From: Sordariomycetes sp. S80-01Y
Lineage: Eukaryota; Ascomycota; Sordariomycetes
Length of the DNA stretch: 64,000 nt
Assembly (NCBI GenBank): GCA_037042185.1
Contig: JAXQJY010000027.1
Location: forward strand, 620,001 to 684,000
Direction of reading: 5' to 3'
Made by a program: the position numbers and the translations under genes. The notes below the pieces were generated by a model. The model was not told where the DNA came from. It worked only from the letters and a program-made list of their open reading frames with translations, and searched no databases. Shown piece by piece: positions 1-64,000 of this stretch; positions within the stretch are counted from its first letter, which is position 1, and every line of letters begins with the position of its first letter.

Positions 1-331
1 GATGGTATGCGTTACGAATTGTACAGATACTCACCAGAGGATCCAACTGTAAACGACTCTTGTCTAAGTGAGATCTGAAATCTTCAAACTTAGCCCTCGA
101 TTCATCAGACACTTCGCAGTGGTTGAGCTGATACACTGGGTGGGATTTCAAATACCAAAAACTCTGACGCATCGAGGCTTCAGTTGGTAGTCCCTCTAGC
201 AACTGCGAAAATGCAGACTCTGCGCATGGAGTGCGCAACAAATTAACCAGCGCGTGATCAAACGTTCTCACATGCTCAGCGTCTAGTACATCGGAATGAC
301 GAGCGATCTGATAAACTACAGGTGACGCCAT
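1..331 (-). CDS. Unrecognised protein, N-terminal exon (gene runs off left edge)
   Basis: Reading the minus strand from ATG at 331, an open frame of 99 codons runs to 35 and starts MASPVVYQIARHSD. It is followed by a consensus donor GTGAGT (34-29) whose intron, with a CGTAAC branch-like string, continues past the window edge. The frame has a normal residue mix with no low-complexity bias, and it ends exactly at a codon boundary before the donor, which supports a real first exon. I do not recognise the family. No signal peptide or membrane segment is visible. A segment rich in Arg, Phe and His (about residues 10-30) is the only local feature. The rest of the gene is outside the window, so no function is proposed. 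Confidence 0.5.
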   Translation of the reverse strand, partial: MASPVVYQIARHSDVLDAEHVRTFDHALVNLLRTPCAESAFSQLLEGLPTEASMRQSFWYLKSHPVYQLNHCEVSDESRAKFEDFRSHLDKSRLQLDPLVSICTIRNAYH

Positions 332-451
332 GGTGTGATTTTGGTCATTGGTGTCAACAAGGTGAATGTATTTGGTGATATCTAAGAATGAAGAATAACC
401 CCGCCGATGTTGAGACAGGAACATGTCTTTTATTCGCCTATCGGGGCTAAG

Positions 452-772
452 CTACCATTTCACCAATATCTGATATCTAGATCCCCAGGGACCATGGCTG
501 GCAAGCCCTTCTAATCTAGTCTTCAAACCAGTGTCAGTTGCTGTCCATGTGTAAGCTCGGCAGGTCTTGTGAAGATTTACGAAGACATAGCAGCGCCCAA
601 GCAATGGTGTCCCGCCTCGTCCGCCCTTTGCAGGATCGCAAGACATTGATTGTTTGCCAGATGTTGACGCGCAATTGACGGGTTCACGGAGCCCATCAAC
701 GAATGAGGCTAAAAGATAAATGAGGAATTTTCTATTCACATTATGATACAATTCTATATTTACGGGCTTCAT
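452..772 (-). CDS. Possible small hypothetical protein (106 aa)
   Basis: An uninterrupted frame starts at ATG 772 (MKPVNIELYHNV) and stops at 452. It contains a short hydrophobic run (FLIYLLASF) and several cysteines, but no recognisable domain. It lies downstream of the GMC oxidoreductase gene on the same strand, only 43 bp past that gene's stop, so it may simply be 3' UTR sequence. No introns or promoter signals support it. It is kept only because its composition is not obviously that of a shadow frame. Confidence 0.18.
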   Translation of the reverse strand: MKPVNIELYHNVNRKFLIYLLASFVDGLREPVNCASTSGKQSMSCDPAKGGRGGTPLLGRCYVFVNLHKTCRAYTWTATDTGLKTRLEGLASHGPWGSRYQILVKW

Positions 773-815
773 GGTTGGTATCAAAGTGCGGGGACTCCGC
801 GGAGCCGTGTTCTGT

Positions 816-2974
816 CTAAACCTTGGCCTTGTCGGCCTTTTTCCACCTGCGGATGATGATCTCAGCAGCCTGCGAGTTGGTTAGCCATCGCAATTCATGC
901 AAAGGACAAAGGAATTAAGCCGTATACTCTTACCTTCTCGCCAATGGCGTATGCTGTCGTGGTAGTGTGCGCAGCAGGGACGGTGGGAATGATGGAGCAG
1001 TCGGCTACACGGAGACCCGAGATGCCATAGACGGAGAGGCTTGAGTCGACGACACCACCCTTTTCGCGGGGTAGCATAGCAGCCGTACAGCAGGGGTGCA
1101 TAAGGGACTGGATCACAGTGTCCTTGACGTATTCGACGAGGGCGTCATGCTCAGTGATGTTGGCACCCGGGGCAACCTCGACTGCGCCGAGCTGCTGCCA
1201 GGTATCGGTGGCGTAGAGACGGCGGAAGTAGTCAACGTAAGTAGCCATGATGTCGAGATCGATGGGGTTGGCACCGGTGGCGTAGTTAACAATGGGGGTA
1301 CCGTCATGATCGGAAGAGTCCAGGACGACGGAGCCGCGGCTGAGGGGCTTGAGGAGGAAAGCGGTTGCAGGTCCTGTGTGGAAAGGCATCTCCAGAATGG
1401 GGTGCTCGGGGTGTTCCAGGGCCTGGGCGATGATCTCGAGTTGCGCAAGGTATCCCTCCTGAACAGTCTCGGTAGCGCTGGTGGGTAGATACTCGAGGGC
1501 TGAACGATCCTCGATCTGAGTGCGAATGTTCGCGACAATCTGCTCCCACTCAGGTGTAACGTTCTGGAGGGCAACATACGCTGCACTGTTGCCCATGGCA
1601 AGAGTATAAGGCCCGCGGGCAGGACGCTCGCGGAATTGGGCGACGGCCTCGGCAGCATAAGTAGCGTTGTTGGTCACCTCGGCTTCGTTAGGGAGAGGAG
1701 CATCATAGGAGAAGGTGAATGGAGTTCCGCAGTGGTCCTGGAAATTCTGTCCAACTCCGGGCAAATCTTCGACAACCTCAAGGCCTTCTGACTCGAGGTA
1801 CTCTGCGGAAGCGACACCGCTGCGCTGGAGGATCTGGGGTGTGTGGATGGCACCAGCTGACAGGATAACCTCCCGCTTGGGGCGAATTGTCTGAATTTCG
1901 CCACCAGCAACGGGGCGGAACTCGATGGCAGGGGTATCTTGGTCCTTATCTATTATAAGCCGAGTGACCTTGTGCTCGACGAGGAGATCGAGGTTGTCGC
2001 GGCAGCCTGCAATTCTGGTGTAGTGACCTTCACCGGCGTGTGATCGCTCCACGGTCTCGGAGTTCTGGGCAGAGGGAACCCAGCAGATACCATGCTTGTC
2101 CCCGTTGTCGCAGCTAAGGGGAGTCTCAAGACCAAACTCCTCGTAAGCTTCCCATCCGACCCCTGGAATTAGCAGTCAGCACGTTAATTTCATTCTTTTA
2201 CCGCTTTAAGAAGTACATACGCTGGACAGGCCATTGGAAGGGCGGGAACGATGCTTCAATCGAGTGGCCTGCGTACGCAGAGGCATCATAAGTATAGCCG
2301 TACTCTTCTACCAGCTCTTCACTCGGCTCGGTCAAAAAGAAGGACTGAAATGTTTTTAGCCCAAATGTGAGCGGTCGGGTAGAGTAGGGACAGACCGACC
2401 TTCTCGAACTCAGGACCAAAGTTCTCCCAGTCCCAGCTGTCAGGGCTATCGTCGAACTGGGGGCTACCCAGTCGCGCCCATTCGTCGTAGTCGTACCTTG
2501 AGCCACGGTCCAGGAATTGACCATTGACGGCAGACCCTCCTCCGACAGTCATTCCTAGGATGACGGTGGCAGCGCGGTTGTTGACGCTGGAAACCGGGGG
2601 AGAACTGATAACCAGCCGGCTGGCACCACGGCCATCCTCAGGTGGATCATAATAACCAACTGTGCCCTCAATTTTGCCGTACTCAATGATAAGGACCGTT
2701 TCTGCATAAATTAGTTTCGGCTTCCAAAGGCTGTCTTGGTCTCGCGGTTTGGAATTCAGATCTGGCAACCAATTTACAACTTACTCTTGGGGAAAGCAGC
2801 CGAAACACGGTCAGCAACGGTCAAACCTGCCGTACCACCGCCAATGACGACAAAGTCATATTCGTCCCGGAGCTCAGTCACCTGTCTCTTGGCGAGGTGT
2901 TGAGCGCGACGGGGCAGCGCTTCAACCACGCCGAGTAGGCAAGCGCCGATCGAGAAAGCATTAATCAGGCGCAT
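816..2974 (-). CDS. Secreted GMC-family FAD oxidoreductase (AA3-like), 632 aa, five exons
   Basis: Exons on the minus strand are 2974-2785, 2701-2400, 2344-2221, 2162-934 and 869-816; phases match throughout. The protein opens with a secretion signal (MRLINAFSIGACLLGVVEAL) followed by a basic stretch ending in KR, then the FAD-binding DYDFVVIGGGTAGL motif at about residues 39-51. The C-terminal GMC_oxred_C domain has the HPCCTAAMLP histidine motif, a GGVVD turn, LRVADCSIIP, and a second conserved histidine in PAAHT. These residues are the usual catalytic pair of glucose oxidase, aryl-alcohol oxidase and choline dehydrogenase relatives. Substrate cannot be told from sequence; a secreted alcohol or sugar oxidase/dehydrogenase is likely. 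Intron 2 uses the weak donor GTCGGT, but the joined FEKSFFLTEP matches the family pattern. The final exon is only 18 codons. Confidence 0.88.
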
Positions 2975-4043
2975 TATTTCGGTCTTGCTTTGTACCGAAA
3001 GTTTGAAAAGCAATATGATGATCGCAGGTGATGTATTAAAAGAATGATACCCGCCAGAAGACAGGAGGTACACCGCACGCACTACTTCCGAAAAGAATGA
3101 GCTCAAAGAGAGTCACTTCAAGAGGAAAGCCCACTGTCGCTTTCTTATACGGTCCCTACGTACCTTCGAACGGAGACAAGAGCCCGGCTAAAAGACTCGG
3201 CCACGCGGAGCAGCTGGTTGTGGCAGCGCCAAGCCATGTAGAAGACAGGGGTTGTGGACCTTAACCAGGGTATATCTCCGGACGGGGTCCAGTCATATTT
3301 AACGCGCCTGGAAACATGCAGGCCCTGGTCGAGAAATGTTCAAGGGTTTTCAGCAGAATTGAGTGGCCAAATGCCGCGGGGCCTCAGCCCGTTCAACCTC
3401 GATGCGCCTCCACCTGCGAGATCGATTGACTTGTCGCTAGTTTCAGGGGTAGTGTATGCCCCAAGCGCAGTGTCGGGTCCCTGGCAGTAACGCTTACGTG
3501 GGACTGAAATCCAGAAAGTAAAGCTTCATTTATTTCACGGGAAGTGCGAAGGGAAAACGTGGAAAAGCACGTTATGCATGTTCACACGCCCACGTTTATT
3601 CCTCCATCCTTTGCCCTTACAACTCGCTACCCTGTCTGCCCCATCGCCAGGGTGGTGAAGCAGCCACTCCCTTCTCATTTCCTCCGCATGATGCCCAGGA
3701 ACAGCTCCGCAAGGGTTGACCGCCGCAGCGGAATTTACTCGTACGATTCTAGAGCGCACCCGAAGCATGGTTGGGGATGCCCGAGGACCACTTGATGAAC
3801 TTCATGTGGGCTTTTGTTAGAATACCGCTGAATGAAGCCTGGCAGTCACCCTTAGTTGGTTAAAACAAGATTGTATGCGTTGCTGAAATCTTTAACATAC
3901 GGCGAATCATGCTACAATTACGAGAGTTTTTGCATAAAGATTATACGGGGACGAGGATGAATCATCCGTTGATTATAGTTAAAACCTAGTGTGGCACGCG
4001 AGAATGCGCTTCACCTTTCTGACTTAGACGGACAGTTTCATTC
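2975..4043. other. Intergenic region between GMC oxidoreductase and rhodopsin-domain gene
   Basis: This 1.07-kb stretch holds the GMC promoter (its start is at 2974 on the minus strand) and the 3' flank of the next minus-strand gene. Open frames here (for example 3254-3490 and 3544-3795, plus strand) look like chance frames with no domain. The end near 3840-3990 is AT-richer. I see no RNA gene or repeat. Confidence 0.5.
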
Positions 4044-5474
4044 TCACACCGCGTACGCTACCTTCTTGCGAGGGTATTCATCGCTGTCGTTGCTGTAATC
4101 CATATCCTTCGAAGCGTCGTGGTAGCCAATCTCGACGTCCGTCGTGCGCACAATGCCATTCCTGACGTCCACAATACCGTCCTGCGAGCCGGTGGGCGTG
4201 GTTACCCTGCATTCGGCCTGTCCTTTTCCTTTTATTGTCCTCATCATGAAAGCATCGTTTGTATCGTCGTCGATTCGCGACGCACCCATAGGACGTGCGA
4301 GATTGGAGCGAAAGGCCGACGCGTGGGTGCTGCCGGGCGCTGGTGTGTTGGCCTGGTATGACGAGTTGAAATCCGAGAAGAAGCTCGGAAGTGCTTTGCG
4401 GAATAGAGGCCAGAGTGCGGGAATCGAGGCGGCCATGATGGCGAGGTTGCACTCGATGGGCGAGACGGCCCATCCAAACGAGTAGTATATGTCCGGGCTG
4501 CCGAGGCCCTTGTAGAACTGATTGAACCATGTAATCAAGAGACCGAGACGAATACAAGACACAACTGTGACCCTTTCTCACAAAGACCATGCGTTAGCGG
4601 ATATACCTCGTGTGAGCGGGGGACATGGCATGGTTGTAACTCACAATGCTCCGAGGGCAAAAACTCCCAGAAGAGCAATCTTCAGTCGGGTACGCATCTG
4701 TAGGCCGAGGAACGCCCAAAATGGTACGGCCAGCACTGCAACGTCGGTGACAATGACTATGGTGTTGTAGGCGTAGTTGAAGGAGACATTATCGATGCAG
4801 GTTCGTCTGTAGCCCGGCGTCCAGTTCAGTGAGATCGGGCTGCACTGGAACAAGGTGACGCAGAAGACAGAGATCATGCAGCCAGCGTTGACGGCCTGGA
4901 GCACGTAAACGGTATACCGTATCTGCTTTTTGACGCCTGTGAGCTTCTCGTGGAAGCATAGGACCGACGCCTTGACGAAGCCCAGAATGGGGTGATATAG
5001 CAGGATAATGAGCCACTCGTATAGTTTGGCCAGGGCTTGTTGCTCCAAGCTGAGCTCGGGTACGTCCCAGTAGTGTATACCTGCGTAGCATGTTTTCACA
5101 TCTATTCGTCGAGCACACTTTGTTAGTCAAGGTGGTCAATGCCGGTTTTCGTCTGGGCTCTCGACTTACACATAACTAGAGTATAGAACCAACCGGTGTT
5201 GACGGCCATGGCCGCAACCATGAGGTAGTCATCTGGACCTGTCTTTAGCAGGCCGAAGATGCCAATCCACCTGTTTTCGAATCAGTGACTTACCGACGCC
5301 CATTTGTTTTGCAGTCCATCGAGCCCATAGCCGAAGACCCACGATGATCAAGGACAGAGTCCAGAGGATGGAGATCACCGCAAGTCCCAAATGGTAAAGC
5401 CAATTCAGTTCATTGGGCTCTGGGAAGTCTGTCCCAGGGGCCCACGCGCGAACAGCGAGTGCAGTGACGCTCAT
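4044..5474 (-). CDS. Fungal rhodopsin-domain integral membrane protein, 411 aa, four exons
   Basis: Exons are 5474-5294, 5238-5170, 5101-4645 and 4572-4044. The start ATG at 5474 gives an N-terminal extracellular segment followed by a first helix (about residues 24-45). The family signature GPDDYLMVAAMAVNTG is rebuilt only by splicing exon 1 to exon 2. Further hydrophobic helices follow, including a Leu/Ile-rich one before HPILGFVKAS and one before RRTCIDNVSF. The last joint reads LGALVTVVSCIRL, typical of this family, and requires the acceptor GAGAAAG rather than the nearer CACAG. The tail is hydrophilic. This is the plasma-membrane family that includes Pth11-like and SAT4-like proteins of plant-associated fungi; no CFEM domain is present. 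Ligand and role are unknown. Confidence 0.82.
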
Positions 5475-8303
5475 CGTCACGTCCCGCTGTTGAAGGGTCC
5501 AGCATGCGAAGGACGAGAGCTGATGAAGACGACACAAGGTAATTCGTTTCTGTTATCCTTCTTTTCTTCGGGACTGCGTGTAGACGGGCGGATGGGTCTC
5601 CTTGAGCGGAGCAAGCTGTTATAATGGGGAGCATGGTCAAGTCGCAGACCGGGCCTTCTTCCCCGTATTTGCACAAGCGACTCATCGGGGAACTCCTCCG
5701 GAGTCTGGGATCAACCTTGGTAGTGGGTCTGAGGTGGCTCTGGTTTCGCTTACTCCCCCTGCAGCAATTGAACGGAGACTGCCTGGAGCTGGCCGGATCA
5801 GCGCCTTTTCCGATGCCTTGCACCGCCAGGATCTGTCCTATAGCAAACGATTTATGACCGATGCTCATCTGCAATGAAAGTGCATCAGCCTGACAACGCT
5901 CAACTCTCCTCGGAGCTCTGCTTTCGTATGGCGTGCAAGCTGGGGTCAAAGATGGTAGGTCCATAGAGTCGGGACTGTCTATTTGATCTGCCGGAGTAAG
6001 CTTAAAATAAGGATAAAGAGATGGCGTTCGCGGGCCAAGAATGCTGTGCCATGTGCACCGAACGGTCATGCGAAAACGTGCAAGCCGCAGGGATCTCAAC
6101 CCCCATTGCCACGCATCTGAAGGCCTCGACCTACGGACGTGCCCCTTTCTTGTCAAATCCTGCAGCCAGGGATCGGGGACCTTCCTCGTCGCTGCCGTAT
6201 GCAACGTTGCGGGTAATTGCTATAAGGAATGAAGTCCGCGTGTTCTATTTAGCCGATTGGCGCGTTCGATTCGCACTTGTCATGCCTTGAACCACGTTTG
6301 ATTATGTGTGAAAGCTCACACCGATCTGTGAAGTCTGTAAGCGTCTCGATCTTTCTGTCTAGGTAGAAAGTCCCGGACGTTCCAGGTGAACAGAAGCCCG
6401 ACCTATCTCCACAAACACAGGTCTGCCGGAAGTAATCCCATTTTACCTCAGGGCACGAGACAGCGCTCCGAATCCCCTCTTAATGGTATATTGTCGCCAA
6501 CGTTTGATTTTCTAGCTTGCCGGCCGCTGAACCAAACACCGCGAATGAGTGTAAAGAGCCAGCCCTCGGGGCATCGGCCAGACATTTTGTGTTCCTCATT
6601 GACGAAGCAGCTTCCAGCAGCGTTCAACCCGGTAGTATGATCAACAGGACGCTCCTTAAGCCTGTAAATCCCAACAGGATGGTCCTCGTGTGGTCCGTGG
6701 ACTTGCAGGCACTTCCGCCAGCTCGGAAACGCACCCACGTCGTGACAACCCTTGCGTGTGGTCCGAGAAGACGGCAGCCAATTTATTTCGTACAGGCAAT
6801 TGTCAGGGGTAGCCATCTTCAGCCTCAGCTCATACGAGACCTCGATACAGCCAAGAGCGCTGATTTAATCCCAAATTCGGAAAGCTGATGCAACGAGGTG
6901 CCCCCGGCGTCCTTGGCCCAGGGCGTCGTCAGCATCGCCGGAATACTCCCTAGGCTCGTAGACAACCATTCTGAGTCGGCACTAAACAATCATCCAATTC
7001 TACAGTCGGAGTAATCAATGACACAGTCTGCATTAGCTAGCTTCCCATTGGCGAGGATGCGTAGAGGACTGTTGACGTGAAAGGTCCAATAAGCGGTGAG
7101 CAAGCATTGCAGAAGCAAAAGTATCAGCAGACAGCAGGTTGTTTAGGGACTCAAAGGAACACCACCAAAGCCTTCCGAAGCAAGTGATATCCAATGGGAT
7201 GGCTTTCGATCTTGCTTGGGGAAAGGAGACCGACTTAACGCCCAATTGAAAACGAGTCCCTCACACATATTCGTCTTGCCTGAGCTTCTTACATCGACGA
7301 CAAAGTCCGGTTCGCACGAGAGGGGAAGGTATGGAAAAGTTGGCAATGGAAAGCTATGACGGGCTGAATTGACCTCTCAGAGTACGTCCCATCCCTCCAT
7401 CATCAGAGACATGTCCCGGATCTGCCTCGCGAGTTTGGAGTGGTGCCAGCTACCCTACATCTTTGTCCAAAAAAGAAAAATACCCCAAACACGGCACGGT
7501 CTATGCAGAAGCAATGTGCTACAGTGTCCCTCATCTCAAAGACCTCCATAGTTCAATTGTGAGGGCAGGCATCAATGACCAAAGTGTTGAGTCACCGTGG
7601 CAGCGGTCTTGCAGCAATGCTGAAACTTCTCAAAGCCAAACAACCGCCTGTTGCTCCCTTAATTGAGCCCCAGCTGAGGGAGTCTCGGTGACGTTGGGAA
7701 AGCTTAATCATTCCGAAGAGCGCGTTCCAGCACATTGACCCCTCTTGGCTAGCGGAAGTTTAGTTGTCATACCCTAGACTGATTGGACGAGGTTGCACCA
7801 GACGTCAGCCATCAAATGCACATTCAGAAAACTTCCCAACCGTCTTCGCATTCAGACGCGTCTCAAAAAGAACTCGGAATTGGCGGCTGTAACTCGGGAT
7901 TCATGGAGGTGAGTTTGCAGTCCGCACTATAGAACACACACGGAGCTCTCATACGCAAATGGTGACGTCTAAGATTGCCACGGCCTGCATGATCACCTCA
8001 ACCTGGCATTGGATACCACCGCGAGGGGGTCTATAGACTTTGGGCCAGGGAGCCACTCGCTATCTTGACGGTATTGGCGGAAAGATGGAAAGGCTCAGTC
8101 TCATTGGTTATGGCTCAGATGCCGTATTATTGCCGCTGACGTTGCACGCCGTTGCGCTGTTGTGGTACGAGACCCCTCTTCGGGGAGATAAGTGCAACAT
8201 GGTATCTGCTGTTGGGCTTCTTTTTCTTTTCTCTCAGCCTTTACTCATTCTGTTATCTCAAGACTGTCACCTTGGGGGTTTTGATCAAGACGATCTTTCA
8301 ACA
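5475..8303. other. Gene-poor 2.8-kb interval
   Basis: No frame in this stretch on either strand gives a convincing protein. The longest minus-strand frame (5410-6204, 264 codons) overlaps the start of the rhodopsin-domain gene and is rich in Arg, Pro and Ser with no domain, which suggests a chance frame. Others (6021-6290, 6448-6816, 6517-6888) contradict each other on opposite strands. No terminal repeats or transposase-like residues were recognised. The right end carries the promoter of the molybdenum enzyme gene, with a CT-rich tract (about 8216-8245) just before its start. Confidence 0.45.
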
Positions 8304-10072
8304 ATGGCTCCTATTCAGTTACACAGCGAGGCCACGAACCGACCAGATGAATGGAAGATCGAGCAAGGCTTGTCCGCGGCTGTCTTGCCCGTGCTGGACA
8401 TGACCGGCCCAACGACAACTTGGAGTGACCCTCAGACTTTTGGCCCCTTCACTAAGGATGAGGCGGCCGTCAAGGCTGTCGGTGATAGAGAAAAGCTCTT
8501 CACTCGAGCCCGTAAGGGCTGGAAGGGGTAAGCTCCTACGTCTAGTTGATGTCTCATCCACTTGAACGCCTCTGATGTCGTTGAAATTCCAGATTCGTGG
8601 AGTGGGAGGAGAATCCCGACAAAAAGGAAAAGGCGCACAGGATCATCAAGGCCGAGGTCTTCCCCCCTAACCCGGAGTACCAGATGGGCCCCATTCCCGG
8701 AACTAACCCCGTGCTTCCCGGCACACGCTGGAAGATGTGGCATCACGCCGTGGGAGGCGAGCTGACCGACATTCCCGACGACTCGTGGAAGCTGGTGCTC
8801 AAGGAGAAGCACCCGGACATGCTCCACCTTCTGCAGTTCCCGTACAACGGAGAGCCTCCCAAGCGCCTGGTCACAGACAAGGAGATCACGCCCAACCCAC
8901 TTCACTTTGTTCGGAACCACGGAGGGATCCCCATCATTGACAAGGAGGACTACAGCTTCAGGCTCGATGGCTTGGTGAAAAATCCCAAGACATTCACCCT
9001 CGATGACCTTATGGATGAGTCCAAGTACCCCCGCATGGAGAAGATTGTCACGATCCAGTGCTCAGGCACCCGCCGTATCGAGCAGATCCGCCTATACCCG
9101 GGCCAGGGTGACGAGGTGCCCCAGGCGCCTTGGGCTGAGGGCGCCATCGGCACTGCACGATACACTGGCATCAGTCTCAAGAAGGTCATCAAGGAGTGTG
9201 GCGGGATGATCGACGGCGGGAAGCACCTGGAGTTCTACGGCGCGGATACCTACTTCAAGGACGACAAGGTCATGAACTACCTCGTCAGCGTGCCCTGGTC
9301 CAAGGTCAAGGCCAACGAGGTGATGCTCGCCTGGGACATGAATGGCGAGCCCCTTCCCCGCATCCACGGATACCCGCTGCGTCTCGTGGTGTTCGGCTAC
9401 ATCGGCGCCCGTAGCGTCAAGTGGCTTTACCGCATCAAAGCCATCAGACAGCCCTCACGTGCACCCGTCCAGAGCCAGGAGTACCTATACTTCCCGCAGC
9501 AGGTGGGCAAGTATAACTTCAAGATGACGGACGGCATTCAGATCCAAGAGATGCCCGTCAGCTCGGCCATCATGTCGCCCTGGACCCGCCAGGTCGTTGT
9601 GCACAACGGCAAGATCCGCTGCAAAGGTTGGGCCTACTCCGGAGGCGGCCGTTGGCCCGAGAGAGTCGAATTGTCGGCTGACGGGGGGTTCAACTGGTAC
9701 ACAGTGCCCCTGGACAAGCTTTCCAAGAAGCGCAAGTGGACGTGGCGCACCTGGGAGATGGAGCTGCCCTGCGACGTCGAGGGCTGGGTGGACATCGTCT
9801 GCCGCTGCTGGGACAACTCGCTCAACACGCAGCCGCCGGACGTGCGGACTGCGTGGAACTGGGGTCTGCACGTCACGAGCTCGTGCCATCGCATCAATGT
9901 GTACAGCGTCAACAAGTCGAGGCCCAGGACCAAGGCACGGCTGGAGGAGTTCGAGAGCAAGGGCATCCCGTTGGGACCACTGACGGTGCCGCTGGCGTTC
10001 CCATCGCAGAACTGGGATGAGTACGAGGAGTTCTGGAAGAAGAATGATCCTCGTGATGTGGACGACGATTAG
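8304..10072 (+). CDS. Molybdopterin oxidoreductase, sulfite-oxidase-like, 567 aa
   Basis: Exons are 8304-8527 and 8593-10072; the joined codon gives KGWKGFVEWEE. The start MAPIQLHSE has an A-rich context (CAACAATGG). The protein has the Oxidored_molyb domain (roughly residues 160-340) with the cofactor-binding cysteine at about residue 231 in TIQCSGTRRIEQ, followed by the Mo-co dimerisation domain with GWAYSGGGRWPERVELS and WDNSLNTQP. Plant and animal sulfite oxidases and eukaryotic nitrate reductases normally carry CAGNRR here; this protein has Thr in place of Asn. There is no cytochrome b5 or FAD/NADH domain, so it is neither a complete assimilatory nitrate reductase nor an animal-type sulfite oxidase. 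The acidic C-terminus (DVDDD) lacks a peroxisomal signal. Most likely it is a cytosolic sulfite-oxidase-like enzyme; the substrate is unproven. Confidence 0.85.
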
Positions 10073-10937
10073 CTTCGGCTCTCGAGTTGTTTCTCCTCAT
10101 GCTCATGTTCAGGACTAGTCTTCCACTTCGTACTGCAAAGGTATTCAATTGTTCAAGCTATGAGATAAGGTTGAAAAAAAGGCTTTTAATCACCCATTTG
10201 AGCCTCTTTAAAAGATTCTATTGTTGTTATTCGTCCCTTCTCTCCGTCCTTTCTCTCCGTCATCTGAACTGCCTCATCTACTTGCGCTATGTGAGAATTG
10301 GTCTCTTTTAACGAAATGAAAGGTTCGGGTGACTACAAGTTCAAACTGAGCATCAGAATACCAAGGCAACTCCCCCACCATACCACACAGTGTGGCCCCA
10401 ATCCTACATGGTACCGTTATGCTCAAGAGAGTCGCTGTAGGGAGTAGAATCGCGGCCAGCACGCACAGTCCCAGCAGTGGGGGAAACTGAGAAGCCTTGA
10501 AAGTCTATTGTCTAGTGGGATCCACACAGAGTACGTGGTAAAATATGCTTTGAGATGGGATGTTTGGCATTCGGCTGGGGAGGAGGAGGGTCAACGGTAT
10601 GCGGAGTAAGACATGTACGGGTTGGTACATGAAGCTGATGGTGTGAACGGATAGCATTGGAGCGGACCATTGACCAATGCGCGTCGCTTGAATTCCCATT
10701 ATTCATCCACCCGCTTCGTTGAAGGCATTTGATCTTACATCTACTCAATCTTGATCAGCCTGCGCTTGCATTCGACTTCATCTGTGGCTATACCCTAACT
10801 GCAAGTCGAATTGGCCAGTGATGCTCCGCGTGGTGCGGACACGACCTTCGGTACCTCTAACCAGCCACAGCCACCATCCATCACCTCCAAGAGGGATTCC
10901 ACAGGTTGCGGCTGCGGTTGTCTTTATTGGAAGAGCC
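10073..10937. other. Intergenic region before DyP peroxidase
   Basis: This 865-bp stretch contains the 3' flank of the molybdenum enzyme, including an AT-rich segment at about 10140-10210, and the promoter of the peroxidase. An in-frame upstream ATG at 10818 would add 40 Pro/His-rich residues to the peroxidase; I consider those untranslated. No other gene or repeat was seen. Confidence 0.45.
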
Positions 10938-11909
10938 ATGGCCACTGCGAGCATGAGCAGCGCGCTGGGGGGCCAGCAGTCCGTCGATGCGCCTCTCACC
11001 CGCTGTGCGACATTCCTTGTGTTAGCCGCCAGGCCAGGCCAGGACGCCCTCAGGACCATCCGGTCCACCTTGGCGGGCGTGGAGGGACTGACCAAGAACG
11101 TCTCGATACGTGATCTTCACTCCAACTTCTCGTGCACCGTCGGAATCGGCAGCGCGCTGTGGGACAGTCTCACCAAGCTTCCTCGCCCGTCCGAGCTGCG
11201 GCCGTTCCCTGTGCTCCGGGGCCAAGTCCACGCCACGGTCTCGACGCCGGGTGACCTGCTGTTCCACATACGCTCAGATCGCCGCGACATTTGCTTCGAG
11301 TTTGAGCGCCAGCTCTTCGGTCAGCTTGGAGACGCGGTGCAGGTCGTCGACGAGACCACTGGTTTCCGCTACTTTGACGCCCGTGACCTGCTGGGCTTCG
11401 TCGACGGCACCGCCAACCCGGTCGGGCCAGATGCATCCAGCTCGGCCTTCATCCAGGCTGAGGACGACCCTCATGGCGTCGGTGGGAGCTATGTTGTGGT
11501 GCAGAAGTACCTGCATAACCTCAAAGAATGGAGCGCCCTCAAGACGGAGGATCAGGAGGCTGTGATTGGCCGGACCAAACTGGACAACATAGAGCTGGAC
11601 GACGCCGAGCAAGGGCAGCAGATGTCGCACAAGACACTGGCGACGATTGAGGACGAAGAAGGAAATGAGCATGACATCGTCCGGGACAACATGCCGTTCG
11701 GGTCACCGGCATCGGGCGAGTACGGGACTTACTTCATAGGGTACTCTAAGAAGCTATGGGTGACGGAGAAGATGCTGGAGCGCATGTTTGTTGGGTGTCC
11801 TGAAGGGAAGCATGATCGAATCCTGGACTTTTCGACACCTGTGACGGGGAGCACGTTCTTTGTACCATCGGCCGGGGTACTCGCGGGACTGGAGGACGTG
11901 AAGGACTAG
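10938..11909 (+). CDS. DyP-type heme peroxidase, 323 aa
   Basis: A single uninterrupted exon. I chose ATG 10938 because of its strong context (GAGCCATGGCC) and because family similarity begins soon after; ATG 10818 in frame would add 40 residues of unlikely composition. The DyP hallmark GFVDGT is at about residues 153-158 with its distal Asp, preceded by FRYFDARDLL. Downstream come SYVVVQKYLHNLKEW, GRTKLDNIEL, and the likely proximal heme ligand His at about 231 in QMSHKT, then DIVRDNMPFGS and YGTYFIGYSK. This order matches the compact bacterial-like DyP/YfeX branch rather than the longer secreted fungal dye-decolorising enzymes. No signal peptide is seen, so an intracellular peroxidase is likely. 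It lies downstream of the sulfite-oxidase-like gene in the same direction. Confidence 0.88.
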   Translation: MATASMSSALGGQQSVDAPLTRCATFLVLAARPGQDALRTIRSTLAGVEGLTKNVSIRDLHSNFSCTVGIGSALWDSLTKLPRPSELRPFPVLRGQVHATVSTPGDLLFHIRSDRRDICFEFERQLFGQLGDAVQVVDETTGFRYFDARDLLGFVDGTANPVGPDASSSAFIQAEDDPHGVGGSYVVVQKYLHNLKEWSALKTEDQEAVIGRTKLDNIELDDAEQGQQMSHKTLATIEDEEGNEHDIVRDNMPFGSPASGEYGTYFIGYSKKLWVTEKMLERMFVGCPEGKHDRILDFSTPVTGSTFFVPSAGVLAGLEDVKD

Positions 11910-12171
11910 GAAAGGAGAAGAACATACGTATGTGTGCGGGCTTACATGTGCGTCTCATTGGACGTCTACGCTAGCCAAGAGATCTCTAAATGTGACTTGA
12001 GGAATATCCTATGCTATGTGTGAGATCAGATTATCGAGATGCTACAAAAGCTCCCAATGACCAGGTCTAAAATGTCTAGCCGCTAACAGGATGAGTTGCG
12101 ATGTTGAGCTTCCTATGCGCATATTTATCATGAAATCTATACCAAAGTGACCCCGAAATAATCACCAAGCA

Positions 12172-15100
12172 TCAGGTCGTCTCTCTATCCAGGCTCTGCC
12201 CCAGAACCATTTCATAATAAACACCCCTCTTGGCAATTAGTTCCTCATGACTGCCCATCTGGACCACCCTGCCCCTCTCAAAGACTACAATAGTATGGGC
12301 ATCCCTGATCGTGCTCAGCCTGTGCGCCACAGCCACCGTCGTTCTTCCCTCGGCTGCCTTATCCAATGCTTCTTTGACAACCTTCTCGGACTCGGTATCC
12401 AGAGCACTGGTGGCCTCGTCGAGTAGCAGAAGGCGAGGTTTGCGGATGAGAGCTCTCGCAATGGCAATACGCTGGCGCTGGCCGCCTGAAAGGGAAAGAC
12501 CTTGGTTGCCGCAGGGTGTGGCCAAACCTTGGGGAAGCGAGGCAATGAAATCCCAGACGTTGGCCTGACGGCATGCCGTAGCGATGTCTTCGTCGCTGGG
12601 CTCGCCATCCTCGATGCCGAGAGCAATGTTGTCTCGAATGGAGCCTTGATACAAGAACGGTTCTTGTTGAACAAGAGCAATATGCCGTCTGTGCAAGCGT
12701 CGGTCTTTACTCTTGATATCATGACCATCAGTGAGGATGCGTCCTGTCGTGGGATCGTAAAAGCGTTGCAGAAGAGCGATCATGGTTGACTTGCCGCATC
12801 CGGATGCACCTACGAAGGCGATCTTTTTGCTGGATGGAATATCGACGCTGATGCCTCGAAGAACCTGTTGCTTTGGTCTAAGAGGGTAGGAAAAGGCAAC
12901 CTCATCGACCTCGACGTGCGTTGCCTGCTGGGACGGCTTGTCGTCACCCTTATTTTCTTCATCTTGTTCTGAGTCCTTCATGCTGGCCTTGCGTCTCAAA
13001 GAGAAGATGTAGTTCATCGAAGTCCGCGCTTTGGTGATGCTCGTGGTGTATTGGAAGAACATCGCCGCCGACTCACCCGAAAAGATGACTGCAATGAAGA
13101 CTGTGTAGAACTGTCCGGTCGAATACTCGCCCGTCGAAACGAGACGACCGCCATACCAGAACCCCAAGCCCATAGCGAGGAAAGAGATAGATTGGCTGAG
13201 AGAGTAAAATAGCATTCTCCAGCCGAGTCCACCTATAGCTTGCTTCGCGATGCCCTCAAGGGACACTCGGTAACGGTCAACGATGGCGCGTTCGAGGGCC
13301 AGGGACGAGACCGTTCGGATGGCCATGACGGCTTCGCTTGCAAGACCGCTGCTTTTTGCAAAGCGATTTGAGGTATCGTCTTCGAATTTGAACTCTAACC
13401 GGATGCGGATATAGCCTGCTCCCACCAAAACAGGCAGCGCACCCAGAACGAGCGTCAACCCCAGTTTCCAGCCGTAGGCAATGGCGAGGACGGAGCTTGA
13501 CAGAAGGTTGACGACGTTGATGAGCATCAGCGCCAGGTTCATAGACAGAAGCTCTTGCAGACTTGTAGGCTCGGCACTCAATCTTGACACCAAACTACCA
13601 GTGCTGTGCTCTGGTTGATCAAAGAACACCATCTCCTGCCTTAAGGTATTGTTGAACAGCTCCCCTCGGTAGAACATCATGATGTGCTGGGCAATGACGT
13701 TGGCAATCCAGCCGGCGACAGCATACGCAACTAGGTTGCCCAAGGCAACAACGAAGAACATCAAGGCATAGAAGTTGGCTTTGCTAACGTCGACCGTTTC
13801 AAAAGCCTCCATTGTACGAGCGAAGAGAACTGCGAGGGCGGGATATGTTGCACCCCCAGCAATTGCGCAGAGGAAAGTGATGAACAGGGGCCACCACAAC
13901 TTGGGTTGTTCTTTTAGGACCAACCAGAGGCCCTTAGAGAGTGAGAGGCCCTCGTCGTCATTGGCAAGCTGGGGTGCATCACCGGCACTGCCAGCGGCCG
14001 AGACTTCAGTGACACGGTTGTCCAGGTCATCCACGTTCTCATCTTCTCCTTCCTTGGACTCGATGTCGTTATGGCCTAGATCTTGAGCACGGACAAGGCG
14101 AGCATAAGCGCCTTTGCGTTCGATAAGCTCGTCGTGCGTGCCACTCTCAACGGTTGCGCCCTTCGACATAACGATAATGTTGTCCGCATCGCGGATGGTA
14201 GAAAGCCGATGAGCAATGACGACCATGGTCCTTCCTTTCGCCACGTTGTTGAGCGCCTGTTGCACGATCTTCTCAGCCTTCGGGTCGAGCGCCGACGTGG
14301 CTTCGTCGAGTAGCAGCACTTTGGGGTTGGAGATGATGCTGCGAGCAATGACGACGCGCTGCTTCTGGCCCCCGGAAAGAGATGCGCCGCGCTCACCAAT
14401 GATCGTGTCATAGCCGTGAGGGAGCTCTTCGATGAAGTCGTGCGCAAATGCCGATCGACAAGCTTCCTTCACGAGAGTGCGTTGCTCATTTTCAGGGAGA
14501 TTGGCCATGGCCGTGCCAACGAGACCATCGACTACATTCTGGTAGATCGTGCCGGAAAACAGCGTAGGTTCCTATCTCAATCAGTCCCTGCTCTCCTGGC
14601 GCCGCTGCTTCCTCTTACCTGTTGAACGAGCCTGATACTTGTCCTGAGCCATTGCAGATTCAGGTCCTCAATCGGCTGCCCGTCGAGCGTAATACTTCCG
14701 CTCTCTGGAACGTACCATCTTTCAAGCAATCCGAATATCGTGCTCTTCCCCGAGCCGGAAGCTCCCACAAGCGCTGTAGTCTTGTTGGCGGGCACATCCA
14801 GATCCAATCCATGAAGAACCGGAACATCAGGTCGAGTCGGGTAGGCGAATTTGAGTCCTCGGAGCTTGATTTCTCCAGTGAAGTGCTCAATCATTCCTCC
14901 ATCGGTCGAAAGCGAATCAATCTGTGATTTGCGGTCGATAATCGAGAAAATGTCCGACGCGGCCGCCGTAGCCTTCGAAATAGCTATCGTTTGAGGCGCA
15001 ATCTGCGTCAATGCCTGAGCAGCAACAAGAACCGCAAAGATGACGCTATGTTACGCAACGTCAGGTGTCACGATTCCCAACGAAACATGTATCATGCCGT

Positions 15101-16263
15101 GTTTCTCGGATTGCATACGAGGCGGGAAGCGACTTACGTTACGACCGTGCCCGGATCCGAAATCTCGCCCTCGGAAAACATCCGCATGCCCTGCCAGAAC
15201 GCCAAACCGTAGCCCGCAAAGATGCAGAAGAATTCTGTGGGAAAGAGAATGGCGTAAATGAGCGACTTTTTGGAGCCAACTCGGCGCGCATCTTCGAGAA
15301 TGTGGTTGAAACGCTTCATCAGCCTGGGAAACGCCCAGAAAGCGTGCGCTGTGCGGATGGATGAAAAAGCTTCCTCTGCGAGCGATCCCGACTTTCCGTA
15401 GATGTCAAACATCTTGTACTCGTAAACTGTGTCCCAGATGACGCAAATGATGGTGACGACGATATTGACGGGCACAATTGCGATGACAATGAGGGTCAGC
15501 TTCCACTGTACAGCAAACGCGACGACGAAAGCGGCCACGAAGCTCGAGCAGGCTTGCACGGTTAGACCGAGCTTTTCAGAGATGCCATTGTTGATGAGAT
15601 TGCCGTTGGTGGTGACTTGGCTAGAGACGGACGAGGAGGGTGAGTCGAAGAATGGGACTTCTTGACGGAGTATTTGTCTGACGAAGTCGATGCGAAGTTC
15701 CTTAGTCGTGCGAATAGCCGTCAGGTTGATGATGAACTACACTATTAGCACTGGGCAAGGCAGGGTCTCTTTTGACCTACAGTCCAGATATAGGTCAAGA
15801 CAAATTTGCCTATGAAGAGGTAGATGAAGTAGAGGCTGAATTCGTTGACCTTGGATCGATAACCAGCAGGCGAAAGCTCGCCAATGACAAAATCATTGAA
15901 GACATTGATGAACTTTCCAAATACGACATCCATAAGCGGCAAGACCGTGCCACTCACGATCATGGCGACAAAAGCAACGGCGTTTAAAATCCATCCTTTC
16001 CGGTCGTTGTACGTGAAGACTCGCTGCAGACTGTCAGGATATAGTCATACCCGAGTGGGATTCAAAGTGCTTACGAGGAAGAACTTGACACTAGAGTCGC
16101 CCTTCTTCTCTGCTGTTTCAGGCGCTTCCTCCATCACCATTCCATTCGGTGGGAGTTGAGGCTTTTCGTGTGCGTGGTTAGGCGACGCGCCCCCAGTCGG
16201 TGAGGCCTCATCATCTGAGCTTGGTGAGCCTGTGGGAGGCGGAGGTTTCTCAGTCGCATCCAT
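12172..16263 (-). CDS. Full-size ABC transporter, subfamily B (P-glycoprotein/MDR type), 1285 aa
   Basis: Five exons: 16263-16075, 16023-15781, 15736-15138, 15045-14619 and 14571-12172. The layout is TMD-NBD-TMD-NBD. The N-terminus (MDATEKPPPP) is a hydrophilic Pro/Ser-rich cytosolic tail of about 60 residues. NBD1 has Walker A GASGSGKST (about 440), signature LSGGQKQR (about 550), Walker B VLLLDEATSALD and the switch histidine in VIAHRL. NBD2 repeats these: GASGCGKST (about 1075), LSLSGGQRQR (about 1178), LLLLDEATSALD and VAHRLSTI. All catalytic residues are present, so both sites should be ATP-competent. Length and order match Pgp1/Mdr-type exporters of drugs or lipophilic compounds in the fungal plasma membrane. 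Starts further upstream (16284, 16302) are possible but add unlikely residues. It lies tail to tail with the DyP peroxidase gene, 262 bp apart. Confidence 0.93.
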
Positions 16264-17164
16264 GGTGAAACTGTCGAGGTGCATAAGGGTAGGTTGAATC
16301 ACGGCAAGGATCTTGGGGTGACATGGTTGGAGCGCCCTTTAAGCGTTTATAGACAAATGGCAAAACTAGCGGGAAGCTTCGGGTCGCTTGGGTCCAAAGA
16401 CAAGGGACTTGGCATCGGATGCGAGCATCTCCAATTGTGTTGTTGATGGAGCGAGCACCCGGTTTGAAGCAGCGATGACACGAACAAATGGCCGTGGTGC
16501 CCTGCTTCAGTCCACGCTGTTGGCAGAGTCTCCACCTTCGGCGTCCGCGGGCATCCGTACGATGGCAAAGCAGCATATGTACGTACCTCTTTGCTCGCTG
16601 TAAGTGAGTCACTGGGCCACTGACCTTTGGATCACTCAGCTGACGTCGTGTGAACCCACTGAGATTGTTTCATTGCAGCCAACGTGAATTCCGATGAAGC
16701 AGGCATCGGTTTGCGCATGTTGTGGGAGAACCAGACTGTCGCTGTCATGTCACTACAAGCCCCTGTAGAGTCCCCAGTTCTATCCGCCTTGGCATCATCA
16801 GAGATAGATTGGTTTGCACGGAGTACGGGCTGGTGTTTTACGTGTTTTTCAGTTTTGGAAATATTCTCAGTCTTTCCCATTGGACCGTGATTGTTTGTAG
16901 TTATTTCGGGTGCGGTTATTTAACGCCGCTATTGATGACTTTCAAGGGGTGCTAGTACCTAGCCTTCACGGATCCGGCGCGTATTATACGACATGTTGGA
17001 GGCTTCAATGAACAAATTGACCGATCTTCATGGGGATACTTTTCATGCTTTCGCAACTCGCCAGATGATCAGCTAATGCTACAGAAACTTGGATGCAGTG
17101 TCGCGAGGAGATTCCAGGAAATGTGAGATCCACCTTCGCCCCGGAACTAATCAGCAGCAACCCG
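16264..17164. other. Intergenic region upstream of ABC transporter
   Basis: This 901-bp stretch is the promoter of the minus-strand ABC transporter and the 3' flank of the minus-strand GH39-like gene. Short frames on both strands (16388-16603 plus, 16632-16880 minus) have no recognisable domains. Nothing else was seen. Confidence 0.45.
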
Positions 17165-18727
17165 TCAGAACTCAAGTTCGAATGCCCAAGCCTCTGCCGG
17201 GTTGGTCTGGCGCACCTCCAGGTTGACCTTGTTCTGCTCGTACGCCACCGTGGACGTACCCAGATCCTCGGGATCAGCAACGCGATCGTATCTTCCAGGC
17301 GCCGTGTTGAACTTCGTCGTACGAACCGTGATGTCGCCGCTTTCAGCCAGTCCGACAGTATCCAGATCATTTACTTGAACGTTCCAGGTCCCGTTTTCAG
17401 GCCGAGAACCAGCCAAAATTCTGACACGGCGTGCAGAATCGTCGACGACGGCGAATGAATCCGCGAACGTATCCGCGGTCATTTCGGTGCGGACGCGCTC
17501 ACCTGTCATCTCCTGGTGGTAGTAAACGTAGACCGGGTACTCTCGGGCCGGCCAGTAATCCACGTCGTTGACGTCGTATTGGTTGCCGCTCGCTTCCTTT
17601 CCGAGAAGGTTTGCGAGAAGATCGTGAAGCTCGAGACCACTGCGCCAGTTGGCTCGTAGTCCAGGAGCGTTGTGACGTTCCAACTGAGCAATGTTCCATA
17701 CTGCGGTGGAAGGGATCTGCTGGTCCGGGTGGCCGTACTCCTGAACGTTCCAGATGCCAGTATATTCAATGCCAGCATCAGATAGGATCTGATCAAACTG
17801 GTTGATGGACGTGGTTAAGTCCCCGTCGGCGTAGAGGAAGTGCAAGCTGACCTGGTCGGGAACAGCATCGTTCTTCGCAACACGGCTAGCCCACTCGGTA
17901 AACCAGTTGATCATGTCGCCGGCGAAGTTAGGCAGGCGGCCAAAGGAAGGACCAGTAGTTTTTCCTCCGGGGAAATCGCGTCTGGAGAGCACTTAGTAGC
18001 TGTACTCCCTTCTTGTGAGGATGCGGAAGGTGGGCTTACACAATCTTCTGGTGGGCATGAACATAGTACTCCAGGTACCTGTCTAAACCTCGATCACCGA
18101 ACTCGCCATTGTCGGGCTCATTCCAGATGTCCCACCAAATATTCTCGACCATGTCATCCTGGATCAAGAGGTCAAAGAAAGTGTCGAGAAAGTTATCAAA
18201 GTCCTCATAGCTTCCGTTGTCACCGGGATATGGAACCTCCTCTGGGGAGCTGTAGGAGTCAATTCCCCACATGTCGTGGATCATGATCTGGAAGTTGCCC
18301 CCGTGACGACGTGTAACATCGTAGTCGGATTTGAGAGACTCATATCGTCCCTTTTCACGATGAGTGCCTGTAGTAGTCACGAAGTTGTACGACAGGGTAG
18401 AAAACTCACCAAGAAGTCCTCGTATCCACGTGTCCAGCCTCTTCTCGGCTCCCCAAGCTGAGAGCCCCCTGACCTCATGTTGTTGAAACCAACATCACTA
18501 AGAAAGTGGTCGGGAATCTGGGAGCCATTTAAGGGCAGGCCCAAGAGAATGCCTGAAGCCATGTTCTTGGGGGCTCCAGTACGCTCTCCAAGGAAAACGT
18601 TGGAGGTTCCTGTCAAATCACGGCGCCCCAGCTCTCGGGGTTCCCGAGTGGGGGACGCATGCGTGGTTGGCAAGCAAGCATTGAGTGCAAGGAACAGACA
18701 TGTGAGTCTTTGCATTAATGAGATCAT
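17165..18727 (-). CDS. Secreted clan GH-A glycoside hydrolase (GH39-like), paralog A, 481 aa
   Basis: Exons are 18727-18410, 18350-18040 and 17981-17165. The N-terminus MISLMQRLTCLFLALNACL is a signal peptide. The fold looks like a clan GH-A (beta/alpha)8 barrel. The acid/base candidate is Glu184 in IWNEP, and the nucleophile candidate is Glu291 in WNVQEYGHPD. Intron 1 must use the acceptor GTGAAAAG, giving GYEDFLGRYESL, which aligns with GYEGYKGRFDST in paralog B (22095-23602). The second intron, after the QKI codon, has the same place and phase 2 as intron 1 of paralog B. A C-terminal beta-rich domain (last 130 residues) ends AWAFELEF, like AFEFM in paralog B. Substrate is unknown; GH39 members act on beta-xylosides and arabinogalactan side chains. 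It is divergent from the GH43 gene. Confidence 0.82.
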
Positions 18728-18802
18728 GGTGTGTGCAAATTTTCCCTTGTGCTTAGGAATCGAAGCTGGCCCTGGTGACAGATGATCACAGGTTGTTTTG
18801 CT

Positions 18803-18809
18803 ACTTATA
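18803..18809 (-). promoter_or_regulatory. TATA-like box of GH39-like paralog A
   Basis: TATAAGT on the minus strand, 76-82 bp upstream of the ATG at 18727. The spacing is like that of the GH43 and GH39-like B boxes in this cluster. Confidence 0.5.
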
Positions 18810-18965
18810 GAGTACTCAAAGGAGCCAATACGTAACAAAACATCTTAATAGCAAAACCCTTCATCTCAAGGCGTTTTGATGCACCACACAGATACTCCAA
18901 GAGCTCAACCCACTTCCACCGGGAAAGACTCTCATACAGTATCGCGTACACCGTCGGGAACTTCT

Positions 18966-18977
18966 CCCCCACCGGGG
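18966..18977. promoter_or_regulatory. C-rich dyad CCCCCACCGGGG (candidate regulator site 1)
   Basis: A 12-mer of near-dyad form lying 239 bp upstream of GH39-like A and about 490 bp upstream of GH43. The same string with one change (CCCCCATCGGGG, 21828-21839) lies about 255 bp upstream of GH39-like B. The inverted CCC/GGG arms resemble half-sites of a dimeric Zn2Cys6 regulator, and overlap CreA-type CCCCAC strings. Confidence 0.4.
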
Positions 18978-18984
18978 CGATGAT

Positions 18985-18993
18985 CCCCCACCG
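18985..18993. promoter_or_regulatory. Partial copy CCCCCACCG
   Basis: Nine bases identical to the left part of the 18966-18977 dyad, 8 bp further along. It contains a CCCCAC string that fits the CreA consensus. Confidence 0.3.
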
Positions 18994-19009
18994 TGATTGC
19001 AAGAGCTGT

Positions 19010-19019
19010 CCCCACGGGG
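19010..19019. promoter_or_regulatory. Shortened dyad CCCCACGGGG
   Basis: A third C/G dyad in the shared promoter, 283 bp upstream of GH39-like A, with the arms two bases closer than in site 1. Confidence 0.35.
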
Positions 19020-19373
19020 AAGGGCTTTTAAGCTTAGTTCTGAAGATGGAATAGTCGCGAGCTGGAGAGCTGGGGAACCATTTGTGGCGCTACGCGGGAT
19101 TTCACCAATTCACGACATGACATGACGACGGGGCGCGCACGAAACTCTAGACTCAACAAGCGCGGAATTTCACCACAGGGCATATGGAAGCCCAGATGCA
19201 GCCTCTCATGGCCCTTACTCTAGATTCGGCACTCTTGCGAGAAGGCATGAGAAGCGCATCATGTGTATTGGCTTGGATCAAAAGAAGACCCATTGTCACA
19301 GAGCGTCGATCATATTGACCTCCATATGATGATTCGCTCGGCAATCAGTATGCATGCCAAGCCTTTCGGCCGT

Positions 19374-19378
19374 TATAA
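19374..19378 (+). promoter_or_regulatory. TATA-like box of GH43 gene
   Basis: TATAA within GTTATAAGGATATATG, about 91-95 bp upstream of the GH43 start codon at 19469. Confidence 0.5.
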
Positions 19379-19468
19379 GGATATATGATGCCGTCTTGCC
19401 AGAGAGTTTGGGAGTCCACGCAACAAATCCTCTTACTCATCATCGCTGATTTGTGACTCCTCGCCGAA

Positions 19469-21064
19469 ATGACCTCTCTCACTCTCACAGGCCTGCTCTT
19501 TGCGGCCCTTGTACCATTTTCTCGCGCTCAGAACTTCACAAACCCCATCATCTGGCAAGACCTTGCCGATGTGGACCTTCTTCGCGTAGGCGATGCCTAC
19601 TACTATTCGTCGTCTAACATGCACATGTCTCCAAGTGCTCCCATCCTCAGGTCGTACGATCTGGTGAACTGGGAATACCTTTCGCATTCGATTCCCACTT
19701 TGGTCCCTGACGACCCTTCCTTCAGTCTCGAGGGTGGCAATCGCTATAATGCCGGTGTTTATGCTTCCTCCTTAAAATACCATGAGGAGCGTGGCCTGTT
19801 CTACTGGATCGGCTGCCTCCAGGGCACTGGGTCTACCTACATCTATACAGCGACCGACATTGAGGGTCCCTGGGAGCAAACTTCCGTTCTCGAAGGAAAG
19901 TGCTATTATGACAATGGTATCCTCATTGACGATGACGGCACAATCTACATCGCTTATGGGTCTGGTGTTCAAGATGGCACCGACGCTCAAGTGCTCGTCG
20001 CAAGACTGGACGACGAATTGCAGGAGGCCGAGGTACAGGTCGCCTTCCAGACCAACGAAGAGATCGGATATCTCGAGGGTGCCCGGTTCTACAAGATCAA
20101 CGGATCTTACTTCTTGTGGATGACCTGGCACAACGGCGGCATGGGAAACTTGGTCTTCAAGTCGCAGGACGGGCCGTACGGACCTTACACTAGCGAGGAT
20201 TCCCGCCCAGTCATCTTCAACAGCGGCAATCCGGTGCCCGGCCTCGGGGTTCCCTACCAGGCTGCTTTGGTTGAGACTCCGGAAGCTGACCTTTACGCCA
20301 TTGCCTTTGTCAACAACTGGCCCACTGGACGTATTCCCGTTCTCGCACCCGCTTACATCGATGCCGATGGTTATCCTCAGATCGATTTTGTTAGCGAGAA
20401 CACCTGGGGATCGACGTATCCTCTGCCTCTGCCCACGAGAGAAGTCAAGCCGATAGCCGGCTCTGACGGTTTTGGAAGCGATGTTTTGGGACCTCAGTAT
20501 GAGTGGAACCATAACCCTGACAACTCTAAATGGTCTGTCGGGTCTGGTCTTACGCTGCAAACTGCCACGGTCACGGATGATTTCTTCATGGCCAGAAACA
20601 CACTGAGTCATCGCATTCTCGGACCCAAGTCCACTGCTACCGTTCATCTCGACTACTCTGGGATGGCCAATGGCGATCAGGCTGGCCTTGCCATTTTCAG
20701 ATACCGGGCTTCCTGGCTCGCCATCTCCAAGAGTGACTCCACTACAACGCTCCAGCGAGTTGAGGACGCACTCATGGATTCGTCGGGTGGATGGCACACG
20801 GTGCAGAAGGGCAATGTCACGGATAGCGTCGAAGTCTCGGGAGGCGAGATCTGGCTGCGCGTTGATGCCGACGTCACCAATAGCGATGCTTCTGCCTTCT
20901 TCTCCTACAGCACCGACGGGTCCAGCTTCAAACCACTTGGCGAGACGTACAACATCATTGATGACGCTATTTTCTTTGTTGGAGACCGCTATGGGATTTT
21001 CAATTTTGCTGAGGAGGCTCTCGGCGGCGAAGTCGTGGTCAAGAACTTTACTCTGTCTCAATAG
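19469..21064 (+). CDS. Secreted GH43 glycoside hydrolase, 531 aa
   Basis: A single intronless exon with a signal peptide (MTSLTLTGLLFAALVPFSRA). A five-bladed propeller catalytic domain follows: NPIIWQDLADVDLLRVGD, with the general base candidate Asp34, a pKa-modulating Asp in CYYDNGILIDDDG, and an acid Glu in GYLEGARFYK. From about residue 340 there is a second beta-sandwich domain (ending GEVVVKNFTLSQ), like the concanavalin-like C-terminal domain of fungal GH43 beta-xylosidase/arabinofuranosidase-type enzymes. Activity on xylan, arabinan or galactan cannot be told apart here. The enzyme is divergent from GH39-like A and followed by GH39-like B on the same strand. A 487-codon frame on the opposite strand is a shadow. 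Confidence 0.92.
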   Translation: MTSLTLTGLLFAALVPFSRAQNFTNPIIWQDLADVDLLRVGDAYYYSSSNMHMSPSAPILRSYDLVNWEYLSHSIPTLVPDDPSFSLEGGNRYNAGVYASSLKYHEERGLFYWIGCLQGTGSTYIYTATDIEGPWEQTSVLEGKCYYDNGILIDDDGTIYIAYGSGVQDGTDAQVLVARLDDELQEAEVQVAFQTNEEIGYLEGARFYKINGSYFLWMTWHNGGMGNLVFKSQDGPYGPYTSEDSRPVIFNSGNPVPGLGVPYQAALVETPEADLYAIAFVNNWPTGRIPVLAPAYIDADGYPQIDFVSENTWGSTYPLPLPTREVKPIAGSDGFGSDVLGPQYEWNHNPDNSKWSVGSGLTLQTATVTDDFFMARNTLSHRILGPKSTATVHLDYSGMANGDQAGLAIFRYRASWLAISKSDSTTTLQRVEDALMDSSGGWHTVQKGNVTDSVEVSGGEIWLRVDADVTNSDASAFFSYSTDGSSFKPLGETYNIIDDAIFFVGDRYGIFNFAEEALGGEVVVKNFTLSQ

Positions 21065-21827
21065 ACGTTTGGGCGTCTGACCAAGGAGTGCTATCACCTG
21101 TAGCAAAATAGGGCTTGCACGGGTTTGAGAAGATGGGTTCAATAGGAGCAGTACCAGAATAGAAGCTAAAGGGCGAACATAAAGTCCATATGATCTACAA
21201 TTTGAATACAAAGCGCCAGATCGCTGGATTTTCAAAGTGTCTAGTACAAACTAATTGACCGTTTGGTAAGGCTCTGTACTGTTGTTGCGCTTAGCGAGTC
21301 AGGAATTTCTGTCAAGCAGCCCATCGTCCTAGGGTTCGGAACACAGGCATCGAAAGGTCTGATTTTTACGAGAGACGCGATCCTAAGCGCAACGCCCAAC
21401 AGCTGGGGAGGCGTTGAGCTGAATTATAACTTCGTCTGCGGCACTCTGACGCACTTCTCCTTGTACTCGAACATTGAAATGGACACAATGCCGGCATGTC
21501 AATTCAATCTTGGTCTCTCAATGGTGGTCCCGAACGACCTTACAGGAATTCCCCCCTCATGGACTCTGACGACCCATCATCCGGTTGCCCGAGCATTTTC
21601 TATCATTCTCAAAATGCCACGGAGGTTGCCATGAGAATTATGGACGACTCTCTTGGACGGATCCGGTGCGCTCAGCCTGAAGAGCGGCTGGAACCGCGCC
21701 AGTCAGCATCTGATACACGTAAAGCGCGCGAAACATCAGCGGCCTTGAAGTCACGCGGCCCCGCCACCGCAGTATCGGCATCCAAATACTGGATAGTTTG
21801 TGGGGTTAAAGCTTAAGTGCTTCCCCG

Positions 21828-21839
21828 CCCCCATCGGGG
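21828..21839. promoter_or_regulatory. C-rich dyad CCCCCATCGGGG (candidate regulator site 2)
   Basis: Differs at one position from the dyad at 18966-18977 and lies 256 bp upstream of the GH39-like B start, almost the same distance as site 1 from paralog A. A TTCCCCAG string follows at 21841. Confidence 0.42.
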
Positions 21840-22001
21840 TTTCCCCAGATTCAGATACGCGGAACCTCCACATACCCGCCACGAGATCTACAGACTACTA
21901 ACGCTGTGAGCCAGTCCCGAACCGCTGAAGAAGCACCATCGGGCGAGGCTACGGTGAATTCATCCGGGATGGCGCTCAAAACAAACAAGGAGTGTTTGGG
22001 C

Positions 22002-22008
22002 TATTTAA
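22002..22008 (+). promoter_or_regulatory. TATA-like box of GH39-like paralog B
   Basis: TATTTAA, about 87-93 bp upstream of the ATG at 22095, in a position like the other boxes of the cluster. Confidence 0.4.
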
Positions 22009-22094
22009 GGTCGGCAGCCTCCATTCTCTCGGCTTGGCCCCAACACCAATTCTGATTGTGCTTTGACTCAACATTCCACTTTCTCTCTCTCGAG

Positions 22095-23602
22095 ATGCTT
22101 TTGAAACTTTCCACCACTTTGGGGGCCATTGCGGCCGCGAATGCTGTTTCTCTCCCGGTCAGGCAGACGTCGCCCGCTGGCACGGCCCAGGTCAACCTAG
22201 CCTCATGCAAAAGGGGCGAGAACACGTTCCTTGCCTCCGGGTTCATCTACGGGTGGCCTGACAACGGCACAAGTGTCGACACTTCTATTCCCGATGAGTT
22301 TGTCACCGGATTCAAATTTCGCACGGGCCGCGCTGGTGGAGCTCAGCTGGGCCCTCCTTCTCAAGGATGGGCAGTAGGAGGCTACGAAGGATACAAGGGC
22401 CGCTTCGACTCGACTCTTTCGAACTACCTCACCACTCGCAAATACGGAGGAGACTTTATTCTGCTTCCTCACGACTTGTGGGGCGCGGATGGTGGCCTCG
22501 GCGGAGGTTTGTATCCTGGTGACGATGGCGACTGGACCGAGATGGAGAAGTTCTATGATCAGTTGATCAAGGATCTGAAGGAGAATGATATGCTCGAAGG
22601 TCTCGTCATCGACCTTTGGAATGAGCCAGAGCTAGACATCTTCTGGTCTCCTCCTTACGAGCAGTACTTGGATTACTACGTTCGCGCCCACAAGATTGTT
22701 AGGTACGTTGCGGGCAATTGTCACGATAGGAAAATCTAACGAACCTTCCAGGGAGCAGCTTCCCGGAACCCTGATCAGTGGTCCCGCTGGTGCCTACTCG
22801 CCCAGTGTTGACACAGCTGAATGGAATCAGTGGATGGCTCGTGTTGCTGAAGAGGATGTTGTTCCTGACATCTACTCTTGGCACCAGATTGGAGGACGCG
22901 CGCCAGACGAGACTATCCCCGATTTCAACACGCTTCTTGACAAGTACGGTCTCCCTCAACGCCCAATCGATGCCAATGAGTACGCCCTGCCGGAGGAGCA
23001 GAACCCAGCCAACACAGCCTGGTATATCGCCCAGCTCGAGAGGTACAACATCCGTGGCCTCCGTGCCAACTGGGGCAGTGGCGGCGAGCTCCACGACTTC
23101 ATGGCCGACGTACTCTTCGATGACGAGGGTACTTACAAGCCCAACGCCGAATGGTACGTGTACAAGTACTACGGCGAAATGACTGGCAAGCGAGCTAAGA
23201 CCACGGCCTCTGATGACGGACTTTTCGACGTGTTTGCTTCCGTTGATGGCGAGACCGTCAAGCTCGTTGCTGGGACACGGACTGTGCAGAAGCCGTATGA
23301 TATCAGCGTCAAGGGCCTGACATCTGTTGGTCTTCCTTCAAAGGGTACAGTCAAAATTCGCACACTGCGCTTCGACTGGGAGGGAAAGACTGTTGATACA
23401 GGCGGCCCTGTTGATCTCGGTGTGAGTGACTTTGAGTACTCTGAGAACAAGGTAAGTCTTCCCAAGAGAAGCAAAAAGATTTCTTTGCTTGAAGTTAGCT
23501 CATAGGCCAAATCCATGCTGACACTGTATTTTCTTTTTCCAGCTCATCATTCCCGTGGATCCTCCCACAAACTCCACTGGTTACGCATTCGAGTTCATGT
23601 AA
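22095..23602 (+). CDS. Secreted clan GH-A glycoside hydrolase (GH39-like), paralog B, 455 aa
   Basis: Exons are 22095-22702, 22752-23451 and 23543-23602; phases match. The signal peptide is MLLKLSTTLGAIAAANA. The acid/base candidate is Glu177 in DLWNEPE, and the nucleophile candidate is Glu279 in IDANEYALPEE, with a conserved AWYIAQLERYNIRGLRANW stretch after it that also appears in paralog A. The last third forms a beta-rich domain. The final exon of 20 codons encodes the ending GYAFEFM; paralog A has the matching tail without an intron, so an intron was gained or lost after duplication. Predicted secreted hydrolase; substrate unknown. It shares a promoter dyad with paralog A. Confidence 0.85.
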
Positions 23603-24600
23603 ATGAAGCTTAAAATTTGGGGAGGTTGGCGTTTCCTTATCCTCCATTCACACGGTGTCTCAAAAACAGCACGTTTAGTTCCCAGAAGCTTGTTCAATAT
23701 TATGAATAAACGCCAGTCATATCAGACTTGCCGCAAGCCGTTCCAGAAATTCAACCTATGAAATATGTATCAAACATACCTATCCCAAACAATCGGTGCA
23801 ATACTCTTTCCCCTATGCCTATATCAGCCATGCGGCCTGACAGGTTGGTATCGTGCCTTTGGAACGGGAACCTTTTGCTTCGATCATAAACAGCATGACT
23901 TATTACAATCGTAGACAATGACATTTTATCGAGCTCCTGTTCCAGGGTTCTCCAAGGCTTCAGATAAGAAGCCTAAGCTTGGCCAATCTTGGGCCAGACG
24001 AGGTGATCAGGGTCTCTGTTACGGAAGACAGGTGCCGTGTCCGGCCCCGTTCGTTACCCCTCACTTGTTGAGGCTACCCCTCAGACGTTCACTCGTTTCC
24101 CCAAGTGCTTCGTATCGTCATCACCCTCAACAGCGGCACCATCCCCACACCGGTGGTGCAATGAGAGGTTGTGGGGGTGGGGGTGGGGGCGGGCCCTTGC
24201 ATCGATACTAACTAGTCTCGTACTAGGAAGGCAAGTGATCTGTAAATCCGTTGGACATCCCAACTCCGGAGGAGGGGAGTCGGCTTTCATTTGGGGGAAC
24301 ACCAAGCGTGAGGTGGAGTCGAAGGACCGTTAAGTAAAAGTTCCTCCCCTCGGCTTGACCGTGTAACCCAGAGTGTAAAGACTATTTCTGAGCTGACACC
24401 CACTTTGACACTCAACAGTGGGTTCGTGATTGCACTCGGAGACCCACGTCAGATGGGACCGTGTTGGACTTGAGCTCTTTTACAATACCCCGCGGAAGCC
24501 ATACTTAAGGGGACGCGCGCCGTCGTCGGCTCTTCGAAATCCAACTCTCCATTCGATCTGACCAAACCCCACCTTGACCACTCCGCGCCAAACATCTATT
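23603..24600. other. Intergenic region upstream of GH31
   Basis: This 1.0-kb stretch holds the GH39-like B 3' flank and the GH31 promoter. A G-rich tract at 24171-24193 is annotated separately. No dyad identical to the GH39-like promoter motif is seen here; CCCCACACCGG at about 24144 is only a loose match. Confidence 0.5.
24171..24193 (+). repeat. G-run tract, potential G-quadruplex
   Basis: Four runs of three to five G separated by single bases (runs at 24173-24177, 24179-24183, 24185-24189 and 24191-24193). It lies about 410 bp upstream of the GH31 start. On the plus strand it meets the usual G3+N1-7 rule. It also contains repeated GTGGGG, which fits the CreA consensus. Confidence 0.6.
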
Positions 24601-26675
24601 ATGTTTCGACAGGAATCGGAGCGTCTGGTCTACAGCCATGACGGCGAGCAGCTATGGATTGAAGCATGGGGTCCCGATGCCTTCCGGGTCAGGGCTACGA
24701 AGAATTTCGAGATGCCGAAATCACAATGGGCTCTCGACGAGCAACCTCTCAAATCCACGCCACAGATCGACGTCCACCGCAACGGCGAATCGTCTATTCA
24801 GAACGGAAAGATAAAGGCCGTCGTCTCTTCAAGGGGCAAAGTCTCTTTCTACAACCAAGATGGGAAATGCCTGCTCCAAGAGTACGCGCGCAACCGACGC
24901 GACCTCCTTGACGAGAAGTGCAGCGCAATCGAGGTCGAGGCTCGTGAGTTCAAGGCGCTGCGCGGAGGTGATTATCATCTCACCATGCGCTTCGAGGGCA
25001 TTGATCCCAACGAGAAGATCTTTGGCATGGGTCAGTACCAGCAGCCATACCTCGACCTGAAGGGTCTCGACTTGGAGCTGGCGCAGCGGAACTCCCAGGC
25101 GAGCGTGCCTTTTGCGCTCTCCTCGCTTGGGTACGGAATCCTCTGGAACAACCCTGCGATTGGTAGGGCTGTCTTTGGTAAGAATATCACAAGTTTCGAG
25201 GCATACTCTACGGATATGCTTGACTACTGGGTGATTGCAGGAGACACGCCTCGAGATATCATCCAGGGTTACGGCAATGCCGTGGGCAAGCCTCCAATGA
25301 TGCCTGAGTATGGTCTCGGCTTCTGGCAATGCAAGCTTCGTTACGAGACCCAGGAGGAGCTGTTGCAGGTTGCTCGCGAGTACCGCCGCCGTGAGCTACC
25401 CATCGATCTGATCGTGATTGATTTCTTCCACTGGCCCATGCAGGGCGACTGGAAATTTGATTCCAAATTTTGGCCCGACCCCGGTAGGTTTTCCATCCTT
25501 CAATCAGCGTTGCTATCTTGCTAACGACTAATCTTATAGTCGCCATGACGCGAGAGTTGAAGGACATGGGCATCGAACTCATGGTCTCCATATGGCCCAC
25601 CGTCGACAGTCGGTCAGAGAACTACCAAGAGATGGTGGACAATGGTTTCCTAGTCCGCGCCGAGCGTGGAATCAGGACAAATTTCGACTTCGAGGGCCAT
25701 ACAGTCTACTATGATGCGACTAGCCCCGGAGCGCGAGCTTACATCTGGTCAAAGACCAAGCAGAACTACTACGACAAAGGCGTGCGCTCATTCTGGCTAG
25801 ACCAGGCAGAGCCGGAATATACCGTATACGACTTTGACAATTACCGCTACGCTATCGGCTCATGCCTTAGGGTCGGTAATTTCTACCCTCGAGACCACGC
25901 GAAAGCCTTCTACGAGGGAATGGAGCAAGAAGGACAGAAGAACATCATCAATCTTCTTCGTTGCGCTTGGGCGGGAAGTCAGAAGTATGGAGCTCTGGTT
26001 TGGAGCGGAGATATCGCTTCCTCATGGTCAAGCTTTGAGAACCAGCTAGCAGCCGGTCTCAACATGGGCATCGCAGGCCTTTCTTGGTGGACGACTGATA
26101 TTGGAGGCTTCCACGGGGGCGATCCCAACGATGACGCCTTCCGTGAGCTGTTCGTGAGATGGTTCCAATGGGGAACATTCTGCCCCGTCATGCGACTGCA
26201 CGGCGACCGCGAGCCTAAGCAAGGCAAGGAGGCTAGCAGCAGCGGTGCCGGAAATGAGGTCTGGTCCTACGGCGAGCGGGTTTACGAGATATGCAAGACG
26301 TACATGTCCATCCGGGAACAGCTGCGGGACTACACGAGGAGCCTTATGGTCGAGGCTCACGAGAAGGGTTCCCCGGTGATTCGACCCATGTTCTACGAGT
26401 TCCCCGACGACCCCAAGTGCTGGGACTGCAGCGCCACGACGTACATGTACGGCGACGCTCTGCTCTGCTGCCCGGTGACCAAGCCCGGCGCGAAGTCGAT
26501 TGAGGTGTATCTGCCGAAGCTTGCCGCGGGCGATGCTTGGTGCCCCTTCAACGAGCAAGGAAGCGCAGACGCCTGGGAGGGCGGCCAGACAAAAGAATTC
26601 CCTTGCTCACTAGAGAAGATGCCGGTATTCGTCAAGCGGTCGAGGATTGATGCCATTTCTGGGGCGAGGGTGTGA
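24601..26675 (+). CDS. GH31 alpha-xylosidase/alpha-glucosidase-like enzyme, 672 aa
   Basis: Exons are 24601-25483 and 25540-26675, joined as WPDPVAMTRELK. The start is ATG 24601 (MFRQESERL). An N-terminal beta-sandwich is followed by the catalytic barrel. The nucleophile candidate is Asp382 in FWLDQAEPEY, and the acid/base candidate is Asp452 in VWSGDIASSW. SWWTTDIGGFHGG and MRLHGDRE are further family motifs. The size and WLDQAEPE motif resemble the bacterial YicI-like alpha-xylosidase branch rather than large secreted fungal alpha-glucosidases. No signal peptide is visible, so it should act in the cytosol on imported oligosaccharides, complementing the secreted GH39-like and GH43 enzymes next to it. 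Whether xylose or glucose is released is uncertain. Confidence 0.9.
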
Positions 26676-27033
26676 CGACGGGAAAGTGTCGATGTCGGAT
26701 CAAATCGTCGTGCATTTGCGTCAGTCGCATCTCCTACAACAATCAGTAAAACCAGGGGAATAAATGCGTAGAATCAGTAAATACATTGCACTATTGGTTG
26801 CTGACACTGCTCATTGACGTCAATTTCTTATCAATCATTTGGATCTTGTCAGCGCTACGCTCACAGGGATGCTGAGCCTACATTAATCAGCACTACCCCC
26901 ATCGGCTTCGAACGGCACCGAGTGCTTATACATATATATCGCCCAGGGCGCCCATACTGTCGGCGCATTGGATCGGGACACCGCATATTTCTTCACTTCA
27001 AATCTGTCGCAAGAACCCTAAGCCGAAATCACA
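26676..27033. promoter_or_regulatory. Promoter region of DUF4267-like gene
   Basis: This 358-bp gap contains the 3' flank of GH31 and the promoter of the next gene. TATATAT at about 26933 lies about 100 bp before the ATG. CCCCCATCGG at 26896-26905 equals ten bases of the GH39-like promoter dyad. Confidence 0.4.
26896..26905. promoter_or_regulatory. Partial dyad CCCCCATCGG
   Basis: Ten bases identical to the left of the 21828-21839 dyad, then diverging. It lies 129 bp upstream of the small membrane-protein gene. It may mean this gene belongs to the same regulon, or may be chance. Confidence 0.3.
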
Positions 27034-27417
27034 ATGGCGCACCCTGTCATCTTCAACGGCAGCCTCGGCCTAGGGCTGATGCTCATCTCACTCGGCGCAA
27101 ACGCCACGCTGCGTCCCAAGGCGCACCTTGGTAGTCTTGGATTCCCTGTACCAAGCGAACAAGGGCTAGCAAGGAAGCTGAGCCGCGCACTCATGCGCAT
27201 CTGGGGCGTTCGAAACATCTCTGTTGGCTCTCTTATCGTGCTGCTGTGGACGACTGGTGATGAGAGGCTGATGGGCTGGGCTTTGTCTGCGGCTTTGACC
27301 TTACCTATAACCGATGGGTTTGTTAGCCGGTTGATAATTGGAGGTGGAGAGCTGCAGCACTGGGTCTTTCCGCCTTTGCTCGCGGTGATGATCGCTGGTC
27401 TATTTGGATGGTTCTGA
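27034..27417 (+). CDS. Small integral membrane protein (DUF4267-like), 127 aa
   Basis: An intronless frame, MAHPVIFNGSLGLGLML..., with four likely membrane segments: near the N-terminus, around residues 60-75 (NISVGSLIVLLW), around 80-95, and at the C-terminus (PLLAVMIAGLFGWF). The pattern with RIWGVRNISVG between helices 1 and 2 resembles the fungal DUF4267 family of small four-helix proteins. Function unknown. It closes the carbohydrate cluster on the same strand as GH31. Confidence 0.72.
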   Translation: MAHPVIFNGSLGLGLMLISLGANATLRPKAHLGSLGFPVPSEQGLARKLSRALMRIWGVRNISVGSLIVLLWTTGDERLMGWALSAALTLPITDGFVSRLIIGGGELQHWVFPPLLAVMIAGLFGWF

Positions 27418-28090
27418 TGGGGTGGTGTGTAGGAAGTGGGTTGCTATGGTATGATTGGTATATGTATATCCTCGTTGAGGTGTCACTGGTGTCTTAGTAT
27501 TGTTTTTCCTGGCCCATTAATTATCAATCCACGATGGTCTTATGCAAATCATTGTACGGTTCCGTAAGCTATCTTGTTTATACTTTCCGAGAACGCACTT
27601 CTGGCCTTCACAACCAAAATAGCGCACGTTATCCGGGGTAGATTAGTTTTAATGGGGTATAGAGATAGAATGGATCATATGCGACTTCCCTTGCTTCCTC
27701 AAATTAATATTTCACCCATTCACCGAAGTGAACATCTAATCGCATTTAGTCAGCTTGGTAGACACCTCACACATCGAGGAACGAAGACTGGCAACTGTTC
27801 TCCTGATTATTAACAACGAAAAAGAAAAAGAATTCCCGTAATTACGCGCCTTCCAAACGGCATTGTGGGACTACCAGTGTTACTCGGAAGATCATTGAGT
27901 GGTTTCTGCTTTTGGTACGTCCCAATCGGGAAGTTATAATGCTTGGCAATGTCCGCGTCTGACAAATCTAAGAACCTGAGACCTTACTCCTAGTCCCCTT
28001 ACCACCGTCTCTCTTCTTTATCTCCGCCTTGCAGAATATACAATCGCTACAAGAGTGTCGCTTCAATGCTCTGATAGTTGTTAATTGAAC
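27418..28090. other. Intergenic region, AT-rich
   Basis: This 673-bp stretch is AT-richer than the flanking genes and holds only short frames (such as 27574-27813) without a domain. It should contain the promoter of the following gene. No repeat or RNA gene was recognised. Confidence 0.45.
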
Positions 28091-29086
28091 ATGGTCTGCC
28101 AGTTTCAATTCGTCAGTGCCTTAGAGCCGACGGGACATGTATCCTCGGAGTCTCGAAAGATGAACCATTCACATGTCATGCGTCATGTGCATGCCAAGAA
28201 ACGACGCCTGCGGACTCAAAGACACCAAGATGAATACATCGGTACTGGGAGGGAGCAGGTTTCTATCACTTCCGAAATGGGCTCATCTAGCCCTCTCATC
28301 CAAAGATTTGCCAACAGTAAGGATCCATTTGCATCCTTGGCAAGACCATTATTACCTGAGGAATATTTCCTACTGGATCACTGTACGTGGGAGTCTCCAT
28401 ATACTATCCTACGCAGTCCTTCTTTCTTCTTTTCACTTTGGGAACACACCCCTTGTCTGCAGAGGTTAACTTACCATGCGACCCATCATATACCTTCTGT
28501 CATTGTTAATTCGATATAGACATCCATATCGTTGTTCCGTACACAATCGGACACTGCAATCTGTTCGACTACCGCGGAGACCATCGAAGACAGCTGCTTA
28601 AAGAATGGGTCAGTCTCGCCATTACTGACGACGCTTTCATGGCTGTTGCTATCCTCCTCAGCACATGTCGCTTCGTTCTACTCAGCCGTCCCGGGGACCT
28701 AACTATCACGCGAATGGCTTTGCAGTATAAGCAGATGTCCCTCCACGCACTGCGCTTGGAAGTGGAGAGAAGACCGTCGGGCGTCAATTTTATGAGTGTT
28801 GCCAAATCATTAGCACTTGCGATAGATGAGGTAAGAATGCTCTCAGCCTGGCTTTTACAGGTGCTACCGGACGTCCAAGACCTGCAGCTGATGTGTACTA
28901 TTTCAGGTGATCACTGGCGAAGACGGCATTGCTCGGAAGCATTTAGAAGGTGTGCTTGCTATGGTTCAATTCAGCGGTGGGCCACAGTCACTTGGGTTGA
29001 CGGGTTTGCTGGAGAGGATGTGCGACAGATTTATGACAGTATTGAGTGTCACAGACGCTAGGCTTGAGCAGCTAGACACGAGTTAA
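28091..29086 (+). CDS. Fungal-specific transcription-factor-domain protein without zinc cluster, 260 aa (short)
   Basis: Exons are 28091-28382, 28520-28830 and 28907-29086; phases match. The N-terminus (MVCQFQFVSALEPTG, then HVMRHVHAKKRRLR) and the later DPFASLARPLLPEEYFLLDH match the start of a large Pezizomycotina family often labelled tachykinin-family or fungal transcription factor (PF11951-like). In that family a basic VRSHVMRxxRRxxR string replaces the zinc cluster. The middle (AITDDAFMAVAILLSTCRF) corresponds to the usual helical core. Typical members are about 400-550 aa; this one stops after SVTDARLEQLDTS, so the C-terminal third is missing, or a further intron and exon was overlooked. 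Intron 1 (137 nt) is long for this genome. Confidence 0.6.
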
Positions 29087-29546
29087 TGGCGGCTCCGTTG
29101 CAATTCTCATCCTTCCACCAATGAAATCCAACGAAATCGAACTCCTTCCTGGTGTCAAATCATACCATCCAAGTTGAGTATAGGTGTTTGCGTGTTTTTC
29201 AAACCTCGGCCGCCAAGAAGTATAACTTCCTCATCGAGCGATGACTTTAGTTGAGGAGAGTACTCGTAATGCCGACGGGTATCTCTAGCCATGCCAACCG
29301 CACTTTGTCAGGTACTCGTCAAGGTCTGGCAGATCATCCCTCTCCGTAGCCTGGAGTGGTCTCATTCTAATTTATAAGCACAGCAATCTGCGCGTGGAGC
29401 ATGGGCAGTCCTGGAACGATCAGTCAAACATATAAGAGGAGGCTCAGATTTACGCTGTCTCCCCAATGCATCAAGCAGTTCTCACTTTCTTTGTTAATCT
29501 TAACATTCTAAGCATCGGAAAGCAACTTAAACTCTATTGCAGCATC
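29087..29546. other. Intergenic region before SDR gene
   Basis: This 460-bp stretch would hold any missing 3' part of the preceding gene and the promoter of the SDR gene. I could not find a convincing continuation of the transcription-factor-like frame in it. Confidence 0.4.
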
Positions 29547-30652
29547 ATGTCCTCCTTAGCTACAGCCATTCCCGCCGGCTCTCGGGTTCTCGTGACCGGT
29601 GCCAACGGTTTCCTCGCCTCCCACATCACTCTTCAATTCCTTGAGCGAGGTTTCCAAGTCCGCGGTGCCGTTCGGGACGTTAGTAGATCTTCATGGCTTC
29701 TTGAAGGTCCTTTTAAGTCCTACGCCAAAGACGGTGCCCTCGAGCTCGTGGCAGTACCCAATCTCGGAGCAGACGGCGCCTACGATGAAGCCACCAAAGG
29801 TGCTGCGGCTATCGTGCATGTCGCCTATGTAACCAGCATCATCCCTGATCCGAACGAAGTAATTACCCCAACGGTAGCCGGCATTCGGTCCATCATGAAC
29901 GCAGCAATGCGAGAACCCTCGGTCAAGAAGGTTGTCTTCACTAGCAGCGCCTTGACGGCTTCGGCGCTTACCCAGGGCGTTGACAACGGCATGGTAGGGC
30001 GGAACTCGTGGAACGATGCCGTTCTCGAGGCTGCCTGGGCGCCGCCGCCTTATGGTGTGTCTCACGCCATGGCTAATTATCCCGCCAGCAAGGTCGCTGC
30101 TGAGAAGGAAGTGTGGAAATTTGTCGAGGAGAAAGAGCTCCCTTTCACGGTCAACGTTGTCTCTCCCGCGGGAATGACCGGACAGCCTCTGAACAAGACG
30201 CACATAGAGGGACAGGCCAACTGGGTCGTGCACGCCTTCAGAAGTCACAGGCAGTTCATGGACCCAATGCAAGCCTGTAAGAGCCCGGGATGCCTCTGTT
30301 CTTAAATTTCTCTATCGTCCAATTATCTGACCTTTTTCATGCAGCGTTTTACGGCGATGTGAAGGACGTGGCATCGATCCACGTCGCAGCCGTGCTAGAT
30401 CCCGAGGTCACGAATGCACGCCTGCAGTCTTGGGGACACAGCACCCATTGGAATGACATTCTTTCTATTCTGCGCAAACTTCGTCCGCATAAGGAGTTCA
30501 TTGAGGACTACCCCGACCCTCAGCATCTCAAAGTATCGGTCGATCAGTCGGACTCTGTTGCGCTCATGAAGAAATGGTCCGACAAGGAAGGATGGACCTC
30601 TTTGGAGGACAGTGTTTCGGAAAACATCAACAACCCCTACTTGTCTGATTAA
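29547..30652 (+). CDS. Extended short-chain dehydrogenase/reductase (aldehyde reductase/epimerase-like), 345 aa
   Basis: Exons are 29547-30276 and 30345-30652, joined as DPMQASFYGDVKDV. The Rossmann motif VTGANGFLASHI is at about residues 18-29, and the catalytic YPASK is in NYPASKVAAEKEVW. The chain is of the length usual for NADPH-dependent aldehyde/ketone reductases related to Gre2, dihydroflavonol reductase and cinnamoyl-CoA reductase. The conserved serine before the Tyr is in VVFTSSALTA. The protein is soluble with no signal peptide; the substrate is unknown. It is on the same strand as the upstream transcription-factor-like gene. Confidence 0.88.
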
Positions 30653-31746
30653 GTTGATTGTCAATCTTTGAGGATAGTAATTTATTGTTACTCATGGTGT
30701 GCCTTGCCTTTCTTACCGTGTTTGCAACTTCTCAGTCATTCAGACTCTGCACACAAATATCTTTATTATCCATCTCCTAGCCAATTATTTAGCACAGACC
30801 TTTTAAGAGAAGGTTCCCGTGTTCTCTCTGTGGTGGTTGCAGCGAATCCAAGTTGAGTCTTGCTGGACGGCGGACTACCCTGGATCTTCGGCTGTCGGCT
30901 GCGACAGCCAATCTCAACAAGAAAAGTGAGACTTCCGAGGTGTCATTACCGTACTAGAGCCTTTCTGGTTCCAATGCCATCGTCTTAAATAGTTGTTCCG
31001 TGGTTTCTCACTAATTTGAGATTGCTTGCTGGGAAATGTTTATGTTGTGTTTTGTTGGTAGTATTCCACACGGCTGTCGCTACAGGCAGGGTTTTCTGCC
31101 TCAGGACCCCCCAAACTTGTCACTTCACTCTTTAAGTGAGCGACGGACGTTAATATAGTGACTATAGCCGGCAACACTCCCCCCAAAGTAAATACAATCA
31201 GAATTAGCCTTATGGGACCAGCAAGGAAACGGGCGAAATAGACGACGCGGATGACTAAGACAATTGTCCGGAATAGGCATCGGCCGTCAGCCCAGTACCC
31301 CAGGCACTTTGGAACGGCCACGCCAGTTCTCGCCCAATCCAACGGACTCGGGTGATCTCGAACCCTGACGCCCCACTGGGCTCTATGGTCGTGACATTCT
31401 TACCTGGCCGTGAGCACTGCCCATCCCCTCGGTACATAGCCACGAGCCACTGCTGTCTCAAAAACTTCATCTGAGCTCTGCGAGCACAACTCTGTAAATC
31501 TTAAGCCGCCAGAAGACCCGGCCATTCACAGCTACAGGTCACCTGCACGCCGCAGTCTTGCGCGCCATGAACGTCCCACAGCCATCACACCTGTCAGTGC
31601 CGTCCGCGGGCCCCGAAGACCCCGGGGCGAGGAGAGCGGTATGTGCTGCCCGTGCCTGCGACTCCCAGTCTGATGGTTCCCTCTGAAGTACCCCACGGGT
31701 GCCGGGAGGAACCTTTGATTATGGTCGGATCGTGTAGCTGATAGAG
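30653..31746. other. Intergenic region before Zn2Cys6 regulator
   Basis: This 1.09-kb stretch has a minus-strand frame at 31040-31342 with one hydrophobic run but no recognisable domain; I treat it as chance. The right part should be the promoter and 5' UTR of the regulator. An in-frame TAG just before ATG 31747 supports that start. Confidence 0.4.
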
Positions 31747-34158
31747 ATGACGCAGTGTGATCAATGTCGTCTACGCAAAGTGAGTATGGCGCGCTCAAAT
31801 GTTACCAATGATCGTTGCTGAGACGTGGGTCAGATCAGGTGCGACAAAGACTGGCCTTGCTCGAACTGCAGAACGGCAAAGCGGTCGTGCACATCTACTG
31901 GCGCCGGACAACGCCCCAAGGAGGCGAGGCAGAGAGTCCTCATCTCGTCGCAGTAGTACGTCTCTCAAATCCCTCATGTAGCGGCCTTGGCTGCTGAACG
32001 ACTGCAACTGCAAGGCCACCGACGCTGACTTTTGGGACAGTGAGAGAAAGATTGACCAGATTGAGTCGAGGTTGGGGAACATTGAGCATCTGCTGAAGAA
32101 TCTCTCTTCCAATAACACCAGTCCTAACCCTCAGGCCACCACCCTCGCCTTCACACCAGGGACAGGGAGCAGCGTCGCGCCAACGGCGGCTTCAGTCAAC
32201 GACTTCGACTCAAGCGACGAAGACTCGGCCTTTGGCGGCGATGCCGGCTTCACATCCCAGTCAGCCCTTGCTAGCGAGTTCCTCGAGAACGCCGTTCAAC
32301 GAACGTCACTACGGGAGGTCAACCCTGGTATCGAAGCCGCCCTTTCAAATCTTCGGTCCCTAGTTGAAGTCCAAAAACAGAGATCGATCAGCCATGGACC
32401 AAGGTTTCCTCTACAGAAACCGCTGCCTGCTGGTGGACTGGCAAAGATGCCAATGCCGCCAATGGAAGCTGTCGTGCCAATACTCAAGGCTAACAAAAGT
32501 ATTACATCCCCCGTGCTGATCTGTTGACGACCATGACGCTAATCACCAAAGCCGGATCACCTACCCTCTTCACCTTCTCCTGCTCACTAGTGGGCATAAG
32601 TGACTTCGCATCCCTCTGCCGAAACGTCTACTTCCCCACCGAGGATTTCTCACAGGCGACCTTCGCCATCGTCAACTCAGGGCTGTACAATCTGTTCATG
32701 GAAGAGTACTCCCTAACCGAGGACTCCGCCAAGAGAGCCGAGTACCAAAGCTATGCCCTGATGGCGCAGACCAACCTCGAGACCTACCTCGCCAACTTGC
32801 CCCTCTTCCTCTCCGCCAAGGTCGAGAACGTCCAAGCACTCCTCCTCGGCGTAGGTCGCTCCTCCTTCTCTTGAACCATACAAGCTGACAGCCCAGGCCC
32901 AATATGCAATCGACTGCTCTCGCCCTTCCGTAGCCTGGCACCTGAACTCCACCGCGGCCCAGCTTTGCCAAACAGGAGGCTTCCATCGGAAGGAATGCGC
33001 AGACGCAGACCCTCCCCGTCTAGCTCAAATCAAGGCGATTCTCTTCTGGCAGGTCTACACCTGGGACAAGGGGTTGAGTTTGAGGTTGGGCCGCTCGAGC
33101 GTGATCCAAGACTGCGACATCAGCATCCGGCGAGAGTTTGACTTTTCCGGGTTCTTGCATCTGGAGGAGAGCGCAGTGCCGAAGTTGTGGCTCAAGACGG
33201 CGATGTTGCAGGGCAAGATATATCAGGAGCTGTGAGTGGCGAGCGGTGGGCGATTCTACATGCGAACGGACGCTAACCTGGATAGATACTCGCCTGCTGC
33301 GCTCAGCGTGCAGACGCAGGAGATCTACCGTCGGGCAGAGGCTCTCGCTGTCGAGTGTCGAGCCCTCGAGGCCGAGGTCAACGCCACGCGCAGTGAGACG
33401 GTCGCCTATCTCAAGGCCATTAACTCCAGCAGCCTGGTCGATATCTTTATCCAAGGTGATGTGGTACAATTTCTCGCCACGTTAACACTAGTTTACCGCG
33501 CCATGCCCCCTTCAGAAGGCTCAGCTAGTCGCTTCAGTAATGAGTGTCTCACCACCGCGCGGCAGGCGATCCAGGAGCACCAGGAGTGCATCAGCTCCTT
33601 GTGCTATGGGACTTACATGAAGTCAATCTATGTCCATTGGTAGGTCATCCATTGCTGTCTACGTGAGCAGGAATTGACATTTACAGGAACCTCATGCTCG
33701 CCCCCTTCGCCCCCTATTTCGTCCTCTTCTGCCACGTCATCGAGACCCTCTCCCCATCCGATCTCAAGATCCTCCAGGACTTCGTGCACTCAATTGAGAT
33801 GCTCCGCGACGCCTCGGAGACCGTCGACAAGCTCTGCCGCGTGTTCCAAGTCTACCGCGACGTGGCAATGGTGTACGTGGAAGCCAAATCGCAGCAGCAG
33901 GAAGACCAGACCATGATTCCCATCGGCGACGAATTCGACATGTACCTCAGCCAGCTAGGCTTCATGCCTGGTGTCGAGGACACGAGCGGGTCTGGCATGC
34001 AACCGCCGGCACAGGAGGCCGGGCCTGTGCCGATGGGGGTCGGCGGTGGGCAGGCGGCGCAGATGGCGGATTGGTTCAGTGGAAGCAGGAATATGTTTGG
34101 GTTGATTGAGGAGGACCTGAGTCAGATCGACCCGAGGTGGCAGCCTCCCCCAATGTGA
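31747..34158 (+). CDS. Zn2Cys6 transcription factor, 690 aa, seven exons
   Basis: Exons are 31747-31779, 31834-31955, 32041-32498, 32552-32850, 32897-33231, 33286-33639 and 33687-34158. The binuclear cluster is rebuilt by splicing exon 1 to exon 2: cysteines at 4, 7, 14, 20, 23 and 30 (CDQCRLRKIRCD...CSNCRTAKRSC). A short linker then a dimerisation coiled coil follows (YERKIDQIESRLGNIEHLLKNL). A Ser/Asp-rich segment leads to the fungal_trans middle homology domain with DFASLCRNVYFPTEDFS, YAIDCSRPSVAWHL and ILFWQVYTWDKGLSLRLGRSS. The C-terminal part is Gly/Pro-rich. This is a nuclear regulator of unknown target. It is about 1.1 kb from the SDR gene, and its 3' end faces the C2H2 gene 56 bp away. 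Confidence 0.88.
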
Positions 34159-34214
34159 AGATGCGCCACCAGGTAGCAAGTTTTGAGAAAAGAGCAACTC
34201 TCCTCTCACATCGT

Positions 34215-34726
34215 TCAGTCAGTCGGGAAACGTGGGTCGTAGACTTCGTAGCCCTCGTCCTCGGTGTCGCTCTCCACCAAACTCGAGTCCGCTCCCAGCA
34301 ACCTCGGCTTCGGCACATTGTCGCCCTTTGTCGGCTCGTCCTTTGGCGCACCAAACGCGCTCTTGAAGCCGCTCTTCTTGAAACCGCCCTTCTTGAAGCC
34401 CCCACCCCCCATTGGCTTCTCCGTGTCCATCTTGATGCTCACCAAGCCGGTGGCCTTGGCCTCCTCCTTCCGAGCTCGTTCAACGGCAGCAGGATCGCGC
34501 ACCATCTGCTTCATGTCGCGCATGCGCTGCTTGTGCGAGTGGTCGTAGGACGAGAGGTGGGCTTCGTAGTCGTTCATGCGCGTGTAGCCCTTGTTGCAGA
34601 GGTCGCAGTGGAATGCGCGCTGGGCTTCGCGCGCCGCGGCGGTCTGCGCCTGGGGGAGCGTTTGGTGCCGCTAATTTCTGTTAGTGTTGAAGTTAACATG
34701 ACTTCGAGAGTGCTTACTGGAGGCAT
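34215..34726 (-). CDS. U1-like C2H2 zinc finger protein, 154 aa
   Basis: Exons are 34726-34718 (only three codons, MPP) and 34670-34215. The finger is CDLCNKGYTRMNDYEAHLSSYDH..H, with C-x2-C-x12-H-x5-H spacing, close to that of the GPATCH8/ZNF804 type of RNA-associated C2H2 proteins. It is followed by a basic KQRMRDMKQM helix and a Lys/Gly-rich stretch of GFKKGG repeats. The acidic C-terminus ends DPRFPTD. Nuclear, probably RNA-processing related by family. The tiny first exon is chosen because ATG 34726 is followed directly by a GTAAGC donor and the frame resumes at AATTAG. Confidence 0.78.
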
Positions 34727-34946
34727 GATGGCGGTTGACAATGGGTGTCGGTGATGCTGTAATGGGAGAGATGTGGTTGGAGGATTGAGTCGAGTTCAAG
34801 GTCTGTGGGGCTGATGTCGGCACGCGTCAACGTCACCGTCCCGATTCAGTTCCCACCGGCACCAGCAGCACTTCCATGTCGGCTGTCATCCTCCCCAACG
34901 CGCCCCCCAATTAATATTTCGGACAACGTCGGGCCCATCAGTCATC

Positions 34947-36001
34947 ATGGCCGATGCAGCAGATCCGCCGCCGCCTCAACGGCATGATTCGCAAGCCACC
35001 AACATCTCCCTCCTCCATCTCGACCCGGAGCCCATCGACTCGCCCGAGGTTGAGAAGACCCAACCTCTGGCAGATGCTCTAGGCGACGATGATCTCGAGA
35101 GCAGTGCGAGCACCATACGGCCTGGTTCGACCACAGGGCCAGGGCTGAGCGGTTCTGGAAGTGCAATCTACTACCGTACGACTCCAACCTCTGGGCGAAG
35201 GAGCGTGGCTAACATCGGACAGTAACACGGGTGCAGAAGTACTCGAGCTACGCCATGAACATCTTCACAACTCTCCACCTCACCAACGTATCCCTCATTC
35301 CACTCTCGACCGGATCTGTCGACGCCTCAGAGACCTATCTTCTAATGACCCGCGAACTCTACCAAACTACGCTCGCCGAGCCGCTCCTACTCGGCCTCCC
35401 ATTCGTGGCGCACGTCGGCTCAGGGATAGCACTACGATTCATAAGATGGCGCCGGAACCTAAAGCGATACGGTGGCACCACTCCTTGGCTGTACCCCAGT
35501 GACCGGAAGGACCGCCAGGTACCCTCTGCTCTACCGCCTCTGAGCTGGATATCAGTCTCGGGCTACGCCTTCACCCTCTTCTACTCGGCGCACGTCTTCA
35601 CAAACCGAGTACTACCCCTGCTGGTCGAAGGTGACAGCTCGAATATTGGTCTTGCCTACGTAGCGCACGGCTTCGCGCGCCATCCATGGGTTTCGCACCT
35701 CGCCTACCTCGGGCTCATCTTCGTGGGCGCAGGACACATGGTCTGGGGCAGCGCAAAGTGGCTCGGCCTGGCGCCGAGCACGAGAGGGTGGTTGCAGCCG
35801 CGAAAAGGTGAGCCGAGTGCCTGGACAGATAAAAATACCAGGCGCCAAAGAAGGAGGAAGTGGTTGGGCGTTCAGGGAGCGGCGCTGGGTGTCGCGGCAC
35901 TGTGGGCGGCCGGGGGATTGGGTGTCGTGAGCAGGGCGGGAGCGAGTGACGGGTGGGTGGGCAAGCTGTACGATGATTTGTTCAGCAGGATTGGTCTATA
36001 G
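34947..36001 (+). CDS. Mcp1-like mitochondrial outer-membrane protein (DUF1691), 335 aa
   Basis: Exons are 34947-35175 and 35223-36001, joined as SAIYYLTRVQKYSSYAM. A disordered acidic N-terminus of about 80 residues is followed by a helical membrane domain in two halves: TTLHLTNVSLIPL ... GLPFVAHVGSGIALR, and ISVSGYAFTLFYSAHVFTNR ... ARHPWVSHLAYLGLIFVGAGHMVWG, then a last hydrophobic segment GAALGVAALWAAGGLG. The paired histidines in hydrophobic helices are characteristic of the Mcp1/DUF1691 family; yeast Mcp1 works with Vps13 in lipid supply to mitochondria. It is divergent from the C2H2 gene with a 220-bp shared promoter. Confidence 0.8.
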
Positions 36002-37100
36002 ACTGATAGCACTTATGAGATAAGGAGCCGTTCGTTAAGATGGCCTGAGCGCTGTAAGTGACGTCTGCGGATAGACGCGGGGACGGTGAAGCGTTCCTTT
36101 TGCGAGGGCGTCATTGGTGGGGAGCGGACGGGATGTGCCTGATGATCGAAGCAAGGGATGCGAGTCCAGAGCGCTAGTACCTTGGGCATGTCTCAGTTCA
36201 GGCGAAGGACTCGTCTGGTCTGGTCTGGGGGAGTCGTACATGTGTATCATGATGGCTCACGCACGGACAGAGATTGCTGTGCAGGAGGCGGAAAGGAGGA
36301 ATTGGGGGATTTGGTCTACCTTGGCTAGGATGCACCACCTTACCTCGGTCGGCTTCTCTTTGCGGAATGGGCGAGCTGCAAGAGGACCGGTCCAAGGGAA
36401 GATCTTGCGGCTTTCAGACTAGCAGTCCCGTGCAAGGCCATGCAATCAGGCCAGTGTGGCTAAAAGCTGCAGCGCAAAAGCAATACATAGTTCCCGGCAC
36501 CGGTGGAGAGGCCGAAACAATCGAAATGATTTCTACTATAGGCAGCCGGGGAGCAAGGATTAAATCGAAACTTGTGTCTTCGGTGTGTGGAGGAGTCCAG
36601 ATTGGGAGAGCTGCGAGCTGCACTGGGCTGGTCATGAAGATGCCTGCCAGTGGGACTAAAGCAGTACTAAAGCTGTGCCGGTACCTGACTGACTCCCTCA
36701 GGTAAGTTAGTAGGCATAAGGCACGGCAAGGTACGACTCAGTAATCACTGCCAGTGCCAGTGGCGGCTCGGCGAGCGGCTCGAACCCACCACCACAAGGT
36801 AGCCGACACTAAAGCACTCCGTACCTTACATACTCTTGAAGCTCCCGCCACCTCTTCCTTTCTCTTCTCCCATTATTGTAGCCGTTGTTAGGCGTTGGCT
36901 GTCATTCGCGGCTGTTGGTTCCCTTCTCATCCTCTTTCGCGCACCCTCAGCCGTCACCGTCTGTGCGCATCATCGTCATTGTTCGCCACCAGGACCGGCC
37001 TCGTTGAGACCCAACCAACCCCTGCCACGGCGGTCCCTCCCCCAGATTCCACGACGCCGCGAACGCATCCCCTCTCCCCCCGAATTGCCACAGGCAAACG
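36002..37100. other. Intergenic region before F-box gene
   Basis: This 1.1-kb stretch has plus-strand frames (36114-36422, 36274-36705) lacking any domain. The last 250 bp are C/T-rich, typical of a fungal 5' UTR and promoter. No tRNA could be folded in the GGCTCGAACCC-containing part near 36780. Confidence 0.45.
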
Positions 37101-38678
37101 ATGCATCGTAAGCGACGCTTGTCGCTCGAACAAGACGATGACAACCTCGACGCCCAAGCTCCCAAGCGCGCGCGCCAGCCTCCAGCCCAGACCGCGACGA
37201 CGCCACCCTCCCGCGATCTCATCTCCTCCCTACCCGCCGAGCTCCTAGTACGCATATTCAGTTACTTCTCCGAGACGGACCTCCTCGCCATAGCGCCCGT
37301 CTCGCGTCTCTTCCACCATGTCACCTCTGACCGTCAGCTGTGGCGGCTGCACTACCTTCGACGGTTCATCCTGCCGCGCGCGCATCAGATACCCGGCTTT
37401 AAGAAGGATAAGGCGCGCAGGTCCTTGGCGATACGAGATGGCCTGAGGGACGGTCTGGCACAGCAGGAGGGCGTGGTCTCCGGTGATCGCGTGGACTGGA
37501 TGAAGAATTACAAGCTGCTGCACAACTGGGCCAGGGGGCGGTGCGGCGTCGAGGAGGTCAAGCTGCACAGGAAGGAGAGGCTGGAGAGGAAGAACAGGAC
37601 CCTGGTTAAGATCATTGAAGGCCTTGCGATAACCGCGGATGCCGACGCGGGACTGATGGTCTGGGATCTCAGGACGCGCCTGCCAGTCGCTCAGACGAAC
37701 CTGGAATTGCGTGAGCCTGAAAAGGACCGGCGGCCGAGCTGTCTGGCAGTGGACGATGACCGACTTGTGCAAGGGGAATTAGGGATAGCAGTCGGCTTTG
37801 ATGACGGGTCATACGGCCTCTGGCGTGCTAATCCCTCCAAAGAGTCCTTCACACAAATAGCTTGCCACGTCCGCAACCGCAACAGCTTGGACATGGAGGC
37901 CATCGCCTACTGCCACCCCTATGTCGTCACCGCCTTCACTGATGGCTCAGTTTCGATATGGACACTCGAAGGTCCACGGCAGTCAAACGCGGAGCATACA
38001 CCCTACTTATTACGAAGCTTACGGTCATACACGACACGTGCACCCCTTACGCTATCTACCAGACGCGTCGGGACCGGGTTCGTTGCGAGCATAGCCTACA
38101 CCGTCGACGCTGTTGGTGGCTGGTGCATCGGGATCCAGGATTTCGACATCAGGCCTAGCTTGGATTCGTCGCATCCCGAGATTATCGATTCGAGGCTGAG
38201 CCACACTATTCCAGTCGACGTGGCGGGCTCGCCGTCATCTTCACCGCGCCAGGGTAGCGCCTCGAGCTCATCTGGCGGTCCCGTTCGGCTCTGCTACAGC
38301 CATCCGTACCTCCTGGCCACCCTGCCCGACAACACCCTTTTGCTCCATCTCGTCACCACAACGCTGACGTCTCTATCCATCAGCAAAGGGATCCGTCTCT
38401 GGGGTCACACCAGCGGAATATCAGACGCCGAGATCACAGCAAGGGGCAAGGCTGTTAGCGTCAGCGCACGAGGCGATGAGATACGTGTCTGGGAGCTCGA
38501 GGGCAGAGTCGGCGGGCAGAGCGTGGAAATCAGGCCAAGAGAGACCGGCGAGGTCGACGAGTGGAGGGGTCTGGGGGAGTGGTGGAAACGAAAGGTGGGA
38601 TTTGATGAGGAGATGGTCATTGTTCTGAAGGAGGCGGGAGATGGGAGAGAGAGCCTGATGGTTTATGACTTTACGTGA
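37101..38678 (+). CDS. F-box protein with WD40-like C-terminal region, 525 aa
   Basis: An intronless frame. A basic N-terminus (MHRKRRLSLEQ) is followed by a clear F-box at about residues 40-85 (SSLPAELLVRIFSYFSETDLLAIAPVSRLFHHVTSDRQLWR). The rest shows degenerate WD-like repeats: GLMVWDLRTR, GSYGLWRANPS, GSVSIWTLEG, and GDEIRVWELEG near the C-terminus. It should serve as a substrate adaptor of an SCF ubiquitin ligase. Targets are unknown. The start at 37101 is supported by lack of earlier in-frame ATGs and a C/T-rich leader. Confidence 0.85.
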   Translation: MHRKRRLSLEQDDDNLDAQAPKRARQPPAQTATTPPSRDLISSLPAELLVRIFSYFSETDLLAIAPVSRLFHHVTSDRQLWRLHYLRRFILPRAHQIPGFKKDKARRSLAIRDGLRDGLAQQEGVVSGDRVDWMKNYKLLHNWARGRCGVEEVKLHRKERLERKNRTLVKIIEGLAITADADAGLMVWDLRTRLPVAQTNLELREPEKDRRPSCLAVDDDRLVQGELGIAVGFDDGSYGLWRANPSKESFTQIACHVRNRNSLDMEAIAYCHPYVVTAFTDGSVSIWTLEGPRQSNAEHTPYLLRSLRSYTTRAPLTLSTRRVGTGFVASIAYTVDAVGGWCIGIQDFDIRPSLDSSHPEIIDSRLSHTIPVDVAGSPSSSPRQGSASSSSGGPVRLCYSHPYLLATLPDNTLLLHLVTTTLTSLSISKGIRLWGHTSGISDAEITARGKAVSVSARGDEIRVWELEGRVGGQSVEIRPRETGEVDEWRGLGEWWKRKVGFDEEMVIVLKEAGDGRESLMVYDFT

Positions 38679-39545
38679 TGCATGCACGCTTCGGACCTTG
38701 ACCTTAGTTCCGCCTTTGCGTGGACAAGTCCATCTACTGTTCCAGGCTCAAACTAATATACATGAGCCCCTTCATACACGAGCCCCCTTTCAAGGAGCTT
38801 TTTTACTCGAACCGCGAGTCCTGGCCGAAATCCCACAAACCTAAAATGAATATAGACTATCGAAGCAACTGCCCTACATTGCTCGTGATTATACAGATGG
38901 GCTTGGGCCCTCTCTTGGTGATGTTTGAAAAATTACGGCACGGTTGCGAAGTTCCTCAATGACGATTGAGAGTCCGCTGCTCGGGTCCGACCGACGCCCG
39001 ATGTAGTGAAACCACGATTTTGACAGCGCCGCCACAGCACCTAGATCGAGGTCCAGAATACGGCCAAGGCGGCCAATAAATTGCCTATGTGGAGAAGGCT
39101 GAGACGCCTCAATCTGTGGCTAAGCTCCCACTAGCGACTTTTGGTTGGTGGAACAGCATTCCGGACTATCCGAACACGGTTGGTACGGTATGTAGCCCCA
39201 TGCAGGAAACCCTGAAAATACCCTGAAGCCGACGAGGGGCCGTTGTGCGAGTTCGTCGTAAATGGCTTCGCTCCCCACCAGCGGGATGGCGGTTCCCTTA
39301 ATCGAGGTTTGCCACTCAGAATTCGATCGCCGATCTGTCGCGAAATCGATATTCATGGAATGCCTTTCACTATGCTACTAGTAGCAGTAGCAGTAGGCCC
39401 AGTACCAATTCCGGCCAGCTCTTCCAGCCGCATGAACTTGGCTGTCGGCCTTTGATCGCATGAAGAGCGTCCTGCACTCCGCATCACCACCGACAGGACC
39501 CGGGACCACCTCCAGCTCCTATGCCTCGACAGCACGCTCTTCATC
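38679..39545. other. Intergenic region before histidine kinase
   Basis: This 867-bp stretch has a minus-strand frame at 39120-39356 with no domain. The frame read by the kinase's first exon stays open upstream to about 39456 without an ATG, so a longer kinase N-terminus through another intron is possible. Confidence 0.4.
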
Positions 39546-42500
39546 ATGTGCGACGACTTGAAGAGGAGACATGCTAAGGCTGTGAGTGAGTCGTCTCGTG
39601 AGCGGGAGACGGTTGCGTACGTCCATTTACTCCTTCTACCAACTCCTATCGAGCAGTGCCTTGGCTTTGCCAGGACTTGGGCCGCAGACGTTGGCTGACA
39701 AACTTGCGCCAGCTATGTCGAATCAATCCTCCACGCCTTTGAACGAAACGACGAGGGCAAGCCGTTGCCGTCAAACCAACTGCGGACCTCGCCAGATCCT
39801 CTGCTCACGTCCCTCGCCCAACTCGCAACTCACCGGACAGGGACCGCTCGGTCCATGATATCGATATTCGACAAGGAGCATCAATACATTGTCGCGGAGT
39901 CCACGGCCACCACGACTTTGGCCCCAGGCTTGCCGGCCAAGGATACAGGAGCTGATCTTTGGCTTTGCGGCACGGCTATCCCTCGAAACCAGGGCGTTTG
40001 CGACTTCACCGTTCGAGAAGCCGAGCAGGGAGGGAACATCCGGTTCTATCCAGAAGGCAACGGCCGCGGCGCGTTCCTGCCCCTCACCAAAGTTGAAGAT
40101 CTCAGTCTCGATTCCAACTTTTGCATGAAGCCCTACTGCCAGCCTGGCAGCCCCGCCAAGTTCTACGCTGCGGTGCCGATCCGGACGGCGAAGCGTATTA
40201 ACATCGGTGTCATCTGCGTCATTCACGATGAACCCGTCACTTGGTGGAACGACGACCATGCCCAGGTCTTGCGGGACCTCTCGCGGATCATCATGGACCA
40301 CTGGGATGCGACAAGTAGCAGGATGGCGCACCGACGAGCCGAGCGGATGAATAGGGGCATGGGCTCTTTCTTGGAAGATAAGTCCACCTTATCGGGGTGG
40401 AGGGACGGACCCTTTTCTGAGGCCTACTACGAACGGAAAGGGTCTGAAGGGAATCTCAACAGGGAGCAGCAGGCCTCGGAGATGAAGGCAGACACCGCCC
40501 TCCAGCATCGGTCCGGGATGCGGTCCATCCTCGATACCGAACCACTGCTGCCATCCACCCCGCAGGGCCAAGAAGCCCAAGACGAGGACCGTTGGAGCAG
40601 CTCACATCTTGTACAGAGTCACTCGTCCGATCTCGAAGGGTCGGCTTCTGCACCCGCGAAGCATCGCATCCAGGCCCCTACCGACCCGGCAGATCAATCA
40701 CAGAAGCGTCAAGATGACATCGACCGGGTCTTCGACAAGGCTGCCAACTTGGTTCGCGAATCGCTAGAAGTCGAGGGATGTTTGTTTCTCGATCCAACGC
40801 TCACCACCTTTGGGTCGCTCGTCGGTTCAGCAGGTCAGAATCTGTCGCCCATGACAACCGTCTCGGAACAAAGCAGCGGAGAGTGCGATGACAAGGGGGC
40901 GTCGGATGGAGAAGCACCGCTGCAGTATTGTCGCATACTGGGCTTCTCTACCTCGACATCTCACAGCGTTAACGGAGACACCCCCTTTGAATTCGAGGGC
41001 ACCATTGCGCAGAAGCTCACGGCTGTGTTGCTGCAACGGTATCCGCAGGGCAAGATTTTTAACTTCGATTCCAACGGCGATCTCATGACGAGCGATTCCT
41101 CGGATGACTCGACGCCGACAAACCCCAGGACGCCTGACACGGCAATTTCAGAGACCGCCCTGAGCAGTCTGGCCCCGACCGCAACATCTGCAGGTCGTAG
41201 ACGGAAACGATGGTCACGGGAACAGGAAGGCAAGAATATCTCCGACATCTTCCCCGGTGCTCGGAGCGTGGCCTTCATGCCGATATGGGATTCCAGAAAG
41301 GAGACCTGGTTCGCCGCGTCCTTCACCTACACCAACTCGCCGGCTAGAGCGTTTACGGTGCAAGGCGAGCTCACGTACCTCAAAGCGTTCGGGATGTTGT
41401 CAATGGAGAACATACTACGCCTCGAAACCATGCACGCAGACAAGGCGAAGTCAGACGCTTTGAGCTGTATATCGCATGAGCTGCGCTCACCGTTACATGG
41501 CATTCTCCTCGGAGTGGAGCTGCTGAACGACACGGATTTGAATGTTGTGCAGGGCAATATGGTACACAGCTTGGAAACTTGCTGCCGCACCATGCTCGAC
41601 ACTGTGGACCATCTGCTGGACTTTTCCAACATCAACAACATTGCTCGACAAAACAGGTGGCTCTCGCCAGGTCAAGGAGTTCAGTCTACCAGGACGAAGC
41701 AACCGGGCCTGATGGATACCAACTCAATAGTCACACTACCCAAACTGGCAGAGGAAGTCATCGACAGCGTCTTTGCAGGCTTCCAGTTCCAGGAAATGTC
41801 CATCAAACAATTCGCGCGAAGGCAGAAGGAAAGCCATAGCGATGTCGCTGCGCATGCTTACATGGATGGCATGCACGCTCACGATGAATTCGGCGGACCA
41901 TTCTCTGCCGAGCCCGAGAGCTTTGAATCTGCTGAGCCTTCTGGAACCACGGTCTGCAACGGCGTCCAGGTCTTCCTTGCGGTCGATCCCGGTTGTGAGT
42001 GGTCATTTTACGCCAACAGCGGCGCGCTGCGACGCATCATCATGAACCTATTTGGCAATTCCTTGAAGTACACTGAGAAAGGCACGATTAAGGTGTTGCT
42101 GTCGCAAAAGACACCCAGGGCCGCGTCGCGGAGGAACACGCGCCAAGTCCTGCTTACCGTTGCAGACACGGGGATCGGCATGAGCCAGGACTATCTGCAG
42201 AATCACCTATTTCGACCTTTTTCCCAGGAGAACAGCCTCTCGCCCGGCACCGGCCTTGGTCTGAGTCTTGTGCGCCAGCTCGTATCGCAGATGAGGGGGA
42301 AAATATCCGTCGACAGCCGCGTCGGCGTAGGCACCACCATCAGCGTTTCCTTGCCGTTGAAGATGAGCGCAGGCAGCGCCGCCAGCCCCGACAATGCTTT
42401 GACGGACAAGTTCCCCCAGAAGGCAAAGTCCCTGCGCGGCTTACGCATTCGCCTACTAGGTTTCTCGGGAGATGGAGCTGCGGGAGATAATCGAGGACCA

Positions 42501-43631
42501 ACTGGTGACTTAAGCGATGCTATGTCGACCATGTGCAGGATCTGCACAGAGTGGCTGGGGCTGGACGTCATCTCTGAGGCCGACGCAGGCAATCTACTGC
42601 CAGACCTGATCTTGACGTCGGCAGACGCCTACTCGACCTCCGTAAGGGATTCAGATTTGGCAAAGGCCCCCACACTAGTGATCTGCCATAATGCTCTGGC
42701 AGCCTACCAACAGTTCCAAGCGCAGACGGCAGTTCTTGACAAGAGCCGTCTCGTAGAGTTTGTTTCACAGCCGTAAGTGTCTCTTCCATTATCAACGTCG
42801 TTGCAAACATGCTGACTCTTTCATAGCATCGGCCCTCACAAATTGACCAGAGCACTGAGTTTGCTGGTTGACCGATGGCGCCACTTCCAAGACTGCCGCG
42901 CTGCGGACAGGCCAGCCTTATCAAGGTCTTTTTCTTTGGCGGCCGAGTCCCCTGTGGCAGAGTACGACGCCTATGTTGCGGAATCCGAGGCGAAACGTCC
43001 GCTGGCGAAGAGCATCAGCCCAGCATCCGCTCGGAGCCACACGCCTCCGCCAACACCCTCGAAAACCGATCTTTCAGATCACTTGGAGGCTAAAAGTGGT
43101 AACTCGACGGAGACCGTCCCGTCACCGGAGCCCCAAAAGCAAGTCGAGCTGGCAGCAGGCGGAGCGACAGAATCGAGCCTGCCATTGAGACCTGCCGCCT
43201 CCAGCACTACCTCGCCAACAGTCTCGCACGAAACGAGCTTCCTACTAGTCGACGATAACGCCATAAACCTCAAAATCTTGAAGACGTACATGACGAAGCT
43301 CAAGTGCAGCTTTGAGGGCGCCATGAACGGACAGGAAGCGCTCGACGTCTTCAAGACAATGTCCGGAAGCAGGAAGTGCGTCCTAATGGACATATCTATG
43401 CCAGTAATGGACGGCCTCGAGGCTACAAGGCGGATCAGGTTATTCGAATCGAGCAAAAAGCTCGAGCCTGCCGTCATCATTGCCCTGACGGGGCTGGGCT
43501 CCCAGGAGACGCAGCAAGCCGCCTTCAGCAGCGGCGTGGACTTGTTCCTGACGAAACCTGTGCAACTGAAGGAGCTGGGAAACATCTTGATCTTGAAGGG
43601 GCTCATGCCCTCCCAAAAAGTACATGCTTAG
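39546..43631 (+). CDS. Hybrid sensor histidine kinase with GAF-like N-terminus and receiver domain, 1311 aa
   Basis: Exons are 39546-39616, 39713-42772 and 42827-43631. The GAF-like domain (about residues 60-190) contains SMISIFDKEHQYIVAEST and FYAAVPIRTAKRINIGVICV. The phosphoacceptor His612 is in SHELRSPLHG. The ATPase domain has N-box MNLFGNSLKYT, G1 VADTGIGMS, and G2 PGTGLGLSLV. The receiver has FLLVDDNAINLK, phosphoacceptor Asp1232 in LMDISMPVMDG, and LTKPV with the conserved Lys. All phosphorelay residues are intact, so it should phosphorylate itself and then a Ypd1-type shuttle. The start is uncertain: ATG 39546 (MCDDLKRRH) is the first Met in frame, but the N-terminus could be longer. 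Intron 1 (GTACGT...GCGCCAG) restores SRERETVAYVES. Confidence 0.88.
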
Positions 43632-44876
43632 ACGGAATGCTGATAGATGAGGAGAAGCCATTGGACACGATGTTGGATGGCCTTATGATGATTAACGATA
43701 ACAGGTCATGTACATGGAGTTTAGCGCTTTTGAGATTGATTTTCCCGGGAACTATGAGATGGATGATTTTTAGCGCGCATCGCGATAGCTCCGACGATGC
43801 ACGGAGGTTCCATTTAATTTGATTTTTTTTTAAAAAGCGATAATCAGTGACTTAAGCTCCGTCTTGTCTCGTACTTTCCGAAGTGAATCCGGGGGTTTGA
43901 TCCACTGGCGATAGATGTCCAAAGCGAAGACTCCTTGGCTCTGAACACACAAAACGTTGTCCAACCCACGTTTCTGATGAGCAACTTCTTGGTTTCAGAG
44001 ACCCTGGAAGTGTTGAAATACCACTTCGAAGGCTCTTTGTCAACGTGCGATCTTCGCGAGTGAATCTTAAAGAGTTGGATCGCCTATGACCGGCATGGCC
44101 GTCAAGCTCAGTACGAGGAGCAGGGAGATGAATGGAGCGACGTAAAGCTCGTCCGCCAGCGAGTCTCAATGCCCCCGAAACCGCCTCTCGTAATCTTGCG
44201 GATGGCGCCTGAGAGTGCTCACCTACCGATGAGGTGTGTCTCGATTGCAGTCTGGACCTTCTACTCTAAGCCCGTGCATGCCGCCTGTTCTGAGGCTGTG
44301 ATTCTAAGCTACAGCCGTAAGCTTCAGCCTTGCGATAGAAATGTGTAGTTCCAGCCCTCGAACGCCTTTAGTCTTCAGCTGAAAGGTCTAGTGCCAGGTT
44401 GCATGAAGCACGTGGGTGCCTCGTTGTCAAAAGCCAGCTAGAGTACGGCCCTCTAAGCTGTGTGCTGGTTCCAGGCCCTCATACTTTTCGCGACGCGGCG
44501 GCCGCCTTCTTCGTGGGGGCCTGTCAGCTGCATTGCGCTCTTGCGCGGATGCAGAACGCCTCTTCTACTCTTATCCTTAAAGCGCAGCGATGTCTCAAGC
44601 CTCCTTTGCTTCTCAGCCTTGGGGCTGTAGACGCGTGGGTGCACGGACCCCGTTGCTCGGTATAAGAGAACACAGGCCGGGTCTTACATTTGGGGAGCTC
44701 ACTGAAAAGATTCGCATGTTTACGAGGAATCAGCTTTCTTGGGTTTTACACAGTTTTGTCTTTTTATGTGCTCATCATGCCATCTGCTTCTCAAGATGAT
44801 GCGGCGGCTTGGAGCATGCTACACACAGAAGCGCCCCCGGCAATGAATCCTATGGGTACGTCTTGAAGTGTGAGAT
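43632..44876. other. Intergenic region after histidine kinase
   Basis: This 1.25-kb stretch has only weak frames (43852-44169 minus; 44399-44665 plus opposed by 44453-44644 minus) with no domain. Near 43826 there is a T-then-A homopolymer stretch. I see no gene, RNA or repeat I could support. Confidence 0.45.
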
Positions 44877-45275
44877 TTATTTTTCAGGTCTAATCTGAAG
44901 AAAGATGCCGTGGCACCTTACGTGGTTGGACCTGGTCTTGACCTGCGAGGAGGCGACAGTGATGACTGCTACAGCTGCTGCCGCGGATGCTTGAGTGAGA
45001 CAAGGCTCCTTGTGAGCCAACTTCTTGCTATGCTTTGTTGTGTGAGTGAGGTCTTCCCAATCGTAATGCCGCTCTAATAATTCCAGGCCGCATGTTGCGA
45101 GTGCCTTTGCCAGGATGGCTGTGAATGCTGCTCCTGTTGATAATATTGCAACCACGTCGGAGAGCTGCGAAATTTTGCATAAAAACCTCAATTTATCTTG
45201 AAGATAGCCCATGTTGGCTGTCGGAAAGACTGGACATACCTCGAGAAGTTCAACGGCAGTGTAGCTAGAGTCCAT
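44877..45275 (-). CDS. Possible small hypothetical protein (107 aa if spliced)
   Basis: From ATG 45275 the frame reads MDSSYTAVELLE, then a consensus donor GTATGT (45239) and an acceptor TTTCGCAG with exon 2 starting at 45164; the 75-nt intron is in frame. Exon 2 runs to the stop at 44877 and encodes LSDVVAILSTGAAFTAILAKALATCGLELLERHYDW, an amphipathic or membrane-like helix, then an Ala/Val-rich helix (ASAAAAVAVITVASS). I do not recognise it. The splice signals and residue mix give some support; no family context does. Confidence 0.35.
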   Translation of the reverse strand: MDSSYTAVELLEVCPVFPTANMGYLQDKLRFLCKISQLSDVVAILSTGAAFTAILAKALATCGLELLERHYDWEDLTHTTKHSKKLAHKEPCLTQASAAAAVAVITVASSQVKTRSNHVRCHGIFLQIRPEK

Positions 45276-45736
45276 TGTATTCTAAGCTTGGTGGCGAGTG
45301 AGAACTTAATGCAAGAGAGAGACTTTGTCTGTGACCTGGAACACCATTTTCAGGTCCTTTGAGGAATGTACTCGAAGAATAGTGTGGGAGAAGAAGTTTG
45401 AATTTGGGTTGGGGAAAGGGATCAGGGTTACAGATATGAGCAATACGGGCGAATTTGGTGTGGCATGCAAGACACAATCGAAACATCCATACGAGCATTA
45501 TATCGAAACTGGAAAGAGTAAAATGTCCTGATTTGATCCAGAGATTTCAATAACAGAGTGTGTTTAATTAACTTCGGGCTCCAGACTATTACTTACCGAT
45601 ACTGGCAGCGTCTCCCATCCTAGAGCGTAGCCAAAGTGGGTTTAGTGGCTCCCCACACCTACTACCTACTTATTGATGCCTCCCACCAGGATAAGACATC
45701 CGTCACCTTGCCTCACCTCCACGCCTTGGTACCAGG
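45276..45736. other. Intergenic region (divergent) before Zn2Cys6 regulator
   Basis: This 461-bp gap separates the possible small minus-strand gene from the plus-strand regulator. It contains AT-rich promoter-like sequence near 45540-45575. Nothing else was seen. Confidence 0.4.
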
Positions 45737-47633
45737 ATGCCAGACAACCTGCGGAGGACGCATGTTCGACGGGGAAATGTCACCGCCTGCACCAGATGCA
45801 GGTCGCGGAAGCAAAGATGCGACCAGAAGCTGCCGGCCTGCTCCAATTGCGAGAGAGCCGGCGCCGAATGCGTGAGCACAGACCTAGACGGAAGAGCCGC
45901 GCCTCGCAAGTGAGTTTTGGTGGTTAGTCCAGGTGCGTTTGCTGAACTATCTTAGCTACATCAAGACGCTCGAGGATCGCATTGCCTATCTCGAAATCCA
46001 GCTGTCTTCTCATGGTATTCAGCATGCAGGCCACTCGCCAGCGCAGGCCTCGCCAACCGTCAACGCGACATCGGCTGCCACAAGCGCGTACCAAGACCAC
46101 GAGTCAGAGACAGACCTCGCCGCGAAGATTGCTCGCGAAAGTCTTGGGGCAGGCATGTTCTCTGGCAGCAGCATTGACAGAAGTGGCCTGTCGCTTCTCA
46201 GCTCGCTGCTAGCCGACCCAATGTCACGAGCCTTGCGTTCAGACGGGGCCTCTGATTCACACAATCTGCTAGGTGAGCTCCCTTACGAGACAAGAGCGAG
46301 TATGCCATCGAAAGAGGCCTCGCTCCGCCTCATCGACACCTACTTTGAGCACTGCGACTTCTTCTCGCCCATCATGTCATCGCGGGAGGACTTCTTCCGT
46401 TCCATACAGCCTCTGTTCGACTCATCCCTGCCTCAAGAGGGATCCAGTCTCGCCAAATTTCGAGCACTGGTGGTCTTTGGAACCGCCGTTCTGCTCTTAA
46501 ACAGGAGCGACCCAACCGTTCCGCTGTCAAAATCCGAGGCCTATTTCGCGGCCGCCCTTCGAGTCTTCTCACAGCAGCCCGAAGTGATATGCACAGGCGA
46601 TTCTGAGCACCTCATCAATCTACTGTTGATCATCCAACATTGCTGCTTCTGCGCAAATCTTACCGCTGCATGGCACTTTATCGGTCTTGCGACAAGACTG
46701 GCCCTGGAGCTGGATTTTCACAGGGGCAGCGCCGCTGACACCGAACGAGATGCACGGCTCGTTGACTCTCGCAGATGGCTTTTCTGGTCTATCTACGTAT
46801 TTGAACGAAACCTGTGCGTTATCATCGGCCGCCCCTCGTCCATCCCGGACGCCGCTATTCAAACACCGTTACCCATAGCTCCGGAAGGCGATTCGCGGCG
46901 AGCAGTCGCTCTGCATTTGATCAAATGTCGCCTCCTGGAGTCTGAGATGCACGACACACTGGCGGTAGCAAAGCACCCCCCTGCTGTCACCCTGGACAAA
47001 GTGGCCTGGAAGCGAGACATGTACCAACGCCTCCTAGCGTGGCACGCCTCCGTGCCACCGGCGAGTCAGACTTCTCAACTTGCTCCAGCGGGCATCTTCG
47101 ACGGCTACTTCTTCAACTCAATGGTTCTTCTCCACTACCCTTCGCCTCTCTTTCCCACCACACCAGAGGATGAGCTTCGAGATCTGGCGGAATACGCAAT
47201 CACCAGCATCGACTGCTACAGAGAAGCATTCAAAGCTGGACGGCTGAGGTTCTACTGGAGGACTGTTCACAATCTCTTCAGGAGCGGCATGGCAGTAGCC
47301 TACTGTGCTCATCTTGCGGCGTCACGGCAGCACGTGGATTACGGCTTCGGCAGCCTGACGACGCCGATGAACTCATGCAGCTCCATATTGTGGGGGATGG
47401 TCGAGAGATACCCCGCGGGCAAGGCGTACCGTGACATCTTTGACAGCGTTGTTGCTTCTGTCAAGAGCCACCGTCCAGCCACGGATATGTTCACGGGTGA
47501 TTCACCCTTCATGGATCAGGACATGCCCATGTCTATCTTCGATCAGATCGCAGCAGACTTTGGTGACGGAAACCTCCCTTTGCCTGCGATGGACACCATA
47601 TCATGGGGATTCAGTGGCAGTCATGACACATGA
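45737..47633 (+). CDS. Zn2Cys6 transcription factor, 616 aa
   Basis: Exons are 45737-45909 and 45956-47633, joined as APRNYIKTLEDRIAYLE. The zinc cluster has cysteines at 18, 21, 28, 35, 38 and 45 (CTRCRSRKQRCDQ...CSNCERAGAEC). It is followed by a leucine-rich coiled coil (YIKTLEDRIAYLEIQL) for dimerisation and a fungal_trans domain from about residue 180, with SEAYFAAALRVF, HCCFCANLTAAWHFIGLATRLALELDFHR and RRWLFWSIYVFERNLC. Its 3' end converges on the sulfatase gene 77 bp away, and the sulfatase is divergent from a symporter gene. By position it is a candidate regulator of that pair (inference). Confidence 0.9.
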
Positions 47634-47710
47634 GCAACAGCTATACACCTGAATATGCCACCGTTATCAATTCATATTTCAGCTAGAACGAGCTATCTGG
47701 AGTACCTTCA

Positions 47711-49051
47711 CTATAGTTCTTTCAAAGGGTCCGGCGGCGCAGGGTCCTTCTTCAAACTCCTGAGAAACTCCTCCTTGAGCCTGAACATTGGCTGCAAGAC
47801 CCACGTGTTGAAGGCCAGGATGTCGGTTTCTTCCTTGGGGTCTCGCACCGTGTTAAAAAGATACGGAGATTCCAGCTTGCCCGAGGACTGGTTGACTTTG
47901 GGCTCCCAAACGAGATGAAGCTTCCAGTCTTTCCACTTGATGGCGCGGAGCTCATCCTTCAGGTAAAAGAGGAAGCCTGTCCTTTCTGATGCGCAGGAAA
48001 CAGGCGCTTGGAAGAATTTTGTTTGGTCGATCCCGTCGATGGGCCGATCTGTCGGTATTGGGGAGGATGTTATGGAAAGAATGGTGGTGAACAGATCCGT
48101 GATGTGGACCATCTCGTTGGATGTCACAGCCTCTGGGACCTGGCCGGGCCAGCGGACAATGCATGGAACCCGCAGGCTGCCCTCCATCGCGGTGTGGTAA
48201 GTGCCCGACCAAGGGCCGGCAGTACCACGGTATGGCTCACGGAATTCGGGCCCGTTGTCAGAGGCAAAGATGAAGACTGTGTTATCCCGTATTCCTAGAG
48301 AGTCAACGTGGTCGATTAGCTGGCCAACGCGGAAATCCATCTCAGCCATGGAATCTGCGAAATGGCCTTGCTTTGTCTTTCCGTCAAAATCTCTATGCGG
48401 TAGCGTTGGGAAGTGAAGGTGCACCAGGGGATGGTACAAGAAGAATGGACGTCCGCCATCGGCTTGCCTAGAGAGCCAGTCTTTGGACTTTTCAACTAAC
48501 ATTTCGTCAATTTCCCTGCGCCTTTCTAGATCGTACACGCAGACATTCTCAGATTCCTTCCCCGCGACGCCCTTCATGATGTACGGCAGCTCAGCAACCT
48601 CTGGAGTGTAGCCGATGGCCGATGTGAACTGGGTCTCGTCCGTTGTTCTGGGGATGCCGAACCACTCGTCGAAGCCTCGATCGGACGGGTACCGACCAGG
48701 GATGTCTCCTAGATGCCATTTTCCGTGATGCGCAGTGGTGTAGCCATTGTCCTTGAGGCACTCGGCGACGGTCCTTTCCCAGGGCGTCAACCCCTGAGGA
48801 AACCCTGCAGGGACTGATTGACGACAGCCGGTACGGATGGGATGGCGACCAGTCATCAAAGCGGAGCGCGTGGGAACGCAGTCGCTCTCGACATTGAAGT
48901 TATGCAGGAGGAGTCCCTCCGTGGCAAGTTTGTCTATGCGCGGAGTGGCCGCACCCCGAAGGACGCCTCCTCCATAGCAACCCAGCTCGCCCCAGCCGAG
49001 ATTGTCAGCCAGGATGAGTACAACATTCGGACGTTCAGGGTCGAGGGACAT
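47711..49051 (-). CDS. Sulfatase (arylsulfatase-type, S1 family), cytosolic type, 446 aa
   Basis: A single exon starting at ATG 49051 (MSLDPERPNVVLILADN). The formylglycine site is C58 in the consensus C-x-P-x-R (CVPTRSALMTGR), so it is a cysteine-type sulfatase that needs the formylglycine-generating enzyme. Metal-ligand motifs are ILADNLGWG (Asn where many members have a second Asp) and ASDNGPE; a GKWHLG motif is also present. The C-terminal part has DWKLHLVW. No signal peptide is visible, unlike most secreted arylsulfatases, so action on an imported sulfate ester is likely. Choline-sulfatase, arylsulfatase and alkylsulfatase activities cannot be separated from sequence alone. It is divergent from a symporter gene. 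Confidence 0.88.
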   Translation of the reverse strand: MSLDPERPNVVLILADNLGWGELGCYGGGVLRGAATPRIDKLATEGLLLHNFNVESDCVPTRSALMTGRHPIRTGCRQSVPAGFPQGLTPWERTVAECLKDNGYTTAHHGKWHLGDIPGRYPSDRGFDEWFGIPRTTDETQFTSAIGYTPEVAELPYIMKGVAGKESENVCVYDLERRREIDEMLVEKSKDWLSRQADGGRPFFLYHPLVHLHFPTLPHRDFDGKTKQGHFADSMAEMDFRVGQLIDHVDSLGIRDNTVFIFASDNGPEFREPYRGTAGPWSGTYHTAMEGSLRVPCIVRWPGQVPEAVTSNEMVHITDLFTTILSITSSPIPTDRPIDGIDQTKFFQAPVSCASERTGFLFYLKDELRAIKWKDWKLHLVWEPKVNQSSGKLESPYLFNTVRDPKEETDILAFNTWVLQPMFRLKEEFLRSLKKDPAPPDPLKEL

Positions 49052-49520
49052 GATCAGCGCTCTTTCGTAGGTAGCCTTCGGTAGTGTTTGGTGGGAGGGA
49101 ACAGAGAGAAACAAACTGAGGAGAGGGCTTTGTCGACTCTAGAAAACGCGATTCGGGGTTCGAGACCCTGAATTCCTGGGTGGCTGTCTTCACGCTCACC
49201 TCCGACGGGTCTCATCCCGCCCGAATTGAACATCAGCCCTACAGACGTTGTTTCGGAACGGGGCCGACGCTGGCCTCCGATCACTAGTGCGGCTAAAATG
49301 ACTATCTCCAACCATGACTCGGCAGTTTCGCTCACCCCCTAAGCCGATATCACTCAGCGGGACCAAACGCATTGCGAATAGCCCCTACATTATGGCGTCT
49401 TCGCGTTGGTCTGCACATGGGCATAAGTAGCCCACCGTCGCCGCCCGCTTTTTCCCCAGACTTGACCTCGGCGCGCTACCTGCACTTGACTGAGGCACCT
49501 CACTCTACGATACTTTCAAG
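49052..49520. promoter_or_regulatory. Bidirectional promoter of sulfatase and symporter (469 bp)
   Basis: The two starts face away from each other. No clear TATA box or known sulfur-regulator (Cys3/MetR) site was identified by eye. A string CGGGGTTCGAGACCCTG near 49156 can pair as a small hairpin but is not a tRNA. Confidence 0.4.
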
Positions 49521-51097
49521 ATGGAAGACAAGACGATGGCTACAGTTGATACCTGCAAGAAGGAAGAAACAGCCGATCATTCCTTCAAGGATGGCAGCGA
49601 CGAATTGACGTGGGACTCTACAGAAGAGCGCTCCGTCCTAAGAAAGTACGTACAGGAACCTTGAATCTCTCGGCTTCCGCTGACCCTCCTTAGGCTCGAC
49701 TTTTACTTGATGCCTCTTCTCATTGCTGGCTTCTTCGTTCTTCAGCTTGACCGCAGCAACATCGGGAACGCCCTCACCGACACCATCACAACTGATCTCG
49801 GGATCACGACCAACGACGTCAATGTTGGAAACCAGCTCATGCTGGCTGGCATCGTCGTTGCCGAGATACCTTCGAACCTCATTCTCCAGCGTCTCGGTGC
49901 TCCTGTCTGGTTGACGATGCAGATGCTGATCTGGGGAACCATCGCCCTGGCCCAAGCCTGGTGCACAAACATCCACTCCTTCTACGCTACTCGATTCCTT
50001 CTCGGTCTCTTTGAGGGAGGCTACATTCCCGGCGGCCAGTACATGCTCGCACTTTTCTATACCAGGCAGGAGCTTGCCTTGCGGACAGCCGTCTTCTACT
50101 TTGGTAACTATTCAGCTACGGCTACGGGGTCTCTGATTGCCGCTGGCATTCTGAATATGGCTGGCATCTCAGGCTTGTCGGGATGGCAGTGGCTCTTTGT
50201 CAGTAAGTTTCTCCGAGTCTCCAGCCCCAAACGGTCAAGAAGCTAACACTATCGGCAGTCGAGGGCATTATTACGCTGCTCGTCTTTGTGCTATTTGTTC
50301 TCTTCCTGCCTCACAGCCCGAGCAATACCTCTCCCATCCACAAACGGTGGGACTTCTTTTCGCAGCGGGAGCGCGACATCATGCGGGCTCGCGTGATGGC
50401 CGACGACGAAACAAAGGGGGCTGTGAAGGCCGAAATCACGCTTTCGGGTCTGGGAGGCGCACTTATGGACTACAAGCTGTGGCTTCACATGATTCTCAAC
50501 GTCGCAAGCTTGGCGCCCAAAGGTGGTCTTCAGCTGTACGGGCCATACGTAATCAAGAGCCTCGGCTTCAGCAAGAGGAATGCCAACCTGCTCAATGCCG
50601 TCAGCAGCGTCCTGGTCATCATCCTGTCTTCCTTGATCTCATTCGCCTCGGACAAGACCCGCCTCCGCGGTCCGTGGTGCATAGTCGCCTTCCTGTGGTC
50701 CGTCGCCTTTGCCGGGGCTCTCTTCGGCCAGAGGTCGGGCGACAGGTGGACTCGCTACGCCATCTTTACGCTCCTCGCGGGCGGGAACGCTCTGGCGCAG
50801 GGGCTGAACGACGCATGGTTGAGCATCAACGCCACTGATCCCAGCAAGCGCAGCATCGGGCTTGCCATGGTGGTGATGGGTAGCAACCTGGGTGGGATCG
50901 CCGGGCAGCAGCTGTTCAGGTCGTCGGACGCGCCCGGGTACACGACGGCGTTCTTGGCTATTATGTTGCTCTACGTTGGGAGCATCCTGATTACTCTGGT
51001 TATGATCTGGGTTTACTGGCGGGGGAACAAGAAAGGACAGGTTATGCGGGAGGGCGAGGGAGAGGTGGCGATTCGGGAGAGGAAGTTCGATCTTTGA
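49521..51097 (+). CDS. MFS anion:cation symporter (Dal5/allantoate permease-like), 490 aa
   Basis: Exons are 49521-49645, 49694-50202 and 50259-51097, joined as VLRKLDFYLMP and WLFVIEGIITLL. A cytosolic N-terminus of about 40 residues leads to 12 hydrophobic segments. Family motifs are LDFYLMPLLIAGFFVLQLDRSNIGNA, ATRFLLGLFEGGYIPGGQYM and LNDAWLSINATDPSKRSIG, typical of the anion:cation symporter branch that carries allantoate, nicotinate, biotin-precursor, sulfonate or other organic anions. It lies 469 bp from the divergent sulfatase gene, which suggests a sulfated organic anion as substrate (inference). Confidence 0.9.
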
Positions 51098-51694
51098 TGT
51101 AGCGTCTTGTTATTGGACCCTTACGGGATATTACACAGTATTAGGAGCTCGTGTCATGCCATGGAACCCCTATTAGACCACACCACAGGCGACCTTCTCG
51201 TTCAACCCGAAAATACGGTTCGGACTAGGCTACATGGACTGTTGATGGCGGCCACCAGCCTGAGCCACTCCCTCAGAATGCAACGCCCTTCCTTTATATG
51301 TTGCCCCGTTTTTCCAATTCACCTCGATCGTCTGACAGTCACTTAGATACAACAATCCTGTAACAGCCAATTTACCGATATCATCATTACCCGAAGCTGG
51401 AAATTGCTAGGACCCAGCATGCTCCCCGCAATGATCGGTGCCTGCTTCTTCATAGATCTGTGCAGTCACATTGAATTTCTATAATTTTGATCAAGAGGTC
51501 CAATGACTCATGTCGTTATATGTGCATGGTCATCCGTTTGTCACGGTCTTCAACTTCACTCAGCATGCTTGGTTGCATCGTCCAGAACACAGGCCTTGTC
51601 GGGGGATCTGGCATCATGCCAGCGCTTCATCCTTGGTTTCATTTCTCATACCCATCTATGTATATCTTTTCGTTGCTCCGAGCACAAATGATGT
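51098..51694. other. Intergenic region (convergent 3' ends)
   Basis: This 597-bp stretch lies between the 3' end of the symporter and the 3' end of the minus-strand zuotin gene. Three overlapping plus-strand frames near 51490-51750 are chance frames. Nothing else was seen. Confidence 0.45.
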
Positions 51695-53014
51695 CTAAGC
51701 CAGGCTCTTCGCGTCGCCGTCCTTCAGCTTGCCAGCTTCAACGAGCCTCTTAACCTCGCCACTCCAGACACCCTTGATCTCGTCCGCGACCTTGAGCCCG
51801 TTAAGCTTCTCGGCAAGCGCAGCAATCTCGTCGGGGTCAATCTTGCCCTGCACGGTCTCGACATCGCCCAAAACAGCGTCAATCTGACCGGCACTAGCCT
51901 CGCCGCTGCCGGCAAAGTAGTTGGCGTCCTTAACACTGCCCTTGAGAACACGCTTGTTCTTCTTGACGGCGTTCTTGGCCGCCTCCTTGGCCTTCTTGGC
52001 CGATTCGCGGTCAACCTTGGCCTTCTCCTCTGCCTCGGCCTTGGCCTTCTTCTCAGCCTCCTCGGCAGCCTTCTTGTCCTCGATGGCCTTCTTCTCAGCC
52101 GCCTCACGATCAGCCTTCTTCTTGTTCTTAGCGGCGTTGGCTTCCTGTCGGAAACGCTTGATGCGCTCGTCACCAGCAGAGGCATCATCTAGGAGCTTGC
52201 GCAGACGAGCGTTGTCCTCGGCCTTCTTCTTCTTGCGGGCAGCGGCGTTCTTGCGCTCGACGTGGCGCTTCTGGTCACGGTTCTCGTTGTCGTCGGGAAC
52301 ATCCTCATCGAGGTACTCAAAGGTACGCCACGAGTCGAAGTTGTACCAGAAGTTGTAGAAGTCGTCGACGTGCTCCTTGGAGGCATCCTCGCCGCCAAAG
52401 GTAGGCACGGGGTGGTTCTTGGAGAATCGGCCTTCGGCCTTGAAGACCTTGCTCCAGAGCTTGTAGTAGTTGCCCTCCTTGAGCTGCTTCTTGGTCGGAG
52501 GATCGACGTCGGCTTCCTCGTCGACGGAATCGTACTGGCGACGCTTGACGGGGTCGAGGAGGACCTCGGTGGCCTTCTGGATGCACTTGAAAAACTGGTC
52601 ATCCTCGGCGCCACCTTGGGCGGCACGCTTGTCGGGGTGGTGCTTGAGGACCTTCTTCCTGTGCGCCTTCTTGATCTGGTCCTCGGTAGCCTTCCACCTG
52701 TAGCGGCTCAAGCCTAGGATCTTGTAGTGGTCCTGGGTCTTCCAGTCCTTGGCCTCCCGCTGGAGGTCCATGGGGTCCTCGGGCTCCTCAGCCTCGTCCT
52801 CATCGTTGTCCTCGGTCTTAGTGGCCTTCTCCTGGGCTTGGATGCGGTCATCCTCGGAGAAGGTGCGCTTGTGGCGCGCGCGGCGGGCGTGGGCGAGGAA
52901 GTGAGGGCCGACAGGCTCGATGGAACGCTCGGAGGCGGCAGAGAGCTTTCCGAGGGGAAGGAAATCCTTCTCGGCGGACCAGCCGGAGGGGAGGGCGGGG
53001 AGAACATTCACCAT
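51695..53014 (-). CDS. ZUO1: Zuotin, ribosome-associated J-protein, 439 aa
   Basis: A single exon starting at ATG 53014 (MVNVLPALPSGW). The J domain (about residues 94-165) carries the HPD motif at 126-128 in LKHHPDKRAAQ. The zuotin homology domain follows with NYYKLWSKVFKAEGRFSKNHPVPTFG and FYNFWYNFDSWRTFEYLDE. A long charged Ala/Lys/Glu-rich helical region (about 270-375) fits the ribosome-binding middle domain, and a C-terminal helical part closes it. Yeast Zuo1 pairs with Ssz1 in the ribosome-associated complex that drives Ssb Hsp70 on nascent chains. All hallmark parts are present. Strong antisense frames over the Lys/Glu-rich part are shadows. Confidence 0.95.
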   Translation of the reverse strand: MVNVLPALPSGWSAEKDFLPLGKLSAASERSIEPVGPHFLAHARRARHKRTFSEDDRIQAQEKATKTEDNDEDEAEEPEDPMDLQREAKDWKTQDHYKILGLSRYRWKATEDQIKKAHRKKVLKHHPDKRAAQGGAEDDQFFKCIQKATEVLLDPVKRRQYDSVDEEADVDPPTKKQLKEGNYYKLWSKVFKAEGRFSKNHPVPTFGGEDASKEHVDDFYNFWYNFDSWRTFEYLDEDVPDDNENRDQKRHVERKNAAARKKKKAEDNARLRKLLDDASAGDERIKRFRQEANAAKNKKKADREAAEKKAIEDKKAAEEAEKKAKAEAEEKAKVDRESAKKAKEAAKNAVKKNKRVLKGSVKDANYFAGSGEASAGQIDAVLGDVETVQGKIDPDEIAALAEKLNGLKVADEIKGVWSGEVKRLVEAGKLKDGDAKSLA

Positions 53015-53880
53015 CTTGACGGTTGTGCTGTCAATGGTCTTCTTGATGGGAGTTGGAAGATGGAGACGCAACTTTTTTTTGCGATATGGTTCAAGTTTTC
53101 TGGTGGGGGCGGCATCCCACGTGGGGCAGAGTGGCTGTCGGCTTGCCTACCCTGCACCCACAACTAGTCAGAACTAGATCTGGGTCTTCATCAACGCAAA
53201 GATGGGACATTGTGAATATGAGTGAAGGTGGTTTTGAAACTGAGAAGGATTAGAGACCGCAAGCCTGGGTGTATGAATTTGTTCCTCGGGTTGATCGCCT
53301 ATGAAGAAAACCAATGGTTTTGATAGGACAGCAAAGTGGGCTCAGCACCACATTTCATAATACCAAGTCTTCAAAGAATGGTATGGTATTGAGAGTCTCT
53401 AGAAGTTAATTTACAGTAATGCTTCTCATGTCCATCCTCTCCTGTTACCGGACGGCCAAAATCCTTCTGCTCGCTTCTAGACTGGGTAGTCCGCAGGCCC
53501 AGAATAGGACAGGGGCTCATGCATAACAGCTCCTTCGACCGGCATTGATTAGAGCATAGGCAGCAACGAACCGAGAGGCCGTTTGGGAAGGAGTTGAAAC
53601 GATCCTCCGCCAAGTGCTCGCTTAGAGCCTGAGTAACGCGATCGGCACAGAGCCTTTCCTAAAGGGGTGCCGTTTCAGGCCCTAGCTTTTTGACATAGGC
53701 GACGTGATTCGGTAGAAACCGAGATCTGTAGTGAGATTCCACGATTCCTGGCACGGCCAGTCCGGCCTTGCTTTGGGCAAGAGTACGAGCGTTGGAAATC
53801 ACATAAATGCTTGAGATGGTCGTCAGTAGATTGTTGAAGATGACAACCTCTCTCTCTTCCTCCTCAAGCCAAAAGCCACC
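53015..53880. other. Divergent promoter region between zuotin and secreted protein
   Basis: This 866-bp stretch includes the zuotin 5' flank and the promoter of the next gene. A minus-strand frame (53371-53613) has no domain. CT-rich and CAAG strings (53848-53878) lie just before ATG 53881. Confidence 0.45.
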
Positions 53881-54699
53881 ATGCTCCTGAACAAGCTCGC
53901 CCCCCTGGCCACGGCCATCTCCTTGGCCGCTGCCCAGGTCACTGAAGTTGTCGACGGCGTGACCTTCATCAAGAGCGGCCCCAAGGAGGACATCCCCAAA
54001 GAAACTGCCGAGCTCGGCTTCGCCCGCTACGCCCTTGACCTGCTCAAGACCCGCGTCGGGCCGGACGGCCTCATCGAGCTCCTCCAGCCCGACATCAAGG
54101 AGGCCGAGACATTTTGGCACGACGCTATCGACAAGAGCACCGGAGAGTGGGTGCCCACAGACGGTCGAGTGATCGGATTCTTCCCCGACTTGACGGCCGC
54201 TGCGTTTGCCGCATGGAGCCAGAGTCCCTTCGCTGACAGGAGCAACAATGCGGCCAACCCAGAGCACTACGTGAAGAGAACGGAGGAGATTTCCCCTGGA
54301 GTGCTGCAGAGCGAGATCCTCGAGGGTTGGGGAGGCGTCACGACGCACTTTTCGATCCTCAACTACGGTCCCCCCAATGCGACCCGTCACCCCATGCTCC
54401 GTGAACTCCCGGAGTTCCCTTTCCAGGCTTCTGGGGACAAGGCTCTCAGAGACGGCCAGGACACTGTCTTTGGCGTTTTGCACATCTCGGTGAGGGATGT
54501 CAAGGGTGCGGACTACGACCAGGACATGGACGGTGTTGAAATCTTCGCGACGGTGTGGTACGGCGACGGCGTGAGCGACGCGCACCTCGAGGACGAGAGG
54601 CAACACATTGTGATTGAAATTATCAACCAGTCAATCCAGGCGCAGAAGGACCTCGAGAGCGGCGAGTTTGTGCCTGAGTTGCCCGAGGGTAGAGTCTAG
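53881..54699 (+). CDS. Secreted protein of unknown function, 272 aa
   Basis: An intronless frame with a signal peptide (MLLNKLAPLATAISLAAA) and cleavage likely after AAAQ. The mature part is acidic and cysteine-free, with TFWHDAIDKSTGEWVPTDG, GGVTTHFSILNYGPPN and a C-terminal helix HIVIEIINQSIQAQKDLE. I do not recognise a domain. One N-glycosylation sequon (NAT) is in NYGPPNATR. The codon use resembles its neighbours. A 315-codon antisense frame is a shadow. It may be an extracellular or wall protein; no function is proposed. Confidence 0.75.
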   Translation: MLLNKLAPLATAISLAAAQVTEVVDGVTFIKSGPKEDIPKETAELGFARYALDLLKTRVGPDGLIELLQPDIKEAETFWHDAIDKSTGEWVPTDGRVIGFFPDLTAAAFAAWSQSPFADRSNNAANPEHYVKRTEEISPGVLQSEILEGWGGVTTHFSILNYGPPNATRHPMLRELPEFPFQASGDKALRDGQDTVFGVLHISVRDVKGADYDQDMDGVEIFATVWYGDGVSDAHLEDERQHIVIEIINQSIQAQKDLESGEFVPELPEGRV

Positions 54700-54991
54700 T
54701 CCTGCGACAGCAACCACGTTAGCAATAAACAATAAACGTTCAATCGTGAGCCGTTGACAAGCATTCTGTGCGAAAAAATTTGACTTCAACGAACTGGGAT
54801 TGTTGACTAAACCAGAACGTGATGCCACAGATGTCGTGCGCAGGTGGTGATGTTGTAAGGCCTGTGTGAGTGGCGGTTCGTTCTCTGACGCAGCCTCGGG
54901 TGCAGCCCCCCGGGCTGTCGCAAAAAGTCTCGGCCTTCCACCTCAACCGGAACCTCCAAACTCCAACTTCGATCCCGCCACAGCAGCCAAC

Positions 54992-55302
54992 ATGTCCCTC
55001 GCCGCCTACCGCAATCTGATGCGCGCAGCTCGCATCGCGTTCCAAGGTCCGCATACCTTTCGTCCCTCGCCTCCCTAATCCATCGGTACTGACGCGTGTC
55101 AGGCGATACGCCCGTCCTCACCGCAGCGCAGTCGCAAATCCGCAACGAGTTCCGCTCCAAGTCCTCCCTCCCCGAGTCCGACCGCGCCGCTGCCCTGGAA
55201 CACGCCCAAGACGTCGCGCGCGTACTTCGGGAAAATGTCGTGCAAGGCCGCCAGCAGCAAGGCTCGGAGCACCGCTACAGTCCGTTCCCGCGACCCCCCT
55301 AG
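54992..55302 (+). CDS. MZM1: Mitochondrial zinc maintenance protein 1 (LYR family), 84 aa
   Basis: Exons are 54992-55046 and 55103-55302, joined as RIAFQGDTPVLTAAQ. The N-terminus MSLAAYRNLMRAARIAFQGD is the LYR-like motif region, and RNEFRSKSSLPESDRAAALEHAQDVARVLRENVVQG fits the Mzm1 helix hairpin. Mzm1 is a matrix chaperone for insertion of the Rieske Fe-S protein into complex III. The intron has the weak donor GTCCGC, but the frame and family similarity require it. It is slightly shorter than typical (about 100-120 aa). Confidence 0.82.
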
Positions 55303-55611
55303 CTCGATGGCTGTCGAACATGGCCTCGGGATACGAATACGACAGATTGGCTGACATGACGTAGAGTTGAACATACACGAGCATACGCACCGTGGAGACA
55401 ATGAGAGCATTAAGACAGCCGGCAAGGGCGGTGCAACTGCGGGAGGATGCTGCCAGAGTCAGGGTTGAAGCCTTGGATGGTCGGCCGTGTGTAATATTGT
55501 AACACTATCTAATGACGATACCCATGCCCTGAAATCGAACGATGATGGATCCTGCTACCATGCCTGCCGTTTCCAAACGCCGACGCCGTCCGTGATCAAT
55601 TATTGCAATGC
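55303..55611. other. Short convergent intergenic region
   Basis: This 309-bp gap lies between the 3' ends of MZM1 and SLT11. Antisense frames over MZM1 extend into it but are shadows. Nothing else was seen. Confidence 0.5.
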
Positions 55612-56781
55612 TTAGTCTCCAGCCAAACTGGCGTATTGCGGCGTGTCCTCTGCGCCCGGAGGTGCCGCTACCGGTGGTGCTGATGCCGAGCTCTGCTGGC
55701 CAGCACCGCTTGGTCCACCTTCTATAGCCCGTTGTTGTGTGCCCCTCTTCTGCATTCTTGCGTCCTGAAGCATCTGTGCTCGCTCGTTCTTGTCCATGTT
55801 GCCCACCGCCTTGGGCTGCCCCCATCGTATCCTCAACGGACATCCGGCAATGACCGCTCTCCCCTGACACGCGAGCGCCGCCTTTTCCGCAGCCTCTCGC
55901 GTCTCGTAGTTGACAAACGCGCAATGCGACATGTGAGAGCACACCAAGCTCTTGATCTTGCCGTGTGCCTTGAAGAAGTCCCTGATCTTGTACTCGGGTA
56001 GGTCATCCTCGACACCCGTCACAAACAGAGACATGATATTCCTGTCGGCGGGAGGCTGCCAATCCTTTGGCGTCGGAGGAAGCTGAGCCGCCGATGGGAA
56101 GGTCTGCCTTGCCTTTCCTCCAGTCTTCGCACCCGCGGCCTGCGCAGCCCGTGAGTCTCGTGTTCGAATCGGCCCAACTCCACCCATTCCAGCCCCCACG
56201 ACGGCATCACCAGCTCCCGCCTTCTCAGCAGCGACCTCTGCCTCATCCACCGCTCTTCCTTTCTTGAAGTAGGGCTTACTCGCCGCCAGACGGCGCAGGA
56301 GCTCCCTAGCTTTATCGTCTGTCTTCTCGTACTCCTCCGTCCCCTGCCCATCCTCGATGAGCTTCTCGTTGTTTTGCGCAAAGTATTCGCGGTTGATCTC
56401 GGACTGAGGTCCAGGAGCAACCATCTTGAGCGCGGCGTCGCGGACAGCGATGGGGAGGCCGAAGGACAGGTCGAGCATGCATGACTGGCAGCAGTTTTTG
56501 AGGCGCGCACATGTTAGACAGATGTTCGTTCGTTGTTTTCGACCTTTGGCGCGTGTGGCGTTCCAGGAGAAGACGGTGAAGGGGCGTGTGCACTGGCTTG
56601 TCAGCATATCGCGGTATGAAAAGAGGGAGAATGGGAGGCTTACCAATTTGCACTCCTCGCCGTAGTCCTCCTTGAGCATCTTGACGTAGGGGTTCTCGGG
56701 CAGACAGTTTTCGCATACGGACGGAAAGTCGGTTGACTCCCAGCCTGAGCGATTCAGGTCCTGCTTGATTTGGGGCGGCAT
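55612..56781 (-). CDS. SLT11: Pre-mRNA-splicing factor SLT11/ECM2 (RBM22-like), 372 aa
   Basis: Exons are 56781-56644 and 56592-55612; the 51-nt intron is in frame, so an unspliced frame also stays open. Joining gives EECKLCTRPFTVFSW, which matches the family. The N-terminal zinc-finger region has CENCLPENPYVKM, CKLC and the CLTCARLKNCCQSC cluster. The RRM (about residues 235-310) has SLFVTGVEDDLPEYKIRDFF and HCAFVNYETREAAEKAA. The C-terminus is Gln/Ala/Pro-rich. Yeast Ecm2/Slt11 and human RBM22 sit in the NTC-related part of the spliceosome, touching U6 and the intron. It is divergent from ERG6. Confidence 0.92.
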   Translation of the reverse strand: MPPQIKQDLNRSGWESTDFPSVCENCLPENPYVKMLKEDYGEECKLVSLPFSLFSYRDMLTSQCTRPFTVFSWNATRAKGRKQRTNICLTCARLKNCCQSCMLDLSFGLPIAVRDAALKMVAPGPQSEINREYFAQNNEKLIEDGQGTEEYEKTDDKARELLRRLAASKPYFKKGRAVDEAEVAAEKAGAGDAVVGAGMGGVGPIRTRDSRAAQAAGAKTGGKARQTFPSAAQLPPTPKDWQPPADRNIMSLFVTGVEDDLPEYKIRDFFKAHGKIKSLVCSHMSHCAFVNYETREAAEKAALACQGRAVIAGCPLRIRWGQPKAVGNMDKNERAQMLQDARMQKRGTQQRAIEGGPSGAGQQSSASAPPVAAPPGAEDTPQYASLAGD

Positions 56782-57535
56782 GGCTTTGGCGGATGTATAT
56801 GTTTCTGGTGGTGATCAAGATGCGACTGCGGTGGTGGCGCGCCTGAAGAAAGCCGGGCTCTGACGTTTCTTGATTACCTCAGCAGCGGCCGACCAATTTC
56901 AAGTGACGGTCGAAGGTACTCCAGCCCAGCGTGTTGGCGACTCTTCCCCTAAGTTAATAAGAGTCTTGCGCATAAATTTAGGCCGAATGGTGAAGACGAG
57001 GCAATTAGTAGGAGCCATTCAAGTTGATACTCACCCTTTCATTCATACCTTCTATCTGCTGTCCAGTTTCTAGACAAAATTCCCATATCCCAGACCGCTC
57101 CCTGCCATTTGCCAAGCTCGATTGTTATCGATAAGACTTTCAGATAAAATTTCCCCAAGGTCCGCCCGCGCTGCAGGCATTGGGCTGGAGGGGCAACCTG
57201 CATTTCACATGCAGATGATTTAACCTGATTCGCGTTCGTATTCGTGTCGCCTCACACCGCCTGCTGCATGAGGCTGAGCAGCAAGGAACTAATACCCGAT
57301 ACAGATTAGCGCCACGGCTCGTGGCCAGAGATCGAACGAGTTCCCAGGGGTGAGGAAAAGGGTCGTGGAAATTGCAGATTGGCGATTGGCAAGACCGACC
57401 CGACACCACCACAATAAAAGTCGCCCGCTGTCCCAGCCATTGACCACACCATCAACTCTTTCTGCTCTCTCCGCCGACCCGTACCTTTCTTTTGCCCTTA
57501 CTTCCCTTCAACACCGGGATTTATTTGTAGTCAAA
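56782..57535. promoter_or_regulatory. Divergent promoter region between SLT11 and ERG6 (754 bp)
   Basis: Both genes start outward from this gap. The ERG6 side ends with a pyrimidine-rich leader (about 57450-57515) directly before the ATG at 57536, typical of highly expressed fungal genes. No sterol-response element was identified with confidence. Confidence 0.45.
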
Positions 57536-58757
57536 ATGGTCGCCTCTTCCACCATGTCCAACCTCGAGCGCGAGGACCACAAGCGCGACGCCGCCTTCAA
57601 CAAGGCCATGCACGGCAAGTCTGCGCAGGCGAGCGGTGGTTTCTCTGCCATGTTCGCCAAGGGTGGCGACGCCAAGAAGGCTGCTGTCGACGAGTACTTC
57701 AAGCACTGGGACAACAAGGACGCAAAGGAGGAGACCGAGGAGACCCGTGCGGTAAGTCGTCCCGTCACCGCTCCCCCCCCCCTGAAATGAGGGGATATCA
57801 TGACAAGCGACTAATGGACAACTCCAGGCCCGAACTGCTGAGTATGCCACCCTGACGAGGCACTACTACAACCTTGCGACCGATCTGTACGAGCACGGAT
57901 GGGGACAATCTTTCCACTTCTGCCGTTTCTCCCACGGCGAGCCCTTCTACCAGGCTATCGCCCGTCACGAGCACTACCTCGCCCACTCGATGGGCATCCA
58001 GGAGGGCATGAAGGTCCTGGATGTTGGCTGTGGTGTTGGTGGCCCTGCCCGTGAGATTGCCAAGTTCACTGGCGCTCACATCACCGGTCTCAACAACAAT
58101 GACTACCAGATCGACCGCGCCACTGCCTACGCTCAGAAGGAGGGTCTGGCCAAGCAGCTCGACTTTGTCAAGGGCGACTTCATGCAGATGTCTTTCGAGG
58201 ACAACAGCTTCGACGCCGTCTACGCCATTGAGGCCACAGTCCACGCCCCCACCCTCGAGGGCATCTACAGCGAGATCTTCCGTGTGTTGAAGCCCGGTGG
58301 CATCTTCGGTGTCTACGAGTGGCTCATGACCGAACACTACGACAACGACAACATCGCCCATCGCGAGATCCGTCTTGGAATCGAGCAGGGTGATGGTATC
58401 TCCAACATGTGCAAGGTTGAGGAGGCCCTCGCCGCCATGAAGGCCGCTGGCTTCGACCTCCTCCGCCACGAGGACATGGCCATCCGCGACGACCCCTTCC
58501 CCTGGTACTGGCCCCTGTCCGGTGACATGAAGTACGTCCAGTCCGTATACGACTTCCTCACCATTGCGCGCATGACCCACTGGGGCCGCTGGTGCGTCAA
58601 CAAGTTCACCGGCCTGCTCGAGACGGTCAAGCTGGCGCCGGCTGGAACACAGAAGACTGCCACTAGCCTGGCGCTGGCCGCCGACTGCTTGGTCGCTGGC
58701 GGCGAGCAGAACCTGTTCACCCCCATGTACCTTATGATTGGCCGCAAGCCTGAGTAG
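57536..58757 (+). CDS. ERG6: Sterol 24-C-methyltransferase ERG6, 381 aa
   Basis: Exons are 57536-57751 and 57828-58757, joined as EETRAARTAEYATL. The SAM-binding motif is LDVGCGVGGPA at about residues 136-146. The sterol-binding YEHGWGQSFHF is at 93-103, with NNNDYQIDRA and YAIEATVHAP further on. The C-terminal SMT domain contains PFPWYWPLSGD and MTHWGRWCVNKF. It methylates C-24 of zymosterol or lanosterol-type intermediates in ergosterol synthesis, in the ER or on lipid droplets. Intron 1 contains a run of ten C. The intron position within the N-terminal part is phase 0. Confidence 0.96.
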
Positions 58758-60184
58758 GCCAATGACGGCGCATTGCATACAAACGAGAGGGGAAAAAAGG
58801 TTAGAGTTAGAAGCGGATGAGACATGAGACATTTTGAGCTTGGAGCATTTACAATGTATCTAATATTAATGCACTAAGCAGCGACGCCTGCTATGACATT
58901 TCAACATCAATTCAGAATCATAAAGCCCTCCTGCTCTTGGCCCGTCTCGCTGCCTGTCAGTGCTCGCTCGCATCACACCTTAGCTAACCCCTCTCCATAA
59001 TCCCCCTTTCGTACCCGTACTTTCGATGAATTCGATGAAAACCCGTTGACAACCTACGATAGTTCGTCACATACCTATTCGCGCTACTACCTGACTGAGC
59101 TACCGCCCCCCTTTACATCCCAAGTCGTTTCCATCAGCCAATGGAAATCTTGCGGCTTGAAGGCCTCGCTCTTGGCGAAGTTGCACATTTCGGGGGTGTA
59201 CATGAGTCCTGAGACCGGGCAGCTGCAGCTAATACCCGTCTTCGCACTTCTCACTTCGATAGCTTTCGTGCACTGCATCACTGCCGTCTTGGCTGAGACA
59301 GGAGCAATCTGATGCTTGAACTTCAGCTGTCCTCCGACATATTGTACTAGTTGCTGGGTATCCCGGCTGATACTCATCCAGGGTTATTGTCAAGCATACT
59401 GAATCGTCCTTACTCTGCGATGATCTTCTTTTCCAGGCTTTTTTCATCTGGTCATTCCCAGGGCGTTCGCCGCTACGACAGTACCACAACGTGGATCATC
59501 CTCCACGAGCCCTTCTGACCTCGTAGCTAAGATCTGAATCGTAGACAAGGGTAGTCGCGGCAAACCTTGCGAGTAGTCGTGCCGTGGACGGGCTCTGACC
59601 CCAACAGAATCTATCCTAGGGTGGGCTATCGTCTTTGGTGCTCTATCAGATGTGGTCTAAAGTCGGTGTGCGAAACACACTACACAGAGGGTAGATCAGG
59701 AGAAATGTATAAAATTTCCAGAAAGGAATGCCGTGAGCATGGACATGTGATGAACTACCATGTTTCCGGGCGAAGTAGTAGCTTGAAGTGACTACTACTT
59801 AGGGGTCCTACTACTAGTGTTCGTCATTCTTGAATACATTTGAAGATGGAGTGCATGAAGAACCTCCGATCACCGGTTCAAATATATATTCAGCTACAGA
59901 CAAACGCGTTGTGGGGACAACGAGTCTAGTAGATGTACGGCCAAAGACCCGAAAAGGAAGAGGGAATTGCCGCCATTCCCCGCTAGGTGTCGGGGTAGTA
60001 TCCGGGAACACCGCCGATATCATGGCGCAACATCAAATAAGCTAATGCTGATACTTCTGTATCCCTCTCCAACATTGCATTCAAAACTGTGTAAGCAAGC
60101 CTTTCCTGAAATTATTGGTCTCACTGTGAGGTCCCTGTAAGACTGAGGACGGCCGGTATCTTACATCTTCAACACGACACAGCA
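58758..60184. other. Intergenic region between ERG6 and DUF1907 gene
   Basis: This 1.43-kb stretch contains one possible small minus-strand frame (59087-59377), given separately. The remainder holds only short frames. The last 150 bp should be the promoter of the DUF1907 gene. Confidence 0.45.
59087..59377 (-). CDS. Possible small hypothetical protein (96 aa)
   Basis: From ATG 59377 the frame reads MSISRDTQQLVQYVGGQL and ends KGGGSSVR. The residue mix is protein-like and includes four cysteines (two in CSCPVSG), but I recognise no domain. No intron or neighbour supports it, so it may be a chance frame. Confidence 0.22.
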   Translation of the reverse strand: MSISRDTQQLVQYVGGQLKFKHQIAPVSAKTAVMQCTKAIEVRSAKTGISCSCPVSGLMYTPEMCNFAKSEAFKPQDFHWLMETTWDVKGGGSSVR

Positions 60185-61135
60185 ATGCGCGCGGAGAAGT
60201 ACCCCCTTTCTCCTCCCAGCCTCGAAGAGCTGGCAGAAAGTCTCAAGGAGCCCATAGGAGCCAACTACAAGCACTCGACGGTCAACGTCGTACAGTGCCC
60301 TGATCTCCGCAGGCCGCCCTTCAGTCTTGCCGTCAAGGGCCTGAGCGGCAATGAGAAGATCGCAGATGTCGGCGGGCAGCCGAACTTGTTCCCCCGCCCC
60401 AGGCTCGAAAACACATGGACAATGACCGATATTGCAAAGGGGATGGAGATGGATGAGCGCGAGGGAGCTCTGCTGGGAGCTGGGGCTGGCCCGTTCCACA
60501 AGATCGGACTGAACTGTGAGCTCTCGCCCAATTTAAGCTGGAAAGATGGATTCGATAATCTTTTGAATAACTCGCATTTTATTCAGATTAGTCCAGAGAC
60601 AGGGGCAGTCAGTGTCGACAAGAGCCACAGTGCCGACTGCGGGCTGATGGTCAACCTCTTCGGCTCAGACAACCAAACCGGCCCTGTTTTGAAGATCACC
60701 GCGAAAGGCAGGAAGGGTTCTGAAGGGAGTTTCACAGAATGCGTGCGTAAAGCATTAGCTTCAACTTACGGTAACCAAACTATAAGTCTAGGAGGCGTCT
60801 TCGTCGTCATGTCGGGGAGGGCAAACTACCACGTCATGCCTGACTTCCCAGCCGAGAAGGATCTTCCCTTCAAGGACCGAACTGCCGTGGACGACTGGTT
60901 GACCTTTCACGAATTCGACGGGCCCGTCGTCTGCCTGACGGTGCTGCACTCGGCTGATCCGGGGCAGGAAATGGGGCTGAGGATGGAGCACACACACGGG
61001 TATTCTGCAGAAGGCAAGAACACGGGCGGCCATTACCACTACGATGTTGAAGGCGTCGAGGATGAGATCGAGTATCTTGCGTACTTTAACACGGCGAAGG
61101 CTGTGTATCGGGTTGACCGGCCGGTGACCACTTGA
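60185..61135 (+). CDS. DUF1907 protein (C11orf54-like putative ester hydrolase), 316 aa
   Basis: An intronless frame, MRAEKYPLSPPSLEEL. The family's zinc site is visible as MEHTHGYSAEGKNTGGHYHYD, with the HTH and HYH histidines, near residues 275-295. Other matching parts are DLRRPPFSLAVKGLSG, GQPNLFPRPRLENTW, and HFIQISPETGAVSVDKSHSADCGLMVNLFG. The human homolog C11orf54 has a zinc-bound fold with reported esterase activity. It is a soluble, cytosolic or nuclear protein. Start chosen at the first in-frame ATG with an ACAGCAATG context. Confidence 0.88.
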   Translation: MRAEKYPLSPPSLEELAESLKEPIGANYKHSTVNVVQCPDLRRPPFSLAVKGLSGNEKIADVGGQPNLFPRPRLENTWTMTDIAKGMEMDEREGALLGAGAGPFHKIGLNCELSPNLSWKDGFDNLLNNSHFIQISPETGAVSVDKSHSADCGLMVNLFGSDNQTGPVLKITAKGRKGSEGSFTECVRKALASTYGNQTISLGGVFVVMSGRANYHVMPDFPAEKDLPFKDRTAVDDWLTFHEFDGPVVCLTVLHSADPGQEMGLRMEHTHGYSAEGKNTGGHYHYDVEGVEDEIEYLAYFNTAKAVYRVDRPVTT

Positions 61136-61791
61136 GGGAGGCTTCATCAGTAGCATCAGTGGGAATGGTCAGATAGAACGAAAAGCCTATTCCGCATGGT
61201 ATACATCTCACCAATTCTCACCAATTGATTGACCAGGGGTCTGCAATCCACGCACGTCTGTGAAAACTCCCTCCAAATGGTGATGGTGTGGAAATCGGCG
61301 TGATGTTGGTGTGCTGGTGCATGAAGAGAGCACCGTCTAAGTCCGGCACCTCTTGGAACCCTTTATGTCTAAATCTTCAAACGAAACCAGAACGGTAAGC
61401 TCGTCACTACCATCGTGCCATGTTTGTGTACGAATTGTGCCTCCTCTCGGGGAATAAGTGCATAATTGTCCGTCCACCAAGATCGGGTCGAGATAAGGTG
61501 CTCCGTCACGGCGAGATAGGGGCAGCCCAAAATAGAGAGCTTCCTTTTTGTCCGCCAAGTCTGTTGTGTTGGACTCCGATCCGCCCCGACGCAGCCAATC
61601 AAGCAGCCGGGAAATTCCCTCAAAGCTCTCTGAGGTCCACGTCCCCAACAACTGCAGCAGCATTTCTGTGCCTCCAAATTTTCCGTCTCCTACCAGCTCA
61701 GCTGTCCAAGACAACCTCCTCCCTCTCTCCCCTCCCCGTCGCGACTCCTCTCAGCCCCCTCCCATCAATCCCTCGACCCTCGACCATCGCC
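61136..61791. other. Intergenic region and promoter of PDB1
   Basis: This 656-bp stretch ends in a strongly C/T-rich leader (61700-61790) directly before the PDB1 start, as usual for strongly expressed fungal genes. A minus-strand frame (61337-61714) has no domain. Confidence 0.45.
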
Positions 61792-62971
61792 ATGTTTTCC
61801 CTCCGTGCTGCCGCCCGCGCGGCCCCTTCGATGCGCGCCGCTGCCCGCGCCCTTCCCGCCGCGCGAATTGCCCGTCCTGCCGCCTTCGGTGCTTTCCAGA
61901 CCCGAACCTACGCCTCCGACGGCACCAAGGAGTACACGGTCCGTGACGCCCTCAACGAGGCGCTCGCCGAGGAGCTCGAGAGCAACCCCAAGGTCTTTGT
62001 CCTGGGTGAGGAGGTTGCCCAGTACAATGGCGCGTACAAGGTCACCAAGGGGCTGCTGGACCGATTCGGCGACAAGAGGGTCATCGACACGCCCATCACC
62101 GAGTCTGGCTTCACCGGTCTGGCCGTTGGTGCCGCTCTGGCCGGTCTGCACCCTGTCGTAAGTTTCTGCGAGCGAGGAGAGGAGGATGCGGAAAGCTAAT
62201 TGAATCCCGCAGTGCGAGTTCATGACCTTCAACTTCGCCATGCAAGCCATCGACCAGATCGTCAACTCTGCCGCCAAGACCCTCTACATGTCCGGTGGCA
62301 TCCAGCCCTGCAACATCACCTTCCGCGGCCCCAACGGTTTCGCTGCCGGTGTCGCCGCCCAGCACTCCCAGGACTACTCCGCCTGGTACGGCTGCATCCC
62401 CGGTCTCAAGGTCGTCTCCCCCTGGAGCGCCGAGGACGCAAAGGGTCTGCTCAAGGCCGCCATCCGCGATCCCAACCCCGTCTGCGTTCTCGAGAACGAG
62501 CTCATGTACGGCCAGTCCTTCCCCATGTCCGAGGCTGCCCAGAAGGACGACTTCGTCATTCCCTTCGGCAAGGCCAAGATTGAGCGCTCCGGCAAGGACT
62601 TGACCATCGTTTCGCTGTCCCGCTGCGTTGGCCAGTCCCTTGTCGCCGCTGAGGCGCTCAAGAAGAACTACGGTGTTGAGGCTGAGGTCATCAACCTGCG
62701 TTCCGTCAAGCCCCTCGACATCGAGACCATCGTCCAGTCCATCAAGAAGACCCACCGCCTCATGGTTGTCGAGTCTGGCTACCCCATGTTCGGTGTCTCG
62801 GCCGAGATTCTCGCCGTGTCCATGGAGTACGCCTTCGACTACCTCGATGCCCCCGGCCAGCGTGTCACCGGTGCCGAGGTGCCCACCCCCTACGCCCAGA
62901 AGCTCGAGGAGATGTCCTTCCCCACCGAGGCCCTGATCGAGCAGCACGCCGCCAAGATGCTGCGTCTGTAG
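61792..62971 (+). CDS. PDB1: Pyruvate dehydrogenase E1 component subunit beta, 374 aa
   Basis: Exons are 61792-62157 and 62213-62971, joined as [17 protein letters not shown]. The N-terminal Arg/Ala-rich stretch ([21 protein letters not shown] to RTYAS) is a mitochondrial targeting sequence with cleavage near residues 36-41. The transketolase-like pyrimidine-binding domain has [20 protein letters not shown], with the thiamine-activating Glu, followed by [17 protein letters not shown]. The C-terminal domain has [12 protein letters not shown] and [14 protein letters not shown]. It forms the heterotetrameric E1 of the mitochondrial pyruvate dehydrogenase complex. Complete and typical in length. 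Confidence 0.96.
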
Positions 62972-63627
62972 GAGGGTACGCAACACGAGAAAATATCAGA
63001 TATCTGCAGCGGCAATTGATTGCGTTTAGCAAGGGGCACGCTGCTCGACCACGGCGTTCTGGAGTACAACGGCATTTAGCCAGCCGAAGAGGCATCTTGT
63101 TTTGAGGAGCGCTTTAGAGATCCTAGTAGCATTGGGAGGCAGAAAGATGGGTGGACCTGTAATTGTATCGTCTTCTTTGTATACACTTACTGGATTATGC
63201 GAAGATGCATCACAAAGAACTCAGAAAGCGGTGCTATGTAACTGTAGTGTTGTCAATGGCGCCCAGATACCTTAATTATATGCAGATCTGCCTCAAGTGA
63301 ACCTGCACCGGGCGAGATGAAATGTTGGTCTGACGAAATGTCCCAGAGCCTTGGCTGAGACTACTACTCACAGTACTTACTGATACTTAGTAATCAATTC
63401 ATGTTCCTCGAGCAGTTTTCTTTTACTCGGAATCCCCTGAGTTCAAGTTGAGCCGCCCTAAATAGTACCTTGTATGTGTGCTTCGCAGATTCTCGATCTG
63501 CACGTCACCGACAGCCCCATGGTGGGGCTACATCGAACTCACTCTTCGCATCATCCTGACCTCTAACCTCAGCTCACGTCCTCCATCACATCTCACCCGC
63601 GTCTCCCTCTCGCCAAAGCCCAGCGAG
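62972..63627. other. Intergenic region between PDB1 and SKI2
   Basis: This 656-bp gap has the PDB1 3' flank and the promoter of the next gene, with a C/T-rich leader at 63540-63620. Nothing else was seen. Confidence 0.5.
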
Positions 63628-64000
63628 ATGTCGGGCATAGACGCCCTTCTGGAGCAGGAGCTCTCACCAGATCATAAGCCCAGCCCAGCCCCGCAACGCA
63701 CCCAAGACCCCGACCAGCTCAAGGCCAGTCTTGAGTCTCTCCTCCTCACCCCCTCCCCGGAATTTTCAACAGAATGGCTCAACAACCTGCAGCAGCGCTG
63801 GGACTTCGAGGCCGACTACTCCTCTCTCTTCCGTCTTGCGCCCACTCAAAGTCGGACAGTAACGCGGTTCCAGCGACATGGGTTGGAAGGGAGGGTGACG
63901 GGCTACAAGAACGTTACTGTTCCAGCGAGCAGTGCCACCGCAAAGAACTCGACGTCTTTACTGAGGAAACCGGCTAACAGGGCCGAGTTCGTGAGGGGCG
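63628..64000 (+). CDS. SKI2: SKI2-like antiviral DExH helicase, N-terminal part (cut by right edge)
   Basis: From ATG 63628 the frame stays open to the window end (124 codons). It reads MSGIDALLEQELSPDH, then FSTEWLNNLQQRWDFEADYSSLFRLAPTQ and finally TSLLRKPANRAEFVRG. This last motif and the preceding arrangement match the N-terminal arm of Ski2, where the region binds Ski3/Ski8 before the helicase core. Ski2 is the 3'-to-5' RNA helicase that feeds the cytosolic exosome. The helicase domains lie outside the window, so the call rests on the N-terminus alone. Confidence 0.75.
   Translation, partial: MSGIDALLEQELSPDHKPSPAPQRTQDPDQLKASLESLLLTPSPEFSTEWLNNLQQRWDFEADYSSLFRLAPTQSRTVTRFQRHGLEGRVTGYKNVTVPASSATAKNSTSLLRKPANRAEFVRG

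Follow-up and report, generated by a model that had tools for sequence, protein, structure and literature searches.

The window, a 64,000-nucleotide stretch of the Sordariomycetes sp. S80-01Y genome, contains four intact glycoside hydrolase genes at positions 17165-26675. Each is open across its coordinates once spliced, and their grouping, to which an earlier note on this DNA had pointed, is real; a joint role is predicted. A39 (18727-17165, minus strand) encodes a secreted-looking GH39-like protein of 481 aa, with three exons in the splice model (18727-18410, 18350-18040 and 17981-17165). It lies on the strand opposite to the other three genes and diverges from B43 (19469-21064, plus strand), an intronless gene for a 531-aa GH43 protein; by the gene models, the two share a 741-bp promoter (18728-19468). 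Further along the plus strand lie C39 (22095-23602), a second GH39-like gene, modelled with three exons (22095-22702, 22752-23451 and 23543-23602; 455 aa), and D31 (24601-26675), a GH31 gene modelled with two (24601-25483 and 25540-26675; 672 aa).

Signal peptides were judged by eye in all four proteins. The N-termini of A39, B43 and C39 look secreted, and the start of D31 is not signal-like; the stop-to-stop frame of D31 holds no ATG upstream of the modelled start. A Pfam-level look at the adjacent ABC exporter agrees with its earlier description as a neighbour without a clear link.

Family placement of the four enzymes

B43 matches Pfam GH43 (120.1 bits) and, C-terminally, GH43_C2 (80.8 bits). 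Its best solved relative is HiAXHd3 (3zxj; E 3.8e-103, 349 bits, 37% identity), which removes the O3 arabinose of doubly substituted xylose. This match is full-length, C-terminal domain included, and places B43 with the HiAXHd3-type GH43 enzymes; its own activity is predicted from that relation. The presumed catalytic residues of HiAXHd3 align with B43, and we take its subfamily to be GH43_36. Against BoGH43A/B, which are xyloglucan enzymes, B43 scores only 59 and 90 bits, far below its score to HiAXHd3.

D31 matches Pfam GH31 at 272.8 bits and is related over nearly its full length to the alpha-xylosidase MeXyl31 (5zn6; E 6.4e-250, 55% identity), which places it in the MeXyl31 type and predicts an alpha-xylosidase role. 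Its score to the NCBIfam alpha-xylosidase equivalog NF007940 (225.5 bits) lies under the cut-off of 606; in NCBIfam, D31 gave only such sub-cut-off GH31 matches, and A39, B43 and C39 gave none. The genome encodes three paralogs of D31, at 58-62% identity.

Assignment of A39 and C39 to GH39 is remote. Against Pfam GH39 (PF01229; cut-off 26 bits), A39 scores 22.8 bits, and no Pfam family matches C39 at 0.001; because neither reaches the PF01229 cut-off, we call both GH39-like only. In phmmer searches of the PDB, C39 remotely matches 8uwt (E 5.1e-21) and N2152 (5u22; E 2e-18), and A39 alone has no match at 0.1. A profile built from 25 GH39-like sequences reaches these two structures at E 4.2e-45 and 6.3e-41, respectively. 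C39 aligns with N2152 over residues 141-451, with the catalytic glutamates in equivalent NEP and NEY motifs. Its putative acid/base (E177) and nucleophile (E279) are both invariant in the 25-row alignment, and this pair, together with the sequence relation, places C39 in the N2152/8uwt-type subgroup. By alignment with the family, the putative acid/base of A39 lies in WNEP and its nucleophile in QEYG.

With C39 as query, we found three GH39-like genes in the genome, two of them in this cluster and the third, E39, on a different contig. A39 and C39, paralogs in the earlier note, do not look like a recent tandem pair: they share 35% identity, C39 and E39 share 44-46%, and the tree groups A39 with E39 and leaves C39 outside (support 97/77; long branches flagged). 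A middle intron (phase 2) is common to all three at the identical alignment column; A39 and E39 also have the first intron in common, as C39 and E39 have the last; these two introns are in phase 0 and again lie at matching columns. The tree also sets the three fungal sequences on one side and 30 bacterial sequences on the other (100/100). Together, the shared introns and the separate fungal side lend no support to a recent transfer of these genes from Actinobacteria; an old transfer between fungi and bacteria, in either direction, may have taken place.

Genomic and bacterial context

The 30.87-Mb genome contains 33 GH43 places, three of them under the Pfam cut-off, and 13 GH31 genes, four of the MeXyl31 type and nine others. 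By rough, post hoc arithmetic, the chance of finding both a GH43 and a MeXyl31-type GH31 gene within one 12-kb GH39 neighbourhood is about 2e-5.

Three of the four MeXyl31-type genes have a listed sugar-transporter gene within 2.2 kb, compared with none of the nine other GH31 genes and two of the 33 GH43 places within 5 kb; the list is a lower bound, comprising 94 scored out of 220 candidates. Chance values calculated from it for this pairing are therefore too small, and divergent transporters beside the other genes may have escaped it. D31 is the sole MeXyl31-type gene without such a neighbour, its nearest listed transporter lying about 200 kb away. The window itself gave no match to two sugar-transporter queries, and the cluster in this respect lacks the local product transporter of a PUL-like utilisation locus. 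The likeness to a bacterial utilisation locus suggested in the earlier note is therefore partial. About 23 kb further right there is an MFS_1 gene of a different type.

We also scanned the cluster promoters with the consensus motifs used for XlnR, AraR and CreA-type sites. The 741-bp A39/B43 promoter contains no GGCTAA, GGCTRR or CGGDTAAW, and no cluster promoter shows a motif excess that would indicate shared XlnR or AraR control. SYGGRG (CreA-type) occurs six times in the A39/B43 promoter against 2.9 expected, and this mild excess extends to the D31 promoter.

The gene-order comparison covered bacterial genomes. Among them, one locus of Lentzea terrae (L121) combines relatives of D31 (42-45% identity), C39 (36-40%) and B43 (48-50%) inside about 12 kb; in this comparison and one other, the last ~18 residues of the C39 query came from a wrong last-exon model. 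The locus also carries a GH54 gene, a GH9-like gene and ABC sugar-transport genes, the latter judged by reading. General bacterial pairing of GH31 with GH39 did not hold up: of 69 actinobacterial genomes, one has a D31-type gene next to a GH39-like one. Genes for B43-type GH43 enzymes lie within 20 kb in six of the 69, five of these being Lentzea. Among recognised enzymes, the neighbours met most often in the bacteria are GH54 downstream (25/69) and an MGH1-like glycosidase upstream (16/77); the single GH54 gene found in the fungus is on another contig. A plasmid search returned six records, four from Streptomyces, and loci L043-L045 of these entered the neighbourhood comparison.

A possible role in arabinoxylan debranching

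We tentatively read the four genes as a debranching set for the side chains of complex (glucurono)arabinoxylan, a reading to which we give somewhat less than an even chance. Outside the cell, B43 would take arabinofuranose off O3 of doubly substituted backbone xylose, and A39 and C39 would cut the bond between backbone and arabinofuranose where the latter is itself substituted with a sugar, so that a disaccharide comes off. This disaccharide would most naturally be alpha-D-Xyl-(1,3)-L-Ara; a sugar permease encoded elsewhere would import it, and cytosolic D31 would split it, freeing the alpha-xylose. The genes would be expected to be induced jointly. The interpretation in the earlier note is supported in part. 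The order that it proposed, in which secreted enzymes debranch first and a cytosolic one then cleaves an alpha-linkage, agrees with three secreted-looking N-termini, a D31 without a signal peptide and the resemblance of D31 to MeXyl31, and is a prediction as a pathway. Of the three glycans in the note, arabinoxylan is the best match, given the likeness of B43 to HiAXHd3 and its distance from BoGH43A/B; xyloglucan and arabinogalactan fit less well.

Side chains of this kind occur in nature. Arabinose side chains that bear further substituents, in some cases alpha-xylose, are one reason why grass and corn arabinoxylans resist degradation, and the glucuronoarabinoxylan of corn fibre has alpha-D-Xylp-(1,3)-alpha-L-Araf-(1,2) attached to a doubly substituted backbone xylose (PMC7176698). 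The O3 substituent of that xylose is beta-xylose rather than arabinose, so this structure is not the exact B43 substrate. Moreover, an alpha-xylosidase took alpha-xylose directly off the corn-fibre oligosaccharide (PMC7176698); disaccharide release is therefore not required. We consider it unlikely that A39 and/or C39 are 3-O-alpha-D-xylosyl-alpha-L-arabinofuranosidases that take alpha-Xyl-(1,3)-Ara intact off grass arabinoxylan, to be imported and then split by D31 in the cytosol. Our survey of literature on GH39 and such side chains, at title and abstract level and with few subscription papers, found no enzyme of this specificity.

In favour of the debranching reading we count the solved relatives of B43, C39 and D31, the lack of a signal peptide in D31, the corn-fibre side chain, the Bifidobacterium and Bacteroides ovatus systems described below, the Lentzea terrae triad and the transporters beside three of the four MeXyl31-type genes. 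Against it count the position of D31 away from listed transporters, the single bacterial case of GH31-GH39 adjacency, the commoner bacterial neighbours, the lack of XlnR/AraR motif excess and the annotation of the T. reesei GH39 as a candidate beta-xylosidase (PMC3526510).

The same transporter pairing would suit a different role for D31, as a cytosolic isoprimeverose alpha-xylosidase for xyloglucan within a general hemicellulose neighbourhood, the GH39-like and GH43 enzymes acting separately on arabinoxylan. For T. reesei, uptake of isoprimeverose and its hydrolysis by an alpha-xylosidase inside the cell have been put forward as probable, though unproven (PMC3652757). The majority of alpha-xylosidases described use xyloglucan oligosaccharides and/or pNP-xyloside as substrates, and two were known to act on corn xylan (PMC7176698). 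However, D31 is the one gene of the four that sits beside arabinofuranosidase-like genes and not beside a listed transporter, and B43 scores far better to HiAXHd3 than to the xyloglucan enzymes; we regard this alternative as rather unlikely. We find it very unlikely that the GH39-like enzymes serve arabinogalactan-protein or pectic arabinan side chains, as GAfase and AAfase of Bifidobacterium do, with D31 trimming an alpha-linked end. AAfase does act on gum arabic, larch arabinogalactan and sugar beet arabinan (PMC10688797), but the clusters described there pair GH39 with GH36, a family absent among the proteins scanned (in a scan not specific for GH36), and the nearest solved relative of B43 is HiAXHd3.

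Four independent plant-cell-wall genes could also have come together by chance, with no joint pathway, in a fungus that has many of them, as its counts of GH43 places and GH31 genes show. The lack of a shared xylanolytic promoter motif and of a tested-transporter relative in the window, and the near restriction of bacterial co-location to Lentzea, are consistent with such an accident. The rough chance estimate, the presence here of two of the three GH39-like genes, though not sister copies, and the recurrence of the triad in Lentzea terrae argue against it, and we judge it quite unlikely.

Comparison with known systems

The earlier description of this arrangement as unusual in a fungus was too strong, given that 14 and 18 CAZyme gene clusters are reported in a review to be common to pairs of Trichoderma species (PMC10512326). 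Fungal carbohydrate-enzyme clusters are thus already known; what appears new is the predicted pairing of a GH39-like enzyme with an alpha-xylosidase. C39 is remotely related to N2152, which we take to be the same protein as NF2152, a rumen-fungal GH39 alpha-L-(beta-1,2)-arabinofuranobiosidase (PMC10688797).

Of the bacterial systems, the Lentzea terrae locus shares with the fungus a GH31 enzyme without, and a GH39-like enzyme with, a signal-like start by eye; it differs in its GH54, GH9-like and ABC transport genes and in the modest identity of its C39 relative. The Bacteroides ovatus xylan locus PUL-XylL likewise combines a xylan-specific GH31 alpha-xylosidase with a GH43 enzyme for the O3 arabinose of doubly substituted xylose (PMC4491172); no GH39 is named in the portion of that source available to us, and the fungal cluster is smaller and lacks a local transporter of the tested family. 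GAfase and AAfase, as described, follow a similar logic: these extracellular GH39 enzymes free disaccharides, and each gene lies beside that of a known or predicted exo-enzyme for the product (PMC10688797). Their partner is described as GH36, whereas the fungal partner is a GH31 alpha-xylosidase, with no transporter of the tested family in the window. As part of the doubtful reading that includes alpha-Xyl-(1,3)-Ara release, fungal side-chain salvage would parallel this GAfase/GH36 system. If true, a disaccharide-removing fungal enzyme coupled to a cytosolic alpha-xylosidase would constitute a new debranching route. The pairing of intracellular-type alpha-xylosidase and transporter genes elsewhere in this genome lends genomic support to the scenario, described in 2013 as unproven, in which fungi take up an alpha-xylosyl disaccharide and cleave it inside the cell (PMC3652757).

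The four-gene cluster

Four glycoside hydrolase genes adjoin one another at 17165-26675, and open frames, sequence and splice models together show that the cluster proposed in the earlier note is real. It belongs to a genome of 30.87 Mb in 16 contigs; short introns and transcription-factor domains of fungal type mark the window as fungal. According to the splice models, the GH39-like gene A39 (481 aa) lies on the minus strand, while the GH43 gene B43 (531 aa), a second GH39-like gene, C39 (455 aa), and the GH31 gene D31 (672 aa) follow one another on the plus strand. A39 and B43 diverge from a common 741-bp promoter. The N-termini of A39, B43 and C39 appear signal-peptide-like by eye. The start of D31, judged in the same way, does not, and no ATG lies upstream of it in its stop-to-stop frame, in agreement with the proposal that the GH31 enzyme lacks a signal peptide. 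We found neither GGCTAA (XlnR-type) nor the AraR-type motif CGGDTAAW in the three cluster promoters, and no excess of GGCTRR. CreA-type sites (SYGGRG) number 6 against 2.9 expected for A39/B43, 6 against 4.4 for C39 and 10 against 5.7 for D31.

B43 carries the Pfam domains GH43 and GH43_C2. Its best solved match is HiAXHd3 (E 3.8e-103, 37% identity), an enzyme that cleaves off arabinose at O3 of doubly substituted xylose; next come a bifunctional GH43-CE protein at 241 bits, BoGH43B at 90 and BoGH43A at 59. The genome holds four close relatives of B43, at 42-56% identity, and two weak matches. For Penicillium parvum, a GH43_36 locus number is listed between those of GH30_7 and GH62 (PMC10176746). 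D31 has three GH31-type Pfam domains and matches the alpha-xylosidase MeXyl31 at 55% identity (E 6.4e-250); NCBIfam gave sub-cut-off GH31 matches for D31 only among the cluster proteins. Three further MeXyl31-type paralogs, 58-62% identical to D31, lie on contigs 5 (F31), 6 and 14, among 13 GH31 genes in all (merged from 17 matches).

To the left of the cluster is an ABC exporter-type gene (12172-15736, minus strand; Pfam covers 12172-14508 only, the extent being taken from open frames). In agreement with the earlier note, which saw a neighbor without clear link, Pfam domains gave no connection between this gene and the cluster. A Dyp-type peroxidase (10755-11909) and a molybdopterin oxidoreductase with a Mo-co dimerisation domain (8585-10072) lie beyond it. 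Elsewhere in the window are a large histidine kinase gene (39699-43631; HisKA, HATPase_c), followed by a frame that reads as response-regulator-like, and, at 45888-51097, a Fungal_trans regulator gene adjoining genes for a sulfatase and an MFS_1 transporter (MFS_1 Pfam match 49665-50246), possibly a small sulfatase unit.

The GH39-like enzymes

A39 scores 22.8 bits against Pfam GH39, under the curated cut-off of 26, and C39 has no Pfam match at 0.001. A search of solved structures with C39 finds 8uwt (E 5.1e-21) and N2152 (5u22; E 2e-18); A39 by itself matches none at 0.1. A 25-member family profile finds 8uwt at 4.2e-45 and N2152 at 6.3e-41 but beta-xylosidases far more weakly (best 4.3e-11), placing this subgroup nearer the former two than the solved GH39 beta-xylosidases. 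The predicted catalytic Glu pair (C39 E177 and E279) is invariant across the 25-row alignment. The GH39 of T. reesei carries a candidate beta-xylosidase annotation (PMC3526510).

With C39 as query, one additional GH39-like gene, E39, was found on contig 9. C39 is 44-46% identical to E39 and 35% to A39, and A39 and E39 share 33%, whereas in a tree that includes 30 bacterial relatives A39 groups with E39 (97/77, with a long-branch warning). On neither count do A39 and C39 look like a recent tandem pair. One phase 2 intron is common to all three genes, and one phase 0 intron each is shared by A39 with E39 and by C39 with E39. The last intron of E39 has a GC donor.

Transporter and bacterial neighborhoods

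In this genome, most genes encoding MeXyl31-type GH31 enzymes lie near sugar transporter genes. At least three of the four have a listed transporter-like gene within 2.2 kb (contig 5, 345312-350791; contig 6, 1092083-1095883; contig 14, 2419452-2423553), whereas with a 5-kb limit a listed one accompanies none of the nine other GH31 genes and two of the 33 GH43 places. These transporters are T5, beside F31, and proteins 56% and 27% identical to it. With genes taken as independent, the chance of at least three of four being paired is about 4e-5 when the limit is set at 2.5 kb and about 2e-4 at 5 kb; these values come from a post hoc comparison and are too low, since the T5 search (1e-10; 96 matches, merging to at least 83 genes) scored just 94 of its 220 candidates. 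D31 is the exception, its nearest listed transporter gene lying about 200 kb away; T5 and T9 as queries matched nothing inside the window. The MFS_1 gene at 49665 is of a different kind. T9, like T5 a PF00083 sugar transporter (48% identical to it), lies near E39, with a Fungal_trans and C2H2-finger transcription-factor gene between them (contig 9, 251168-258332; L035, L036). For T. reesei, isoprimeverose import and intracellular alpha-xylosidase cleavage are described as probable, though unproven (PMC3652757).

The three GH39-like proteins of the fungus, used as queries against genomes of bacteria and archaea, matched 193 stretches. Of these, 153 are relatives, and the best 80, kept for analysis, are all actinobacterial by title. 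In tblastn over these loci and three plasmid loci, close B43 relatives (46.6-47.6%) occur at three, all Lentzea, and weak ones at four; a relative of D31 occurs at two, with 42% identity at L121 of Lentzea terrae and a weak match at the other. L121 holds GH31, GH39-like, GH54 and GH43 genes and, by reading, an ABC sugar-binding gene, a permease and a GH9-like gene. Neighbor scans of L043-L125 with a crude ORF caller (77 of 82 upstream and 69 of 76 downstream ORFs scanned) placed solute-binding proteins (25/77), MGH1-like glycosidases (16/77), LacI (14/77) and GH31 (1/77) upstream of the GH39-like genes, and a GH54 arabinofuranosidase as the next downstream ORF in 25 of 69. Across 69 whole genomes, reached from 73 of the 80 loci, D31-type genes (E up to 1e-60) are present in 24 and B43-type genes in 58. 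In one genome a D31-type gene is found less than 1 kb from a GH39-like gene, the next closest being 34 kb away in another; B43-type genes lie within 20 kb in six, five of them Lentzea. The bacterial triad therefore has one strong instance and is not general. In 11 more genomes, the B43-type gene is 41-106 kb away on the same contig, not a neighbor; these are Micromonospora and related (among G007-G069).

Arabinoxylan side chains as a candidate target

Arabinoxylan side-chain debranching with cytosolic removal of alpha-xylose may best account for the predicted enzyme set, a reading that we hold tentatively and at somewhat under even confidence. Among the glycans named earlier, arabinoxylan fits the parts best; the main rival is that D31 serves xyloglucan instead. 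Corn-fibre glucuronoarabinoxylan is described as carrying alpha-D-Xylp-(1,3)-alpha-L-Araf-(1,2) on a backbone xylose that is doubly substituted and has beta-xylose at O3, and an alpha-xylosidase took off the side-chain alpha-xylose directly (PMC7176698). A disaccharide step is therefore possible but not needed, and our confidence in the arabinoxylan reading is slightly lowered, and that in two rivals slightly raised, because this structure does not exactly suit B43 as a substrate and its alpha-xylose is directly removable. The boldest element is the putative release of a disaccharide by A39 and C39, which would be analogous to the Bifidobacterium GH39 enzymes GAfase and AAfase; these are reported to release disaccharides, and their genes adjoin GH36 and ABC transporter genes (PMC10688797).

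CAZyme gene clusters are on record in Trichoderma (PMC10512326). A Bacteroides ovatus locus is described as encoding both a GH43 enzyme that takes O3 arabinose off doubly substituted xylose and a GH31 alpha-xylosidase specific for xylan, whose activity on corn xylan exceeds that on a xyloglucan oligosaccharide about 3,000-fold (PMC4491172).
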